A stretch of DNA of 47,006 nucleotides from Candidatus Hydrogenedentota bacterium (lineage in GTDB: Bacteria; Hydrogenedentota; Hydrogenedentia; Hydrogenedentales; SLHB01). The position numbers and the translations under genes were made by a program. This document shows, piece after piece, positions 1 through 47,006 of the stretch. The notes below the pieces were generated by a model. It saw nothing but the letters and a program-made list of their open reading frames with translations. It was not told the DNA's origin and did not search any database. Positions within the stretch are counted from its first letter, which is position 1. The number at the start of each line of letters is the position of its first letter. The stretch is taken from positions 1 through 47,006 of the forward strand of contig JAIBAQ010000023.1 in NCBI GenBank assembly GCA_019695095.1. The letters run 5' to 3'.

Positions 1-2
1 TT

Positions 3-677
3 GCGTCGATCCTCCACAACATGCAGGTCTATTCCGAGGCATCCCGCGCCCTCCTCTACGCCACGAGCCAGATCGTCGACCTTCACCAGGGCGCGGAGAA
101 CCGCGGCCTGAAGGATGAAGAGAAGAAGTACGGCAAGCAGGCGGAACTGCTGACTCCGTTGGTGAAATACTACGCGACCGAGCTGGCAAACCGGATGGCG
201 TACGACGCGATCCAGATCCACGGCGGCAACGGCTTCATGCGCGAGTATCCCGTGGAGCGCCTCTACCGCGACGCGCGCATCACGAACATTTACGAGGGCA
301 CCTCGCAAATCCAGCTGATCTGGGCCATCAGCCGTATTGTCCGGGGCGATATGGACGAACTCATCCAGGAAATCAGCGCGAAGCCGTTCGTCGAACCCGA
401 ACTGGTCGGGCTTGCGGAAAAGGCCAGCCAGTGCCGGAAGATGTTCGACGAGGTCGTGGTGTTCCTGCGCGCCAAAGAACCGGAATACCGGGAGTGGGTT
501 GCCCGCCATGTCGTCGATATGGCGGCGGATGTGTACGCGTCCTACCTGCTGCTGCGCCAGGCCGAGAAGTGGGACTACAAGCGCGGCATCGCGCGCAAGT
601 TCGTCAACGACGCGCTCCCGCGTTGTACGATGAACAAGGACTACGCGGTGAACGGCGAACTGGTCGGCGTGACGTGA
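3..677 (+). CDS. Acyl-CoA dehydrogenase, C-terminal part (5' end off the window)
   Basis: The reading frame is open from base 3, so the gene begins left of the window. The visible 224 residues carry the C-terminal helical domain of the acyl-CoA dehydrogenase family. The segment [20 protein letters not shown], followed by [15 protein letters not shown], is the family's FAD/dimer-contact and catalytic-region signature. These flavoenzymes oxidise acyl-CoA to trans-2-enoyl-CoA in beta-oxidation and pass electrons to ETF. About 110 residues follow the usual family end, with no recognised motif, so this may be one of the longer multi-domain members. Substrate chain length cannot be read. It is host backbone, on the same strand as fabI. 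Confidence 0.93.
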
Positions 678-679
678 GG

Positions 680-771
680 TGTAGCGTCGGTTTACCCCGC
701 GGAGCGGGGAAACCGAAATCGACCGGTAAATTTTCGTTTCCCCGGCTTTGCCGGGGTAAACGAACGCTACA
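680..771. repeat. Twin-hairpin palindromic element (REP/BIME-like)
   Basis: Two GC-rich hairpins lie back to back between the dehydrogenase gene and fabI: 688-715 (stem ggtttaccccgc, loop gga) and 735-762 (stem cgtttccccggc, loop ttt). The second is nearly the reverse complement of the first. The whole unit is bounded by an 8-base inverted repeat, tgtagcgt at 680-687 and acgctaca at 764-771. This is the architecture of bacterial interspersed palindromic elements. It may also end dehydrogenase transcription, although no long T-run follows. Confidence 0.7.
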
Positions 772-866
772 GCTGGTCGAAAACCGGCACGATTCACGCC
801 GGCGTTGCCTTCGGACGCTCATCCGATTATGGTAGGCCCCCTGTTTACAAACAGTGAGGTCATCGC

Positions 867-1670
867 ATGCTTCCACAAGGGTCTACGTATGTCGTCATGG
901 GTCTGCTCGACCCTGAATCCATTGCCTATGCAGTGGGCCAGTCCATCGTCCAGCACGGCGGGCGCGTGGTGTACACCATGCTCAACCCGACGATGAAGCA
1001 GCTCTTCCTGGACCGCAGCCCGAAGATCACCCAGGCCGAGCGCGATGCCCTGACCATCGAGTACTGCGACGTCACCAAGGAAGACGAGGTCAAACAGCTG
1101 TTCGAAAGGATCGGCCCGATCGACGGCGTGGTGCACTCCATCGCGTTCGCCAATCCGCGCACGCTGCTCGGCCAGGAGCTGCACACGCATGCGTTCGTCG
1201 ACCTGAAGAATTCGTTCCACATCAGCTGCGTATCGCTCGCGACGGTCACTGAATTTGCCCAGCCGCAGATGCGGAACGGTGGATCCGTGGTGACCCTGAC
1301 CTTCGCTTCGCAGCGGGCGTTCGTCTATTACAACTGGATGGGTGTGAACAAGGCGGCCCTGGAAGCGCTGGTCCGCGCGCTGGCGCGGCGCCACGGCAAG
1401 GACGCCGTGCGCGTGAACGCGGTTTCGGCCGGGCCGCTGGCGACAAAGGCCGCGACGACGATTCCGGGCTTCAACGAAATGGTGAACGGCTGGACCCGGG
1501 CCAGCCCGATTCCGTGGGACGTGTACAGCGACAAGGCCGAAGTGGCCAACATGGTGTTGTTGTTGCTGAGCCCGTACACGAAGAAGGTTACGGGCCAGGT
1601 GATTCACGTGGACGGGGGCTGGTCTGCGGTTGGAAACGACCTCCAGCCGTTTGAGCAACCGGGGCAGTAG
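867..1670 (+). CDS. fabI: Enoyl-[acyl-carrier-protein] reductase (FabI type)
   Basis: This 267-residue short-chain dehydrogenase/reductase has FabI hallmarks. The N-terminal nucleotide loop is GLLDPESIA (residues about 12-20), where FabI has a G-x5-S-x-A pattern instead of the classical SDR glycine motif. VHSIAFA is at about 92-98. The catalytic Tyr-x6-Lys is in YNWMGVNK, followed by a VNAVSAGP stretch and a VIHVDGGW C-terminus. Length matches FabI (about 260). The enzyme reduces enoyl-ACP with NAD(P)H in the last step of the type II fatty-acid elongation cycle, in the cytoplasm. The ATG at 867 has gaggt 8 bases upstream. It is host backbone and the last normal gene before the tRNA fragment. 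Confidence 0.9.
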   Translation: MLPQGSTYVVMGLLDPESIAYAVGQSIVQHGGRVVYTMLNPTMKQLFLDRSPKITQAERDALTIEYCDVTKEDEVKQLFERIGPIDGVVHSIAFANPRTLLGQELHTHAFVDLKNSFHISCVSLATVTEFAQPQMRNGGSVVTLTFASQRAFVYYNWMGVNKAALEALVRALARRHGKDAVRVNAVSAGPLATKAATTIPGFNEMVNGWTRASPIPWDVYSDKAEVANMVLLLLSPYTKKVTGQVIHVDGGWSAVGNDLQPFEQPGQ

Positions 1671-1742
1671 TAGACGCCAGGATATTTTGGTATTGTGTTG
1701 GTGTAGGTGTTTAAGGTTCCCTGTCTCAAGTTTTTCGACCAA

Positions 1743-1783
1743 GGAGAGGTGGCTGAGTGGTCGATAGCGGCGGCTTGCTAATC
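1743..1783 (+). tRNA. tRNA-Ser(GCU), 5' half only, interrupted after the anticodon loop
   Basis: Starting at 1743 the sequence reads GGAGAGG (acceptor strand), a class II D-arm (ggctgagtggtcgatagc) and an anticodon 5' stem gcggc. The loop follows as tt-GCT-aa with anticodon GCT at 1777-1779. The next bases (tcgaa) do not pair with the 5' stem, and no variable arm, T-arm (GGTTCGAATCC-like) or CCTCTCC acceptor strand follows. So only the first half of a serine tRNA is present. It sits exactly between backbone genes and the accessory island, as expected for an element integrated at a tRNA gene. Confidence 0.62.
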
Positions 1784-2283
1784 GAAACTCGCTACGCGCG
1801 AATTCTCCAATGAAATCAATGCAATCCGCGATCGTGCCGTAAGTTGTCTCACCTTCCAAGTTCGCCCATTCTCGCCAGAAGAAACTTTAAATCGACCGTT
1901 AAACGGGGTTCGATTTGTGACAAAACGTTACCGTTTTTAGCTGCGGCTTTTCCGAGCCGTTGTTTTGACGCCATCATCGCCGCGAAAATTAAGGACAAAA
2001 CGCATCGATCGGCTTTTGTGGCGTATTCCACGTGGAGGGATTGGGCAGATAATAGCGGAATCGGGAATATTGTAACGGCGCTGTCACGCCATCTTGGATG
2101 GCTGAGCGCGGTGACTCTTCGTGGTAACGCCTTTGTCACACCGTTTTCGATTCAAATGCGAATTGCTGCCCTGAAACCTTGCCGGGCTGTCGATCCTCCG
2201 CGTCATCGGCTACTTGGGATTTGCGCTGCGATCAGCTAAACTTCGCCGTTCATGATTTGGCCGCCCGCATTTGTGTGCGCAAA
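1784..2283. other. Gene-free stretch at the island's left edge
   Basis: This roughly 500-base stretch separates the tRNA fragment from the NACHT gene. Open frames cross it on both strands (1844-2239 +, 1849-2139 -), but neither has a ribosome site, a recognised motif or protein-like composition. It probably holds the promoter of the NACHT gene and perhaps recombination-site arms. No clear promoter consensus or repeat could be assigned. Confidence 0.4.
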
Positions 2284-5200
2284 ATGATCTATAACTGGAA
2301 ACGATTCTGGTGCCCGCGCGAATCAAAGATCAACCTCGCGGATGACGGCTATCTCTGTGATCCCGACGACGAATTCGGACGTTACCTGAATCCCGACGCG
2401 AAAGACTACGCGTCCATCGCTGACACAGCTTGTCTAGTCATGCTCGGTGAACCGGGTATTGGCAAGTCACGTGTCGTGGATGAGGCAGCTGAAGGCGCAA
2501 GGCGCGCAGGTGTTCCCTTCATCAGTGAGAATCTACGCCAATTTGGGAGTGAGGATCGCCTTGTCGGAAGCGTCTTTCAATCCGACCTCTACACGAAGTG
2601 GTTGAAGGATGATTCCTTGCTCGAACTGTATCTCGACAGTCTCGACGAATGCCTGCTTCGCATCGGCACCGTGGTCCCGATCCTGGTTGATCAACTACGT
2701 ACTGCTCCAGTGGACCGCCTGCGTCTTCGAATTTCCTGTCGCACGGCCGAATGGCCAGCGACCCTGGAAGAAGCCTTAATCAAATATTGGGGTAAGGATC
2801 GCTTCGCCGTGCGTGAACTCGTGCCTCTGCGTCGACAAGATGTGGTGGCCGCAGCCAAAGCAGAAGGACTTGAAACCGACCATTTCATGGAGGAGATTCA
2901 ACGCGTTCGAGCTCAGCCACTTGCCATCAAGCCAGTTACCCTGCGGTTTCTGGTTAAGACCTACCAGCGCGACAAGCGTTTTCCGGATACTGAAGCCGAC
3001 CTTTATCGGCAAGGCTGTCGAATCCTTTGCGAAGAATCCCAAGAACGGCGAGATAGCCGCGTGCCTTTTCAGCACGATCCGGATCAACGTTTTGAAGTCG
3101 CTAAGCGAATCGCGGCCGTCACGATATTCTCAAGCAAATATGCTGTGTGGACGGGCAATGACGAAGGCGATGTCCCCTCAGAAGACCTGACCGCTGACAC
3201 CCTCGCGTTCGGCGTCGAAACAGCCAACGGCCGGGACTTTGCAGTTGACCGGACTGCTATCGACGAGGCGCTCGATACCGGTCTTTTTTCATCCAGGGGA
3301 CTGCATCGTATGGGATGGGCACACCAGACGTATGCGGAATTTCTTGCCGCGGCTTATCTATTCGAAAATGGCATAGCACCAGAACAGGTCCTCGGACTAT
3401 TGACTGATGAGGTGTCGGGTCAGGTCAAAGTCGTACCTCAATTGCACGAGGTGGCGGCGCGTAGCGCTGCTTTCAGTGTACAACTTTTTGACACGCTCAT
3501 TCGGCATGATCCGATTGTGCTGTTACGAAGCGACGTAGCTACTGCCGATACCGCCCAGCGTGAGAAACTTGTGAAAGCGCTTCTTGATCTCTGCGAGCGA
3601 GGAGAACTCCATATTCGTCTCTTTGAATATCACGACAGGCTGCGGCATCTTGATTATCCGGGCTTGGCGAAGCAGCTACGCCCAATTGTTGTTGATCCGG
3701 CAGGAAATATCCATGCTCGCCTGCTGGCGCTTGAGATAGCCAGGGCGTGCGCTGTGTCTGACTTTGTGAGCGAACTACTAGCCATCGCCATTGACCACTC
3801 CGCGAGCATAGAGCTTCGCGTAATCGCTATCGACCTCCTTGGCGAGACAGCGGACGATGCCGTCAAATCCAAGTTGATCGAACTGGCCGAGCAGGCACCC
3901 GAAGATGCGGGCGGAAGAGTGCGTGGCTACGCATTGGAAGTTCTTTGGCCGCGCTATATTTCTGCCGAGAAGCTTTTCAGCCTGGTTGATACGCCGCCAC
4001 CAGAACACGAGATCAACCGATACTCGATGTTCGTTTCCCGTGGAATAGTTAAACATCTACGCCCCGAAGACATCCCATGCGCGTTACGGTGGGTTATTCG
4101 ACAGAAGTGGAGTCGACATGGCTTCCAACATGATTTTTCGAGGCTTCTCGATGGAATTCTTTTTGCGGCATGGGAGCATTTCGACATGCCGGACGTCCCA
4201 CCCCTGCTCGCTCAGGCCATTCATGCCAGGCTCGTTATCGATCATGGACACCTTATGGATTCGACGGATCGCGAAGTTAAGGACTTCCTACATGACGCGA
4301 AGAAGCGCCGACGCTTGCTGAGTGAGTACGTACCGCTTTTGCGAGATCTGGGCCGTGAAGCCTTCTATCTTAACGAGGCGTCCATAGGAATGGCCCGGCC
4401 TGAGGATTTCCCGTGGTTGTTGGAGCAGATGGAGAAAGCTGCAAGTCCGACACTGGCCGCAGCCTGGGAGCGTTTGTGTCAAAGGTGCTACAATGTGTTC
4501 GATACGAGTCATACCGCCCTTGTCTTCGATCGTGCCTCTCAAAGCCCTCGAGTGCGCGAGGCATTCAAGTGGCTGTTCGTGACGATGGACCTTGATTCGC
4601 CTGAGGCGAAGGAAGGCCGGAAGGATTTCGAAGAGGCGCGTAAGTGGCGAAAGGAATCCAGCGAGGACACGCCCCTCATACCGCCCCTTGCTGAACGAAT
4701 ACCACTTTGGTTAAGCCGGTGCGAGGGTGAGGAACCAGGAATCTGGTGGCATTTAGCGAGGGAACTCACGCTCACGCCGGGTAGCCGTCAATACCGCGAT
4801 GAGTGGGATGCCGATATAACAACATTCCCGGGATGGAAGTCGGCGGATGAGCCGACACGGGCAAGGATCGTCGCAGCCGCTAGACGGTACATTCTCCTGA
4901 GCGACGACCGCCGATATCGATGGCTGAAGGAACCCGGAACGCTCAGCATCGAGGCCAACGCGGGTTATCAGGCATTGCGTCTCCTTTTGAATTACGATCC
5001 CAACTTCGTGGCGAATTTGGATGGGCAAGCATGGGACAAATGGATAGCCGGCTTGCTGGATTGTCCGCTGAATCTGGGGAAGGAAGAGGCCGAAAAGCAT
5101 CACGAGCCGCTCATTTCGATGGCCTACGCACGGTCGCCAAATTCTGTCATCGACATGGTGGAGACGCTCGTCTTACGCGAGGCGGCGCATAGCCGATATA

Positions 5201-6492
5201 TCAATCGCATAAACAGAGTCGGGCATATCCTTGACTCGCGCATCAGCGAACGCCTCAGAGCGATGATAAGCGCCCGAGCTCTGGTCCCTGTCTGCGCAGG
5301 CCAAGTAGCTGCATTCTTAATCGAACACAACGATCGGGACTCTATACGTGACGTTTTGGACCTTCTCGATAAACCACTGCCTCAAAGTGGCGAAGACCGC
5401 GATTTTGCTCTAGCGTCTGCCGCAGCGCTCGGCACGGTCATGAATCCAGAACACTGGACCGTGCTTTGGCATGTGATACAACTTGATCAAGAGTTCGGTA
5501 GAGCACTGATCAGCAAGTGGGCGCATTCGCACCGGGACAATAGAGTTCTCGACGGGCTTACTGACAATCAATTGGCCGAGTTTTACATATGGGTGGTTCG
5601 CCAATTTCCATACAATGAAGATCCCCATCCAAAGGGCGCCCATACAGTTGAACCTCGAGAGCAGATTGCCCACTGGCGAGACAATTCCTTGCTTCAGATT
5701 CTGAAGCACCGCGGGAGTTTCTCGTCATGCGAAGCGCTGGCCACCGTACGGGATGCTCTGCCAGAAGCCGCGTGGTTGAACTACACTTTACAGGAAGCAG
5801 TAACTCTGACCCGGGCACGAAATTGGCAGCCATTGAAGCCGGAGCACGTATTGCGGCTCGTAATGGACCGCAACAGCCGGGTTGTCAGCAATGGTATTCA
5901 ATTGCTCGCGGTGATTGTGGAGTCCCTGGGTCGGCTACAGACCGAATTGCATGGCGAGAATCCGTCAATCCGCGACGTCTGGGACTATAACCGTGCTGAG
6001 AAGACATGGCGTCCAATTGATGAAAACGCTTTATCCGACTACGTGGGACGCTTCCTTCGGCGAGACATAGGCGACCGGGGTATCGTCGTAAATCGAGAGG
6101 TTCATATCCGGCCGGGTCACGGGCAGCCCGGGGAAAGGACGGACATTCACGTAGATGCCGTATCGCAGACCCGGAGCGGTGTCTCCGATACCATTACTTG
6201 TATCGTCGAGGTAAAGGGATGCTGGCATCCTGAACTGGTGACAAGCATGAAAGCACAGCTTGTCGATAGGTACTTGCACAAGAACCAATGTCCTTATGGC
6301 TTGTATCTTATCGGCTGGTTCAAATGTGAATCATGGGATCTGAACGACGCGCGGAATGCGGCTACACCCGACTTGCATATCGATCAGGCGCGCAGCCAAT
6401 TCGGCGAACAGGCGGTCGACTTCAGTGCGTCAAACCTTACGGTCATGTCTTTCGTGCTGGACCTAGGGCTGGGTAGGAATTCGGTGGAGTAA
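2284..6492 (+). CDS. NACHT-type STAND NTPase with C-terminal PD-(D/E)xK-like nuclease domain
   Basis: The protein is 1402 residues from the ATG at 2284. The frame stays open upstream to 2179, but the extra residues look non-coding. A NACHT module is N-terminal: Walker A GEPGIGKS (55-62), Walker B YLDSLDE (116-122) and the late NACHT motif HQTYAEFLAA (347-356). A long helical-repeat-like region follows (about 400-1250), the usual ligand sensor in STAND proteins. The C-terminus has ERTDIHVDAV and then CIVEVKGCW, giving candidate active-site residues D1287, E1309 and K1311 of a PD-(D/E)xK nuclease. By analogy with Avs and bNACHT proteins it may sense a phage molecule and degrade nucleic acid; that is inference. 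It is monocistronic, with no clear Shine-Dalgarno. Confidence 0.82.
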   Translation: MIYNWKRFWCPRESKINLADDGYLCDPDDEFGRYLNPDAKDYASIADTACLVMLGEPGIGKSRVVDEAAEGARRAGVPFISENLRQFGSEDRLVGSVFQSDLYTKWLKDDSLLELYLDSLDECLLRIGTVVPILVDQLRTAPVDRLRLRISCRTAEWPATLEEALIKYWGKDRFAVRELVPLRRQDVVAAAKAEGLETDHFMEEIQRVRAQPLAIKPVTLRFLVKTYQRDKRFPDTEADLYRQGCRILCEESQERRDSRVPFQHDPDQRFEVAKRIAAVTIFSSKYAVWTGNDEGDVPSEDLTADTLAFGVETANGRDFAVDRTAIDEALDTGLFSSRGLHRMGWAHQTYAEFLAAAYLFENGIAPEQVLGLLTDEVSGQVKVVPQLHEVAARSAAFSVQLFDTLIRHDPIVLLRSDVATADTAQREKLVKALLDLCERGELHIRLFEYHDRLRHLDYPGLAKQLRPIVVDPAGNIHARLLALEIARACAVSDFVSELLAIAIDHSASIELRVIAIDLLGETADDAVKSKLIELAEQAPEDAGGRVRGYALEVLWPRYISAEKLFSLVDTPPPEHEINRYSMFVSRGIVKHLRPEDIPCALRWVIRQKWSRHGFQHDFSRLLDGILFAAWEHFDMPDVPPLLAQAIHARLVIDHGHLMDSTDREVKDFLHDAKKRRRLLSEYVPLLRDLGREAFYLNEASIGMARPEDFPWLLEQMEKAASPTLAAAWERLCQRCYNVFDTSHTALVFDRASQSPRVREAFKWLFVTMDLDSPEAKEGRKDFEEARKWRKESSEDTPLIPPLAERIPLWLSRCEGEEPGIWWHLARELTLTPGSRQYRDEWDADITTFPGWKSADEPTRARIVAAARRYILLSDDRRYRWLKEPGTLSIEANAGYQALRLLLNYDPNFVANLDGQAWDKWIAGLLDCPLNLGKEEAEKHHEPLISMAYARSPNSVIDMVETLVLREAAHSRYINRINRVGHILDSRISERLRAMISARALVPVCAGQVAAFLIEHNDRDSIRDVLDLLDKPLPQSGEDRDFALASAAALGTVMNPEHWTVLWHVIQLDQEFGRALISKWAHSHRDNRVLDGLTDNQLAEFYIWVVRQFPYNEDPHPKGAHTVEPREQIAHWRDNSLLQILKHRGSFSSCEALATVRDALPEAAWLNYTLQEAVTLTRARNWQPLKPEHVLRLVMDRNSRVVSNGIQLLAVIVESLGRLQTELHGENPSIRDVWDYNRAEKTWRPIDENALSDYVGRFLRRDIGDRGIVVNREVHIRPGHGQPGERTDIHVDAVSQTRSGVSDTITCIVEVKGCWHPELVTSMKAQLVDRYLHKNQCPYGLYLIGWFKCESWDLNDARNAATPDLHIDQARSQFGEQAVDFSASNLTVMSFVLDLGLGRNSVE

Positions 6493-6808
6493 CGCGAGTT
6501 ACTCCCATTCATTGGACAGGATTATCGTGATATCAAGACGCGATAGAAGATCTGATCGGCGGAAGACTGCTCACAGCTTGTTACTACAACCCATTGATCA
6601 TTGGTGATTTGCTGCCGATTCGTTGGGATCCCAAACACCGGAAGATTGGTTGCGCCTTGCAGCGAGTACAGGCGGTTTGATCGCGCAAATCATTCGATGC
6701 GCGTATTACAGGTCTAGGGTCGCGCTGCCTTTAAGCATTGCTATCTGGCGGTCAAGAGTGTAGTGCTATAAGCACAGTAGAAGTTCGCGTTCAAATACGA
6801 GAGGAGTC
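6493..6808. other. Intergenic region upstream of the peptide gene
   Basis: No gene was found in these 316 bases. The region separates the NACHT gene from the small peptide ORF and must hold that ORF's promoter if it is transcribed alone. A TATAAG hexamer at 6767-6772 is the only -10-like element seen, and no convincing -35 partner was found. Confidence 0.35.
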
Positions 6809-6814
6809 ATGCGC

Positions 6815-6919
6815 ATGAAAAAGGTAGCCAAAACAGCGATCAAGAAGTTCGTCAAGGTCATTGTAACCGACAAACCTTCGACTCCCAAGACGACTAATGG
6901 CGTTAAGATGAATTGCTGA
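6815..6919 (+). CDS. Short Lys-rich peptide ending in Asn-Cys, candidate RiPP precursor
   Basis: This small ORF encodes 34 residues starting MKKVAKTAIKKFVKVIVTD and ending in a Pro/Thr/Ser-rich tail that finishes VKMNC. The ATG at 6815 sits 8 bases after gaggag (6801-6806). An upstream in-frame ATG at 6809 is too close to that site. The N-terminal half is an amphipathic Lys/Val helix, which would suit a leader. The C-terminal half (KPSTPKTTNGVKMNC) would be the core, with one terminal Cys and several Thr, Ser and Asn side chains as possible targets. It lies 114 bases before a radical SAM/SPASM gene on the same strand. It may instead be a chance ORF; the good ribosome site and location argue against that. 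Confidence 0.5.
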   Translation: MKKVAKTAIKKFVKVIVTDKPSTPKTTNGVKMNC

Positions 6920-7033
6920 GCCAATCGGCTTCGCAATCCATTTCGTAGTCACCCGCGACGCCCCAAGGTGGCTGTCGACGTAATGATATGTTCGCGGGCA
7001 TGACCTTTTCCAGGGTCGCCTATTTGGGGACAA

Positions 7034-8110
7034 GTGGGAGATGCGGGATTGGTCATGGAGATTTTGCGCAAGATAGGGCGGTTCGAACTACTGGTTGATT
7101 CCAGCGAAGCCTGCGGCATATCACTGGAGGAGGCCGCCGTAGCGCATCTTGGCACCGCAGAACGTTCAACCCTCAGCAAGCGCGAGATTCTCAATATTCT
7201 TGCGAGAGATGATGAGTATTACCCCCTGACTCTGCGGTGGGAGCTTCTCGATTTCTGCAATTTTTCCTGTCCATTCTGCTACATAGTCGGCCATTCATTC
7301 AACAAAGCCGTCCGTTTCTCGGAAATACAGACCCACATCGAGGACCTAATAGACGCGGGGCTGCTATTTTGTACGCTAACCGGCGGCGAGGTCACGCAGC
7401 ACCCCGACTTCCATGCACTCTACCGTTTTCTAAAGGAACACGGGGTCATCGTCGAAGTATTCACGAATGGCCTTGCAATCACCGACGAGCTCATCCAGCT
7501 ATTTCGAACTTATCCGCCAGTTGCAGTCGAAGTGTCGCTATATTCCCTGAACAGCGAGAAATTACACGAAGTCTACCGAGTCCGGGGTCAGCAACCCGCA
7601 GAGACGATTCTCAACAATGTCCTTTTGATGGACCGAGCTGGCGTGAATGTCGTCTGCAAGACATTCGTAAATACTGTGACCCAGGGTGATGTGGACGACA
7701 TTGCACGGTGGTGCGCAGAGCGCGGGATCAAGCACTATACGTCATCTGAGATTACCCAGGCATACGACGGGACGAATCTCAGTCAATTTGCCCTGACAAC
7801 TCCCCACCTATCACGCGCAGAGCCGAAGTCTGTTATTTGCATGTCATGCGGCACAAAGAACTACGGCAGTGCAATCAATTCCGCTTTCCAGATTTTCCCC
7901 TGTCCGGCAATCAACCTCAAAGACTGCACCTTTGACGTGAGGCAACTTGGCGTGGACGAGTCGCTTCGGCGAATAAAGTCATTCATGCGCCGCTTTCAAG
8001 ATACGGAAATCAGACGCAGCAAGTCCGGGTCGGGATGCGCCACGTGCATTGCCTACGCGAAGCCTAAACGCAACGAGGCCGGAGAAATCATCTACTTCGA
8101 GCACGCCTGA
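7034..8110 (+). CDS. Radical SAM/SPASM-type enzyme, candidate peptide maturase
   Basis: The 358-residue protein has the radical SAM cluster motif CNFSCPFC (Cys75, Cys79, Cys82) and the SAM-binding GGE (117-119, in LTGGEVTQHPD). Its C-terminal half has six further cysteines (about 269, 272, 290, 298, 335, 338) in a SPASM-like spacing, ending GCATC. SPASM proteins carry auxiliary iron-sulfur clusters and often modify ribosomal peptides. The first 65 residues could bind a leader peptide, but no RiPP recognition element was identified with confidence. The GTG at 7034 has ggga 3-7 bases upstream; ATG 7055 is an alternative. Its last 19 bases overlap the convergent methyltransferase gene. The modification made is unknown. 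Confidence 0.82.
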   Translation: MGDAGLVMEILRKIGRFELLVDSSEACGISLEEAAVAHLGTAERSTLSKREILNILARDDEYYPLTLRWELLDFCNFSCPFCYIVGHSFNKAVRFSEIQTHIEDLIDAGLLFCTLTGGEVTQHPDFHALYRFLKEHGVIVEVFTNGLAITDELIQLFRTYPPVAVEVSLYSLNSEKLHEVYRVRGQQPAETILNNVLLMDRAGVNVVCKTFVNTVTQGDVDDIARWCAERGIKHYTSSEITQAYDGTNLSQFALTTPHLSRAEPKSVICMSCGTKNYGSAINSAFQIFPCPAINLKDCTFDVRQLGVDESLRRIKSFMRRFQDTEIRRSKSGSGCATCIAYAKPKRNEAGEIIYFEHA

Positions 8111-8886
8111 GTATCTTGCGATTTCTCGGCGATGATGACCATCTTCTTTGAATTCCACATCATTGGCGTCGCATACCAGTCAGCGAATATGCGTGCAATC
8201 CGAAACCCTGCGCCGGCAAGTAGCGCCTTGATTTCCGAGTAGTTGTACAGTCGCATTGAAAACGGTGCGTGCGTAGTCCGACCATTTCGCATGTACACTC
8301 GTTCATTTGTCATCCGACCGGTTTCCACATCGAACGTCAGCCGGTCGAGCAAGAAGTTGCCATCCCGCTCAAGGATATGATCAGGCTGGAAGTCCACAAA
8401 TATCGTGTCGCGATTTATGATGTCGAAACAGAATAGACCCGCCGGCTTAAGCGCCCTGTTTATGCGATTGAATAATTGGCAATCAACTTCTTCAGAAGCC
8501 AGGCCGAACACTGTGTTTAGCAGGATCGCCCGGTCAAATTCCGCATCAAACTCAATTTGATGGATGTCCGCGGTGATATATTCTGCGTTATCAATGCCGA
8601 GCGATTGAACCTGATCCCGTGCAAGGTTTATGAATGCAGCACTGCGATCCACCCCAACAACGCGAAGCGCATCAGTCGCCAGTGCGTTACCATGCCGTCC
8701 GTGCCCGCAAGCAAGATCGAGCAACGACGTTTGGTGATTCACTTCGAGGTGCTCTCGAATGAAGGCTGCCTCTTGTCGCGTCTTTTCCTCAGTGAGAAAC
8801 TGCTCGGCGTGAAAGTATAGGTAGTTGTCCACCTCGAATAGATTGTCGAGGTCGTTTGCGGGATTCCGGGCTCTTGGTGCATCCAC
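8092..8886 (-). CDS. Class I SAM-dependent methyltransferase
   Basis: The 264-residue protein has motif I LLDLACGHGRHG (55-66) and the acidic ribose-binding residue at the end of VVGVD (Asp80). This is the Rossmann methyltransferase fold seen in small-molecule and peptide methyltransferases. No target-specific domain is visible, so the substrate is unknown. The gene runs tail-to-tail into the radical SAM gene with a 19-base overlap. This suggests the two have travelled together and that it may methylate the modified peptide (inference). It is transcribed from the 8887-9302 intergenic region, divergently from the helicase operon. Confidence 0.85.
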   Translation of the reverse strand: MDAPRARNPANDLDNLFEVDNYLYFHAEQFLTEEKTRQEAAFIREHLEVNHQTSLLDLACGHGRHGNALATDALRVVGVDRSAAFINLARDQVQSLGIDNAEYITADIHQIEFDAEFDRAILLNTVFGLASEEVDCQLFNRINRALKPAGLFCFDIINRDTIFVDFQPDHILERDGNFLLDRLTFDVETGRMTNERVYMRNGRTTHAPFSMRLYNYSEIKALLAGAGFRIARIFADWYATPMMWNSKKMVIIAEKSQDTQACSK

Positions 8887-9302
8887 GGTCTATATTCCTT
8901 CAATTGTCCAGACCAGCCGAAGCTACGCATGAATGCGAGCCCTCGTCAGTCATCAATATTGGATAGTTTCCATTCGCCTTAATCAATTCAACTTTAATGG
9001 CTTTCGAACTACTCGGCTACGTCGGCCACGCGGGCTCTCGCAGCACAATAGGCCAGTTCATATGGGCGATATTAGCCTTTGCAGCTGCCAGAGCCGCACT
9101 GTCCGCACTGCCCCTGCAATTTGCACCACAGTTGTCGACCAGAGGACGTGCTTTGAAAGGCAGTCGTGCTTGCAGGGAGACCACGGACGCGAACATGCTA
9201 CGCCTCATGGATTAACCGCGCGCACTTGCATTATTCAAAACACCCGACTACAAACGAAACGAGGAGAAGCGCTGATCGAACAATTGTTTGGTCAGACACG
9301 AT
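8887..9302. other. Divergent promoter region between methyltransferase gene and helicase operon
   Basis: About 416 bases lie between two divergent genes. Open frames of 60-140 codons cross it (8933-9349 +, 8997-9215 +, 9017-9208 -), but none has a convincing ribosome site or recognisable protein. A good Shine-Dalgarno-like gaggag at 9261-9266 is not correctly spaced to the ATG chosen for the next gene, so that gene's true start could be a non-ATG codon here. Confidence 0.35.
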
Positions 9303-10430
9303 ATGGCCTGCGCAAAGCCACCCAAACCAGAACATATGACGCCGCCTAGGGCTTTGGCCAATCCCACTGTCAGCCTCGCACAAAACTGCCTGACAGAGGT
9401 TCTCGCTGCTATTGATCGTTTGAGGCCAGGGCCGGATTTTTCAAGACAACTTGAGCGTGCGAAATCCAGCGTCGAACGAGCACTTCTAGAAGTCGTCGGC
9501 GATGACGTGAAACAGCAGCTCCGCGATCGGCTTCGTCACTTGGAGTCTCAAGCGACGCAAGTGCTGCAGTCTGCCGACCAGTCGCCCACGATCAAACCGG
9601 ATGAACCACCCCCCGCCCCGGCTTCCGTCACACCAGGGGCAACAGCCGCTCGCGCCATCGCACCGGTCATTTGTGAAGCCCTGACGAACCCCAACCATCT
9701 CATGCATCGGTCAGTTTCCGAGAGACTTTTGAAGTACGTCGACACCAACCGGGAGCTGACACAGACGTACAAAGAGCAGTTACCCAAAGACATCGCGGAA
9801 GTCCTGCGAATCGCCCCCACCGCGTTGGGATTATACAAGGAAGCCACTAACCGAGGGCAGCGCCACCCCCTTTCGTCGCAAGGGAAACTGGGCAGAGGAA
9901 CCGGAACAGCTTACGAGATCATGGGGACGGCGGCACTAATTCGCAAATCGGCCCGAGCAACGGGGAAGCCTGATTCGCCGTTGTACATCTCTCCGAGAGA
10001 TTCGCTCGATTTCGGGATCAAATTGCAGGCGAGCTATGCTGACGACGAACGGAAATTATTCCACAGCCGGAAAACGATAGAAGCAGATCTACTCATATCG
10101 AGGCCGCCGCCTCAACCCAACCGGTTGCTCGAACCACACCGAGAGATCGCCGTGGACTTCAAGCATGTGAAACACGGGAAGAGTTACTCTGACAAGGATG
10201 GGGAACAGAAGACCAAGGAAGGAACCTCCTCCCTGGCGAAACAGCTCAAGGGCGTGGCAAGCGCACTAAAAACAGAAGAGATTCATGAGTTTCACTTCGT
10301 TTCCAACGGGCACTTCAGTGAGTCTTTCCGTCGCGCCGTCGACAATGCCAACAGCGAACTGATTGCTTATGGATGCAAGCCGATACTTCTCCATGAACAC
10401 GTCATTGCCGAACAGTGTAAGCCGACCTGA
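9303..10430 (+). CDS. PD-(D/E)xK nuclease-like protein, first gene of the DEAH-helicase operon
   Basis: The protein is 375 residues from ATG 9303; TTG 9288 in the same frame is an alternative. The N-terminal 95 residues are helical and Pro-rich linker sequence follows (about 95-115). The C-terminal half has the spacing of a PD-(D/E)xK fold: GTAYEIMG (Glu about 205), then IEADLLISR (Asp about 262), then IAVDFKHVKHG (Asp about 285, Lys about 287). It would be a DNase or a nuclease-fold binding protein. The next gene starts 15 bases downstream, so it is probably co-transcribed with the two unknown genes and the helicase. The family was not recognised; the nuclease call rests on these motifs alone. 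Confidence 0.55.
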   Translation: MACAKPPKPEHMTPPRALANPTVSLAQNCLTEVLAAIDRLRPGPDFSRQLERAKSSVERALLEVVGDDVKQQLRDRLRHLESQATQVLQSADQSPTIKPDEPPPAPASVTPGATAARAIAPVICEALTNPNHLMHRSVSERLLKYVDTNRELTQTYKEQLPKDIAEVLRIAPTALGLYKEATNRGQRHPLSSQGKLGRGTGTAYEIMGTAALIRKSARATGKPDSPLYISPRDSLDFGIKLQASYADDERKLFHSRKTIEADLLISRPPPQPNRLLEPHREIAVDFKHVKHGKSYSDKDGEQKTKEGTSSLAKQLKGVASALKTEEIHEFHFVSNGHFSESFRRAVDNANSELIAYGCKPILLHEHVIAEQCKPT

Positions 10431-10445
10431 CACATCACTCCGCCC

Positions 10446-11927
10446 ATGAACCTCGACCACAGTTACGAAGAGCACTGCGCATCACGTGATCTTGTGCCGC
10501 CGCCTCAGCTTGCGGAGTTCATGCAATCCGAAATTGCGCCATCGCTTAGCAGCATCCTGTATGGGCCCAATACATCTGCGCCAGGAACGCGTAGCTTGTC
10601 TTCTGCAATGGCCCTGCTGGATGACAGCGCTCACCAGCCGCCTGCCAATCTTCTACCGCTTGCCCAAATTGACGAGCTATCGATCGCGTGCGTGATCTGC
10701 GACTCCGCATCAGATCCGGGAATGCCCGGCGCGGGCCAGGTCATCAGATGGCATCTCGCGGCAATTCCGGCCACTGCACAGGGAGCTCTCATAGATACAG
10801 ACCCCGTATCGTATTTGAGTTCTTTGGGCGAAGAATTGGATGACCGTGAAAAGGCGCTACCAATGCTGCGCGACATCGCTACTCGATATCAGGAGCAATA
10901 CGTTGCTCACGGCAGACTTCCCCGAGGATGGGTCGAACGCCCAGTACAGCTTGCATGCCAAAATGTGATTATCGGGTTATCTGCCTTTGCTCATGATGCG
11001 GCCTTTGACGGCCTGCGAGTTCCTGCATTCTTGACTTGCGAGGTTCCACACCTCGCCACTCATGAAGGGAACCGCGCGTTGTGTGCTTTGATGTTGTGCG
11101 ACGCATATCAAAACGGCGGGACCATGGAGATTCGATTTGGAACGAGACACCGCTCGCGCACCATACCCCCCGCCCTGAAACGCTATGCGAGGACTCACGG
11201 TATTCTCCTTGGGAGTGAAGATCCCTGCGCAATTTTGCCCGCAGAATCCCGCGAGCTATTTCTTGCTTCAACGCCGATGCCGGATGAGCTCTGGGCACGT
11301 GCAGTGGACCTTATGGACCGAGGCCTACTGACACCCGAACGAATCTGCCACACACTGCTCACGCCCATTTGGAGTGCGATCGAACTTGATTATATTCTCG
11401 CAGTCTCATCTCGCGCCGCAAGTATTCTGGCTGGCGGTTCGTCGGCTGAGTTGAGACGCACTCGCCTTGTCGAACAGGAAGTTGCCCGGGCCGCACTGAT
11501 GGCAGGTATGCTGTATCGCCGCGTAAGCATAGCAGATCGGAGTCACAACGCCACAGTTGCCACGGTGCATGAGGATACACGCACCAATGTCAATTGGAGC
11601 ATCGATCAGGACCGTGGGTACATCCTCTTCAGCGGTCTGGATCGTGCCCTTCTGCCCTGGCTTGATCGCGAGCACGCGCAGCCCGTAATCGACCTGGGCA
11701 GTGGGCTAGCTGTCATACCTCGCGCGCTTCCCACTCCTGTCGATTGGACCTTAGCCAGATCGCTTCAGCACGGGGCAGCCGCAATTGCATCAGCCTTGCT
11801 TGTACCCAAAGATGTTGCGGCATCCGTCCCTGCTGATATTGCAGTCTTGATCTGTCCCGACCGGCTTGCGGAAATCGACATCGAAGTGGAGAGACGGATG
11901 CAGCGAGCGAGGACTAGTCGTTCATGA
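10446..11927 (+). CDS. Protein of unknown function in the DEAH-helicase operon (493 residues)
   Basis: This gene was not recognised. It encodes a soluble-looking protein with no signal peptide or membrane segment. It has Ala/Leu-rich stretches compatible with a mixed alpha/beta fold and no Walker, metal-binding cluster or nuclease motif that could be picked out by eye. Its last codon and stop overlap the next start (ATGA at 11924-11927), so translation is probably coupled. The position between a nuclease-like gene and a helicase gene suggests a role in the same complex, which is inference only. Confidence 0.8.
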   Translation: MNLDHSYEEHCASRDLVPPPQLAEFMQSEIAPSLSSILYGPNTSAPGTRSLSSAMALLDDSAHQPPANLLPLAQIDELSIACVICDSASDPGMPGAGQVIRWHLAAIPATAQGALIDTDPVSYLSSLGEELDDREKALPMLRDIATRYQEQYVAHGRLPRGWVERPVQLACQNVIIGLSAFAHDAAFDGLRVPAFLTCEVPHLATHEGNRALCALMLCDAYQNGGTMEIRFGTRHRSRTIPPALKRYARTHGILLGSEDPCAILPAESRELFLASTPMPDELWARAVDLMDRGLLTPERICHTLLTPIWSAIELDYILAVSSRAASILAGGSSAELRRTRLVEQEVARAALMAGMLYRRVSIADRSHNATVATVHEDTRTNVNWSIDQDRGYILFSGLDRALLPWLDREHAQPVIDLGSGLAVIPRALPTPVDWTLARSLQHGAAAIASALLVPKDVAASVPADIAVLICPDRLAEIDIEVERRMQRARTSRS

Positions 11928-12967
11928 GCAGAGAATCGCGAACATTTGTTCGAATCCCCGAGTCCCAAGCGCCACGTGTTCTCGAATTAGCGGATCAGGC
12001 TCTTCAAGCGCTTGCACGATCAGCCAAACAACTGCCGGGCGAGCGCACCGAAGCACTCAGATTTGAGGCGATTCACGCCTCGATTGACCAAATAGCGATA
12101 TCTGCTCTTGGTAATAACGCGCCGTTTGAATTCGCTCCTCGTGATGATGCAAGTGCCCTTATGCCTGGGCCTACAGTCATAGGTCCCGGCTTTACGCATT
12201 CTGCATCAACGACTGAAAAGATTGAGCGTTGGATCCGCGAAGGCGCAGTTGTCGTTGAGTTGCGATTGCCGCATGGCCCGGGCGCAACAATACCCGCAGG
12301 AACTCAAGGTGCTGGACCACCCAAACCAGCGGAGCGATGGACCAGCTCATATCGACGAGACGTCGATGCTATTCAGGAGCGATTTCGGCATCACTTGGCG
12401 GTAGCCACCCACAAGGGCCCCAACGACTCTCACAGTGCCGCGCTGTATCCAAGCGGCATCCCTAATCGCATTTTAACTGAATCGCTCCGTGAGTTTGCAG
12501 ATTCAGTCCCCGGAATATCTCGCGTTGATGTGCCAGTAATCTACAGAGATCAGTCGAGGGGACGCCCATTCCCACTTCGCTCTCTGGTACTGAGCGACTC
12601 TATTCCCGCCCACTGGCGTAAATTGCGCTTTACGCTCATATCCATTCGGCATGTGGAAATGGATGCCATAGTCGATGGCGCTTGGCTGAGAAACGTCAAG
12701 ATCAGCAGGTCCCGGCCGGCAGGATTGACTGATGACATCGTCTATGAGCTGTCTCTGCGCCAGCTGAGCTTTCTGACGGCTCAGCAACCGACAGTGATAG
12801 CGATGTACCAAACGGGTCTTGAGACCGCTGTTGTTGGTTTCTATCGCGCGGTTACTGAGCATCTTATTCATCACCCCAATTCATTATGTGTCGTGCCACA
12901 TTACTACCAGTCGGTTGGTGACTTTGCTCGCGGGCACGCGTGGACAACAACGGGGGCGTCTTCGTGA
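11924..12967 (+). CDS. Protein of unknown function in the DEAH-helicase operon (347 residues)
   Basis: This gene was not recognised. The ATG overlaps the preceding stop by 4 bases, and its own stop overlaps the GTG of the helicase gene (GTGA at 12964-12967). These are tight signs of translational coupling on both sides. The protein begins helical and looks richer in beta strands towards the C-terminus (LRFTLISIRHVEMDAI region). It has scattered His and Tyr residues near the end but no motif that identifies a family. No signal peptide or membrane segment is visible. Confidence 0.8.
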   Translation: MSRESRTFVRIPESQAPRVLELADQALQALARSAKQLPGERTEALRFEAIHASIDQIAISALGNNAPFEFAPRDDASALMPGPTVIGPGFTHSASTTEKIERWIREGAVVVELRLPHGPGATIPAGTQGAGPPKPAERWTSSYRRDVDAIQERFRHHLAVATHKGPNDSHSAALYPSGIPNRILTESLREFADSVPGISRVDVPVIYRDQSRGRPFPLRSLVLSDSIPAHWRKLRFTLISIRHVEMDAIVDGAWLRNVKISRSRPAGLTDDIVYELSLRQLSFLTAQQPTVIAMYQTGLETAVVGFYRAVTEHLIHHPNSLCVVPHYYQSVGDFARGHAWTTTGASS

Positions 12968-15900
12968 CTCGCGGCACTGTTACCACCACGGTATGGCAGG
13001 CTGGGTGCAAGGACTGCGAGGCCGAACGTCTCGCATCGGGGCAAGCGCACGCTTCACCGCCTTTTGAATATTCAGCCGATTGGGCTCAGCGCAATCTCGA
13101 GCGCGGTAACACTCGCTCAGATCGATGCGAAAGGCACCGCCGCGAACACCGACGCAACATACAGTCAATTGCGGTTGCATATGTGGACCTCCAGACTATC
13201 GGTATAGTGCCGGACCGTTCAGACCCAAAAGGCCCGCTCGGTGGATTAGGCCCATTGCCAACCGATCACGTCAAAGCCGCGCATGAATGCGACTTATCAC
13301 CGTTTGCTTTTGGAATGACCGATTCGGACATCCTCTCCCTGCTAGACGGCCTGAAGCAACGCCAAGTCGCCGTAGTTGAAGCTGGAACGGGTACAGGAAA
13401 GTCTACATTCATGCCGTTCAGATTAATGACTCCACCAGAAGGCGCGAATCTATCGCTTACGTCCTTTGGTCCCATTGTTGTCACGGAACCACGGAAGGCA
13501 GCAGCAATAGGCGTCGCCGCATTTGTTGGTGAAAGTCTTTGCTTTGGACATGATAGCCGGACTTGCCTACACCATATAGGCCCTGGTTATCCCGTCGGCT
13601 ACCAAGTCAGTGGAGACAAAAAGTGGGACTCCGCATGCCAGCTCGTATATGTCACCGATGGGACCATGATAAATTGGGTAAGGGACGGATCTCTTGCCTC
13701 TATTGGTACAGTCATTATTGATGAGGCTCACGAACGAAGCGAAAACATCGATATCATTCTCGCTCAGCTACGCGCACAGCTCCATCGGTATCCCCACCTA
13801 CGCGTCATTATAACGTCCGCAACTCTCGATAAGGACTTCTTCATTGAATATTTCGGTGGGCGTGATGTTGTCCATCACCTACATGTCCCGGCTCAGAAGC
13901 TATTTGGCTATGGAGTTCCCTTTTTTCTCGGACTGGACATCTCTGACTCTCTTATCAACGACGGACTTTCCCTCAAGAACGAACACGAGACGAATCCTGA
14001 CGCAGAATCGGAGCGTTTCAGTGGCTGGCCACAATCGAACACGGCATCCAATGGCCATGCGCCGTTTGAGGATCTAAATGCCTTCACACGTAAGCTGTCA
14101 GCACTGCCACGCCCGCAGGAAATGCCTATAGAGCAATGGCGCGAACTCATGCCAACGGCTGTCGCAGAACAAGTCGTTACATTGGCTTTAGGCACCAATC
14201 AGGGCGATATACTCGCCTTCTTGCCCACTACGGACACGATCAACTTTGCGGTGGAAACCATCAAGGCCCGCCTAGAAGCACGCGCAAGAGATTTTGATGT
14301 CTACCCCCTCCTGGCGACAACCCCTGCCGTTATCCGTGACCGGGCACTTGAAGCACGAAAGATCGGCGCTAAGCGAAAAATAGTCGTCTCATCAAATCTT
14401 GCGGAAACATCCCTGACGGTTAAAGGGGTCCGCTTTGTAGTGGACTCGGGGCTCATATGCCAATCGGAATGGGATCCAGAACTCGCGAGGGAATCTTTCC
14501 CGACAAAACCACACAGCCAATCCGGTGTTCGCCAAAGATGGGGCAGAGTTGGCCGCGACGCCCCAGGTTGGGTGTTCCCCCTTTACACGGTTGAACAGTA
14601 CATGTCGCTGCCGAAGGACACGCCCCCCGGTTCAACACAGACGAACCTAGAGACCTTCTCGATGAAACTCCTATCAGCGGGTCTCGATCTTGATCGAGTG
14701 TCCCTGCCGGCGAACTTCTCGCATCCAAATATAGTCCGAGATATCAACGCCCAGCAAAGCTGCGACACATTCACCAAGGAATTGATTCGAGCCAAGTCGG
14801 CTCTCGTGTCGTCGGGGGCCGTGGACAGTGACGGACACCTTACTGATTTTGGCCGCGACTTAGATCGATTCCCCGGATCAGGGTCCAGAGCAATTGCCGT
14901 GATGCTCGCTGATCAGTTGGGATGTATCCATGAAGTGGCATTTGCTCTGGCAATCCTCGCGGATGGGAAGCTGGTTGGCGGCGACAACGGTCTTTTTCGT
15001 TTTGATCGCGCATGGCCGACATCATGGCGCATTCATGCCGCGAGATGTCATCGGGCGCTGGCAATTGGCTGCGTCGATGACCTTGAGCTCGTAATTCGAG
15101 TCGCTTCCGAGTGGCAAACCGCCAGGGATCGGAAGTTGTATTGCGATACTTGGTGGCTCAATTCCCAAGCATTGTCCGACGCGTTTGAGTCAGTCGACCA
15201 GACATTGCTCACGTTGTCGCCAGCCATGAAGAGTCAGGCTACGCGCACGCTGCTGCCATCGCTAGCCAATCGAGCTCGAGCCGTGCTGAATCGTGCAATG
15301 ATTGGGCACAGATACGATCGAGTCGAGGACAAGATCTACAAGCGACAAGAAGATGACATTTCGCAGGCAGTTGCCCTGGATCGCAGCTGCCTCATAGAGA
15401 ATCCTGCCGATTCAATAATCGCTTTGAATCGATTTCGCCTAGATCCAGAAAGGGATGGCTCAGAGCGCCTTCCGGTCATTGGCAACATTGTTCTCGTCGT
15501 GCCTTGGGCTCTCGGTAGCGAAGTCGATGTGCATACACAAGGTCTCGCACTTGCGGTAGCTGTCGCGTCTCGCTCACATCGTGACTCTTCGGATGCACTG
15601 ATTCCGGCGCCCGACACGACACAATATGCCCGCCGTAGGTTTCCCGTGGGTACATTGGCCGATCTGCGCCCCTTGCCAAATAGCGAGCAAGGAGACCAAA
15701 CGCTGTATCTGGAAAACGCATCGCAACCTTTTCTGTTCTCAGATGTCTCTGCGGCAGTGAGTGACCGAGACGCGGGATTGCGCCTCACAACGGAAAGACC
15801 GGGAATGCGATCCGGTTTTGACGCCGATTGGGACCCGTTCAAGCATACAGAGCCAGAAGAACCGCCCGAGGAAACCGAGCAGCGAGTTCTCGACGTGCGC

Positions 15901-17733
15901 GCGATGGAGACAAATGACAATTATGAGCGAAGGGCTACTCGCCGGCCCGTGTTGCGCGAAACCGAGGCCAGAGATCGCTTGCTATCATGTCCAGCTACGA
16001 AGGCAGTCCTGCTACCATTTGACAATCGTGAACTGACGGCCGGGAATCGCGCCGAGGTCATTGGGTACAAGGTGATTGATGGAACCACCGTGGCTCTGGT
16101 CATCGACACCTTTGCACCAGGATTATCAAGACGCGACATAGATACTCATAGTGACCTCAAATTTTGGGATGAACTACAGCTTGAAGTGCGAGGGCTTGTG
16201 CCAGACCACGAACGCGACTGCGTTGAATTCAGGCGAGTCGATCAGCGCGGGAGGTTCTTTTTGATCGGGACAGGTACCGGTATCAACCCGTATGACCGCG
16301 ACTTCGTTCGCAGGCTTATCCCTGGAACAACCATCACCGCCCGGGTTGTACCAGATCTATTTAGCGGCGACCATGTCACAGTGACATTCGTCGAGACGGC
16401 CAGAAAGCATCTCGAATCAGCTACGGCGATACCAAACACGTCATCCAATTCGCCGCTGCCCCAGCCACTTCACGCTGCTATCGTCGAGCCTCCCAATCAG
16501 TGGCAGAAGCTTGTAGTCGAGCTCGAACATCGCGACACGGCAAGCGGAATCTCGCACCGTTTCGATGTCTGGAAGGGACTGATTTCAAGATATAATGCAC
16601 TTTCGTGCGATGTTGGGCAGCGGCTTCAAGTAACGCTAGGAATAGATGACGGCATGAGACAACGACACGCACTTTCCCTTCCCTCGCCCCTACCGGTCGC
16701 GATGATTGACAAATACAAGGCGATAGTTCGAGTCGAGAACGATCAACTGCGTGTCTTGAATGCCCCTCTTCCCGAGGCTCTTGCCGATGACCTTGCCGCT
16801 ATTGATCACAGCGAGGAATGGCAAAGAGCCGTATGGCGTTTCTATTCGGGCAGCTTTCACCTTGCGGTGATCGAGGTGCGTCCAATACCCATTCAAAGCG
16901 CAGTGGACTTTCCACGAGCATTGGTAGGTCTTCTTAAATCACGAGCTTCGCGAATCTCGCGCGATCATGGGGTTTCCTTGGAAATTGGCTCATCACGAGT
17001 CACGATTGTTGGCTTCAGCCAACCGGACATCGAAGGCGCAGAAGCCGACATTGCCGCACTTGCAATGACGCCATACGTCCTTGCTGCACTGCCCCCAGGG
17101 TCAGCAGGCAAAGTAATCGGCAAAAGCGGCGTAACTATAAAGCGACTTCAAGACATGACGGATGTCCTCAGCGTATCTGTGGAGGATGACGAACTAGCAG
17201 TGGCTGGCAGTACCCCGGAAGCAGTGCGTGCGGTTATTGCTGATGTACGAACTATGACCACCGTGGTGGTGGGAAGTATGTCTGTACCCGATGGCAAATC
17301 GGGGCTGCTCATTGGGAGACAAGGAGAGACAATCAAACAGCTGCGCACGGCGACCGGATGCCGGGCAAACAACTCGGACAGGAGTTCAGTCTGGACAATT
17401 GAGGGCCCCTCCGATGCGGCAGTTGAGGCATTCTTTCAGTTAGCCGCACAGAAAGTCTATGGCACAACAGGTCGCATTGTTCAGAGGCGCACGCTGACAT
17501 TGCTGGAGGATGCTACGAAGCCTAAGCCCCCAAAGAGGATCATGCCTTCCTCGGTTTCTACACAGAGATCGTCAGTGAAAGCTGCTGTCCAGAAAGCTGC
17601 TCCACAAGAGGTCGGGACGCGTTCACACCAGGAAACGTCAGCACACGAGGCTCAGTCCGCGAAGGGTGCTTCACCCGATTCGGCGGGCGTGGTATCACGC
17701 CTTCTTCGATACCTCCGCGACATTGTTTCTTAG
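12964..17733 (+). CDS. DEAH-box helicase (HrpA-like) with N-terminal zinc-binding cluster and two C-terminal KH domains
   Basis: The protein is 1589 residues from GTG 12964, which overlaps the previous stop as GTGA. An in-frame GTG at 12940 is less likely. Near the N-terminus C15-x2-C18 and C55-x2-H58 may bind zinc. The helicase core has Walker A AGTGTGKST (140-148), DEAH (253-256), ITSATLD, SSNLAETSLTV and RQRWGRVGRDAPG, closest to HrpA/DHX RNA helicases. The middle holds OB/S1-like beta-rich segments. Two KH domains follow, with GxxG loops in GKVIGKSG (about 1382-1389) and GLLIGRQG (about 1447-1454). KH domains bind single-stranded RNA or DNA, so this is likely an RNA-directed remodeller. 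The C-terminal tail is low in complexity. Last gene of a four-gene operon. Confidence 0.88.
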   Translation: MTRGTVTTTVWQAGCKDCEAERLASGQAHASPPFEYSADWAQRNLERGNTRSDRCERHRREHRRNIQSIAVAYVDLQTIGIVPDRSDPKGPLGGLGPLPTDHVKAAHECDLSPFAFGMTDSDILSLLDGLKQRQVAVVEAGTGTGKSTFMPFRLMTPPEGANLSLTSFGPIVVTEPRKAAAIGVAAFVGESLCFGHDSRTCLHHIGPGYPVGYQVSGDKKWDSACQLVYVTDGTMINWVRDGSLASIGTVIIDEAHERSENIDIILAQLRAQLHRYPHLRVIITSATLDKDFFIEYFGGRDVVHHLHVPAQKLFGYGVPFFLGLDISDSLINDGLSLKNEHETNPDAESERFSGWPQSNTASNGHAPFEDLNAFTRKLSALPRPQEMPIEQWRELMPTAVAEQVVTLALGTNQGDILAFLPTTDTINFAVETIKARLEARARDFDVYPLLATTPAVIRDRALEARKIGAKRKIVVSSNLAETSLTVKGVRFVVDSGLICQSEWDPELARESFPTKPHSQSGVRQRWGRVGRDAPGWVFPLYTVEQYMSLPKDTPPGSTQTNLETFSMKLLSAGLDLDRVSLPANFSHPNIVRDINAQQSCDTFTKELIRAKSALVSSGAVDSDGHLTDFGRDLDRFPGSGSRAIAVMLADQLGCIHEVAFALAILADGKLVGGDNGLFRFDRAWPTSWRIHAARCHRALAIGCVDDLELVIRVASEWQTARDRKLYCDTWWLNSQALSDAFESVDQTLLTLSPAMKSQATRTLLPSLANRARAVLNRAMIGHRYDRVEDKIYKRQEDDISQAVALDRSCLIENPADSIIALNRFRLDPERDGSERLPVIGNIVLVVPWALGSEVDVHTQGLALAVAVASRSHRDSSDALIPAPDTTQYARRRFPVGTLADLRPLPNSEQGDQTLYLENASQPFLFSDVSAAVSDRDAGLRLTTERPGMRSGFDADWDPFKHTEPEEPPEETEQRVLDVRAMETNDNYERRATRRPVLRETEARDRLLSCPATKAVLLPFDNRELTAGNRAEVIGYKVIDGTTVALVIDTFAPGLSRRDIDTHSDLKFWDELQLEVRGLVPDHERDCVEFRRVDQRGRFFLIGTGTGINPYDRDFVRRLIPGTTITARVVPDLFSGDHVTVTFVETARKHLESATAIPNTSSNSPLPQPLHAAIVEPPNQWQKLVVELEHRDTASGISHRFDVWKGLISRYNALSCDVGQRLQVTLGIDDGMRQRHALSLPSPLPVAMIDKYKAIVRVENDQLRVLNAPLPEALADDLAAIDHSEEWQRAVWRFYSGSFHLAVIEVRPIPIQSAVDFPRALVGLLKSRASRISRDHGVSLEIGSSRVTIVGFSQPDIEGAEADIAALAMTPYVLAALPPGSAGKVIGKSGVTIKRLQDMTDVLSVSVEDDELAVAGSTPEAVRAVIADVRTMTTVVVGSMSVPDGKSGLLIGRQGETIKQLRTATGCRANNSDRSSVWTIEGPSDAAVEAFFQLAAQKVYGTTGRIVQRRTLTLLEDATKPKPPKRIMPSSVSTQRSSVKAAVQKAAPQEVGTRSHQETSAHEAQSAKGASPDSAGVVSRLLRYLRDIVS

Positions 17734-17760
17734 GCTTACACTGAGTGGATGTTCTACTCG

Positions 17761-19857
17761 CTATTCGTAAAAGACGGGTGAACCCCAGTTGCGAATATCG
17801 ACTGGCTTGCACTCGCGTAGGCTGTCCAAAGAGCTGCAAAATGCTTCGAAATATGACGCGCCTGCGCAAAGCCGTGCTACCAAATCGAGCCCATAATCCA
17901 TGGCCACTTCGTCATCCACTGGCCAAAGGTGAGTTATGATCGCCTGGTCGTTACTCGCGAGCATTGGGCCGATGCCGACCTTTGCGGGAGCGTTTGATAT
18001 TAACGCCTTCCCCCCAAAACAGAAGTTAAAGACCACTAATCTACGCTGCGCATTCTTCTTTCTTTTCAAGAGCTCTTTCGCGCAAATCCACTTCGGTGAA
18101 GTGGAACCGACTTGCAGCTCGGATAAATCCGGCCTGTCGAAATTGTAATTGCCATGTCCGGCGATCCACAAAAGATCGATCTCTGGATTTGCGAAAGCGC
18201 CAAGGAACTCGTCGTGCGTGCAATTCGCTTCGCATCGCGACATGGTATCCACACCGTAATTTGTCAATGCTCCCGAAACCAATGGCACTTCATGTTTAGC
18301 CCATCGCGTACCGCATCCCCACACCAGAGCGCGTCTTAACGTACGATCTTGCAGCGGTAGTTCAAAACTAGTAATCAGTGGCCAGCACAGTCCAATCTCC
18401 TTTTGCAGAATTGCCTGCGTAGGTAACGGCAAAAAGGGGAAATGTAGCATTGCGGTACTGGTTTGTATGCTTGCCTTCGCTTTTAGCTGCGCCGTCGCGT
18501 GGAATTCTTGAATTGCATTTTCCCAATCTTTGAGTGGCGCAACGATTGGCAATGTCCCCTCCGGCTTGGCTTTCAAGATTGGGCCGTTAGGGCCTTGGGT
18601 CGTAACATTTAGTCCCAAGCAATCGTTGGTCAGCCCAATTACTCGCGCATGTAGCGAGCCTCGATCGTCCTCAAATAGGCATACATTGCCAGGTGTCGCG
18701 AAAAGAGAGCCCTTTTCATGGGAGGGGATGTGGATTAGGCAACTGTCTTGCCGCACCTGAGTTCGGGGCAGCCCGAACCAGACGGCCAAGAGAGTAAGAA
18801 TTGAATGTACATCCCCGTCGTTCGCCAGCGCGACAATTGCCGGGGTCAGCATGTCACACAATCTGGATTGATTTACGGCTTCTAGTAGTGGGTCATGACC
18901 AGCGAGGTATTCTCCTGCTCTCATTTCATCAATTGCGACTAGTAATTCTTCATATTTCTGGCTTCTTTCTAACCGAGAAGCGATGATCGAAGCGAGTAGC
19001 TGGACACGTTCACGAGGTTCCAATGCCTCTGAGTATTGCGACAGCGTACGTCGCGCCCATTCAATCGTCGGAATACCGGTCCGCGCGCCCATCTTGGTGG
19101 AAAGCGTTACTCCCGCCATCGCCTTGCTTCTGGTCGACCTGATAGGGCTTTCGAAGATTGACCAAATGAGAGTGGCCATTCCTCCGGCGCTTGGATGGTC
19201 AAAGATATCGGCCCAGTTCCCCAAACAGCAAACGGCTTTGGTGCGCTCAATCTCTGCCTCAGCCGGAAGGTTGGACGGATCACGGCAAAGCACTGATAGT
19301 GCAGTAGGCTGAAAGCGTGAGGCCATTTCCTGAAGTGCGGAATATTTGCGCACATAGTAGTACACTGCGCAAATCCAGCTGATCATAACACTATCGGCAT
19401 ATCCGCGAATTGCTGGCCTTGGAGACGCAAAGAACTCTGCGATGTCCTGCGGCCCGAGCTCAAATTGACCGCCTGCTTCGCTTTGGCTGCCTCCAATCCC
19501 AACGGAAGCCACCAACATGTCATGAGCTATTCGGAAATGGCCCCCGCTCAGGAAGTATTGTGCAAATAGCGTACTTACGAAGACGCGAAAAAAGGCTGCG
19601 TCTGCTAAATGCCCCAGGTCTGCCTTGTCCCGTATGTCATCAATGAGTGCTCTCGCGAGGCGTTCAGCTCCGGTCGGAGCCTGCAGCCAAACGGAAGCAC
19701 CAATTTCCTCTTGAAACAACTCCGTTACGCACTCCATGCACGTGTCTGTGCACCAGGAGTCACATATTTGCCAGCGAGGGTCCGTTGGTATCGCAGTATT
19801 CTCATACCACTTGGGAAACAGGTCCCGAATCTGTTTACTAGAACTAGAAGGGGTCAC
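17761..19857 (-). CDS. CHAT-domain (caspase-like) protease
   Basis: This 698-residue protein has a C-terminal CHAT domain. The catalytic His is in LLWIAGHGNYN (His568) and the catalytic Cys in VVFNFCFGG (Cys613). The domain ends with the usual WGSPVFYE (family: aWGSFvl). The N-terminal 450 residues are helical and TPR-like without clear repeats. CHAT proteases (Craspase Csx29, bacterial gasdermin activators, HetF) cut partner proteins when triggered, so this is a plausible effector. The start is a GTG with no Shine-Dalgarno. It lies 56 bases after the HTH gene on the same strand and ends 27 bases from the convergent DEAH helicase gene. Whether it belongs to the ubiquitin-like operon is unknown. 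Confidence 0.85.
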   Translation of the reverse strand: MTPSSSSKQIRDLFPKWYENTAIPTDPRWQICDSWCTDTCMECVTELFQEEIGASVWLQAPTGAERLARALIDDIRDKADLGHLADAAFFRVFVSTLFAQYFLSGGHFRIAHDMLVASVGIGGSQSEAGGQFELGPQDIAEFFASPRPAIRGYADSVMISWICAVYYYVRKYSALQEMASRFQPTALSVLCRDPSNLPAEAEIERTKAVCCLGNWADIFDHPSAGGMATLIWSIFESPIRSTRSKAMAGVTLSTKMGARTGIPTIEWARRTLSQYSEALEPRERVQLLASIIASRLERSQKYEELLVAIDEMRAGEYLAGHDPLLEAVNQSRLCDMLTPAIVALANDGDVHSILTLLAVWFGLPRTQVRQDSCLIHIPSHEKGSLFATPGNVCLFEDDRGSLHARVIGLTNDCLGLNVTTQGPNGPILKAKPEGTLPIVAPLKDWENAIQEFHATAQLKAKASIQTSTAMLHFPFLPLPTQAILQKEIGLCWPLITSFELPLQDRTLRRALVWGCGTRWAKHEVPLVSGALTNYGVDTMSRCEANCTHDEFLGAFANPEIDLLWIAGHGNYNFDRPDLSELQVGSTSPKWICAKELLKRKKNAQRRLVVFNFCFGGKALISNAPAKVGIGPMLASNDQAIITHLWPVDDEVAMDYGLDLVARLCAGASYFEAFCSSLDSLRECKPVDIRNWGSPVFYE

Positions 19858-19913
19858 TTTCGATTGAGTGTAGAGCAGAGGCGTGGTCTTCTGCTAGTCA
19901 TGGATCACCGTGA

Positions 19914-20144
19914 CTATTCGTACTTCACAGCGTTGACCTGAACGGCTAATCGCTCAAGAAGTCGTTCGACATCCACATGTCTGAAGCGAAGTGTTCGATG
20001 ACCAAGCCTGACGTGCGGGAGGAGATTCGACGCAACAAACCGCTCAACCGTGCGTGGCGATACGGCCAGCAATCGAGCAACGTCAGACTTTTTGAGCAGT
20101 GGGCTCACGGCCGACTTCTCCTGGCACATCGCTGCGATCTGCAT
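19914..20144 (-). CDS. Excisionase/MerR-like helix-turn-helix protein
   Basis: The 76-residue protein starts at ATG 20144, preceded by tgaggt about 9-10 bases upstream. The open frame extends to 20501 but would run into the E1 gene in another frame, so the longer form is unlikely. LLKKSDVARLLAVSPRTVER, followed by a wing and an Arg/Phe-rich LRFRHVDVE, is the HTH_17 fold of excisionases and small regulators. In the cell it would bind DNA as a recombination directionality factor or local repressor. It sits between the E1 gene and the CHAT gene and about 8.7 kb from the recombinase, so a regulatory role is as likely as Xis. Confidence 0.68.
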   Translation of the reverse strand: MQIAAMCQEKSAVSPLLKKSDVARLLAVSPRTVERFVASNLLPHVRLGHRTLRFRHVDVERLLERLAVQVNAVKYE

Positions 20145-20349
20145 ATGACCCAACACCTCAAGACGTTTAGAACAAGGATTGCAATTGTCATTGAGAGAAG
20201 GGTTCCTCCCGATAGGGTCACAATAGCTCGGCACAACTTTGGCACCTGAGCGATGGTCGTCAGCAGCCACGCGCCGAAGGAGGCCCACGCGATACACAGC
20301 GCGCATCGTGTCAGCGTCTCTAGCGTAGATTGACTCTTGATCCGACCTC

Positions 20350-21183
20350 TCATTGCCGTCGCCTCGTTCCCAAACCTGCGGCGCCTCCCTTCGATGAGTG
20401 ATTTTGACCTCCACAAAGCGGACAGTCGGGCCTTTTCTCAATGACGAGCTCTGAACTTGGCGCGAAGCCGGCCAAATGGACATTTCGGAAATTCCATGCA
20501 CGCCTTCGATCCATGAGCAGACTGTCTATCGCGTAGAGGGCTAAGCCCGCCACGACATCAAGAATATCGATTACAGCCGGCACGCGACACGGAGCCTTTG
20601 GGCTGTTCAGCGCGTTCGGGAAAACACAACCGAAGCAAGCGCCCCCAGGTTCCTGAACAAAGACGTAGCCATGCTCAGCCGCAAAATCGACTGCGAGAAA
20701 GACAACGGGGATGGCATGGCGCAGACAATATCGAGCAACGGCGACTCGAGTCTCCCCGTTGTCAACGCCACAAACAACAAAATCTGCGACCAGGTCATGG
20801 CCAAGAGCTACTGCATCTTGGAAGCTGAGAGCATGACCTTCGAGAATGGTTCCGCTCGGGGCGTGTGGCGCGAGGTTTTTGACGAGCTGAATCGCCTTGT
20901 TCTTGCCCAAGTCATTTTTAAAGAAGAACTGTCGATTCAGGTTTGAGTGTTCAACAGTGTCATGATCGTAGTAACGTAACCGGCGATAGCCTTTGCGGCA
21001 CAAGCCGTAGCCCACTTGTGAGCCAAGACCGCCGCACCCAAAAATGGTGCCGGTAGACTTGCGGACTACTGCGTGGTCGAAAGACGGCAACATTTCCTGC
21101 CGATCCGTGACGGTAATACCGTCGGGGTTTCGCAGTGTCTTTGTCTCAATCCTGCGGTAGATCGATTTTGTAAACAGCTTCAT
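20350..21183 (-). CDS. E1-like (ThiF/MoeB-family) adenylyltransferase for the ubiquitin-like protein
   Basis: The 277-residue protein has the ThiF/E1 nucleotide loop GCGGLGS (49-55), the acidic DHDTVEHSNLNRQ stretch (73-85) with the Asn-Arg-Gln of the family, and a Lys in LGKNKA (92-97). Zinc-type pairs C183-x2-C186 and C254-x2-C257 follow. Cys199 (APCRVP) sits where ThiF/E1 proteins carry the cysteine that accepts the Ubl. It would adenylate the C-terminal Gly of the Ubl encoded at 22268-22495. At 277 residues it is a single adenylation domain, much shorter than eukaryotic E1. Its start overlaps the JAB gene by 38 bases. It closes the Ubl-E2-JAB-E1 order. Confidence 0.85.
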   Translation of the reverse strand: MKLFTKSIYRRIETKTLRNPDGITVTDRQEMLPSFDHAVVRKSTGTIFGCGGLGSQVGYGLCRKGYRRLRYYDHDTVEHSNLNRQFFFKNDLGKNKAIQLVKNLAPHAPSGTILEGHALSFQDAVALGHDLVADFVVCGVDNGETRVAVARYCLRHAIPVVFLAVDFAAEHGYVFVQEPGGACFGCVFPNALNSPKAPCRVPAVIDILDVVAGLALYAIDSLLMDRRRAWNFRNVHLAGFAPSSELVIEKRPDCPLCGGQNHSSKGGAAGLGTRRRQ

Positions 21184-21847
21184 TGATTTGCTTCACACCT
21201 GCGCCCAAGACACGAACTTCGAACTGCTTGGTGGATGTAAAAAAACGGACGAAGAAATCGCGGGTGACAATAATGCCGATTGCATCAGCGCCCGCTGATT
21301 GAATCGTATTCATGTATTGATCATCAATCGATGACGGGTGCGTCGCGCGTTCTCCCTTACCGGGATGACAATGCGCCATGCAGTGAAGCAAGCATCCGTT
21401 GTCTAGGATCTGAATGAGCGCATCGGAGCATGATTGCGCATCGCCTAACGCATAGATGGGCGATTGCCGTTGAGTATCCAGCGTGCAGATTCGTGATAGC
21501 ACGCGTACCTGGCCGATGCGGGGGCCCGTAACGTAGGCAATTTGTTCATCCGCGCCAGGAGTCAGATGAACGACTAGATCGTGAAGAAACCATGAATCGA
21601 CAACGATTGTCAGAGGCGCCGGTTCATCGAAGCGGCGCGCCATGTCGTGTGTGCACTCGTGAAGCTGATTCCATTCCTCCAGTAGGTCGAAATAGCTCCG
21701 CGCTCGTGATCGCTGCCACAGAGACAACGATTCCGTGATAGCGTCTCTGATCTGCTGTTCCTTTTGTTTCGCCATGCGTTGGGCCGATTCAATGGCGAGC
21801 AGGAACGCGGCTTGGTCAATTTGCTTTTGACATACTGTTGTCACCAT
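21146..21847 (-). CDS. JAB/JAMM (MPN) metallopeptidase, candidate deubiquitinase-like isopeptidase
   Basis: The 233-residue protein has a helical N-terminus (1-75) followed by a JAB domain. The zinc motif is HCHPGKGERATHPSSIDD (159-176), which fits H-x-H-P...P-S-x2-D, with Glu101 a candidate catalytic acid. The spacing between HxHP and PS is a few residues longer than in Rpn11/AMSH, as in some prokaryotic JABs. It would trim the Ubl C-terminus to expose Gly or remove Ubl from targets. ATG 21847 has ggagtg about 8 bases upstream. The gene overlaps the E2-like gene by 32 bases and the E1 gene by 38 bases. Confidence 0.82.
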   Translation of the reverse strand: MVTTVCQKQIDQAAFLLAIESAQRMAKQKEQQIRDAITESLSLWQRSRARSYFDLLEEWNQLHECTHDMARRFDEPAPLTIVVDSWFLHDLVVHLTPGADEQIAYVTGPRIGQVRVLSRICTLDTQRQSPIYALGDAQSCSDALIQILDNGCLLHCMAHCHPGKGERATHPSSIDDQYMNTIQSAGADAIGIIVTRDFFVRFFTSTKQFEVRVLGAGVKQINEAVYKIDLPQD

Positions 21848-22271
21848 GGCTGTGGCACTCCATCAAAATGGTTTCTATGGCAAGGATCTCAGCGGATAGG
21901 TCCGACATTTTGGTGTGATGAATCGAATACCAGCCGTGCTTTTGCTTGCTGAAGCACGACCAGTGATGATGGAACCTCAGTAATTCAGGCGGATCACGAA
22001 TGTACAGGTCGAGTCGCCCAGACGGACTCTGCTCGGCCTTTCCTTCCCAGCTTCCATGCTGAGTGCGGAAGTACCCATAGAAGGCCGGCCCATTCCTACT
22101 CCATGAGCGCTGCTGCCAATAGGGTCGCTGGTCACGTTGCACAACTGTCGTGGCGCCATTCAATTTGAAGAACTTGGGGTCTAATAAGACATGAACACGC
22201 TGTGGTGCTTGAACTGGTGGCATGGCCACCAGCTCAAGTAGGAATTCCGCCAGTTTGCCAAGAATGCTCAT
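21816..22271 (-). CDS. E2-like ubiquitin-conjugating candidate
   Basis: The 151-residue protein is about the size of an E2 (UBC) fold. It contains FHHHWSCFSKQKHGWYSIHH (about 100-119). Cys106 is a candidate catalytic cysteine with a conserved-looking His-x2-Trp just before it, a pattern reported for prokaryotic E2-like families. The only other Cys is Cys139. The E2 assignment is mainly from position: it sits directly after the Ubl gene, with ATGA overlap at 22268-22271, and before the JAB and E1 genes, the order of Bil operons (Ubl, E2, JAB, E1). It could be another accessory protein of Ubl systems. Confidence 0.6.
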   Translation of the reverse strand: MSILGKLAEFLLELVAMPPVQAPQRVHVLLDPKFFKLNGATTVVQRDQRPYWQQRSWSRNGPAFYGYFRTQHGSWEGKAEQSPSGRLDLYIRDPPELLRFHHHWSCFSKQKHGWYSIHHTKMSDLSAEILAIETILMECHSHGDNSMSKAN

Positions 22272-22495
22272 GCGCCGACTTCCACAGGGGTGCTGAGAAA
22301 GATCTTTTCGCCGTTATTGATTTTCTCATAGACGTTTTCGTCCTGGCCGAACGGTGACTGGCCTCTACCCCTGGTAATGAGGTAATTGCTCGGCAGTCCT
22401 ACCTCTCGGATGATCTCCTCTGCAGTTGTACCGGGCATGATCGTCAGGTCTCTGATTTGCCCACTCTCCGCAACGACTGCGCTAATACTTTTCAT
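22268..22495 (-). CDS. Ubiquitin-like beta-grasp protein (Ubl)
   Basis: The 75-residue protein fits a beta-grasp fold: two strands (ISAVVAESGQIRDLTIM), a helix after PGTTAEEIIREVG, then strands ending EKIFLSTPVEVGA. Its size equals one ubiquitin unit. The C-terminus is Gly-Ala, so removal of one residue would leave a terminal Gly ready for E1 adenylation; the JAB protease next door could do this. ATG 22495 has aaaggaac 7 bases upstream. The stop overlaps the E2-like start (ATGA). The fold call is from pattern only, but the E1, JAB and E2-like neighbours support it strongly. Confidence 0.75.
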   Translation of the reverse strand: MKSISAVVAESGQIRDLTIMPGTTAEEIIREVGLPSNYLITRGRGQSPFGQDENVYEKINNGEKIFLSTPVEVGA

Positions 22496-22509
22496 TCACT
22501 GTTCCTTTC

Positions 22510-22923
22510 TCAGGCGCTGATTTGGCCTGATTGCTCATGCATCACCGATTGGGTGAAGATGTCCGAAGCTGACGCGTCATTCAGGACGTCGGTAGTTATG
22601 ACGAGAATTCGGTTAAGGAACGTGGCCCACACCCGGCGGCACAGCAGCTCCTCAATCCTCCTCTTAAGAGTCGCCGACGTCGTCACAATGATGACTCGAT
22701 TGCACCCGAGGGCGAAATCGCGCTCAAGGTTATTGCATACGTGTCGGACGCTGCGTTCGACCTCGATGCATGCAATGTCACGCTTGCGCGGATTGCATAC
22801 GACAAGATCGGAATTCCCCTCTTCGCACTGGACGATGTATCCAGCTTTGCGACACAAGTGCAGGAGTCGCAGTTTCAACATAACGTGTTCATCTGACTCG
22901 CGGCCTCTACGAACGCTTTTCAT
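22510..22923 (-). CDS. Small PD-(D/E)xK-like protein between ATPase and Ubl genes
   Basis: The 137-residue protein begins with basic helices (SDEHVMLKLRLLHLCRKAGY), then GNSDLVV (Asp39) and ACIEVERS (Glu54, Glu56), then helix-strand segments including RVIIVTTSATLKRRIEEL. D...E-x-E on adjacent strands resembles a PD-(D/E)xK core with Glu in place of the usual Lys, so it may be inactive or merely share the fold. It overlaps the ATPase stop by 17 bases and ends 14 bases before the Ubl gene, so it belongs to the same transcript. Small proteins of this type accompany VirD4/HerA-like ATPases in mobile elements; the function here is unknown. Confidence 0.6.
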   Translation of the reverse strand: MKSVRRGRESDEHVMLKLRLLHLCRKAGYIVQCEEGNSDLVVCNPRKRDIACIEVERSVRHVCNNLERDFALGCNRVIIVTTSATLKRRIEELLCRRVWATFLNRILVITTDVLNDASASDIFTQSVMHEQSGQISA

Positions 22924-24628
22924 ATGCTTGAAGGAACTCCTTTCCCCTCGGTGTAACGGTCAAGATTTCCGTAGGGCGACCGCCCGAAGCTGACTTTTTG
23001 CGCTCATTCAGAATGAGCGCGTTGCCCAACAACGCGTTCTTAACGCGATTTCCCCGACCGCAAGACCACCCAATAGTCCTGTAGTGCGTAAGGACGCCAA
23101 CGTCTGGATGAGTTAGCACGTCTCGGATGAGTAGGCACCACTCAGCAAACAGCTTCGGATCCTCATCCAGCTTGAGAGCGTCAGTTTGCGCGGAGTTGCC
23201 CGGCGTCTGATCATCGTTGGGTTGTAGTATCTCGCGGTATGAAATCGGGGGATCCGACCGCTCATCAATTGGGGAAAAAACAGTGCCCTGGTCCATTTGG
23301 CTCCAGATTGGCTTCATACGCGCCTCAACGTCAGCGTCGCTGAGGTAAGGGCCTGCATCGAAATTTGGAAACCGAAACTTTATCGGATAAGGATGTATGT
23401 CGCTTCGCAGAAAGCCCACGCCAAGCGGCAGCGACTGCAATTCGGCGACTCGGTTTTCAGGCAGCCCCAGGAGCAGCGCAGTCTCCCGCGCATCTGGAAC
23501 GCTCCTCGTACCGAAGCAAAGGCGATTGCCCGCGTTTGCTTTAGCTGTATTGGCGAACTCAGTTGAGGATTGACCACCGGCGAATATGCCAATTCCCGAC
23601 GAACGCACCTCACGGAAAAGTTGCATATGAGGCGCGAAATACGCACAGCCAGGCTCTGAGCGCATTTCTTCACCGAAAACACGTTGGCCTTCGTCGAATA
23701 TGAACACCTCTCTGAGTGTGGTGGTATGGCGCGCCTGCGCACGCCTCAATTGAAGGCGCAATGAGTAGATTTCCATCAGAGTTTGTTGAATCAACGGCGG
23801 TACGCCCAAGTATTCGTACACAGTGACGGAGCATGCAGGTTGAAACGTCGTAGACTTGCGAACTGAGGAGGCCCGACCGAGATATCCATTTAGCATCGCC
23901 AGTGCATTTGCGACTGTGTGTAAGGTGGGATCCCCTTTCTTGGTGCCAAGTTTAGCCAAGAGATATTGGAAATCGCGCAGGCTAGGCGCAGCGTCACCTG
24001 GGCCCATACCTCTATAAGTGCGTTCCAAAATGGATATGGCCTTGCTACGAACCAAATTATGGATAGATGCTCGCCGCAGCAAGGCGCTGATCATTGCCAA
24101 GCTGTACGTCGCTGGATCTCCAATCGGTTCGAGCAAATTCTCGCGACATTTGTCTGGCCTGAGAATAAGGACGTCGGAATAGACGTTCAGGAGGCGTCGG
24201 CCTTCATTCTTGTGATCGAAGAAGGTGACCGGAATTCGATGCCCTCTGAACTGGTCAATTTGAAACCAATTGAATGTGGTCTTACCACTTCCGGTTGGCC
24301 CAAATTCGACCGTATGAAGATTCAACGAACTATGCGGTACGTACACAGGTCTGTCGTCATGTGCATCAAAGCCGAAGAAATTTGCAGTATCTGGATCGAC
24401 GTCTGGCCAAGAAGGTTGCCGAGGTGACAATCGATTCAATAATGCTTGCCCCTGCACCATTCGCTTCAGCTTGAACATGCTATCTGATGCAAGCTGCCCG
24501 TTTCTCACGTGCACTTTCGCGAGATCGTCAAAGAGCCTGACGACTCTGTCGTTTTGCAGGCCAGCGTCGTGAACGTCTTTGAAGACATCCGCGTACTGCG
24601 CAAAATGGCGATCTGCATCGAACTTCAT
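22907..24628 (-). CDS. VirD4/HerA-like P-loop ATPase with C-terminal winged helix
   Basis: The 573-residue protein has Walker A GPTGSGKTT (110-118), Walker B VFIFDEGQ (308-315) and the later FAGGQSS motif. This is the HerA-FtsK superfamily layout of type IV coupling proteins and DNA-pumping ATPases. Residues about 490-570 look like a winged helix (HYRTIGWSCGRGNRVKNALL). No N-terminal membrane segment is present, but a four-helix membrane protein is encoded two genes upstream and could anchor it. It would form a hexamer moving DNA or remodelling protein. The start overlaps the stop of the zinc-protein gene (ATGA at 24625-24628). Its place in a Ubl operon is unusual. Confidence 0.85.
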   Translation of the reverse strand: MKFDADRHFAQYADVFKDVHDAGLQNDRVVRLFDDLAKVHVRNGQLASDSMFKLKRMVQGQALLNRLSPRQPSWPDVDPDTANFFGFDAHDDRPVYVPHSSLNLHTVEFGPTGSGKTTFNWFQIDQFRGHRIPVTFFDHKNEGRRLLNVYSDVLILRPDKCRENLLEPIGDPATYSLAMISALLRRASIHNLVRSKAISILERTYRGMGPGDAAPSLRDFQYLLAKLGTKKGDPTLHTVANALAMLNGYLGRASSVRKSTTFQPACSVTVYEYLGVPPLIQQTLMEIYSLRLQLRRAQARHTTTLREVFIFDEGQRVFGEEMRSEPGCAYFAPHMQLFREVRSSGIGIFAGGQSSTEFANTAKANAGNRLCFGTRSVPDARETALLLGLPENRVAELQSLPLGVGFLRSDIHPYPIKFRFPNFDAGPYLSDADVEARMKPIWSQMDQGTVFSPIDERSDPPISYREILQPNDDQTPGNSAQTDALKLDEDPKLFAEWCLLIRDVLTHPDVGVLTHYRTIGWSCGRGNRVKNALLGNALILNERKKSASGGRPTEILTVTPRGKEFLQAYEKRS

Positions 24629-25266
24629 TTGGGCCTCTGCATCGAACTCGTCGACCGGGGAATGGGCGGAAATTGGGTGTTCCGAGGACTGCTGCGCTGG
24701 TTATCCATGGCGCTCCAGACGTCCCAGTTCCAGATAGTGGCTTCCGCATGTTCCGGGCAGAGGATCATCAGGCCATTGGGACCATCGAGTGCGACGGCGT
24801 GTAATCTACAAAGCGAACGCGCGCAGATATGGCAGCGCGTTTCAATGCTGTCGTAGCCTTTGCAGACATAGCACCGCGCGGTAATTTGCTCAGGCGCAAC
24901 AACGCTATCTGAACACGTGACGACAACTGACTTGGTTTTCGTAGCAGTAAGTGAGTCGCCCTTTCGTTCCCAGACTTCACTTTGTGTGGCGGCGATACTA
25001 CTGACATGGGGATGGATGCGCAGAAAATGGCGGTCCTCGTGTTTAGGCGCGTAAATTTCTCGTGCCGCCTGGCGCATTTGATCCTCCTGACTAGGGCGAT
25101 GACCAACACGCTGGGCCATGGGTCGCCCCCCATTGTTTCTCGGAGGCGGTAGAAAGCCGGGATCGATGACAACCGGTTCCACGTCGGTGAGTCTCGTCCG
25201 TATACCGCGCAGAGCGTCTTGGAGACTGTCCAGCAGTCGTATGATGGTTTGTTTCAAGGCGAGCAT
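24625..25266 (-). CDS. Eight-ligand RING-like zinc protein, candidate E3
   Basis: The protein is 213 residues from ATG 25266. The open frame runs on to 25695, but that part overlaps the membrane-protein gene and is not protein-like. The C-terminal region has four ligand pairs in a row: C132-x2-C135, C145-x2-C148, C153-x2-H156, C170-x2-H173. Eight ligands in this layout suit a two-zinc cross-brace (RING or B-box type) or two treble clefs. In an operon with Ubl, E2-like, JAB and E1 genes, a RING-like E3 is an attractive reading, but this is inference. The N-terminus is helical and basic. The gene overlaps the membrane gene by 13 bases and the ATPase gene by 4. Confidence 0.68.
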   Translation of the reverse strand: MLALKQTIIRLLDSLQDALRGIRTRLTDVEPVVIDPGFLPPPRNNGGRPMAQRVGHRPSQEDQMRQAAREIYAPKHEDRHFLRIHPHVSSIAATQSEVWERKGDSLTATKTKSVVVTCSDSVVAPEQITARCYVCKGYDSIETRCHICARSLCRLHAVALDGPNGLMILCPEHAEATIWNWDVWSAMDNQRSSPRNTQFPPIPRSTSSMQRPK

Positions 25267-25700
25267 CCTTGCAGGACGAAGAACAGAAGAATTCCTGCGT
25301 ACAAGAACCTGCGGATGACTTTCTGAATGCCGAACCGACTTGCCAACAACCCCGGCAGAATTCCTGGAAGAAAGACTATGAGGATCATAGAAAACACAAG
25401 GAACCATGCACGGGCCGTGGAGCCGAAGCCCTGCGTACACGTAACTGGAACTGAAAATGCCGTAAGAACGCCGAATGCCAAACACAGGGCTTGGAAGAAG
25501 GTGCTCCGGCTTCTGGCTTTCAGGAAGGCAAGCAAAAGGAGGACAAGCGGTATGCCAAGAACCAGTACCATTCGGGCCAACATGCCGAAGAATTGGTCGG
25601 GGAGAGAGCCGGACCAAGTGACGAAGGAAGTGTACGCCCGAGTTAGCGGATCTGCCTCCCCAGTGGCTATCGCAAAGAGTGATTGGAATCGACAAATCAT
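25254..25700 (-). CDS. Small four-helix membrane protein, first gene of the ubiquitin-like operon
   Basis: The protein is 148 residues from ATG 25700, which has aagga 8 bases upstream; the frame extends to 26060 but overlaps the NACHT gene. Four hydrophobic segments lie at about 37-60, 68-88, 97-118 and 130-146, so it is an inner-membrane protein. No family was recognised. It starts the minus-strand transcript that continues through the RING-like, ATPase, nuclease-like, Ubl, E2-like, JAB and E1 genes. It could anchor the cytosolic ATPase to the membrane as small conjugation proteins do, or act as a defence effector that opens the membrane. Confidence 0.7.
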   Translation of the reverse strand: MICRFQSLFAIATGEADPLTRAYTSFVTWSGSLPDQFFGMLARMVLVLGIPLVLLLLAFLKARSRSTFFQALCLAFGVLTAFSVPVTCTQGFGSTARAWFLVFSMILIVFLPGILPGLLASRFGIQKVIRRFLYAGILLFFVLQGCSP

Positions 25701-25743
25701 TTTTTCTGTCCTTTCGTGAAGCCCAACGTTCACGATTGTCACT

Positions 25744-25768
25744 GTCATCCCTTTACTTGAGGGATGAC
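25744..25768. promoter_or_regulatory. 8-base palindrome in the divergent promoter region
   Basis: GTCATCCC at 25744-25751 and GGGATGAC at 25761-25768 form a perfect inverted repeat with 9 bases between. It lies between the membrane-protein gene (minus) and the winged-helix NACHT gene (plus). The half-site spacing suits a dimeric DNA-binding protein, and the repeat overlaps the candidate promoter of the + strand gene. It is probably an operator that could control both transcripts. Confidence 0.55.
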
Positions 25769-25779
25769 CGCTATATAAA
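25752..25779 (+). promoter_or_regulatory. Candidate sigma-70-type promoter for the winged-helix NACHT gene
   Basis: TTTACT (25752-25757) and TATAAA (25774-25779) are separated by 16 bases and resemble -35 and -10 boxes. The -35 box sits in the spacer of the palindrome at 25744-25768, so a protein bound to the palindrome would block polymerase. The start codon of the NACHT gene follows at 25822. Confidence 0.42.
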
Positions 25780-25821
25780 GGCGATATCTGCAATAAACGG
25801 TTCCCAGAACGGGCTGCCAGC

Positions 25822-28641
25822 ATGAGAGAGAACGAGGAGAATGTTTTGCGTGTGGACGTACGGAACAAGACGCTCTTCTTGCGCTCGTCGCAGATTGCGT
25901 CGTGCAAGGAAGCGCGCGACGGAATCGCCGTCAAATTCCTCGAAAGGAACGCCACATTCCATTTGGGAGTCTTGGCACTCGTTCTTCGCGAATATGGCAA
26001 TAAGAAGAGTGGCTTCATTCCAGTGAAGCGTTGGGCTCCAGAGATTTCGCTGCTATCCAAAGGCGCGTTCCCGGGTGGGCACGCAATCTCAAGGCCCTAT
26101 GACGCCATAAAAAGCCGCTGGGCCCGGATCGTTGATTTGGGCAGCTCGCGGTTCGAGCTACAGGTGGGAGGCAGGCAGATCGGAATTCACCGAATCCCGA
26201 GCGGCATTACCGATCTTTTTAATTCTTTGGTCAAAGTTCAAGGCACGCCGGACAGAGCATCCTTCGAGATAATGGTAAACGTTCACCTATGCGGTGTTCC
26301 GCTGAGAATAGAGACACCTGACATCGGTGTGTTCTTGGGCCAGTTGCGTGCTGCAAGCCACGCACGATCGGGAACTGCATCTCGTCCAGGGAAAGCTGAG
26401 CGAAAGGACGAGTTCAACGCACGCGCCTACAGAACGAGATTGAAATCTGAGCTCGCGCGGCAAGTCGCACATTACAGCAAAGGACTACTAGCCATTGGCT
26501 CAATCACGAACACCCGCTTTCGCAAAGTGCGGGACGATGCCACTGGCACGACTCTTCAGGACAAAGACGCGGGTGGTATTGTCGACACAGTGGACTTGCT
26601 CAAAACTGTGACGGATCAAGTCGTGATCATCTCGGGCGTGTCAGGCGCAGGGAAATCAACGGCGCTGCGTCACCTTGCTTGGCGAGCATGCAGCACGACT
26701 ACGTGCCTGCCACTCTACGCACGCTGCAGTTTGGATTGGGCTGATTCCATCAGTGTGATGCTCGCAGCATATGGAAACTCTCGCGGCGATAGTGAAGCGA
26801 TTGTAAGCGAAATGTTTCGCTACAATTGTATCGTGTTTTTAGACGGCTTTGATGATCTGAACAGATCGGAGCAGATTGAGTTTCAGCGTGAGTTCAACGA
26901 CTCAGTTTATCGGCTGCGGATAGCGAGAGTTTACATCAGCACCAGGGACTCGGATTTGCCGGACATTCCCGGCGCTGTTCGGTTTCAGGCATTGGAACCC
27001 GAGAACGGCGAGGCATGCCTAAGAGCTTTTGGGATCAGACCAGCCCTAGCGCAGAGAACAGTGCGACAACTTCGGGATTCAGGTGCCAATGCGCTACTTT
27101 CAACACCAATGTCCCTTTGGTTTGTGGCGTTAGTGCTCAAGCGCGATGCGTCCGGAGACATTCCGACATCACTCGGCCAATTGATGACACAAGTGGTCGA
27201 GACCTACTTTATCGCCGAGATGTTGAACAAGGCCCGCATTGCGGCGTTAAAGCTATCCAAACGAGATGCCCGCGACATCATCCAAGGACTGGGACGGCTG
27301 GCATTCAACATGATTGATGCGGATCGCACACTGAGCGAAACAGAATGCAAAGAAGCGCTGGCTGAACACTACAGGGGAAGATTGTATCCCAAGGAATTGG
27401 CCAGAAATCTGTACGACAGCGCTATTCATGAGGGGTTTCTCTATCGCGAAAGGGACGGGGGTGTACGGTTTTGGCACCGCATTTTCATGGACTATTTTGC
27501 CGCATGTCACATGTCGTTATACTGGGGAGACAAGAGGGAGCGATGCTGTGCGGAGGATTTGCTGGAGAGGTACAAATGGGACGATTCGTTGTGCATGCTG
27601 TGTGGAATCGCGCCAAGTCGTGTGCAAGAGGAGTGCGTAAAGCTTGCGACGGAAAGATACGACATCGATCTTGGCGTAAGGCTGTTGTCCAGCAGCTCAT
27701 CAGCTAGTCGGTCAGATACTTTGATCGACTATATCCTTGGCCTACTTGAGCCGTTGCGGAGCGATGGAGCCGAAAATGCAGTTCTGTATGCGCATTTGCT
27801 TGCGCGGATGAATAGCCCAAGGGCTGCGGAAAGGCTGCTTCCCTTGGTTGATTCAGCTATTGAAAGTATTCGCACAGCGGTAGGTCTACGTAAACAGAGG
27901 GTCGTGAATGCAGAGGCTATCATGAAGCAAATTGATAGCCTAGCTGCAGGATGTGTAGACGAAAGCGCATTGCAACAACGCCAAACGGAATTGAATACCA
28001 TCGCGTCAAAAGTGCGGTCTGGGCCTGGCTATCTGCCGCAATCCTTTACCGGTGATGCGAGCGATGTGATGGCGGCACAATACGAGCCTCGAGTTCACAA
28101 GAACAGGTCCTTTGGAGGACCTGACATAGACGAACGGCACTATTACTGGAATACCGATGACGTGAACGGAGAAGCGGCGAGACGACTCATAGGCCAACTG
28201 CTTTTAAAGTGGCGTGATCGGGGAAGAAGCCTATGGAACTACCCCAGCGTTCGGGACTACTGGCGTGACAAAAGCAAAACTTCGCCATTCGCAAAAGGAA
28301 CGGAAGGCGATGAGCGGTCATATAATGAGGAACTAGATTCGTATGGTGAATACGCCGCGGATTTACTGGACTCCCAGAAGGTGTCGACCTGGCTGGGCTT
28401 CATGATTTTGAGACTGGCATTGATGCATCCCATGTTAAGCGGCGTTGAAACAATACAGAGAGAGGCGCTTCGTGACATGCTTCGATGCGCAAGAATAGAA
28501 GGCACAAGGATGGGCAATGAATGGATGCGCACGTGGACCTTGGTCATGAGGCGCGAGTCCGGGAGACGCTTTGCAGGCTTGATTCCGCCTGTATTGTGCG
28601 ACGCGGCGGTACACTTTGCCGACATATGGGGCGAGGAGTGA
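25822..28641 (+). CDS. NACHT NTPase with N-terminal winged-helix domain
   Basis: The 939-residue protein has an N-terminal segment (1-125) with the strand-helix-wing pattern of a response-regulator-type DNA-binding domain (YDAIKSRWARIVDLG, then a beta wing). NACHT motifs follow: Walker A SGVSGAGKST (271-280), Walker B CIVFLDGFDDL (336-346) and the late motif FWHRIFMDYFAA (about 551-562). The C-terminal third is helical with no recognised effector domain. STAND proteins with DNA-binding domains can be regulators; NACHT proteins are also anti-phage sensors. Being divergent from the Ubl operon across a palindrome, it could regulate that operon (inference). The gene is alone in its transcript. 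Confidence 0.83.
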   Translation: MRENEENVLRVDVRNKTLFLRSSQIASCKEARDGIAVKFLERNATFHLGVLALVLREYGNKKSGFIPVKRWAPEISLLSKGAFPGGHAISRPYDAIKSRWARIVDLGSSRFELQVGGRQIGIHRIPSGITDLFNSLVKVQGTPDRASFEIMVNVHLCGVPLRIETPDIGVFLGQLRAASHARSGTASRPGKAERKDEFNARAYRTRLKSELARQVAHYSKGLLAIGSITNTRFRKVRDDATGTTLQDKDAGGIVDTVDLLKTVTDQVVIISGVSGAGKSTALRHLAWRACSTTTCLPLYARCSLDWADSISVMLAAYGNSRGDSEAIVSEMFRYNCIVFLDGFDDLNRSEQIEFQREFNDSVYRLRIARVYISTRDSDLPDIPGAVRFQALEPENGEACLRAFGIRPALAQRTVRQLRDSGANALLSTPMSLWFVALVLKRDASGDIPTSLGQLMTQVVETYFIAEMLNKARIAALKLSKRDARDIIQGLGRLAFNMIDADRTLSETECKEALAEHYRGRLYPKELARNLYDSAIHEGFLYRERDGGVRFWHRIFMDYFAACHMSLYWGDKRERCCAEDLLERYKWDDSLCMLCGIAPSRVQEECVKLATERYDIDLGVRLLSSSSSASRSDTLIDYILGLLEPLRSDGAENAVLYAHLLARMNSPRAAERLLPLVDSAIESIRTAVGLRKQRVVNAEAIMKQIDSLAAGCVDESALQQRQTELNTIASKVRSGPGYLPQSFTGDASDVMAAQYEPRVHKNRSFGGPDIDERHYYWNTDDVNGEAARRLIGQLLLKWRDRGRSLWNYPSVRDYWRDKSKTSPFAKGTEGDERSYNEELDSYGEYAADLLDSQKVSTWLGFMILRLALMHPMLSGVETIQREALRDMLRCARIEGTRMGNEWMRTWTLVMRRESGRRFAGLIPPVLCDAAVHFADIWGEE

Positions 28642-28701
28642 TCAGATCACCAGCATGGATGCTCAGGAACATTTATAAAGTCGGCACACCTACAACGATG
28701 C

Positions 28702-28875
28702 ATGACGGCAGCAGATGAAGCATTAATCGTCGAAGTGCAAAGACAGATCGATTGCGGCAGAACTCATATCGCTATTCCAGGGCGACTACTCTTGGGCGCC
28801 AGCGAGGATTTGCTGGAGGAAGTGCGGAGGCTTTGCAAGCTAAACGGCGTTACGGTTGAGATCAGCCTGTTGTAG
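28702..28875 (+). CDS. Possible small protein of 57 residues
   Basis: The ORF starts at ATG 28702, 60 bases after the NACHT stop, and ends 14 bases inside the convergent recombinase gene. The product begins MTAADEALIVEVQRQIDCG and ends GVTVEISLL. The mix of charged and hydrophobic residues looks protein-like (helix-strand-helix-strand), but no Shine-Dalgarno is visible and no family was recognised. It may be a small accessory of the NACHT gene or a chance ORF. Confidence 0.35.
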   Translation: MTAADEALIVEVQRQIDCGRTHIAIPGRLLLGASEDLLEEVRRLCKLNGVTVEISLL

Positions 28876-30037
28876 TTCCATTGGATCGTTTTTTCCTGAG
28901 CGCAGCTTCCAGCGCCTTGATTGGCGGGTGTCTCTGAAGTATCTCCGTGATCGCCTTTAAGTTGCCCTTTAGATCAGCAAGAGAGTTTTCCAGTTTGGCG
29001 ATCCGGTCGTCCTTGATCTTGGTTTCCTGCTGCAGCTTGACCAAATCGTCCTTCACGTCACTTATCTCCGTCTTCGTGAATTTGACGTCCAATTCTTTGT
29101 TCTCCATGCCGGCTCTGGAAATATAGACGTCAGGCATGTTGCTGCTGAATCGCCAGCCGTATCGGTAGCACAACTCCTGGCGGTTGAGTTTGGTGGCGTA
29201 GTACGTTGCGGAACTGTGCCGCAGAAGATGGGGATACACTCGTCGGCGAAGAACAGAAACGCCGATTCGATTGAGGAACATTCGCGTAGCGCCGTAGGTG
29301 CCCGCAAATACCGGATCCTGCTGGCTCCGACCTTCAGCAAGTCGTGCCTTTATGAATGTGCTGACAACTTCCACACTATGCCGCCAATAGAGGCCAATTG
29401 TTCGCCCTTTTGTCTTGCTGTACTCCTCCTTCAGTGTGATGCGGACAAAATTATCTTTGCCGTTCGGGAGTGAAACATCTTCCATACGGATATTGAGAAA
29501 TTCCTCAATCCTTGCTCCGGTGTCAAAAAGTACGGCAATGATGAACCGTTGCTCGGGCGTGCGGCACTTGCGCAAAAGTTGTTCGACTTGTTGTTCAGCC
29601 AGAAAGTCCGGCGTTCGCGTCTGATCTCGAGTGTCAAGCCAGCCGGCAAGAGTATGGGCACGAGCTTCGCCAAGTCGCCATCGCAAGAACACCTTGAGTG
29701 CTTTACGGATACTCACCTTGACTGAGTGGGAGTACGGTGCATTCTTGACCTTGGCTTGAATGCGGTCGCTGCTGAGGTCGCGGTCGAAATGTTCGACGTG
29801 TTTCAGGCTGAGACGTGCGGTCGGACGATTCCAATACTCGAGAGATATCTTCAGGACGCTGAGGTACTTCAGCTGCGCAGCTGGGGATATCTTCTTCCCG
29901 CGATTGACCTTGCCAAGTTCGAGGTCGGAAAGAAATCGGAGCAATTCGGCTTTGGTGGACGGCGGAACGCGCCAGTGGTCTAGACTACGCTTTCTGGCTT
30001 CCAAACTGTTTCCATGGACGAGAATCTTGACGTTCAT
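28862..30037 (-). CDS. Tyrosine recombinase (integrase) with C-terminal coiled coil
   Basis: The protein is 391 residues from ATG 30037; GTG 30055 in frame is an alternative and neither has a Shine-Dalgarno. Counting from the GTG, the catalytic set is visible: Arg182 (FDTGARIEEF), a Lys in KEEYSKTKG (214-216), His276-x2-Arg279 (HLLRHSSAT), Trp301 in the second His/Trp position, and Tyr311 (MPDVYISRAG). The SAM-like core-binding domain is at about 30-130. After the tyrosine, about 80 residues form a Lys/Glu/Leu coiled coil unlike XerC/D tails and reminiscent of archaeal-type integrases. It would catalyse site-specific integration and excision, and is the best candidate to have used the tRNA-Ser gene. 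Confidence 0.88.
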   Translation of the reverse strand: MNVKILVHGNSLEARKRSLDHWRVPPSTKAELLRFLSDLELGKVNRGKKISPAAQLKYLSVLKISLEYWNRPTARLSLKHVEHFDRDLSSDRIQAKVKNAPYSHSVKVSIRKALKVFLRWRLGEARAHTLAGWLDTRDQTRTPDFLAEQQVEQLLRKCRTPEQRFIIAVLFDTGARIEEFLNIRMEDVSLPNGKDNFVRITLKEEYSKTKGRTIGLYWRHSVEVVSTFIKARLAEGRSQQDPVFAGTYGATRMFLNRIGVSVLRRRVYPHLLRHSSATYYATKLNRQELCYRYGWRFSSNMPDVYISRAGMENKELDVKFTKTEISDVKDDLVKLQQETKIKDDRIAKLENSLADLKGNLKAITEILQRHPPIKALEAALRKKRSNGTTTG

Positions 30038-30046
30038 ACTGGACCA

Positions 30047-30113
30047 AAGGGCCACGGCTATTTAAGGCTTTCGGCCCTTGAACAGATTTGTTTAGTGGCC
30101 CCGAAGGCCCTTG
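30047..30113. repeat. Short repeats upstream of the recombinase gene
   Basis: AAGGGCC (30047-30053) and GGCCCTT (30073-30079) form an inverted pair, and GGCCCTTG recurs at 30106-30113. They are just upstream of the recombinase start. They could be binding sites for the recombinase or a directionality factor, but the motif is short and chance is possible. Confidence 0.3.
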
Positions 30114-30140
30114 CACAAAAGCGTTCAAGTCCCCTTTTTA

Positions 30141-30470
30141 CTATCGATGGGATGCGAAATTGGCGCGCGCGCTTTCTCGGTCCTTCAATATCTCAAGCAC
30201 GGCTTCCAAAACTTCGACCGGGTACTGATCCAACCAACTGGAATCTTCGGATGATGGTTGCTCCTTCTTTGAGGCAGTTGGGGTTGGCATTGGAAGAGTA
30301 CGGGGTTTCTCTTTAAGAAGTTCCTTAGCAAAACATTCGGAACGATGGCTATATTTCCCCACATACTTACGTATGTAACGAGTCAGACTTTGTTCGGAGG
30401 AATATCCGATACGGACGGTGGGATTTGTTTCTGACAGATTGGGTGCGGTCGTAATGGATAAGTGTTCCAT
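30141..30470 (-). CDS. Small protein of unknown function overlapping the winged-helix gene
   Basis: The protein is 109 residues from ATG 30470. It has a basic, Ser/Tyr-rich first half (RYIRKYVGKYSHRSE), a Pro/Lys/Ser linker and a short helix (YPVEVLEAVLEILKDRE). It was not recognised. Its first 104 bases overlap the 3' end of the winged-helix gene in another frame. That is unusually long and could also mean a frameshift that split one longer winged-helix protein. It lies about 100 bases upstream of the recombinase gene on the same strand. Confidence 0.42.
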   Translation of the reverse strand: MEHLSITTAPNLSETNPTVRIGYSSEQSLTRYIRKYVGKYSHRSECFAKELLKEKPRTLPMPTPTASKKEQPSSEDSSWLDQYPVEVLEAVLEILKDRESARANFASHR

Positions 30471-30714
30471 TGCGGGTTCCAAGCGGGATGGTGTTGGCCA
30501 GGTAGTGCAAGGCAGATCGGACGGTACTGCCACTACGGTTACATAATTTCATGAGCCGGGCCAAAGAGAGCGGATAACGGTAACACGGCCTTGTGCCGTA
30601 TAGATGCCGGTAATAGTAAACGATCTTCTCGTACACCAAGTTCAGCAGGCGGACCTCACGCTCGTCGAGGACTTCGATGACTCCGGACTTAACCCAGATT
30701 CTCCTCTGAAGCAT
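30367..30714 (-). CDS. Winged-helix DNA-binding protein
   Basis: The protein is 115 residues. ATG 30714 is chosen because ggaggt lies 4-5 bases before it; the frame is open to an upstream ATG at 30729. The pattern YPLSLARLMKLCNRSGSTVR, then ALHYLANT and a basic wing, is a winged helix-turn-helix. Its start lies inside the 3' end of the HerA-like ATPase gene (26-base overlap), so the two are co-expressed. It could regulate the element's backbone genes or help the ATPase load on DNA. Confidence 0.62.
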   Translation of the reverse strand: MLQRRIWVKSGVIEVLDEREVRLLNLVYEKIVYYYRHLYGTRPCYRYPLSLARLMKLCNRSGSTVRSALHYLANTIPLGTRNGTLIHYDRTQSVRNKSHRPYRIFLRTKSDSLHT

Positions 30715-32068
30715 CGTCACCTCCCGCATCTAGCGCATCATCCAAAACTGCCCCTTTCGGAACGGGCACTAGCGGGAAACGGACGTAACAGGGATCAATA
30801 CGCCCCTTGATCTTGACGATGCCCTCTCCGACCGCGAGCCGATCCAGATACACTTCGTCACCGCGGTTCAGGAATAGGGCTCGCTTGGCGGTTTCGATGT
30901 CATCTTCATGCTGCAGGCCGAGGTAGATCTGTGTGTTGCAGTTGCCAAGGACGTATATGGGAAGCAACGATGGATGCTGGGTGATGTTGACCAAGCCTTC
31001 GCCGAAGCTTCGAATCTCTCTGAAGACAGTTTCCAAGCTGTTCGTGGCCTGCTTTTCGACAAGGCTTCTCGGGAAGAGATTGTGTACTTCCTCCAGAATG
31101 GTCACATGCCTGAGTTGGTCTGTCTCCCCCTGGCCCAAACGATACAGGTGAATCCATCGCAGAATTATGTCGTTCAGGAAGACCCGGAGTGGCTTGGGTA
31201 ATTCTTGGTCCAACTCAATGACGACGGGGTCATCAAGCAGGTCTTCAAGCTTGATCGGATTCCTTGCGTTGAAGGCACCTGCGGCTGGTCCGAAGACGAA
31301 TGTATTGAGGATTCTGAGGCAACTATCTTGCCACAACATACGTCGACCCTTGAATTGGACGCGCTCGAGTTCATCCTTCGCGTCGAAGAAGTTTGGATAC
31401 TGGTCCGGTATACCTTGGTATACGCCGGTATCCTGAAATTTCTTGTCGAGTATCTCGATCAGGATGTCCGCCACTCCTGGGCCTGACAGATGCGACTTTT
31501 CTAGAGCCTCGGCGACTACGCTTATCCAGGTCTTTGGATGAACGCCCGGTGGTCCTCTGAGCGGATTCCATCGAAAGGGCGATGCGCTTTTTCGACCGAC
31601 GCTGAACACGCGAAGCTTTTCGGTGTTGGCGGTCTTGATCGCCCTCAATGCGCGATAGCTTCGCTTCCAGTCGATGACCAGAAATGGAATTGAGTTTTGC
31701 AGCAAACCCAACAGCAAGAGCTGCGCGACGTTGGTCTTGCCACCGCCTGTAATAGAGAAAATGCCGATGTGCTTTATGAAGTTTTCGCGCCTTAAGAGCA
31801 GCGGGATGCCAGATTGTTTGTCATAGAACACCGTGCCGAGTGGGAACTCCCCGCCTGCAGCGGGCACTGCGGGTGGCGGAAGGAGGATTCTACGATCGTC
31901 GACATCTGCAGCCAGGTATTGAGCCGCGACCATGTGGATAAGTGCTTCATTCTGTCGCTTCGACTGTTGAGTCTCTGAGGTCAGATAGGCCGTCCAGAGT
32001 GCGTCGGCGCGCCTTCCAATCAGTGGCTTCAGTTTTTGGCAAATGGAGCGCAGTTCGTCGTCAAACAT
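30689..32068 (-). CDS. HerA-like P-loop ATPase (second in window)
   Basis: The 459-residue protein has an HAS-barrel-like N-terminus, Walker A GIFSITGGGKTN (102-113), Walker B HVTILEEVHNLF (321-332) and a downstream NITQHPSLLP motif. These are HerA/VirD4 features. The motor would pump DNA or drive a nuclease partner. It differs in sequence from the ATPase at 22907-24628 and lacks that protein's GPTGSGKTT loop, so it is not a recent duplicate. The start overlaps the upstream gene by 8 bases and the winged-helix gene overlaps its end. With the nearby recombinase, SSB and ArdC-like genes it fits the element's own transfer or replication module. Confidence 0.83.
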   Translation of the reverse strand: MFDDELRSICQKLKPLIGRRADALWTAYLTSETQQSKRQNEALIHMVAAQYLAADVDDRRILLPPPAVPAAGGEFPLGTVFYDKQSGIPLLLRRENFIKHIGIFSITGGGKTNVAQLLLLGLLQNSIPFLVIDWKRSYRALRAIKTANTEKLRVFSVGRKSASPFRWNPLRGPPGVHPKTWISVVAEALEKSHLSGPGVADILIEILDKKFQDTGVYQGIPDQYPNFFDAKDELERVQFKGRRMLWQDSCLRILNTFVFGPAAGAFNARNPIKLEDLLDDPVVIELDQELPKPLRVFLNDIILRWIHLYRLGQGETDQLRHVTILEEVHNLFPRSLVEKQATNSLETVFREIRSFGEGLVNITQHPSLLPIYVLGNCNTQIYLGLQHEDDIETAKRALFLNRGDEVYLDRLAVGEGIVKIKGRIDPCYVRFPLVPVPKGAVLDDALDAGGDDASEENLG

Positions 32069-32516
32069 TCTCCAGAAACTCTCCTCGCGCTTTCGCCCGT
32101 TCGTACTCGTCCCAGAATGTCAGGAAGTCTCGAAGAACGAGAACGACATCCCGCCAACATTCTGTGTCCTGAGCCCTGCGTTCTTTCGCCAGCTCAAATG
32201 TCTTTTGATACAGCGGCCCCTTTTCGCGGTGTTCACGGAGGTGGTAGTTCGATGCCACAGAAATTCCCTGAATCATGTTCGCCAGGGCTTCTCTGTCGTC
32301 GGCGATTCGCTCGATATTGTCCTTCCTGATCTTGAGTCGTTCGCGAACGGCCGAAGAAATGGTCTCCAGCTTGCTCCTCAGGACTCTCCGGTTGGTGTGC
32401 ATCATTTTTCCGATGGGATTGTCGGCGGGCAGAGTCGTCGGCAAGGCGCTGCCGACTGAGTACAGCGATTTCGGCACGCTGATTCGGGTCCAATCAATCA
32501 TTTCAGCCAGTTCCAT
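32061..32516 (-). CDS. Helical protein of unknown function preceding the HerA-like ATPase
   Basis: The protein is 151 residues and not recognised. It is charged and strongly helical (SKLETISSAVRERLKIRKDN region), with a C-terminal segment rich in Glu, Arg and Trp (CWRDVVLVLRDFLTFWDEYE). It may be coiled-coil and has no membrane segment. It overlaps the ATPase start by 8 bases, so it is probably the ATPase's partner. It is the first gene of the minus-strand backbone operon that leads through the ATPase and winged-helix genes towards the recombinase. Confidence 0.65.
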   Translation of the reverse strand: MELAEMIDWTRISVPKSLYSVGSALPTTLPADNPIGKMMHTNRRVLRSKLETISSAVRERLKIRKDNIERIADDREALANMIQGISVASNYHLREHREKGPLYQKTFELAKERRAQDTECWRDVVLVLRDFLTFWDEYERAKARGEFLENV

Positions 32517-32637
32517 CTAACCGCTGACACGGCACCAATAAAAAGCTTTGAGCGCGCCCAGTTCGGAAAGCGCTGACGCAACACTCTCCGAAGTTGGCAG
32601 CCACAAGCTTTATTAACTGCAAAGTGGCAACAGTGGG

Positions 32638-33219
32638 ATGCAACGCGGAAGTAACGACAAATGGCTGAAGAGCGGACGACAGCGATCAGCTGTAGCGCAA
32701 GTGCTAAAAGGCCCAATGACGCCTCTGGAAATCTGGCGATCAGCAAAGACACTAGCGCCGAAAATTCGGCTTCGCGATGTCTGGCTCATTCTTGGAGAAA
32801 TGCGGGCTCGTGGTGTTGCGACTTGCCTCAATCCAGGGGAACACAACGGCAAGGTATACGTCAGGGCGGACATCGTACCCAAGTCAAGTGATGGGACTGA
32901 TTGGCACGCTTTTGCGGTGATTTATCGCTCGCGCGTCCGACATCAGGTGCTGATCGCGCTTATGAAGCGCTCACCACAGACAACGACCGCTGTCCGAAAG
33001 ACCGTCAATGAACGATATCCACATGGGCTCGCGTCCACAGTGCGGGCCATGCAAGGCCTACGTCAACTCGGCCTGGTCACAGTTTGCGGTGAAGGCGCTA
33101 AACGCGGCCAGAAACTCTACGCGGTTACAGCCAAGGGCAGACGCTTGATGGAGCTATTCGCCAATCGAACTCGGCGTGCACAAACCTTTTTAAACGCGGT
33201 GCCCATGGAGTCGGTATGA
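32638..33219 (+). CDS. Tandem winged-helix regulator
   Basis: The 193-residue protein has two winged-helix units. The first (about 17-80) has the helices TPLEIWRSAKTLAPKIRLRD and ILGEMRARGVA. The second (about 105-165) has TTTAVRKTVNERYPHGLAST and MQGLRQLGLV, then a wing ending KLYAVTAKGRRLM. It is divergent from the HerA operon across 121 bases and overlaps the next small gene by 4 bases (ATGA). A likely role is repressor or activator of both divergent transcripts of the mobile-element backbone. Confidence 0.68.
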   Translation: MQRGSNDKWLKSGRQRSAVAQVLKGPMTPLEIWRSAKTLAPKIRLRDVWLILGEMRARGVATCLNPGEHNGKVYVRADIVPKSSDGTDWHAFAVIYRSRVRHQVLIALMKRSPQTTTAVRKTVNERYPHGLASTVRAMQGLRQLGLVTVCGEGAKRGQKLYAVTAKGRRLMELFANRTRRAQTFLNAVPMESV

Positions 33220-33374
33220 GCAAATCAAGCCGGCGCAAAACCGTTCAGCAACTTGCGGAGGAAATCCTCGGTGAACTTCAAGAGATAGACCAGAAGGTTG
33301 AATACCTCATCAGACGCCTTCCGCGGAACGGGCATCACTTTCACGATCCTCAATGGAATGAATCGTTCGACTGA
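33216..33374 (+). CDS. Small helical protein, 52 residues
   Basis: The ATG at 33216 overlaps the preceding stop (ATGA), evidence that it is translated by coupling. The product starts MSKSSRRKTVQQLAEEILGE, continues as an amphipathic helix of Glu, Leu, Ile and Gln residues (IDQKVEYLIRRL), and ends with a His-rich tail (NGHHFHDPQW). It was not recognised. It may be an oligomerisation partner of the winged-helix regulator. Confidence 0.6.
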   Translation: MSKSSRRKTVQQLAEEILGELQEIDQKVEYLIRRLPRNGHHFHDPQWNESFD

Positions 33375-33455
33375 CCTTCTCAGGTGAGTCGAAGCATCAG
33401 CTCAATCGCGTTTTCACGTGAAAGGGCAACGTAGCCGCACGTCTAGCGGCGCATG

Positions 33456-33477
33456 GGTCACACCTCCTGGTGTGGCC
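33456..33477 (+). promoter_or_regulatory. Short hairpin in the ssb leader
   Basis: ggtcacacc and ggtgtggcc, separated by tcct, can form a 9-base stem 29 bases before the ssb start. No T-run follows, so a terminator is unlikely. It may be an mRNA structure or a protein-binding palindrome controlling ssb. Confidence 0.4.
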
Positions 33478-33505
33478 AGTATAAACCCAAGGAAGGAGCA
33501 GTAGC

Positions 33506-33898
33506 ATGAATGTCTGCGTCATCAGCGGACAACTCGTGAATCACGCCGTGGTTCGAGGCAAGGATAAGCAAGTCCTTGTCTTCACCGTGGCGTGCAGTCA
33601 GCAGAATGGCGAGGCCGAACCCGTGGTATCACACGTACCTTGTGTGGTGTTCAACCCGAGTGAGGAACTGGCCCAGCTGTTGACCACTCAAGGCAAAGGC
33701 CTGGCCGTCGAGTTGCAGGGTCGCGTGAACATATCACAGTTCAGGCCCGACGATGAACCGCGGTCAAACGCCGAGGTCGTCGTGTATACCAAGACCATCA
33801 AGGTTGGAAACGAGGTGGCGACCGTATCGGTCGCTCCTCGGAAATGCAAGAAGTCGAAGGCCACTCAGGCGGAAGCCCCACAGGGCGTCGTAGCCTGA
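33506..33898 (+). CDS. ssb: Single-stranded DNA-binding protein (SSB, OB fold)
   Basis: The 130-residue protein has an SSB-like OB fold: it starts MNVCVISGQLVNHAVVRG, continues VLVFTVACSQ and VSHVPCVVFN, and has GLAVELQGRVNISQF where SSB has its v-eGrl stretch. The C-terminus is Lys-rich and lacks the acidic DDDIPF tip of housekeeping SSB, typical of mobile-element SSBs. It would coat ssDNA during replication or transfer of the element. The Shine-Dalgarno aaggag lies 8-9 bases upstream. A terminator-like hairpin follows at 33921. Confidence 0.75.
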   Translation: MNVCVISGQLVNHAVVRGKDKQVLVFTVACSQQNGEAEPVVSHVPCVVFNPSEELAQLLTTQGKGLAVELQGRVNISQFRPDDEPRSNAEVVVYTKTIKVGNEVATVSVAPRKCKKSKATQAEAPQGVVA

Positions 33899-33920
33899 CG
33901 TAGCTGAAGCTTCTGATCAC

Positions 33921-33957
33921 AAGGCCTGTCTCTCGAAAGGGAGGCGGGCCTTTCTTG
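33921..33957 (+). terminator. Probable intrinsic terminator after ssb
   Basis: aaggcctgtctc and gggaggcgggcctt form a GC-rich stem with two small interruptions around a tcgaaa loop, followed by the T-rich tcttgttc. It begins 23 bases after the ssb stop. Confidence 0.6.
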
Positions 33958-33961
33958 TTCT

Positions 33962-34005
33962 CCTGAATCAACCCCTGAAACAAGCCTGAAGGAAGTTGAT
34001 TCAGG
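33962..34005. promoter_or_regulatory. 11-base inverted repeat upstream of the RHH-like gene
   Basis: CCTGAATCAAC (33962-33972) and GTTGATTCAGG (33995-34005) are a perfect inverted repeat separated by 22 bases. It ends 29 bases before the GTG of the small ribbon-helix-helix-like gene. Such proteins often repress their own promoter through palindromes, so this is a candidate operator. Confidence 0.5.
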
Positions 34006-34033
34006 TCTATTCCGCGAAGAAAGGAGGTACCAG

Positions 34034-34252
34034 GTGTACTCACCCCGGATCTCGGAAGACCTCATTCCCAGCCTGTACCGGATGGCCAAAGCCGAGCGCG
34101 TCCATATGACAGAACTCGTGGACCGGCTCTTGGTCAAAGCAATCGCGTCGGAGTCGCTGCCAGGCGAAGCCCGCGAAGTCCTGCCAGTACGCATCCCCCT
34201 GCCGCGCAATGCGGCACCCGCCAAGAGTCCTGAAGACTCTGCGGCGGCGTAG
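34034..34252 (+). CDS. Small ribbon-helix-helix-like protein
   Basis: The protein is 72 residues from GTG 34034, with aaggaggt 5 bases upstream. The N-terminal 45 residues (starting MYSPRISEDLIPSLYRMAKA, then HMTELVDRLLVKAI) fit a strand-helix-helix of CopG/Arc-type repressors. The rest is Pro/Ala-rich. It would be a dimeric DNA-binding protein controlling copy number, transfer or its own gene. An 11-base palindrome lies just upstream. Confidence 0.6.
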   Translation: MYSPRISEDLIPSLYRMAKAERVHMTELVDRLLVKAIASESLPGEAREVLPVRIPLPRNAAPAKSPEDSAAA

Positions 34253-34337
34253 TTCAGCAACGCCCGAAACAAACCATCGGCTCAGACATCCCGCCATGCC
34301 GGAGGTGTCTGCGCCGATTTCATTCAAAGGAGAATCC

Positions 34338-34535
34338 ATGAACGAACCGCCCGAAAAAGATAACGCCAACCAAGAGGCATTCCGGGTCTCAGAGCGCCAA
34401 CGGCGCAAGGCACGCTGGATTGCTAGACAGCTCGGAAACACCAAAGACGGACAACGCCGGGACACGGCCTTCCTCGTGTCCATCCTGGCCGCATTCGGCG
34501 GACACATCCGGTCGTTCCAGCGCCGCACGCCCTAG
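34338..34535 (+). CDS. Small basic protein before the ArdC-like gene
   Basis: The protein is 65 residues. ATG 34338 follows aaaggag by 5 bases; the frame is open further upstream to 34209 but without a ribosome site. It is basic and helical (SERQRRKARWIARQLGNT). It was not recognised. It ends 12 bases before the ArdC-like gene, so the two are co-transcribed. A role as a small DNA-binding or accessory factor of the mobile backbone is only a guess. Confidence 0.6.
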   Translation: MNEPPEKDNANQEAFRVSERQRRKARWIARQLGNTKDGQRRDTAFLVSILAAFGGHIRSFQRRTP

Positions 34536-34547
34536 AAGGAGATCACC

Positions 34548-35450
34548 ATGAAACGCAAAGACATATACGAGATCATCACGGAGAAGATATTGGCCCTGAT
34601 CGACGCAGGGGTGAACCCGTGGCATCAGGCCTGGAAGTCGGGACCACGCCGCGCGCCACAGAATTTGCTGTCACGGCGGCCTTACCGCGGGATCAATGTG
34701 CTGCTCCTTGGATGTAGCCCTTATGGCTCACCATATTGGCTCACCTACAGGCAGGCTACAGCAATTGGCGGCAATGTCCGAAAGGGAGAGAAGTCCAGCA
34801 TTGCCGTGTTCTGGAAGCTCCTCAACGGCAAGCCGGACCCTGCCGATCCTGAGCGCAAGGTCCAGATCCCGATCCTGCGGTACTATCCCGTCTTCAACGT
34901 GGAGCAGTGCGAGCATGTCGACTATCCAAAGCCGGATCTGCCCACGTTCGCGCACGATCCCATCGCTGAGGCGGAAAAGTTGGTTGCGGGCATGCCGCGA
35001 CCGCCGACGGTATCACACGCGGTGGAAGACCGGGCATTCTACCGGCTGGCCACTGACACGGTGAACGTGCCTCCCTTGCAGCGCTTCGAGTTGGCCGAGG
35101 AGTACTACTCGACGCTTTTTCATGAGCTGACCCACAGCACTCGGCATCCCTCGCGCCTGAACCGAAAGGCTCCGGAGCACGACGACGACGGCACAACTGG
35201 GTTCGGCACGAAGAACTACGGCCGGGAGGAGTTGGTCGCCGAAATGGGAAGTGCGTTCCTGTGCGGCTTGGCCGGCATCGCGGATAGCACGCTCGCGAAC
35301 TCCGCCGCCTACCTGGATGGCTGGCGCAAGGTCATCAAGGAAGACACCCGCCTTGTAGTCATGGCCGCAGCAGCAGCGCAGAAGGCTGTTGACTACATCA
35401 CCAACGCTGAGCCCGCCGAACTCGCGACAGAGCAGAGCGCGGCAGCCTAG
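34548..35450 (+). CDS. ArdC-family antirestriction protein (ssDNA-binding domain plus zincin-like domain)
   Basis: The 300-residue protein has the ArdC N-terminal domain: it starts MKRKDIYEIITEKILALID, then VNPWHQAWK, RPYRGINVLLL and GEKSSIAVFWK. The C-terminal metallopeptidase-like domain has HELTH (192-196) in FHELTHSTRHPSRLNR and the third ligand region YGREELVAEMGSAFLC. ArdC proteins bind ssDNA and protect incoming plasmid DNA from restriction during conjugation. The start has agaaggag 6-7 bases upstream. The last residues are Ala-rich. This gene is strong evidence that the surrounding module is transfer-related. Confidence 0.88.
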   Translation: MKRKDIYEIITEKILALIDAGVNPWHQAWKSGPRRAPQNLLSRRPYRGINVLLLGCSPYGSPYWLTYRQATAIGGNVRKGEKSSIAVFWKLLNGKPDPADPERKVQIPILRYYPVFNVEQCEHVDYPKPDLPTFAHDPIAEAEKLVAGMPRPPTVSHAVEDRAFYRLATDTVNVPPLQRFELAEEYYSTLFHELTHSTRHPSRLNRKAPEHDDDGTTGFGTKNYGREELVAEMGSAFLCGLAGIADSTLANSAAYLDGWRKVIKEDTRLVVMAAAAAQKAVDYITNAEPAELATEQSAAA

Positions 35451-35582
35451 AGGAATCCCGCCCGCCTTGCCGCGAATTAAAGATGCGGCCTGTCTATCGG
35501 CCTGCGGCCGCGGTTTGGCGGGAGGAACTAACCAGAACGAAATGGATAATCCGGGCGAATCACGGCCCGAAAACAGATCAGG

Positions 35583-35630
35583 AATGGCAGCCGCGTCCCA
35601 TCGCAAGGACCGGCTGCCATTTCTTTCTGG
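35583..35630 (+). terminator. Terminator-like hairpin after the ArdC-like gene
   Basis: AATGGCAGCC (35583-35592) and GGCTGCCATT (35612-35621) form a perfect 10-base stem, extended inside by gtcc/ggac, followed by the T-rich tctttctgg. It marks the end of the mobile-backbone transcript and the border with the helicase-methylase operon. Confidence 0.6.
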
Positions 35631-35644
35631 AAAGGAGAACCGAC

Positions 35645-35803
35645 ATGCGGCGAGAAGATGAACGACTGTGCGAGATGGCGGAATCGCGCAGCCGCGCCGA
35701 CATTGCGTTTTCTTTTTGTTCCGTGTCTTTGGCCCGAATGCATGCCTCGACTTCGGATTTCAGGTTGGCTATACAATTCCCTCGTGTTTGGCGAGTTGCA
35801 TCT
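35645..35803 (+). other. In-frame start stub upstream of the helicase gene
   Basis: An ATG at 35645 has an excellent Shine-Dalgarno (aaaggag, 7-8 bases upstream) and encodes MRREDERLCEMAESRSRAD. The frame then runs without a stop into the helicase. The 53 residues before the proposed helicase Met (35804) look unlike the helicase family start and have no motif. It may be the 5' end of a backbone gene cut by insertion of the operon, now fused in frame, or a true N-terminal extension. Confidence 0.4.
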
Positions 35804-38800
35804 ATGCCGAGGATATTCGACAACATTGAAGAGACGTTGCTCTCTGCCTTGCGGGACACCTTGCCGCTGGCGAAACGTGGCGACTTTTGCGTCGGGTACT
35901 TCAACCTTCGCGGTTGGAAGCAGATAGACGACCAAGTCGATGCATGGGCTGGCGGTGATGGGCAGTGCTGCCGTTTGTTGGTTGGCATGCAAAAAATGCC
36001 TGCTGACGAACTTCGGACAGCCATGAGCTTGGTGGATCATGGCGATAAGCTCGACACTCAAACCGCGTTGCGGCTGAAGCGTCGGCTGGCCGAAGAGTTC
36101 AGGGAGCAGCTGGCCTTTGGGGTTCCTACCGATGAAGACGAAGCGGGTCTGCGGCGTCTAGCCGCACAAATCAAAGCGGGAAAAGTCGTCGTCAAATTGT
36201 TCCTCGGTCACCCCCTGCATGCGAAGCTGTATCTGCTATTCCGTCCCGATCCAATCAACCCGATTGTCGGCTACTTGGGCAGCAGCAATCTCACCTTTTC
36301 CGGCCTTCGCTACCAAGGCGAGTTGAATATTGACGTAATGGATCACGATGCATGCACGAAGCTCGCCAGGTGGTTTGAAGACCGATGGACTGACCGCTGG
36401 TGCATGGACATTTCCAAGGAACTGGTGGAAATAATCGAGACGAGTTGGGCGCGAGTCGAGCCGATCCCGCCTTATCACATCTACCTCAAGATTGCTTATC
36501 ATCTATCGCAAGAGGCTCGGGCCGGCCTGAGCGAGTTCGCGATCCCTCGCGACTTCGGGGCCAAGCTCTTTGAGTTCCAGAAAGCCGCGGTGAAGATTGC
36601 TGCGCACCATCTGAACAAACGCGGTGGTGTACTTATCGGTGACGTTGTCGGCCTAGGCAAGACGCTGATGGCGACTGCAGTTGCCCGGATAATGGAAGAC
36701 GATCACGGACTGGAAACCCTTGTCATCTGTCCGAAGAACCTTGTCCCGATGTGGGAAGACTACCGCGAGCAATATCGCATGCGCGCAAAAGTTCTCTCCT
36801 TAAGCCAAGTCATCCGCGAGCTTCCGAAACTGCGCCGGTATCGCCTTATCCTTATCGATGAAAGCCACAATCTCCGAAACCGGGAGGGCAAGCGATTTCG
36901 CGCCATTCAAGAATACGTCGAAGGAAATGAAAGCAAGTGCATCCTTCTTTCGGCCACCCCGTACAACAAGACGTATCTGGACTTGTCGAACCAGCTCCGG
37001 CTCTTCGTAAAGGAAGATAAAGACTTGGGTATTCGCCCGGAACAACTTCTTAAGGAACTTGGCGAAACCGAATTCATCCGCCGCCACCAATGCGCCGTTC
37101 GCTCTTTGGCCGCCTTCGAGAAGAGCTTCTACGCCGATGACTGGCGTGATTTAATGCGACTTTATCTCGTACGTCGTACGCGGAGCTTCATTCAGAAAAA
37201 CTACGCCGAGACCGACCCGGCGAGCGGACGGAAATTCCTGACCTTTGAAGACGGCACGCGATCGTATTTCCCCACTCGCCAGCCAAAGACGGTGAAGTTC
37301 AAGATTTCGGACAGCGCTGGAGAGGATCAGTACGCCCGCCTTTACTCGTCGGAGGTCGTGGATACGATAAACGAATTGACGCTCCCGCGTTACGGGCTCG
37401 GCAACTATCTTCATGCATCGCCTCGCCAGCCTCCTTCGCCGACCGAGCAGAAGACAATTCAGAACCTTTCCCGTGCCGGCCACCGGCTGAAGGGCTTCTG
37501 TCGTACCGGCCTTTTCAAGCGGCTTGAGAGCAGTGGCCAGGCTTTTATGCAGTCCGTCGAACGGCATATTCTGAGAAACTTTGTGTTCCTTCATGCCGTA
37601 GAAAGAAACCTGCCCTTGCCAATCGGCACCCAAGATGTCGGCATACTCGATTCGAGGATATTCGATGAAGATGCGGATGGTGACATCGGGACAGCTGAAC
37701 TCTTTAACGATGAGACCGAGGAATCCGACGACATAGACGCAGCTTCAGGACCGCTGCGATCAAGAGAAGATTTCAAGCGGCGGGCTCTTGAGGCCTATGA
37801 AGAGTATGCGCGAAAATACCAGAAGCGGTTCAAGTGGCTTCGGCCAGACTTATTTGTGCCGTCGCTTGAAAAGGATCTCTCGGCAGACGCTGATGCACTT
37901 CTCAGCGTGATCAAGAATGCGGGGGTATGGAATCCTGACCAGGACGCCAAGCTTTCCAAACTGCTCAACCTCCTTTTGAAACTACATCCATCGGAAAAAG
38001 TCATAGTCTTCACGCAGTTCGCGGATACCGTTCGATATCTCGAAGCCCAGATTCATGCGAAAGGCTTAAAAAAAGCCGCGGGCGTAACTGGCGCCTCCTA
38101 CGATCCTGCCGCAATGGCTTGGAGATTCAGCCCGGAAAGCAACAACAAGCGCAGCCAAGTGAGACCAGAGGATGAGTTGCGCATTCTGATTGCGACAGAC
38201 GTGCTGAGTGAGGGGCAAAACCTGCAAGATTGCGCCATCGTAGTCAATTTTGACCTGCCTTGGGCTATTATCCGCCTGATTCAGCGTGTTGGCCGCGTGG
38301 ATCGTATCGGGCAAAAGGCGGAGAACATCGCATGCTACTCATTTCTTCCGGCTGAGGGAGTAAACAAGATTATCAAACTACGGGATCGGCTCCGCCAGCG
38401 ACTGAAGGAAAATGCGGAAGTTGTAGGCACTGACGAGTCTTTCTTCGAAGACGATCGCAACGACGAAGCCGTTCTCGATCTCTACAACGAAAAATCAGGA
38501 ATCCTCGACGGTGAAACGGACACGGAAGTTGACCTGGCCTCTTACGCTTACCAAATCTGGAAGAACGCGATTGACCGCAACCCTGAGTTGGAAAAACTTA
38601 TAGAGTCTCTTCCCGCCGTTGCTTATTCCACGAAGGCACACAAACCGACAGAAAAAGAACCGCATGGCGTATTGGTTTACATGAAAACGCCGGAAGGAAA
38701 CGACGCTTTGGCATGGATGAACGATAAGGGCGAGAGCGTCACCGAATCGCAATACCAAATTCTGAAAACAGCCGAATGTCTACCAGAAACAGCCGCCCTG

Positions 38801-39199
38801 CCGCGACAACCGAATCACCATGACCTTGTCAAGAAGGCGGTCGAGTTGATCGTTGCGGAGGAAAAGACTGTTGGCGGCCAGCTTGGCCGTCCGTCAGGAG
38901 CGCGTTTCCGCACGTACGAACGTCTTAAGCGTCACGCCGAAGACGTTAAGGGAACACTCTTTGAGTCACCAGAGTTAGCGAAAGTTATCGAAGAGATTTA
39001 CCGCTATCCGTTGCGTCAGACCGCTGTGGATACGCTCAATCGACAACTGCGCTCTGGCATTTCGAACGAAGACTTGGCGGGCCTCGCAATTGCCCTGCGA
39101 CAGGAAGAAAGACTTTGCCTTGTCCAAGTAGAGGATCAGGCACAGGAACCTCGAATCATCTGTTCTTTGGGGCTATCGGAAACAAGCGTGGGAACATGA
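35804..39199 (+). CDS. PLD-SNF2 helicase fusion (phospholipase D-like nuclease domain plus SF2 helicase)
   Basis: The protein is 1131 residues from ATG 35804, chosen because MPRIFDNIEETLLSAL matches the usual start of this family; the in-frame ATG 35645 would add 53. A PLD-like domain comes first, with His139-x-Lys141 (HPLHAKLY) and GSSN (159-162). The SNF2-type helicase follows: Walker A VVGLGKT (281-287), DESH (352-355), LLSATPYNKT, then VIVFTQFAD, LIATDVLSEGQNLQ and RVGRVDRIGQ. Only one HKD-type half-site is seen, so nuclease activity may need a dimer. It stops one base before the N6-adenine methylase gene. SNF2 helicase plus methylase pairs occur in DISARM and related restriction systems; the role is probably recognition or processing of foreign DNA. 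Confidence 0.88.
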   Translation: MPRIFDNIEETLLSALRDTLPLAKRGDFCVGYFNLRGWKQIDDQVDAWAGGDGQCCRLLVGMQKMPADELRTAMSLVDHGDKLDTQTALRLKRRLAEEFREQLAFGVPTDEDEAGLRRLAAQIKAGKVVVKLFLGHPLHAKLYLLFRPDPINPIVGYLGSSNLTFSGLRYQGELNIDVMDHDACTKLARWFEDRWTDRWCMDISKELVEIIETSWARVEPIPPYHIYLKIAYHLSQEARAGLSEFAIPRDFGAKLFEFQKAAVKIAAHHLNKRGGVLIGDVVGLGKTLMATAVARIMEDDHGLETLVICPKNLVPMWEDYREQYRMRAKVLSLSQVIRELPKLRRYRLILIDESHNLRNREGKRFRAIQEYVEGNESKCILLSATPYNKTYLDLSNQLRLFVKEDKDLGIRPEQLLKELGETEFIRRHQCAVRSLAAFEKSFYADDWRDLMRLYLVRRTRSFIQKNYAETDPASGRKFLTFEDGTRSYFPTRQPKTVKFKISDSAGEDQYARLYSSEVVDTINELTLPRYGLGNYLHASPRQPPSPTEQKTIQNLSRAGHRLKGFCRTGLFKRLESSGQAFMQSVERHILRNFVFLHAVERNLPLPIGTQDVGILDSRIFDEDADGDIGTAELFNDETEESDDIDAASGPLRSREDFKRRALEAYEEYARKYQKRFKWLRPDLFVPSLEKDLSADADALLSVIKNAGVWNPDQDAKLSKLLNLLLKLHPSEKVIVFTQFADTVRYLEAQIHAKGLKKAAGVTGASYDPAAMAWRFSPESNNKRSQVRPEDELRILIATDVLSEGQNLQDCAIVVNFDLPWAIIRLIQRVGRVDRIGQKAENIACYSFLPAEGVNKIIKLRDRLRQRLKENAEVVGTDESFFEDDRNDEAVLDLYNEKSGILDGETDTEVDLASYAYQIWKNAIDRNPELEKLIESLPAVAYSTKAHKPTEKEPHGVLVYMKTPEGNDALAWMNDKGESVTESQYQILKTAECLPETAALPRQPNHHDLVKKAVELIVAEEKTVGGQLGRPSGARFRTYERLKRHAEDVKGTLFESPELAKVIEEIYRYPLRQTAVDTLNRQLRSGISNEDLAGLAIALRQEERLCLVQVEDQAQEPRIICSLGLSETSVGT

Positions 39200-39200
39200 T

Positions 39201-42200
39201 ATGCCGCTGGACCTGAACAAAGCGCGAAAATGTCTGGCGGATTTCGACTTCTCGAAATTGTTCGTCGAGGAGCTCGGCTGGTCACAGCCAGCCTCCCGCC
39301 AAGCCATCGCAATAACGCACAAAGACGCTGGTTTCACAAGGCGACAACTCGCGCAACTGTCCGGCGTCATGGTTCTGGAGATAACCGCGAAGGATGGTCA
39401 AATACCCGGCGCCAAGACCCGCGCAGCCCTGCACAAAGAGATATCCGCGCTGCATCACGAGAATCTTCTGATCTTCGTGGACGAACGCCGGACGCAGAGC
39501 CTCTGGTATTGGGTGAAGCGACAGGATGGCAAGACTTCTGCCCGCGATCACATTTATGTCCGCGGTCAGCCGGGCGACCTTTTCCTCAGCAAACTCAACT
39601 CGATGGTCTTCGACCTCGGCGACTTCGACGAAGCTGGAAATGTGCCGCTCGTCGAAGTCGCAGACCGGTTGAAGGAAGCGCTCGACATTGAGCGGGTCAC
39701 CAAGAAGTTCTACGGCGAGTTTCAAGACCAACACCTTGAGTTCCTGAACCTGATCAAGGGTATAGACGACGATCGGGATCGGCGCTGGTATGCCTCGGTC
39801 TTGCTCAATCGTCTGATGTTCGTCTACTTCCTGCAACGCAAGTTCTTTCTCGATGGCGGTGAAGGCCGTTACCTGCAAAACAAATTGGAACAGAGTCGCG
39901 AGGAGGGGCGCGATCTGTATTACGAGAAGTTTTTAAAGACGCTGTTTTTCGAGGGCTTCGCCAAGCCGGAGGACCAGCGCAGCGCCAAAGTGAACGGGCT
40001 GCTAGGCAAGATCAAGTACCTGAATGGCGGACTTTTTCTGCATCATCGCATAGAACTTGATTGGCCGAAAATATCCATTCAGGACAAGGCATTCGCCAAT
40101 CTGTTCGCTCTCTTCGAACGGTACTCCTGGAATCTGAACGACACACCCGGCGGCGAGGACAATGAAATCAACCCGGATGTCCTCGGCTATATTTTTGAAA
40201 AATACATCAACCAGAAGGCCTTCGGCGCTTACTACACGCGACCGGAAATCACCGAATATCTGTGCGAACGCACTATTCACCGCCTGATCCTGGACGGGGT
40301 GGCAAAAGGCGACGGCAAGGCCGTGCGGTCATTCGACAACATGGGCGACCTCCTGCTGGCCCTTGATGCGCCGCTCTGCAAGAAGCTGCTTTACGACGTC
40401 CTGCCGAACCTCCGTCTGCTCGATCCAGCCTGCGGCTCCGCCGCGTTCCTCGTGTCGGCCATGAAGACGCTCATCAACGTCTACGCCGCCGTAATCGGTA
40501 AGATCGAGTTTTTGAGCGACAAGGGATTGCAGGAGTGGCTTAAGAAGACGCAGAAGGAGCACAAGAGCGTTTCCTACTTCATCAAACGGAGCATTATCAC
40601 CAACAACCTCTTCGGCGTGGACATCATGGAAGAGGCTATCGAAATCGCCAAACTCCGCCTCTTCCTTGCCCTCGTTGCCTCCGCCAATTCCGCGGATGCC
40701 CTCGAACCTCTGCCGAACATCGAGTTCAACATCATGGCCGGCAACTCGCTGATTGGTCTTGTTCACGTCGATCCGGCCAAATTCGACGCCTTGACCGGTG
40801 CCGCCACGGAGCAAGGGCGCATGAACATGGTTCACAAGAGCGATCTTGGCTTCGCGGTTGAGTCCAAGGTGGCCAAGACAAAGAAAGAGGTGGAGCGCGA
40901 ATACGCGGCGAAGGTTCAGGGCCGCAAGTTTGCTGAACTACTGGCTGAGAAAAACGATCTGGTCGCTCTCTACCGACGGGCCACCGGTTATGGCGAAGAC
41001 TTGCAAGAATTGCGCGACGGCATCGAGAAGAAGAAGAGCACTGCGAAGATGATGCTGAATCGACTTCTACTCGCGCAGTTTAGGTCCTTGGAAATCCAGT
41101 ACGAAGAGGCCACATGGGACGAGAGGAAGAACCGAGAAGGCAAACCGGAGCGACGTGCTCTTAAGGAGGACGACATCGTTGCTCTCAAGCCGTTTCACTG
41201 GGGCTATGAGTTTGACCAGATTATTAACGAGCGGGGCGGATTTGACGCCATCATCACCAATCCCCCATGGGAAGCCTTTAAACCGAATTCAAAACAGTTC
41301 TTTGAAGAATATTCGGACCTAGTTACTCAAAAGAAGATGACGATTGGGGAATTCGAGAAGGAAAGAGCGAAACTTCTAAAGGACGCAGATACGCGTAAAG
41401 CCTGGTTGGCGTACCAAAGCAGTTATCCACATACCAACGATTTCTTTCGGTCTGCTCCGCAGTACAAGAACCAGATCAGTATCGTAGATGATAAGAAAGC
41501 GGCCGCGGACGTTAATCTATACAAGCTATTCACGGAACAATGCGTCAATCTTCTTCGCCGCGGTGGTCATTGCGGAATTGTTCTTCCCAGTGGCATCTAC
41601 ACAGACATGGGCACGAAGCAACTTCGTGCGCTGCTTTTCAAAGAGACGAAGATTACCGGTCTCTTCTGCTTCGAAAATCGTAAGCAAATATTTGAAGGGG
41701 TGGACTCGCGTTTCAAGTTCGTCGTCCTGACGTATGAGAAAGGTGGAAGCACATCTGATTTTCCTGCGGCGTTTATGCGTCTCGATGCTTCGGAACTTGA
41801 GCGTTTTCCGCAGGAAGGCGCGATTTCGATCTCGGTTGAGCTTATCTCCCGCCTTTCGCCAGATACGCTCTCAATAATGGAACTCAATAGTGTGATGGAA
41901 GTCGGCCTCGCCAAGAAGCTCATCCGGTTCCCCATATTGGGGGATAAGTCTGAAAGAGAATGGAATTTCGCGATCAAACGCGAGTTCCACATTCGCGATG
42001 ACGCACAGCTATTTGTAACGTCAAAACGACCCGGGGCTCTTCCGCTGTTGAGTGGAAAAATGTTTCATCAATTCCAGTTGACGGACGAAGAGCCTACATA
42101 TTGGATCCCAGAAGCAGAGGGGCGGAATGCGCTTCTGGGTAATGCCACGGATACGGGCGCACGTCTTGACTACCAGCGATACCGCTTTGTGTACCGGCGG

Positions 42201-42731
42201 ATTGCGAGTAACACCAACGAGCGCACGCTGATTTCGACAATTATCCCACCCGGCTTCTTCGGGGAAGTGAATACTCCGACGCTCGACTTGTCGGTAAGCC
42301 GAATTGACCCCCTTGAAATGTTGTTTCTTTGCGCAGCACTGAACAGTTTCACGGTTGACTGGTTCATTCGCAGGAAGGTTACAACGACACTCAATCAGTT
42401 CTATGTGTATCAAGTTCCTGTGCCTCGGTTGGCGAAGACAGATGAGGCTCTATCGCCAATAGCAAATCGTACGGCACGTTTAATCTGCGTGTCTCGAGAG
42501 TTCGACGAGTTGGCTAAGTGCGTAGGACTGAAGAGCCACAAAGAAGGAGCGATCGATCCGGTGGAACGCGGAAAACTCCGATCAGAACTCGATGGCCTAA
42601 TTGCCCATCTCTACGGCCTGACGGAAGACGAGTTTGCATACATCCTCACCACGTTCCCCCTCGTGGCCGACCCGGTAAAGGATGCAGCGCGCAATGCGTA
42701 TCGGGACGTCGAAAGAGGACTGATCAAATGA
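39201..42731 (+). CDS. Eco57I-like N6-adenine DNA methylase
   Basis: The 1176-residue protein has a helical N-terminus, then FGAYYTRPEITEYLC (about 340), motif I LLDPACGSAAFL (406-417) and motif IV NPPW (687-690). These assign it to gamma-class N6-adenine methylases of the type IIG/Eco57I kind. The C-terminal third carries a target-recognition-like region ending KVTTTLNQFYVYQVPVPR. No PD-(D/E)xK motif was seen at the N-terminus, so cleavage may come from partner proteins. It would methylate host DNA to mark self. Its stop overlaps the ATPase start (ATGA at 42728-42731). Confidence 0.9.
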   Translation: MPLDLNKARKCLADFDFSKLFVEELGWSQPASRQAIAITHKDAGFTRRQLAQLSGVMVLEITAKDGQIPGAKTRAALHKEISALHHENLLIFVDERRTQSLWYWVKRQDGKTSARDHIYVRGQPGDLFLSKLNSMVFDLGDFDEAGNVPLVEVADRLKEALDIERVTKKFYGEFQDQHLEFLNLIKGIDDDRDRRWYASVLLNRLMFVYFLQRKFFLDGGEGRYLQNKLEQSREEGRDLYYEKFLKTLFFEGFAKPEDQRSAKVNGLLGKIKYLNGGLFLHHRIELDWPKISIQDKAFANLFALFERYSWNLNDTPGGEDNEINPDVLGYIFEKYINQKAFGAYYTRPEITEYLCERTIHRLILDGVAKGDGKAVRSFDNMGDLLLALDAPLCKKLLYDVLPNLRLLDPACGSAAFLVSAMKTLINVYAAVIGKIEFLSDKGLQEWLKKTQKEHKSVSYFIKRSIITNNLFGVDIMEEAIEIAKLRLFLALVASANSADALEPLPNIEFNIMAGNSLIGLVHVDPAKFDALTGAATEQGRMNMVHKSDLGFAVESKVAKTKKEVEREYAAKVQGRKFAELLAEKNDLVALYRRATGYGEDLQELRDGIEKKKSTAKMMLNRLLLAQFRSLEIQYEEATWDERKNREGKPERRALKEDDIVALKPFHWGYEFDQIINERGGFDAIITNPPWEAFKPNSKQFFEEYSDLVTQKKMTIGEFEKERAKLLKDADTRKAWLAYQSSYPHTNDFFRSAPQYKNQISIVDDKKAAADVNLYKLFTEQCVNLLRRGGHCGIVLPSGIYTDMGTKQLRALLFKETKITGLFCFENRKQIFEGVDSRFKFVVLTYEKGGSTSDFPAAFMRLDASELERFPQEGAISISVELISRLSPDTLSIMELNSVMEVGLAKKLIRFPILGDKSEREWNFAIKREFHIRDDAQLFVTSKRPGALPLLSGKMFHQFQLTDEEPTYWIPEAEGRNALLGNATDTGARLDYQRYRFVYRRIASNTNERTLISTIIPPGFFGEVNTPTLDLSVSRIDPLEMLFLCAALNSFTVDWFIRRKVTTTLNQFYVYQVPVPRLAKTDEALSPIANRTARLICVSREFDELAKCVGLKSHKEGAIDPVERGKLRSELDGLIAHLYGLTEDEFAYILTTFPLVADPVKDAARNAYRDVERGLIK

Positions 42732-43909
42732 GCAAACAACTCTTGCGAAGCATCCGTGTACGAAACTTCAAGGCGATCCGAGAAACAGGTGCGCTGAAGC
42801 TCTCCCCGTTAACCGTCTTCATAGGCAACAACGGCTCGGGGAAAAGTAGTTTTTTGGAGGCCTTGGAAACATTCCAGGCCGTCGCGCAGAATGGCGTAGA
42901 CGAAGCCATGAGACCGTGGCACGGGTTTGAGCATATTTGGAGCCGGGCGGTTGCCCATGAAGACAAAGAGGAAACAAGGGACAAGCGCGCCCATCAGACA
43001 AATCCGATGTCATTCAGTATGTCCGGTTGGATGCCTTTAAAGACCATTGGAGGGGCATTCAGTGCCGAGACGGCGCTCACAATGGGCCAAGGCGGAAATC
43101 AGATATTTATCCAGCACGAAGAGGTGAAATTCCGCAAGGGTCTTCACATGACCCGAAATGATCGAGGCATAATTGATTATCCCAACGGGCCGGATCGTAT
43201 CCGGCGCAAAACGAAACTCGACGACGGCGAATCTATTCTTCAAGACCTCGGTATAGGAGGTTTGGGCCGCTGGCAGTTCCTCGGCCTTGTCCCTCAGAAC
43301 ATGGGCGAACCGTCGCCGCAAAAACGCGCTGGTGGTGAGGTCAGGTTGGCGAAAGATGGACGCAACATTGCTCAATATCTGCGTTGGATACGCGATCAAG
43401 ATTCGGACGCCTATTACGGAATAGCGGAATCGCTCAGGTCTGTTCTTTCCTACGCGCGGGATATTCAGCCGGCATTGACTTCCGAGCTTGAGCGCACAGT
43501 CTATCTTCAGATGACCGAAAAGGACTTCAAAGTTCCCGGCTGGCTCTTCTCGACGGGAACGCTTCGGATTCTCGCCCTGCTGGCTCTATTGAGAAGTCCC
43601 TCTCCACCGCCGCTAATTGCGGTCGAGGAAATCGAAAATGGTCTTGATCCGCGCACAACTCATTTGATCTTGGATGAAATTCGAACAGCCATCCATGACG
43701 GGCGTAGTCAAGTATTGATGACAAGTCACTCGCCATACCTTTTGGATCTGTTGCCACTTCAAACGCTGGTTCTATGCGAGCGCGACGAAGAAGGTGCGCC
43801 ACGGTTTTGGAGGCCGTCAGACAGTACTGAAACAAAATCATGGGCGAAGAGCTTCGCTCCAGGGCACCTGTACACCACCGGTCGACTGTCGCGTAGAACC
43901 AGATCGTGA
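42728..43909 (+). CDS. AAA ATPase of the OLD/RecF-like (AAA_15/AAA_21) class
   Basis: The protein is 393 residues from ATG 42728; an upstream open extension to 42518 is a shadow of the methylase gene. It starts with a strand-rich SMC-like N-terminus (LRSIRVRNFKAIRETGAL), Walker A FIGNNGSGKSS (31-41), Walker B LIAVEEIENGLDP (about 297-309) and the switch His in TSHSPYLL. This is the ABC-type head found in OLD, Gabija GajA, retron and PARIS AriA proteins. It is translationally coupled on both sides: ATGA with the methylase gene, GTGA with the TOPRIM-like gene. It probably senses DNA and controls the TOPRIM-like partner. Confidence 0.87.
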   Translation: MSKQLLRSIRVRNFKAIRETGALKLSPLTVFIGNNGSGKSSFLEALETFQAVAQNGVDEAMRPWHGFEHIWSRAVAHEDKEETRDKRAHQTNPMSFSMSGWMPLKTIGGAFSAETALTMGQGGNQIFIQHEEVKFRKGLHMTRNDRGIIDYPNGPDRIRRKTKLDDGESILQDLGIGGLGRWQFLGLVPQNMGEPSPQKRAGGEVRLAKDGRNIAQYLRWIRDQDSDAYYGIAESLRSVLSYARDIQPALTSELERTVYLQMTEKDFKVPGWLFSTGTLRILALLALLRSPSPPPLIAVEEIENGLDPRTTHLILDEIRTAIHDGRSQVLMTSHSPYLLDLLPLQTLVLCERDEEGAPRFWRPSDSTETKSWAKSFAPGHLYTTGRLSRRTRS

Positions 43910-44502
43910 AAGTCGGATTCATAGTTGAATGTGGGCCCCAAGGGGCTGAGACAACTGTGATCCCGCATCTGGCCCGCCTCATTGACGCTCGCATTGAACC
44001 GGATGTAGTTACGCTGGATCGGAAACCATTGCTCAAGCAGGAATGCGGGAAGTGGGCGAAAGCCCTTTTGAATGGCGGGTGCCGCCGTGTCGTAGTTCTC
44101 TGGGATTTGTTACCCGCGTGGGGAGAATACGAGGGGCGCGGTTGTCGCCATGACGACAAGGAAGAAATCAGTGAATCACTTCGCTTGGCAGGTGTGAGAT
44201 CAAGAGATCCTCGTGTGGCCCTTGTCTGTGTCGAGAAGATGTTGGAGTCATGGATACTCTCAGACAACCATGCGCTATCGGCTTTTCTATCCACGCCTGC
44301 GCATCAGGTCCGCGTTCCACGGTGCAACCGCCCGGATGATATCAGAGACCCCAAAGCGGTTTTGAATCGATATTTCGGCGAAACCCGTTACCGAAAATAT
44401 CGTGATCTTGAGCACGCTGGCCGAATTATCCGAACTGCCCAGTTGAATCACCTGCGGCGATCTCAATCCTTCTGTCGATTTGAGGGCAAGCTGACGACAT
44501 GA
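43906..44502 (+). CDS. TOPRIM-like protein (resembles DUF4276)
   Basis: The protein is 198 residues from GTG 43906, overlapping the previous stop. It starts MKVGFIVECGPQGAETTVIP, where Glu8 is the first TOPRIM acid, and has RVVVLWDLLPAW (Asp67) in the second acid position. This matches the DUF4276 style of TOPRIM-like fold, although the usual DxD is not clear. An AAA_15-type ATPase followed by a small TOPRIM-like protein recalls PARIS (AriA-AriB), in which the TOPRIM protein is a nuclease. The stop overlaps the next start (ATGA). Confidence 0.62.
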   Translation: MKVGFIVECGPQGAETTVIPHLARLIDARIEPDVVTLDRKPLLKQECGKWAKALLNGGCRRVVVLWDLLPAWGEYEGRGCRHDDKEEISESLRLAGVRSRDPRVALVCVEKMLESWILSDNHALSAFLSTPAHQVRVPRCNRPDDIRDPKAVLNRYFGETRYRKYRDLEHAGRIIRTAQLNHLRRSQSFCRFEGKLTT

Positions 44503-45089
44503 ATGCGTGGAACACGAGCCTTCACGATGTTTACTCAAATAAGCGCGACAAGAAAGCGGATGCCGATATTATGTTGCGAGGACTCGGTGATCAGCGGATT
44601 CTCGGAAGCACGTGGACAGCCTTTTTCTCCTCCGTGCGGTGTCCCGGGAATCTCATCCTAAGTGCCTACGACCTTGCCCAGCGCTGGCGACTTGAGAATC
44701 GACCGGTGGTTAGTGGATTTCATTCACCGGTTGAGCGCGAAGTCCTAAATATCATGCTCCGGTCTCAGACGCCAGTCTGCATCGTGCTCGCACGGAGCAT
44801 ACCGACGCGGGTTCCGAAAGAACTGCGCGATGCCATAGACGGCGGGCGACTGCTCGTACTCTCGCCATTTGGGGCCACGACTAAACGGGCGACACAAGAA
44901 ACCGCTTCCCGCCGCAATGAAGTCGTCGCGGCGATAGCGGACCGAATTGTCGTCGTGTACGCAGCTTCCGGCAGTAAGACGGAAGCCTTCTGCCGTCAGC
45001 TAGCCGGATCCGGCAAGACCTGCTTAACCTTCGACGACCCAAAGACGGAGAATTTGAAGGCGGCGGGCTTTGATCCGTTCCTTGATTAA
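44499..45089 (+). CDS. DprA/SLOG-like Rossmann-fold protein
   Basis: The 196-residue protein has the pattern of DprA-type SLOG folds: LILSAYDLAQRWRLENRPVV and SGFHSPVEREVLNIMLRSQ, then PVCIVLARSIP, GGRLLVLSPFG and IADRIVVVYAASGSKTEAF. DprA loads RecA on ssDNA, whereas SLOG relatives in defence systems sense or make nucleotide signals. It starts by ATGA overlap within the operon. The tight coupling to ATPase and TOPRIM-like genes suggests a shared complex or signalling role. Confidence 0.65.
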   Translation: MNAWNTSLHDVYSNKRDKKADADIMLRGLGDQRILGSTWTAFFSSVRCPGNLILSAYDLAQRWRLENRPVVSGFHSPVEREVLNIMLRSQTPVCIVLARSIPTRVPKELRDAIDGGRLLVLSPFGATTKRATQETASRRNEVVAAIADRIVVVYAASGSKTEAFCRQLAGSGKTCLTFDDPKTENLKAAGFDPFLD

Positions 45090-45111
45090 GCAAGTAGGGC
45101 GCGTAGGCAAA

Positions 45112-45858
45112 ATGAATCCAATCCTTTTCAAGAATTACACTCGCCGCGAAATAAGCGATCTGGTCGGGGGCGGCCAGCTGGTCAGCTACCTTCCAACGCT
45201 GCACGGCAAGGTCCTTTGCGGCTGCTTCGATCCAAAAGTCAATGCACGGGCGCCATTCGAAATTGACGTAGGGAGAAAGGACCCGCCAACGCCAAAAGTC
45301 ATGAAGGCGGCCCACCTACTTGCGTCCCAGAAGAATGATATTCCTGTCTTCATAAAGCAGAAAGCCGACGCATGGCAATATATCGGTCGATATCGAGCCA
45401 CGGGATATTCAGAAGATCCGTTAGTCCTGCGAACCAGACCTGATTTCAGGAAAGATGCCGTTGGGATTTTATTTCTTGAGGCATTGGCACCCGAAGGCGC
45501 TCAAACATTACCAGACATCGATCTCGAAAATGTTGGTGGGGCTGAAGGCCGACAATTCCTTGTTATGCATTTGGCGCGGGAGCGGCAACCTGGACTATCC
45601 GACGCGAAGAAAAGACAAGTACTTCAACGCAAAGGCTTCCTCAGTTGCGAAGCATGTGATCTCCGATTCGATCGATTCAACGAGCTGGGAATCGGATGTT
45701 GCGAAGTTCACCACCTCATCCCGTTGGGCGCCAGGGACCGTCCGGAGACCACTCGCTTGGATGACCTCGCTATTTTGTGCTCAAATTGCCACAGAATGAT
45801 TCATCGGACCAAGCCATTGGCATCTATTGACGCATTCAGAACTCTGATAAACGCCTAA
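45112..45858 (+). CDS. HNH endonuclease with N-terminal DNA-recognition-like domain
   Basis: The protein is 248 residues from ATG 45112; TTG 45070 in frame would overlap the previous gene. The HNH domain is C-terminal: Cys179-x2-Cys182, His200-His201 (EVHHLIPLG), Asp-Leu, Cys223-x2-Cys226-His227 and a final His231, the zinc-bound beta-beta-alpha metal type. The N-terminal 150 residues (LPTLHGKVLCGCFDPKVNA region) resemble the SRA-like domain fused to HNH in McrA-type restriction enzymes, which bind modified cytosine, but this is less certain. It is the last gene of the + strand operon and could be its DNA-cutting subunit. Confidence 0.8.
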   Translation: MNPILFKNYTRREISDLVGGGQLVSYLPTLHGKVLCGCFDPKVNARAPFEIDVGRKDPPTPKVMKAAHLLASQKNDIPVFIKQKADAWQYIGRYRATGYSEDPLVLRTRPDFRKDAVGILFLEALAPEGAQTLPDIDLENVGGAEGRQFLVMHLARERQPGLSDAKKRQVLQRKGFLSCEACDLRFDRFNELGIGCCEVHHLIPLGARDRPETTRLDDLAILCSNCHRMIHRTKPLASIDAFRTLINA

Positions 45859-45980
45859 CGAGATGCATCAACTGCGGTCTGTGCGGCTACACTAACCAAT
45901 GCGGCGAGATGCGACCAGGGGTTGGCTTCGGGCATCGCTAAACGCCATTCCTGGTTGCCGTCAAGTTGCATGCGCATATG

Positions 45981-46838
45981 TTATCCATTTCTGAAATCGA
46001 TTCGCTCCAAGACGTCAACTTCGAGCATGTTCTTGAGGGCCAGGAGGTCAGATGGCAGATGCCCTTCGATCGCCAAAATGACTCTGCAGTTTTGTGGCAG
46101 CAGCCTTGAAGCCTGAACGGCCTCAATGACAGCCTTGTATTTAATGCACTGAAAGATCCCTCTCACGAGATCGCTGTACGGTGCCTTTTTGGTTTTAACC
46201 TCTACGGCATACCAGAAATCAGTGGCTTGAAATGAGACATCAAGCAAATCGCCAGATGGCAGTTCGTATTCATTTGTGCCATGTCCGATATTGCCAAGAC
46301 CGACTGCTTGGGGATGAGTCGCGATGAATCTTTTCATCTCCTTGTGCTCATCGGATTCTGGCCCACCGTGGTATTTTCCCGCTCCCCGAATCGGTTCCGT
46401 GAAGTCAACGACTGCTGGTTTTAGGCCGAAAGCGTTAAGGACTTCGTACCATTTCGGGTAGGCAAAAGTCTTCTGAAGTTCAATCCGAAGTATTTCACGA
46501 CGTTGTTTAAGGGAGAGTTTTCGGAAATCCTCTTTTTTGCTGATGAACCAGGCAACGCCTTCCCCCGGTAACTCTTCAAGTTTGTTTATGACCAGGCATT
46601 GAATTGGAGGGATGTTTTCTTTCCACTTGTCGGAGAGCTGTTCAAGCGCGGAGCCAACACTTCCAAGTACATAATTTAGATTTCTGGGGTTCGTCATGCC
46701 CAGTTCAGGAGCAAGGGCAGAGTAGAAAACAGTGCTTTGAGCTTGCGCCTGTCGTACGAGAAGAGGAAGCGCCGATTCCGCCCGCCGTTGATAGAGCTTC
46801 GGGCCAGGGAAGGGCTTAGCGATACGAGCTGTTTCCAT
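45981..46838 (-). CDS. PD-(D/E)xK restriction-like endonuclease
   Basis: The 285-residue protein has a clear PD-(D/E)xK core: SDEHKEMKRFI (helix with Glu165), SGDLLDVSF (Asp200) and WYAVEVKTKKA (Glu213, Lys215), then SDLVRGIFQCIKYKAV. The N-terminal 150 residues are helical with a possible winged-helix (LGMTNPRNLNYVLGSVG) that could recognise DNA. No methylase gene lies beside it on the same strand. It converges with the HNH gene across 122 bases. Its own promoter region lies right of 46838. Confidence 0.8.
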   Translation of the reverse strand: METARIAKPFPGPKLYQRRAESALPLLVRQAQAQSTVFYSALAPELGMTNPRNLNYVLGSVGSALEQLSDKWKENIPPIQCLVINKLEELPGEGVAWFISKKEDFRKLSLKQRREILRIELQKTFAYPKWYEVLNAFGLKPAVVDFTEPIRGAGKYHGGPESDEHKEMKRFIATHPQAVGLGNIGHGTNEYELPSGDLLDVSFQATDFWYAVEVKTKKAPYSDLVRGIFQCIKYKAVIEAVQASRLLPQNCRVILAIEGHLPSDLLALKNMLEVDVLERIDFRNG

Positions 46839-47006
46839 GATCGTCCGAGATGGCGTAAGAGCTAATTTCGGGTGTCATTGTGACCTTCCCCCATGGATGC
46901 GGCCAGATTTAGAGCAAGTCTTGGTCGCTTTCTGTTTCCTTCACTAACACTTTAGTGTTCCCGTTCCAATTGTTCTTCATGGCGGCTCGTTCCGCGAAAC
47001 TGGACG
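46839..47006. promoter_or_regulatory. Upstream region of the terminal nuclease gene, with a small palindrome
   Basis: No gene was found here. AACACT-tt-AGTGTT at 46946-46959 is a perfect 6-base palindrome with a 2-base centre, a possible operator for the minus-strand nuclease gene or a gene off the right edge. No promoter consensus was assigned. Confidence 0.3.

Follow-up and report, generated by a model that had tools for sequence, protein, structure and literature searches.

Four tightly packed genes, here called A to D, occupy part of a 47,006-nucleotide stretch of DNA from a Candidatus Hydrogenedentota bacterium (the window), and the last of them encodes a large DEAH helicase. Do these genes constitute an anti-phage system that has not been described, as an earlier note made from the sequence alone suggested, and if so, what might the helicase recognize?

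Layout and distribution of the operon

The four open frames run in one direction at the coordinates first given for them (Table 1), with 15 bases between the end of A and the start of B. The four-base stop/start overlaps claimed at the B/C and C/D junctions were verified as ATGA and GTGA. The B/C overlap is retained in 11 of 12 loci, and in three loci A and B also overlap by 4 bases. For gene A, we favour the ATG at 9303, which yields the N-terminus 'MAC', because MAC, VAC or MGC also opens the first gene in seven related loci.

Table 1. Features of the operon, in positions of the window.
Feature	Position	Strand	Basis
Gene A, variable first gene, 375 aa, starts MACA	9303..10430	+	open frame
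Gene B, core gene, 493 aa, no family assigned	10446..11927	+	open frame
Gene C, core gene, 347 aa, no family assigned	11924..12967	+	open frame
Gene D, DEAH/RHA helicase, 1589 aa	12964..17733	+	open frame, domain matches
B/C stop/start overlap, ATGA	11924..11927	+	sequence
C/D stop/start overlap, GTGA	12964..12967	+	sequence
Zinc cluster of D (CKDC ... DRCERHRREHRR)	13006..13155	+	sequence
RecA1/RecA2 core of D	13381-14556	+	domain matches
KH GxxG loops of D (GKSG, GRQG)	17119-17130 and 17314-17325	+	sequence

The search for conserved neighbourhoods that the earlier note proposed recovered B, C and D from 11 further loci, always in this order, giving 12 with the window. These loci lie on chromosomes and plasmids of Actinomycetota and in two Chloroflexota, and the carriers span three bacterial phyla. 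Distances for B, C and D are strongly correlated (Mantel r of 0.95–0.98, with 0 of 5,000 permutations as high) and their trees are congruent; the three genes share a common history. Gene A is the variable and least conserved member, a division that is newly recognized here. Thus, the claim of a coupled, undescribed four-gene operon holds as to coupling and novelty, but the actual unit is a B-C-D core with a variable first gene.

Carriage is sporadic. Among 68 genomes of the phylum to which the window belongs, one has the B-C-D set, and the further sets searched gave 1 of 396, 1 of 118, 2 of 158 and 2 of 188 genomes. An alignment-based contig scan with C found eight loci, whereas a scan with a single C sequence found none. 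Viral contigs searched for B and C, and phages searched for C, gave no match. Two copies are plasmid-borne, one of them on a conjugative plasmid; the other 10 of the 12 were not found on known plasmids. Locus L002 lies on a Paenarthrobacter plasmid, and L008 comes from Streptomyces. Together with its usual small first gene, B-C-D is a rare mobile cassette.

The defence-island setting first proposed for the operon is borne out by its neighbours. In the window, BovA of Borvo (335.6 bits) adjoins the operon, and an EruA-like NACHT protein and a NACHT/STAND protein lie nearby. Elsewhere, IetAS adjoins locus L006, a C5 methylase lies near L008 and a PD-T7-3-like gene near L003. Genes that read by eye as transposase-like adjoin L005 and L006.

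The first gene and the helicase

Gene A had been called nuclease-like on the strength of PD-(D/E)xK motifs. Inspection by eye and by pattern located a candidate motif of this type in its C-terminal part, comprising E205, D262 and D285-x-K287 (10155-10163), and at the level of this motif the protein is probably a PD-(D/E)xK nuclease and a candidate effector. No family match was obtained for A in Pfam, NCBIfam, PADLOC or PHROGs, and plasmids searched for homologues of this gene and of the L008 first gene yielded none. PD-(D/E)xK-like first-gene bodies occur in three loci, namely the window, L003 and L008; the latter two carry GE..LD..EVK nuclease motifs, and the L008 protein has a weak NOV_C match. 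In contrast, the first gene of five Actinomycetota loci encodes a 136-153 aa protein that is not nuclease-like, and in both Chloroflexota loci no A adjoins B-C-D. The nuclease is therefore not universal, and the original call is retained for the window as a putative, motif-level one but not for most relatives.

What the first genes do share is their start. Counterparts of A begin with a constant 'MACGNN(H/M)(V/I)SR' segment that is followed by unrelated bodies. The MACGNN tag is found in L002 and L004-L008 (as VACGNN in L004), with MGC in L003 and MAC in the window, and in 7 other loci the first gene shares the Cys at position 3 of A. A MAFFT alignment of A with a Streptomyces first gene gave no convincing homology past the start. 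In three genomes searched, the tag pattern occurs once per genome, each time at the operon.

Protein D is organized, from its N terminus, as a zinc ribbon, RecA1 and RecA2, an HA2-like region, a long linker and two C-terminal KH domains. Helicase motifs I, II, III, V and VI are intact (AGTGTGKST, DEAH, TSAT, TSLT and QRWGRVGR). The zinc cluster comprises a CxxC at D15-18 and C/H residues at D53-64, and has four Cys in the relatives from the Streptomyces plasmid and from Chloroflexota. Two stretches match Pfam KH_1 (7.4e-18). All three elements of the predicted architecture, an HrpA-like motor, an N-terminal zinc cluster and two KH domains, are thus present. Comparison with PDB chains returned Prp22, Prp43, DHX8 and HrpA with E-values down to 7e-44, and D is by these sequence criteria a member of the DEAH/RHA RNA-helicase family.

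The tail of D is exchanged between members. Specifically, it carries two KH domains in the window and in L011, three KH and two S1 domains in L024, four S1 domains and Jag_N in L002 and L007, five S1 domains and Jag_N in L004, and a single S1 domain in L009 and L010. These KH, S1 and Jag_N tails suggest an RNA ligand for D, which favours the RNA side of the earlier proposal of 'RNA or ssDNA recognition'.

D shares with the HrpA/DEAH-RHA helicases (TIGR01967; Prp22, Prp43, DHX8) its DEAH motor, HA2-like region and RNA-binding accessory domains, but differs from HrpA in its N-terminal zinc ribbon, its KH/S1/Jag_N tail, its operon with B and C and its accessory status. Against the HrpA equivalog model TIGR01967, D scores 180.1 bits, where the cut-off is 722.75 bits. 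A search of the whole host genome with this model found D alone, in two pieces and below the cut-off, and none of 60 genomes (the host and 59 relatives) holds an HrpA above it. D is always downstream of B and C. We therefore reject the possibility that D is a stand-alone housekeeping HrpA, since it scores far below the cut-off and never stands alone, and since no HrpA above the cut-off was found in the 60 genomes.

Core genes B and C

The two middle genes had been described as unrecognized, and they remain so after comparison with described families. Neither matches Pfam, NCBIfam, PADLOC or PHROGs, with Pfam run over nine members of each, and sequence-profile matches to the PDB, such as titin, are short and judged spurious. 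The AF2 model of B (pLDDT 73.5) has an alpha/beta C-terminal part and gave no convincing structural match in PDB and viral structure libraries. Its N-terminal ~155 residues, which are absent from the Chloroflexota members, weakly resemble SUKH (SMI1/KNR4) proteins in the model (2icg and Knr4, E-value 0.43), but none of the nine B members has a Pfam SUKH match.

Gene C contains the conserved blocks SIRHxEMD, GAWLRN and YQTGLETAVVGFYRA. The best PDB matches that Foldseek returned for its AF2 model (pLDDT 77) are Cap5 SAVED (E 4e-4, prob 1.0), SAVED-CHAT, Csm6, Cap4 and Cap14, with a TM of about 0.3 and an rmsd of about 11 A to SAVED structures. Judged from this predicted fold, C probably adopts a SAVED/CARF-like sensor fold. 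However, a profile of C matched neither of two SAVED sets (Cap4-type and Actinomycetota; hhalign probability 0.3% against the latter), although the two sets find each other with an E-value of 2e-21, and none of the nine C members matches SAVED (PF18145) in Pfam. Because these profile comparisons failed despite the strong control, we do not file C as a SAVED family member.

Possible functions of the operon

We tentatively favour a reading in which A-B-C-D is an undescribed mobile accessory system, most likely anti-phage, wherein a helicase complex that senses RNA governs an exchangeable effector bearing a tag. A role in anti-phage defence is likely on the indirect evidence of the neighbours, the mobility and the sporadic spread of these genes. 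In this model, D would serve as sensor and motor, gripping single-stranded RNA through its zinc ribbon and exchangeable KH/S1/Jag_N tail, B and C would form an obligate adaptor or switch with D, and A would be an interchangeable effector, brought in by the Cys-containing tag at its N terminus. In the resting state, D-B-C would keep A inactive while D surveys RNA for foreign or aberrant transcripts, or for stalled translation. Target engagement, together with the ATPase of D, would change the state of the B-C switch, which would release or activate A so that nucleic acid is cut and the infection or the cell is stopped.

A broader form of this model, possible but doubtful, would recognize a new immune class. 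Here a DEAH helicase that surveys RNA and has interchangeable KH/S1/Jag_N readers would act via two new families, one of them a divergent SAVED/CARF-like switch, to control any effector with a Cys-containing (MACGNN-type) tag, and both sensor heads and effectors would be swapped between lineages.

It is unlikely that the operon instead carries out direct helicase-nuclease restriction, wherein D would detect aberrant DNA or DNA:RNA hybrids, A would immediately degrade DNA, and B and C would play a structural part, with neither a second messenger nor an RNA signal involved. The precedent is Hachiman (HamA-HamB), in which a sensor helicase constrains an effector nuclease (PMC12278908). Hachiman likewise has these two proteins encoded in one operon in a defence island, and the nuclease motifs of A in the window, L003 and L008 fit such a scheme. 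However, the tails of D point to RNA, its closest solved relatives are RNA helicases, and in five loci the A protein does not resemble a nuclease. Furthermore, PADLOC gives no HamA or HamB match for A-D and Pfam no DUF1837 match for A, and the operon differs from Hachiman in its RNA-type DEAH helicase, its two extra conserved proteins and its exchangeable effector. Mokosh also couples an RNA-type helicase to a nuclease, as A-B-C-D may do, but the helicase family and gene set differ. PADLOC models for MkoA/B/C, and for DISARM (DrmA, DrmB and DrmC with a methylase), have no match among A-D, in agreement with the earlier note's view that none of these three systems is represented. The open-access literature searched contains no description of an A-B-C-D operon.

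Still less probable is a function outside defence, in which the operon would be an accessory one for translation or for the quality control of RNA, and its HrpA-type helicase would free stalled ribosomes or remodel RNA during stress. Rescue of collided ribosomes is reported for E. coli HrpA (Campbell et al. 2025, cited in PMC13159725). The RNA-binding tails of D would suit this role, as would the GrpE-like/HSP70 pair that follows D in the Nocardia loci and could point to quality control of protein or RNA. The very patchy distribution, the plasmid carriage, the defence neighbours in several loci and a variable first gene that bears a tag and nuclease motifs all argue against it.

The predicted fold of C raises the prospect, which we consider quite improbable, that C is a cyclic-oligonucleotide receptor that switches A on a signal from D-B or from another member of the island. 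CBASS and type III CRISPR effectors share this predicted SAVED or CARF fold and likewise have a separate nuclease effector, but C lacks a sequence-profile relation to SAVED, B has no nucleotidyltransferase match, and a simple pattern that finds its positive control detected no CD-NTase-like cyclase motif in the 12 loci. Finally, a mobile-element function in plasmid maintenance or addiction, in which A would be the toxin and B/C the antitoxin or a regulator, is highly improbable: the two plasmid copies, the transposase-like genes noted by eye beside L005 and L006 and the variable small first gene would accord with it, but a helicase of 1500-2000 aa is unusual in an addiction module and for 10 of the 12 copies no known plasmid was found.

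If A-B-C-D is a defence system, as we favour, it would add two unannotated protein families, B and C, and would represent the recruitment of an HrpA-type DEAH RNA helicase into conflict. Its modularity would be compact: the body of the effector and the tail that reads RNA vary, whereas the motor, B and C, and the opening residues of the effector are kept. It would also raise the direct question of whether bacteria use a helicase to detect invading RNA, for which animal immunity offers the best-known examples.

A conserved gene unit behind a variable first gene

The four open frames of the operon (A to D) lie where the earlier note placed them, and the overlaps that it described between B and C and between C and D are both present. 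Relatives were sought on plasmids with tblastn using B and C. Both genes are present on a conjugative Paenarthrobacter ureafaciens plasmid (42% identity for each) and on a linear plasmid from Streptomyces (27% for B, 34% for C), in both cases followed by a D homologue. Running the C alignment against roughly 85,000 genomes of prokaryotes yielded eight further loci (Intrasporangiaceae, an Actinomycetes MAG, Nostocoides, Sinomonas, Streptomyces, two Nocardia and the Chloroflexota Viridilinea), and a search of Viridilinea's Chloroflexota class added one (L024). Gene order is B-C-D in all of these loci, with D cut by the end of the available sequence in one Actinomycetota locus (L005), and the B/C overlap is kept in 11 of 12 loci. 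B, C and D are inherited as one unit, because their pairwise distances correlate at 0.95–0.98 (none of 5,000 permutations was as high) and their trees agree in most supported groups, the Streptomyces plasmid forming a long branch of unsure placement.

Gene A varies. BLAST of the window's A against the related loci and plasmids found no relative, and the PD-(D/E)xK assignment is a motif reading, with E205, D262 and D285-x-K287 in the expected order and no family match. In six Actinomycetota loci, the first gene begins MACGNN(H/M)(V/I)SR (VACGNN as called in L004), and sequence strongly supports a common start among these six; a degenerate DNA pattern for this tag occurs once per genome, always at the operon, in three tag-bearing genomes. 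The tagged gene overlaps or closely precedes B in five of the six and is divergent in the Streptomyces locus L008. Extension of this start to the Streptomyces plasmid (MGCQNHG) and to the window (MACAKPP) involves three residues and is only suggestive. The bodies behind the tag differ between loci: in five, the body is a 136–153 aa protein with an HVHV...TDR stretch, while the first genes of the Streptomyces plasmid and L008 carry a GE...LD...EVK nuclease motif, that of L008 also matching NOV_C weakly (E 0.014). No A-like gene was seen adjoining the Chloroflexota copies; of the two Nocardia loci, L009 begins at a contig end.

Predicted folds and an exchanged helicase tail

Neither B nor C, with nine members each, matched a described family. 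The model of C (pLDDT 77, from a shallow alignment of nine) has as its best PDB matches Cap5 SAVED (E 4e-4, probability 1.0), a SAVED-CHAT filament, Csm6, Cap4 and Cap14, and all five matches with E < 0.001 are Cap5. The TM-score is about 0.3 at an rmsd of about 11 Å, and therefore the likeness is local. Profile comparison of C with two sets of SAVED sequences gave no match, although the sets matched each other at 2e-21, and we therefore describe C as SAVED/CARF-like by predicted fold, not as a SAVED protein. The B model (pLDDT 73.5, with its most conserved stretch, about 158–235, poorly modelled) gave no significant structural match. There is a weak likeness to SUKH proteins in its N-terminal part, which is absent from Chloroflexota members.

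D has intact DEAH motifs and an N-terminal Cys/His cluster that lines up with four-Cys ribbons of relatives. It also carries a pair of KH domains, both with a GxxG loop (two stretches matching Pfam KH_1, 7.4e-18). By sequence, its solved relatives are the DEAH RNA helicases Prp22, Prp43, DHX8 and HrpA. A stand-alone housekeeping HrpA can be dismissed, since D sits within B-C-D and scores 180 bits against that model's cut-off of 723, which none of 60 genomes passes; in its own genome the model matched the D gene alone.

The tail of D is exchanged between members. It carries two KH domains in the window and Viridilinea, and L024 combines three KH with two S1. Jag_N accompanies four S1 domains in the Paenarthrobacter and Sinomonas proteins and five in that of L004. 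Both Nocardia have a single S1, and L008 has no recognised domain. KH and S1 domains in other proteins bind single-stranded nucleic acid, mostly RNA, and it is mainly for this reason that we infer RNA as the ligand of D.

Genomic setting and distribution

The operon lies near other defence-type genes, as the earlier note held, including BovA, an EruA-like NACHT protein and a NACHT/STAND protein. The second of these is a distant Avs/NLR-like member, because it reaches 270 bits against a cut-off of 1000. Elsewhere, a C5 methylase (L008) and a PD-T7-3-like gene (Streptomyces plasmid) lie nearby, and the GrpE-like and HSP70-like genes in Nocardia are possibly extra system members there.

Features of the operon, its surroundings and related loci
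Feature	Sequence	Positions	Strand	Remark
A	window	9303-10430	+	15 bases from stop to B
B	window	10446-11927	+	
B/C overlap	window	11924-11927	+	ATGA, 4 bases
C	window	11924-12967	+	
C/D overlap	window	12964-12967	+	GTGA, 4 bases
D	window	12964-17733	+	
NACHT protein related to antiphage EruA	window	2179-6492	+	
BovA of Borvo	window	17761-19857	-	335.6 bits; convergent with D
HTH protein, ThiF-like E1, JAB-like protein, 151 aa uncharacterised gene, in a row	window	19914-22271	-	looks like a ubiquitin-type conjugation cluster
HerA/mad8-like ATPase and uncharacterised partner gene	window	22907-25695	-	47.8 bits; partner overlaps by 4 bases
939 aa protein with NACHT/STAND-type ATPase	window	25822-28641	+	no PADLOC match
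IetAS	Nostocoides jenkinsii (L006)	2641-6206		directly upstream of operon
GrpE-like then HSP70-like gene	Nocardia (L009)	7918-10460		directly after D; GrpE-like gene overlaps D by 4 bases
GrpE-like then HSP70-like gene	Nocardia (L010)	15198-17875		directly after D
MACGNN-start first gene	Paenarthrobacter plasmid (L002)	11465-11926		absent from plasmid annotation, which has an antisense call at 11609-11830
PP-loop/NAD-synthase-like ATPase	Paenarthrobacter plasmid (L002)	21046-22254		near operon
PP-loop/NAD-synthase-like ATPase	Nocardia (L010)	3190-4395		near operon; 65% identical to the preceding, in a different host

The pattern of spread is that of a rare accessory cassette. Counting genomes used as search starting points, 1 of 68 genomes in the window's phylum has the operon; the figures are 1 of 118 for Nocardia, 2 of 188 for the family that includes Nostocoides, 2 of 158 for the Chloroflexota class and 1 of 396 for sampled Actinomycetota (a lower bound, with three candidates scored per genome). 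The phage and viral collections searched gave no match.

A proposed RNA-surveying complex

The evidence best supports a model in which a helicase complex surveys RNA and controls a tagged effector: D would form a complex with B and C, RNA would trigger it, and A would be released to act as a nuclease, with defence as the outcome. The model builds on what was observed directly, namely the gene unit, the helicase with its RNA-binding domains, the conserved tag, and the exchange of both tail and effector body. A helicase can hold and then release a nuclease in Hachiman (PMC12278908), although Hachiman's proteins were not found at this operon. Escherichia coli HrpA works on collided ribosomes (as cited in PMC13159725), making translation stress a candidate trigger; the same activity underlies a rival reading in which the operon has a function other than defence. 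No model in four libraries (PADLOC of 2023) and no open-access paper found describes the operon; a recent description is possible. An RNA-surveying complex of this type would belong to an already known general kind, a helicase with an effector in a defence island, to which the operon would add as new the families B and C, a DEAH helicase with exchangeable putative RNA readers, and a tagged candidate effector.
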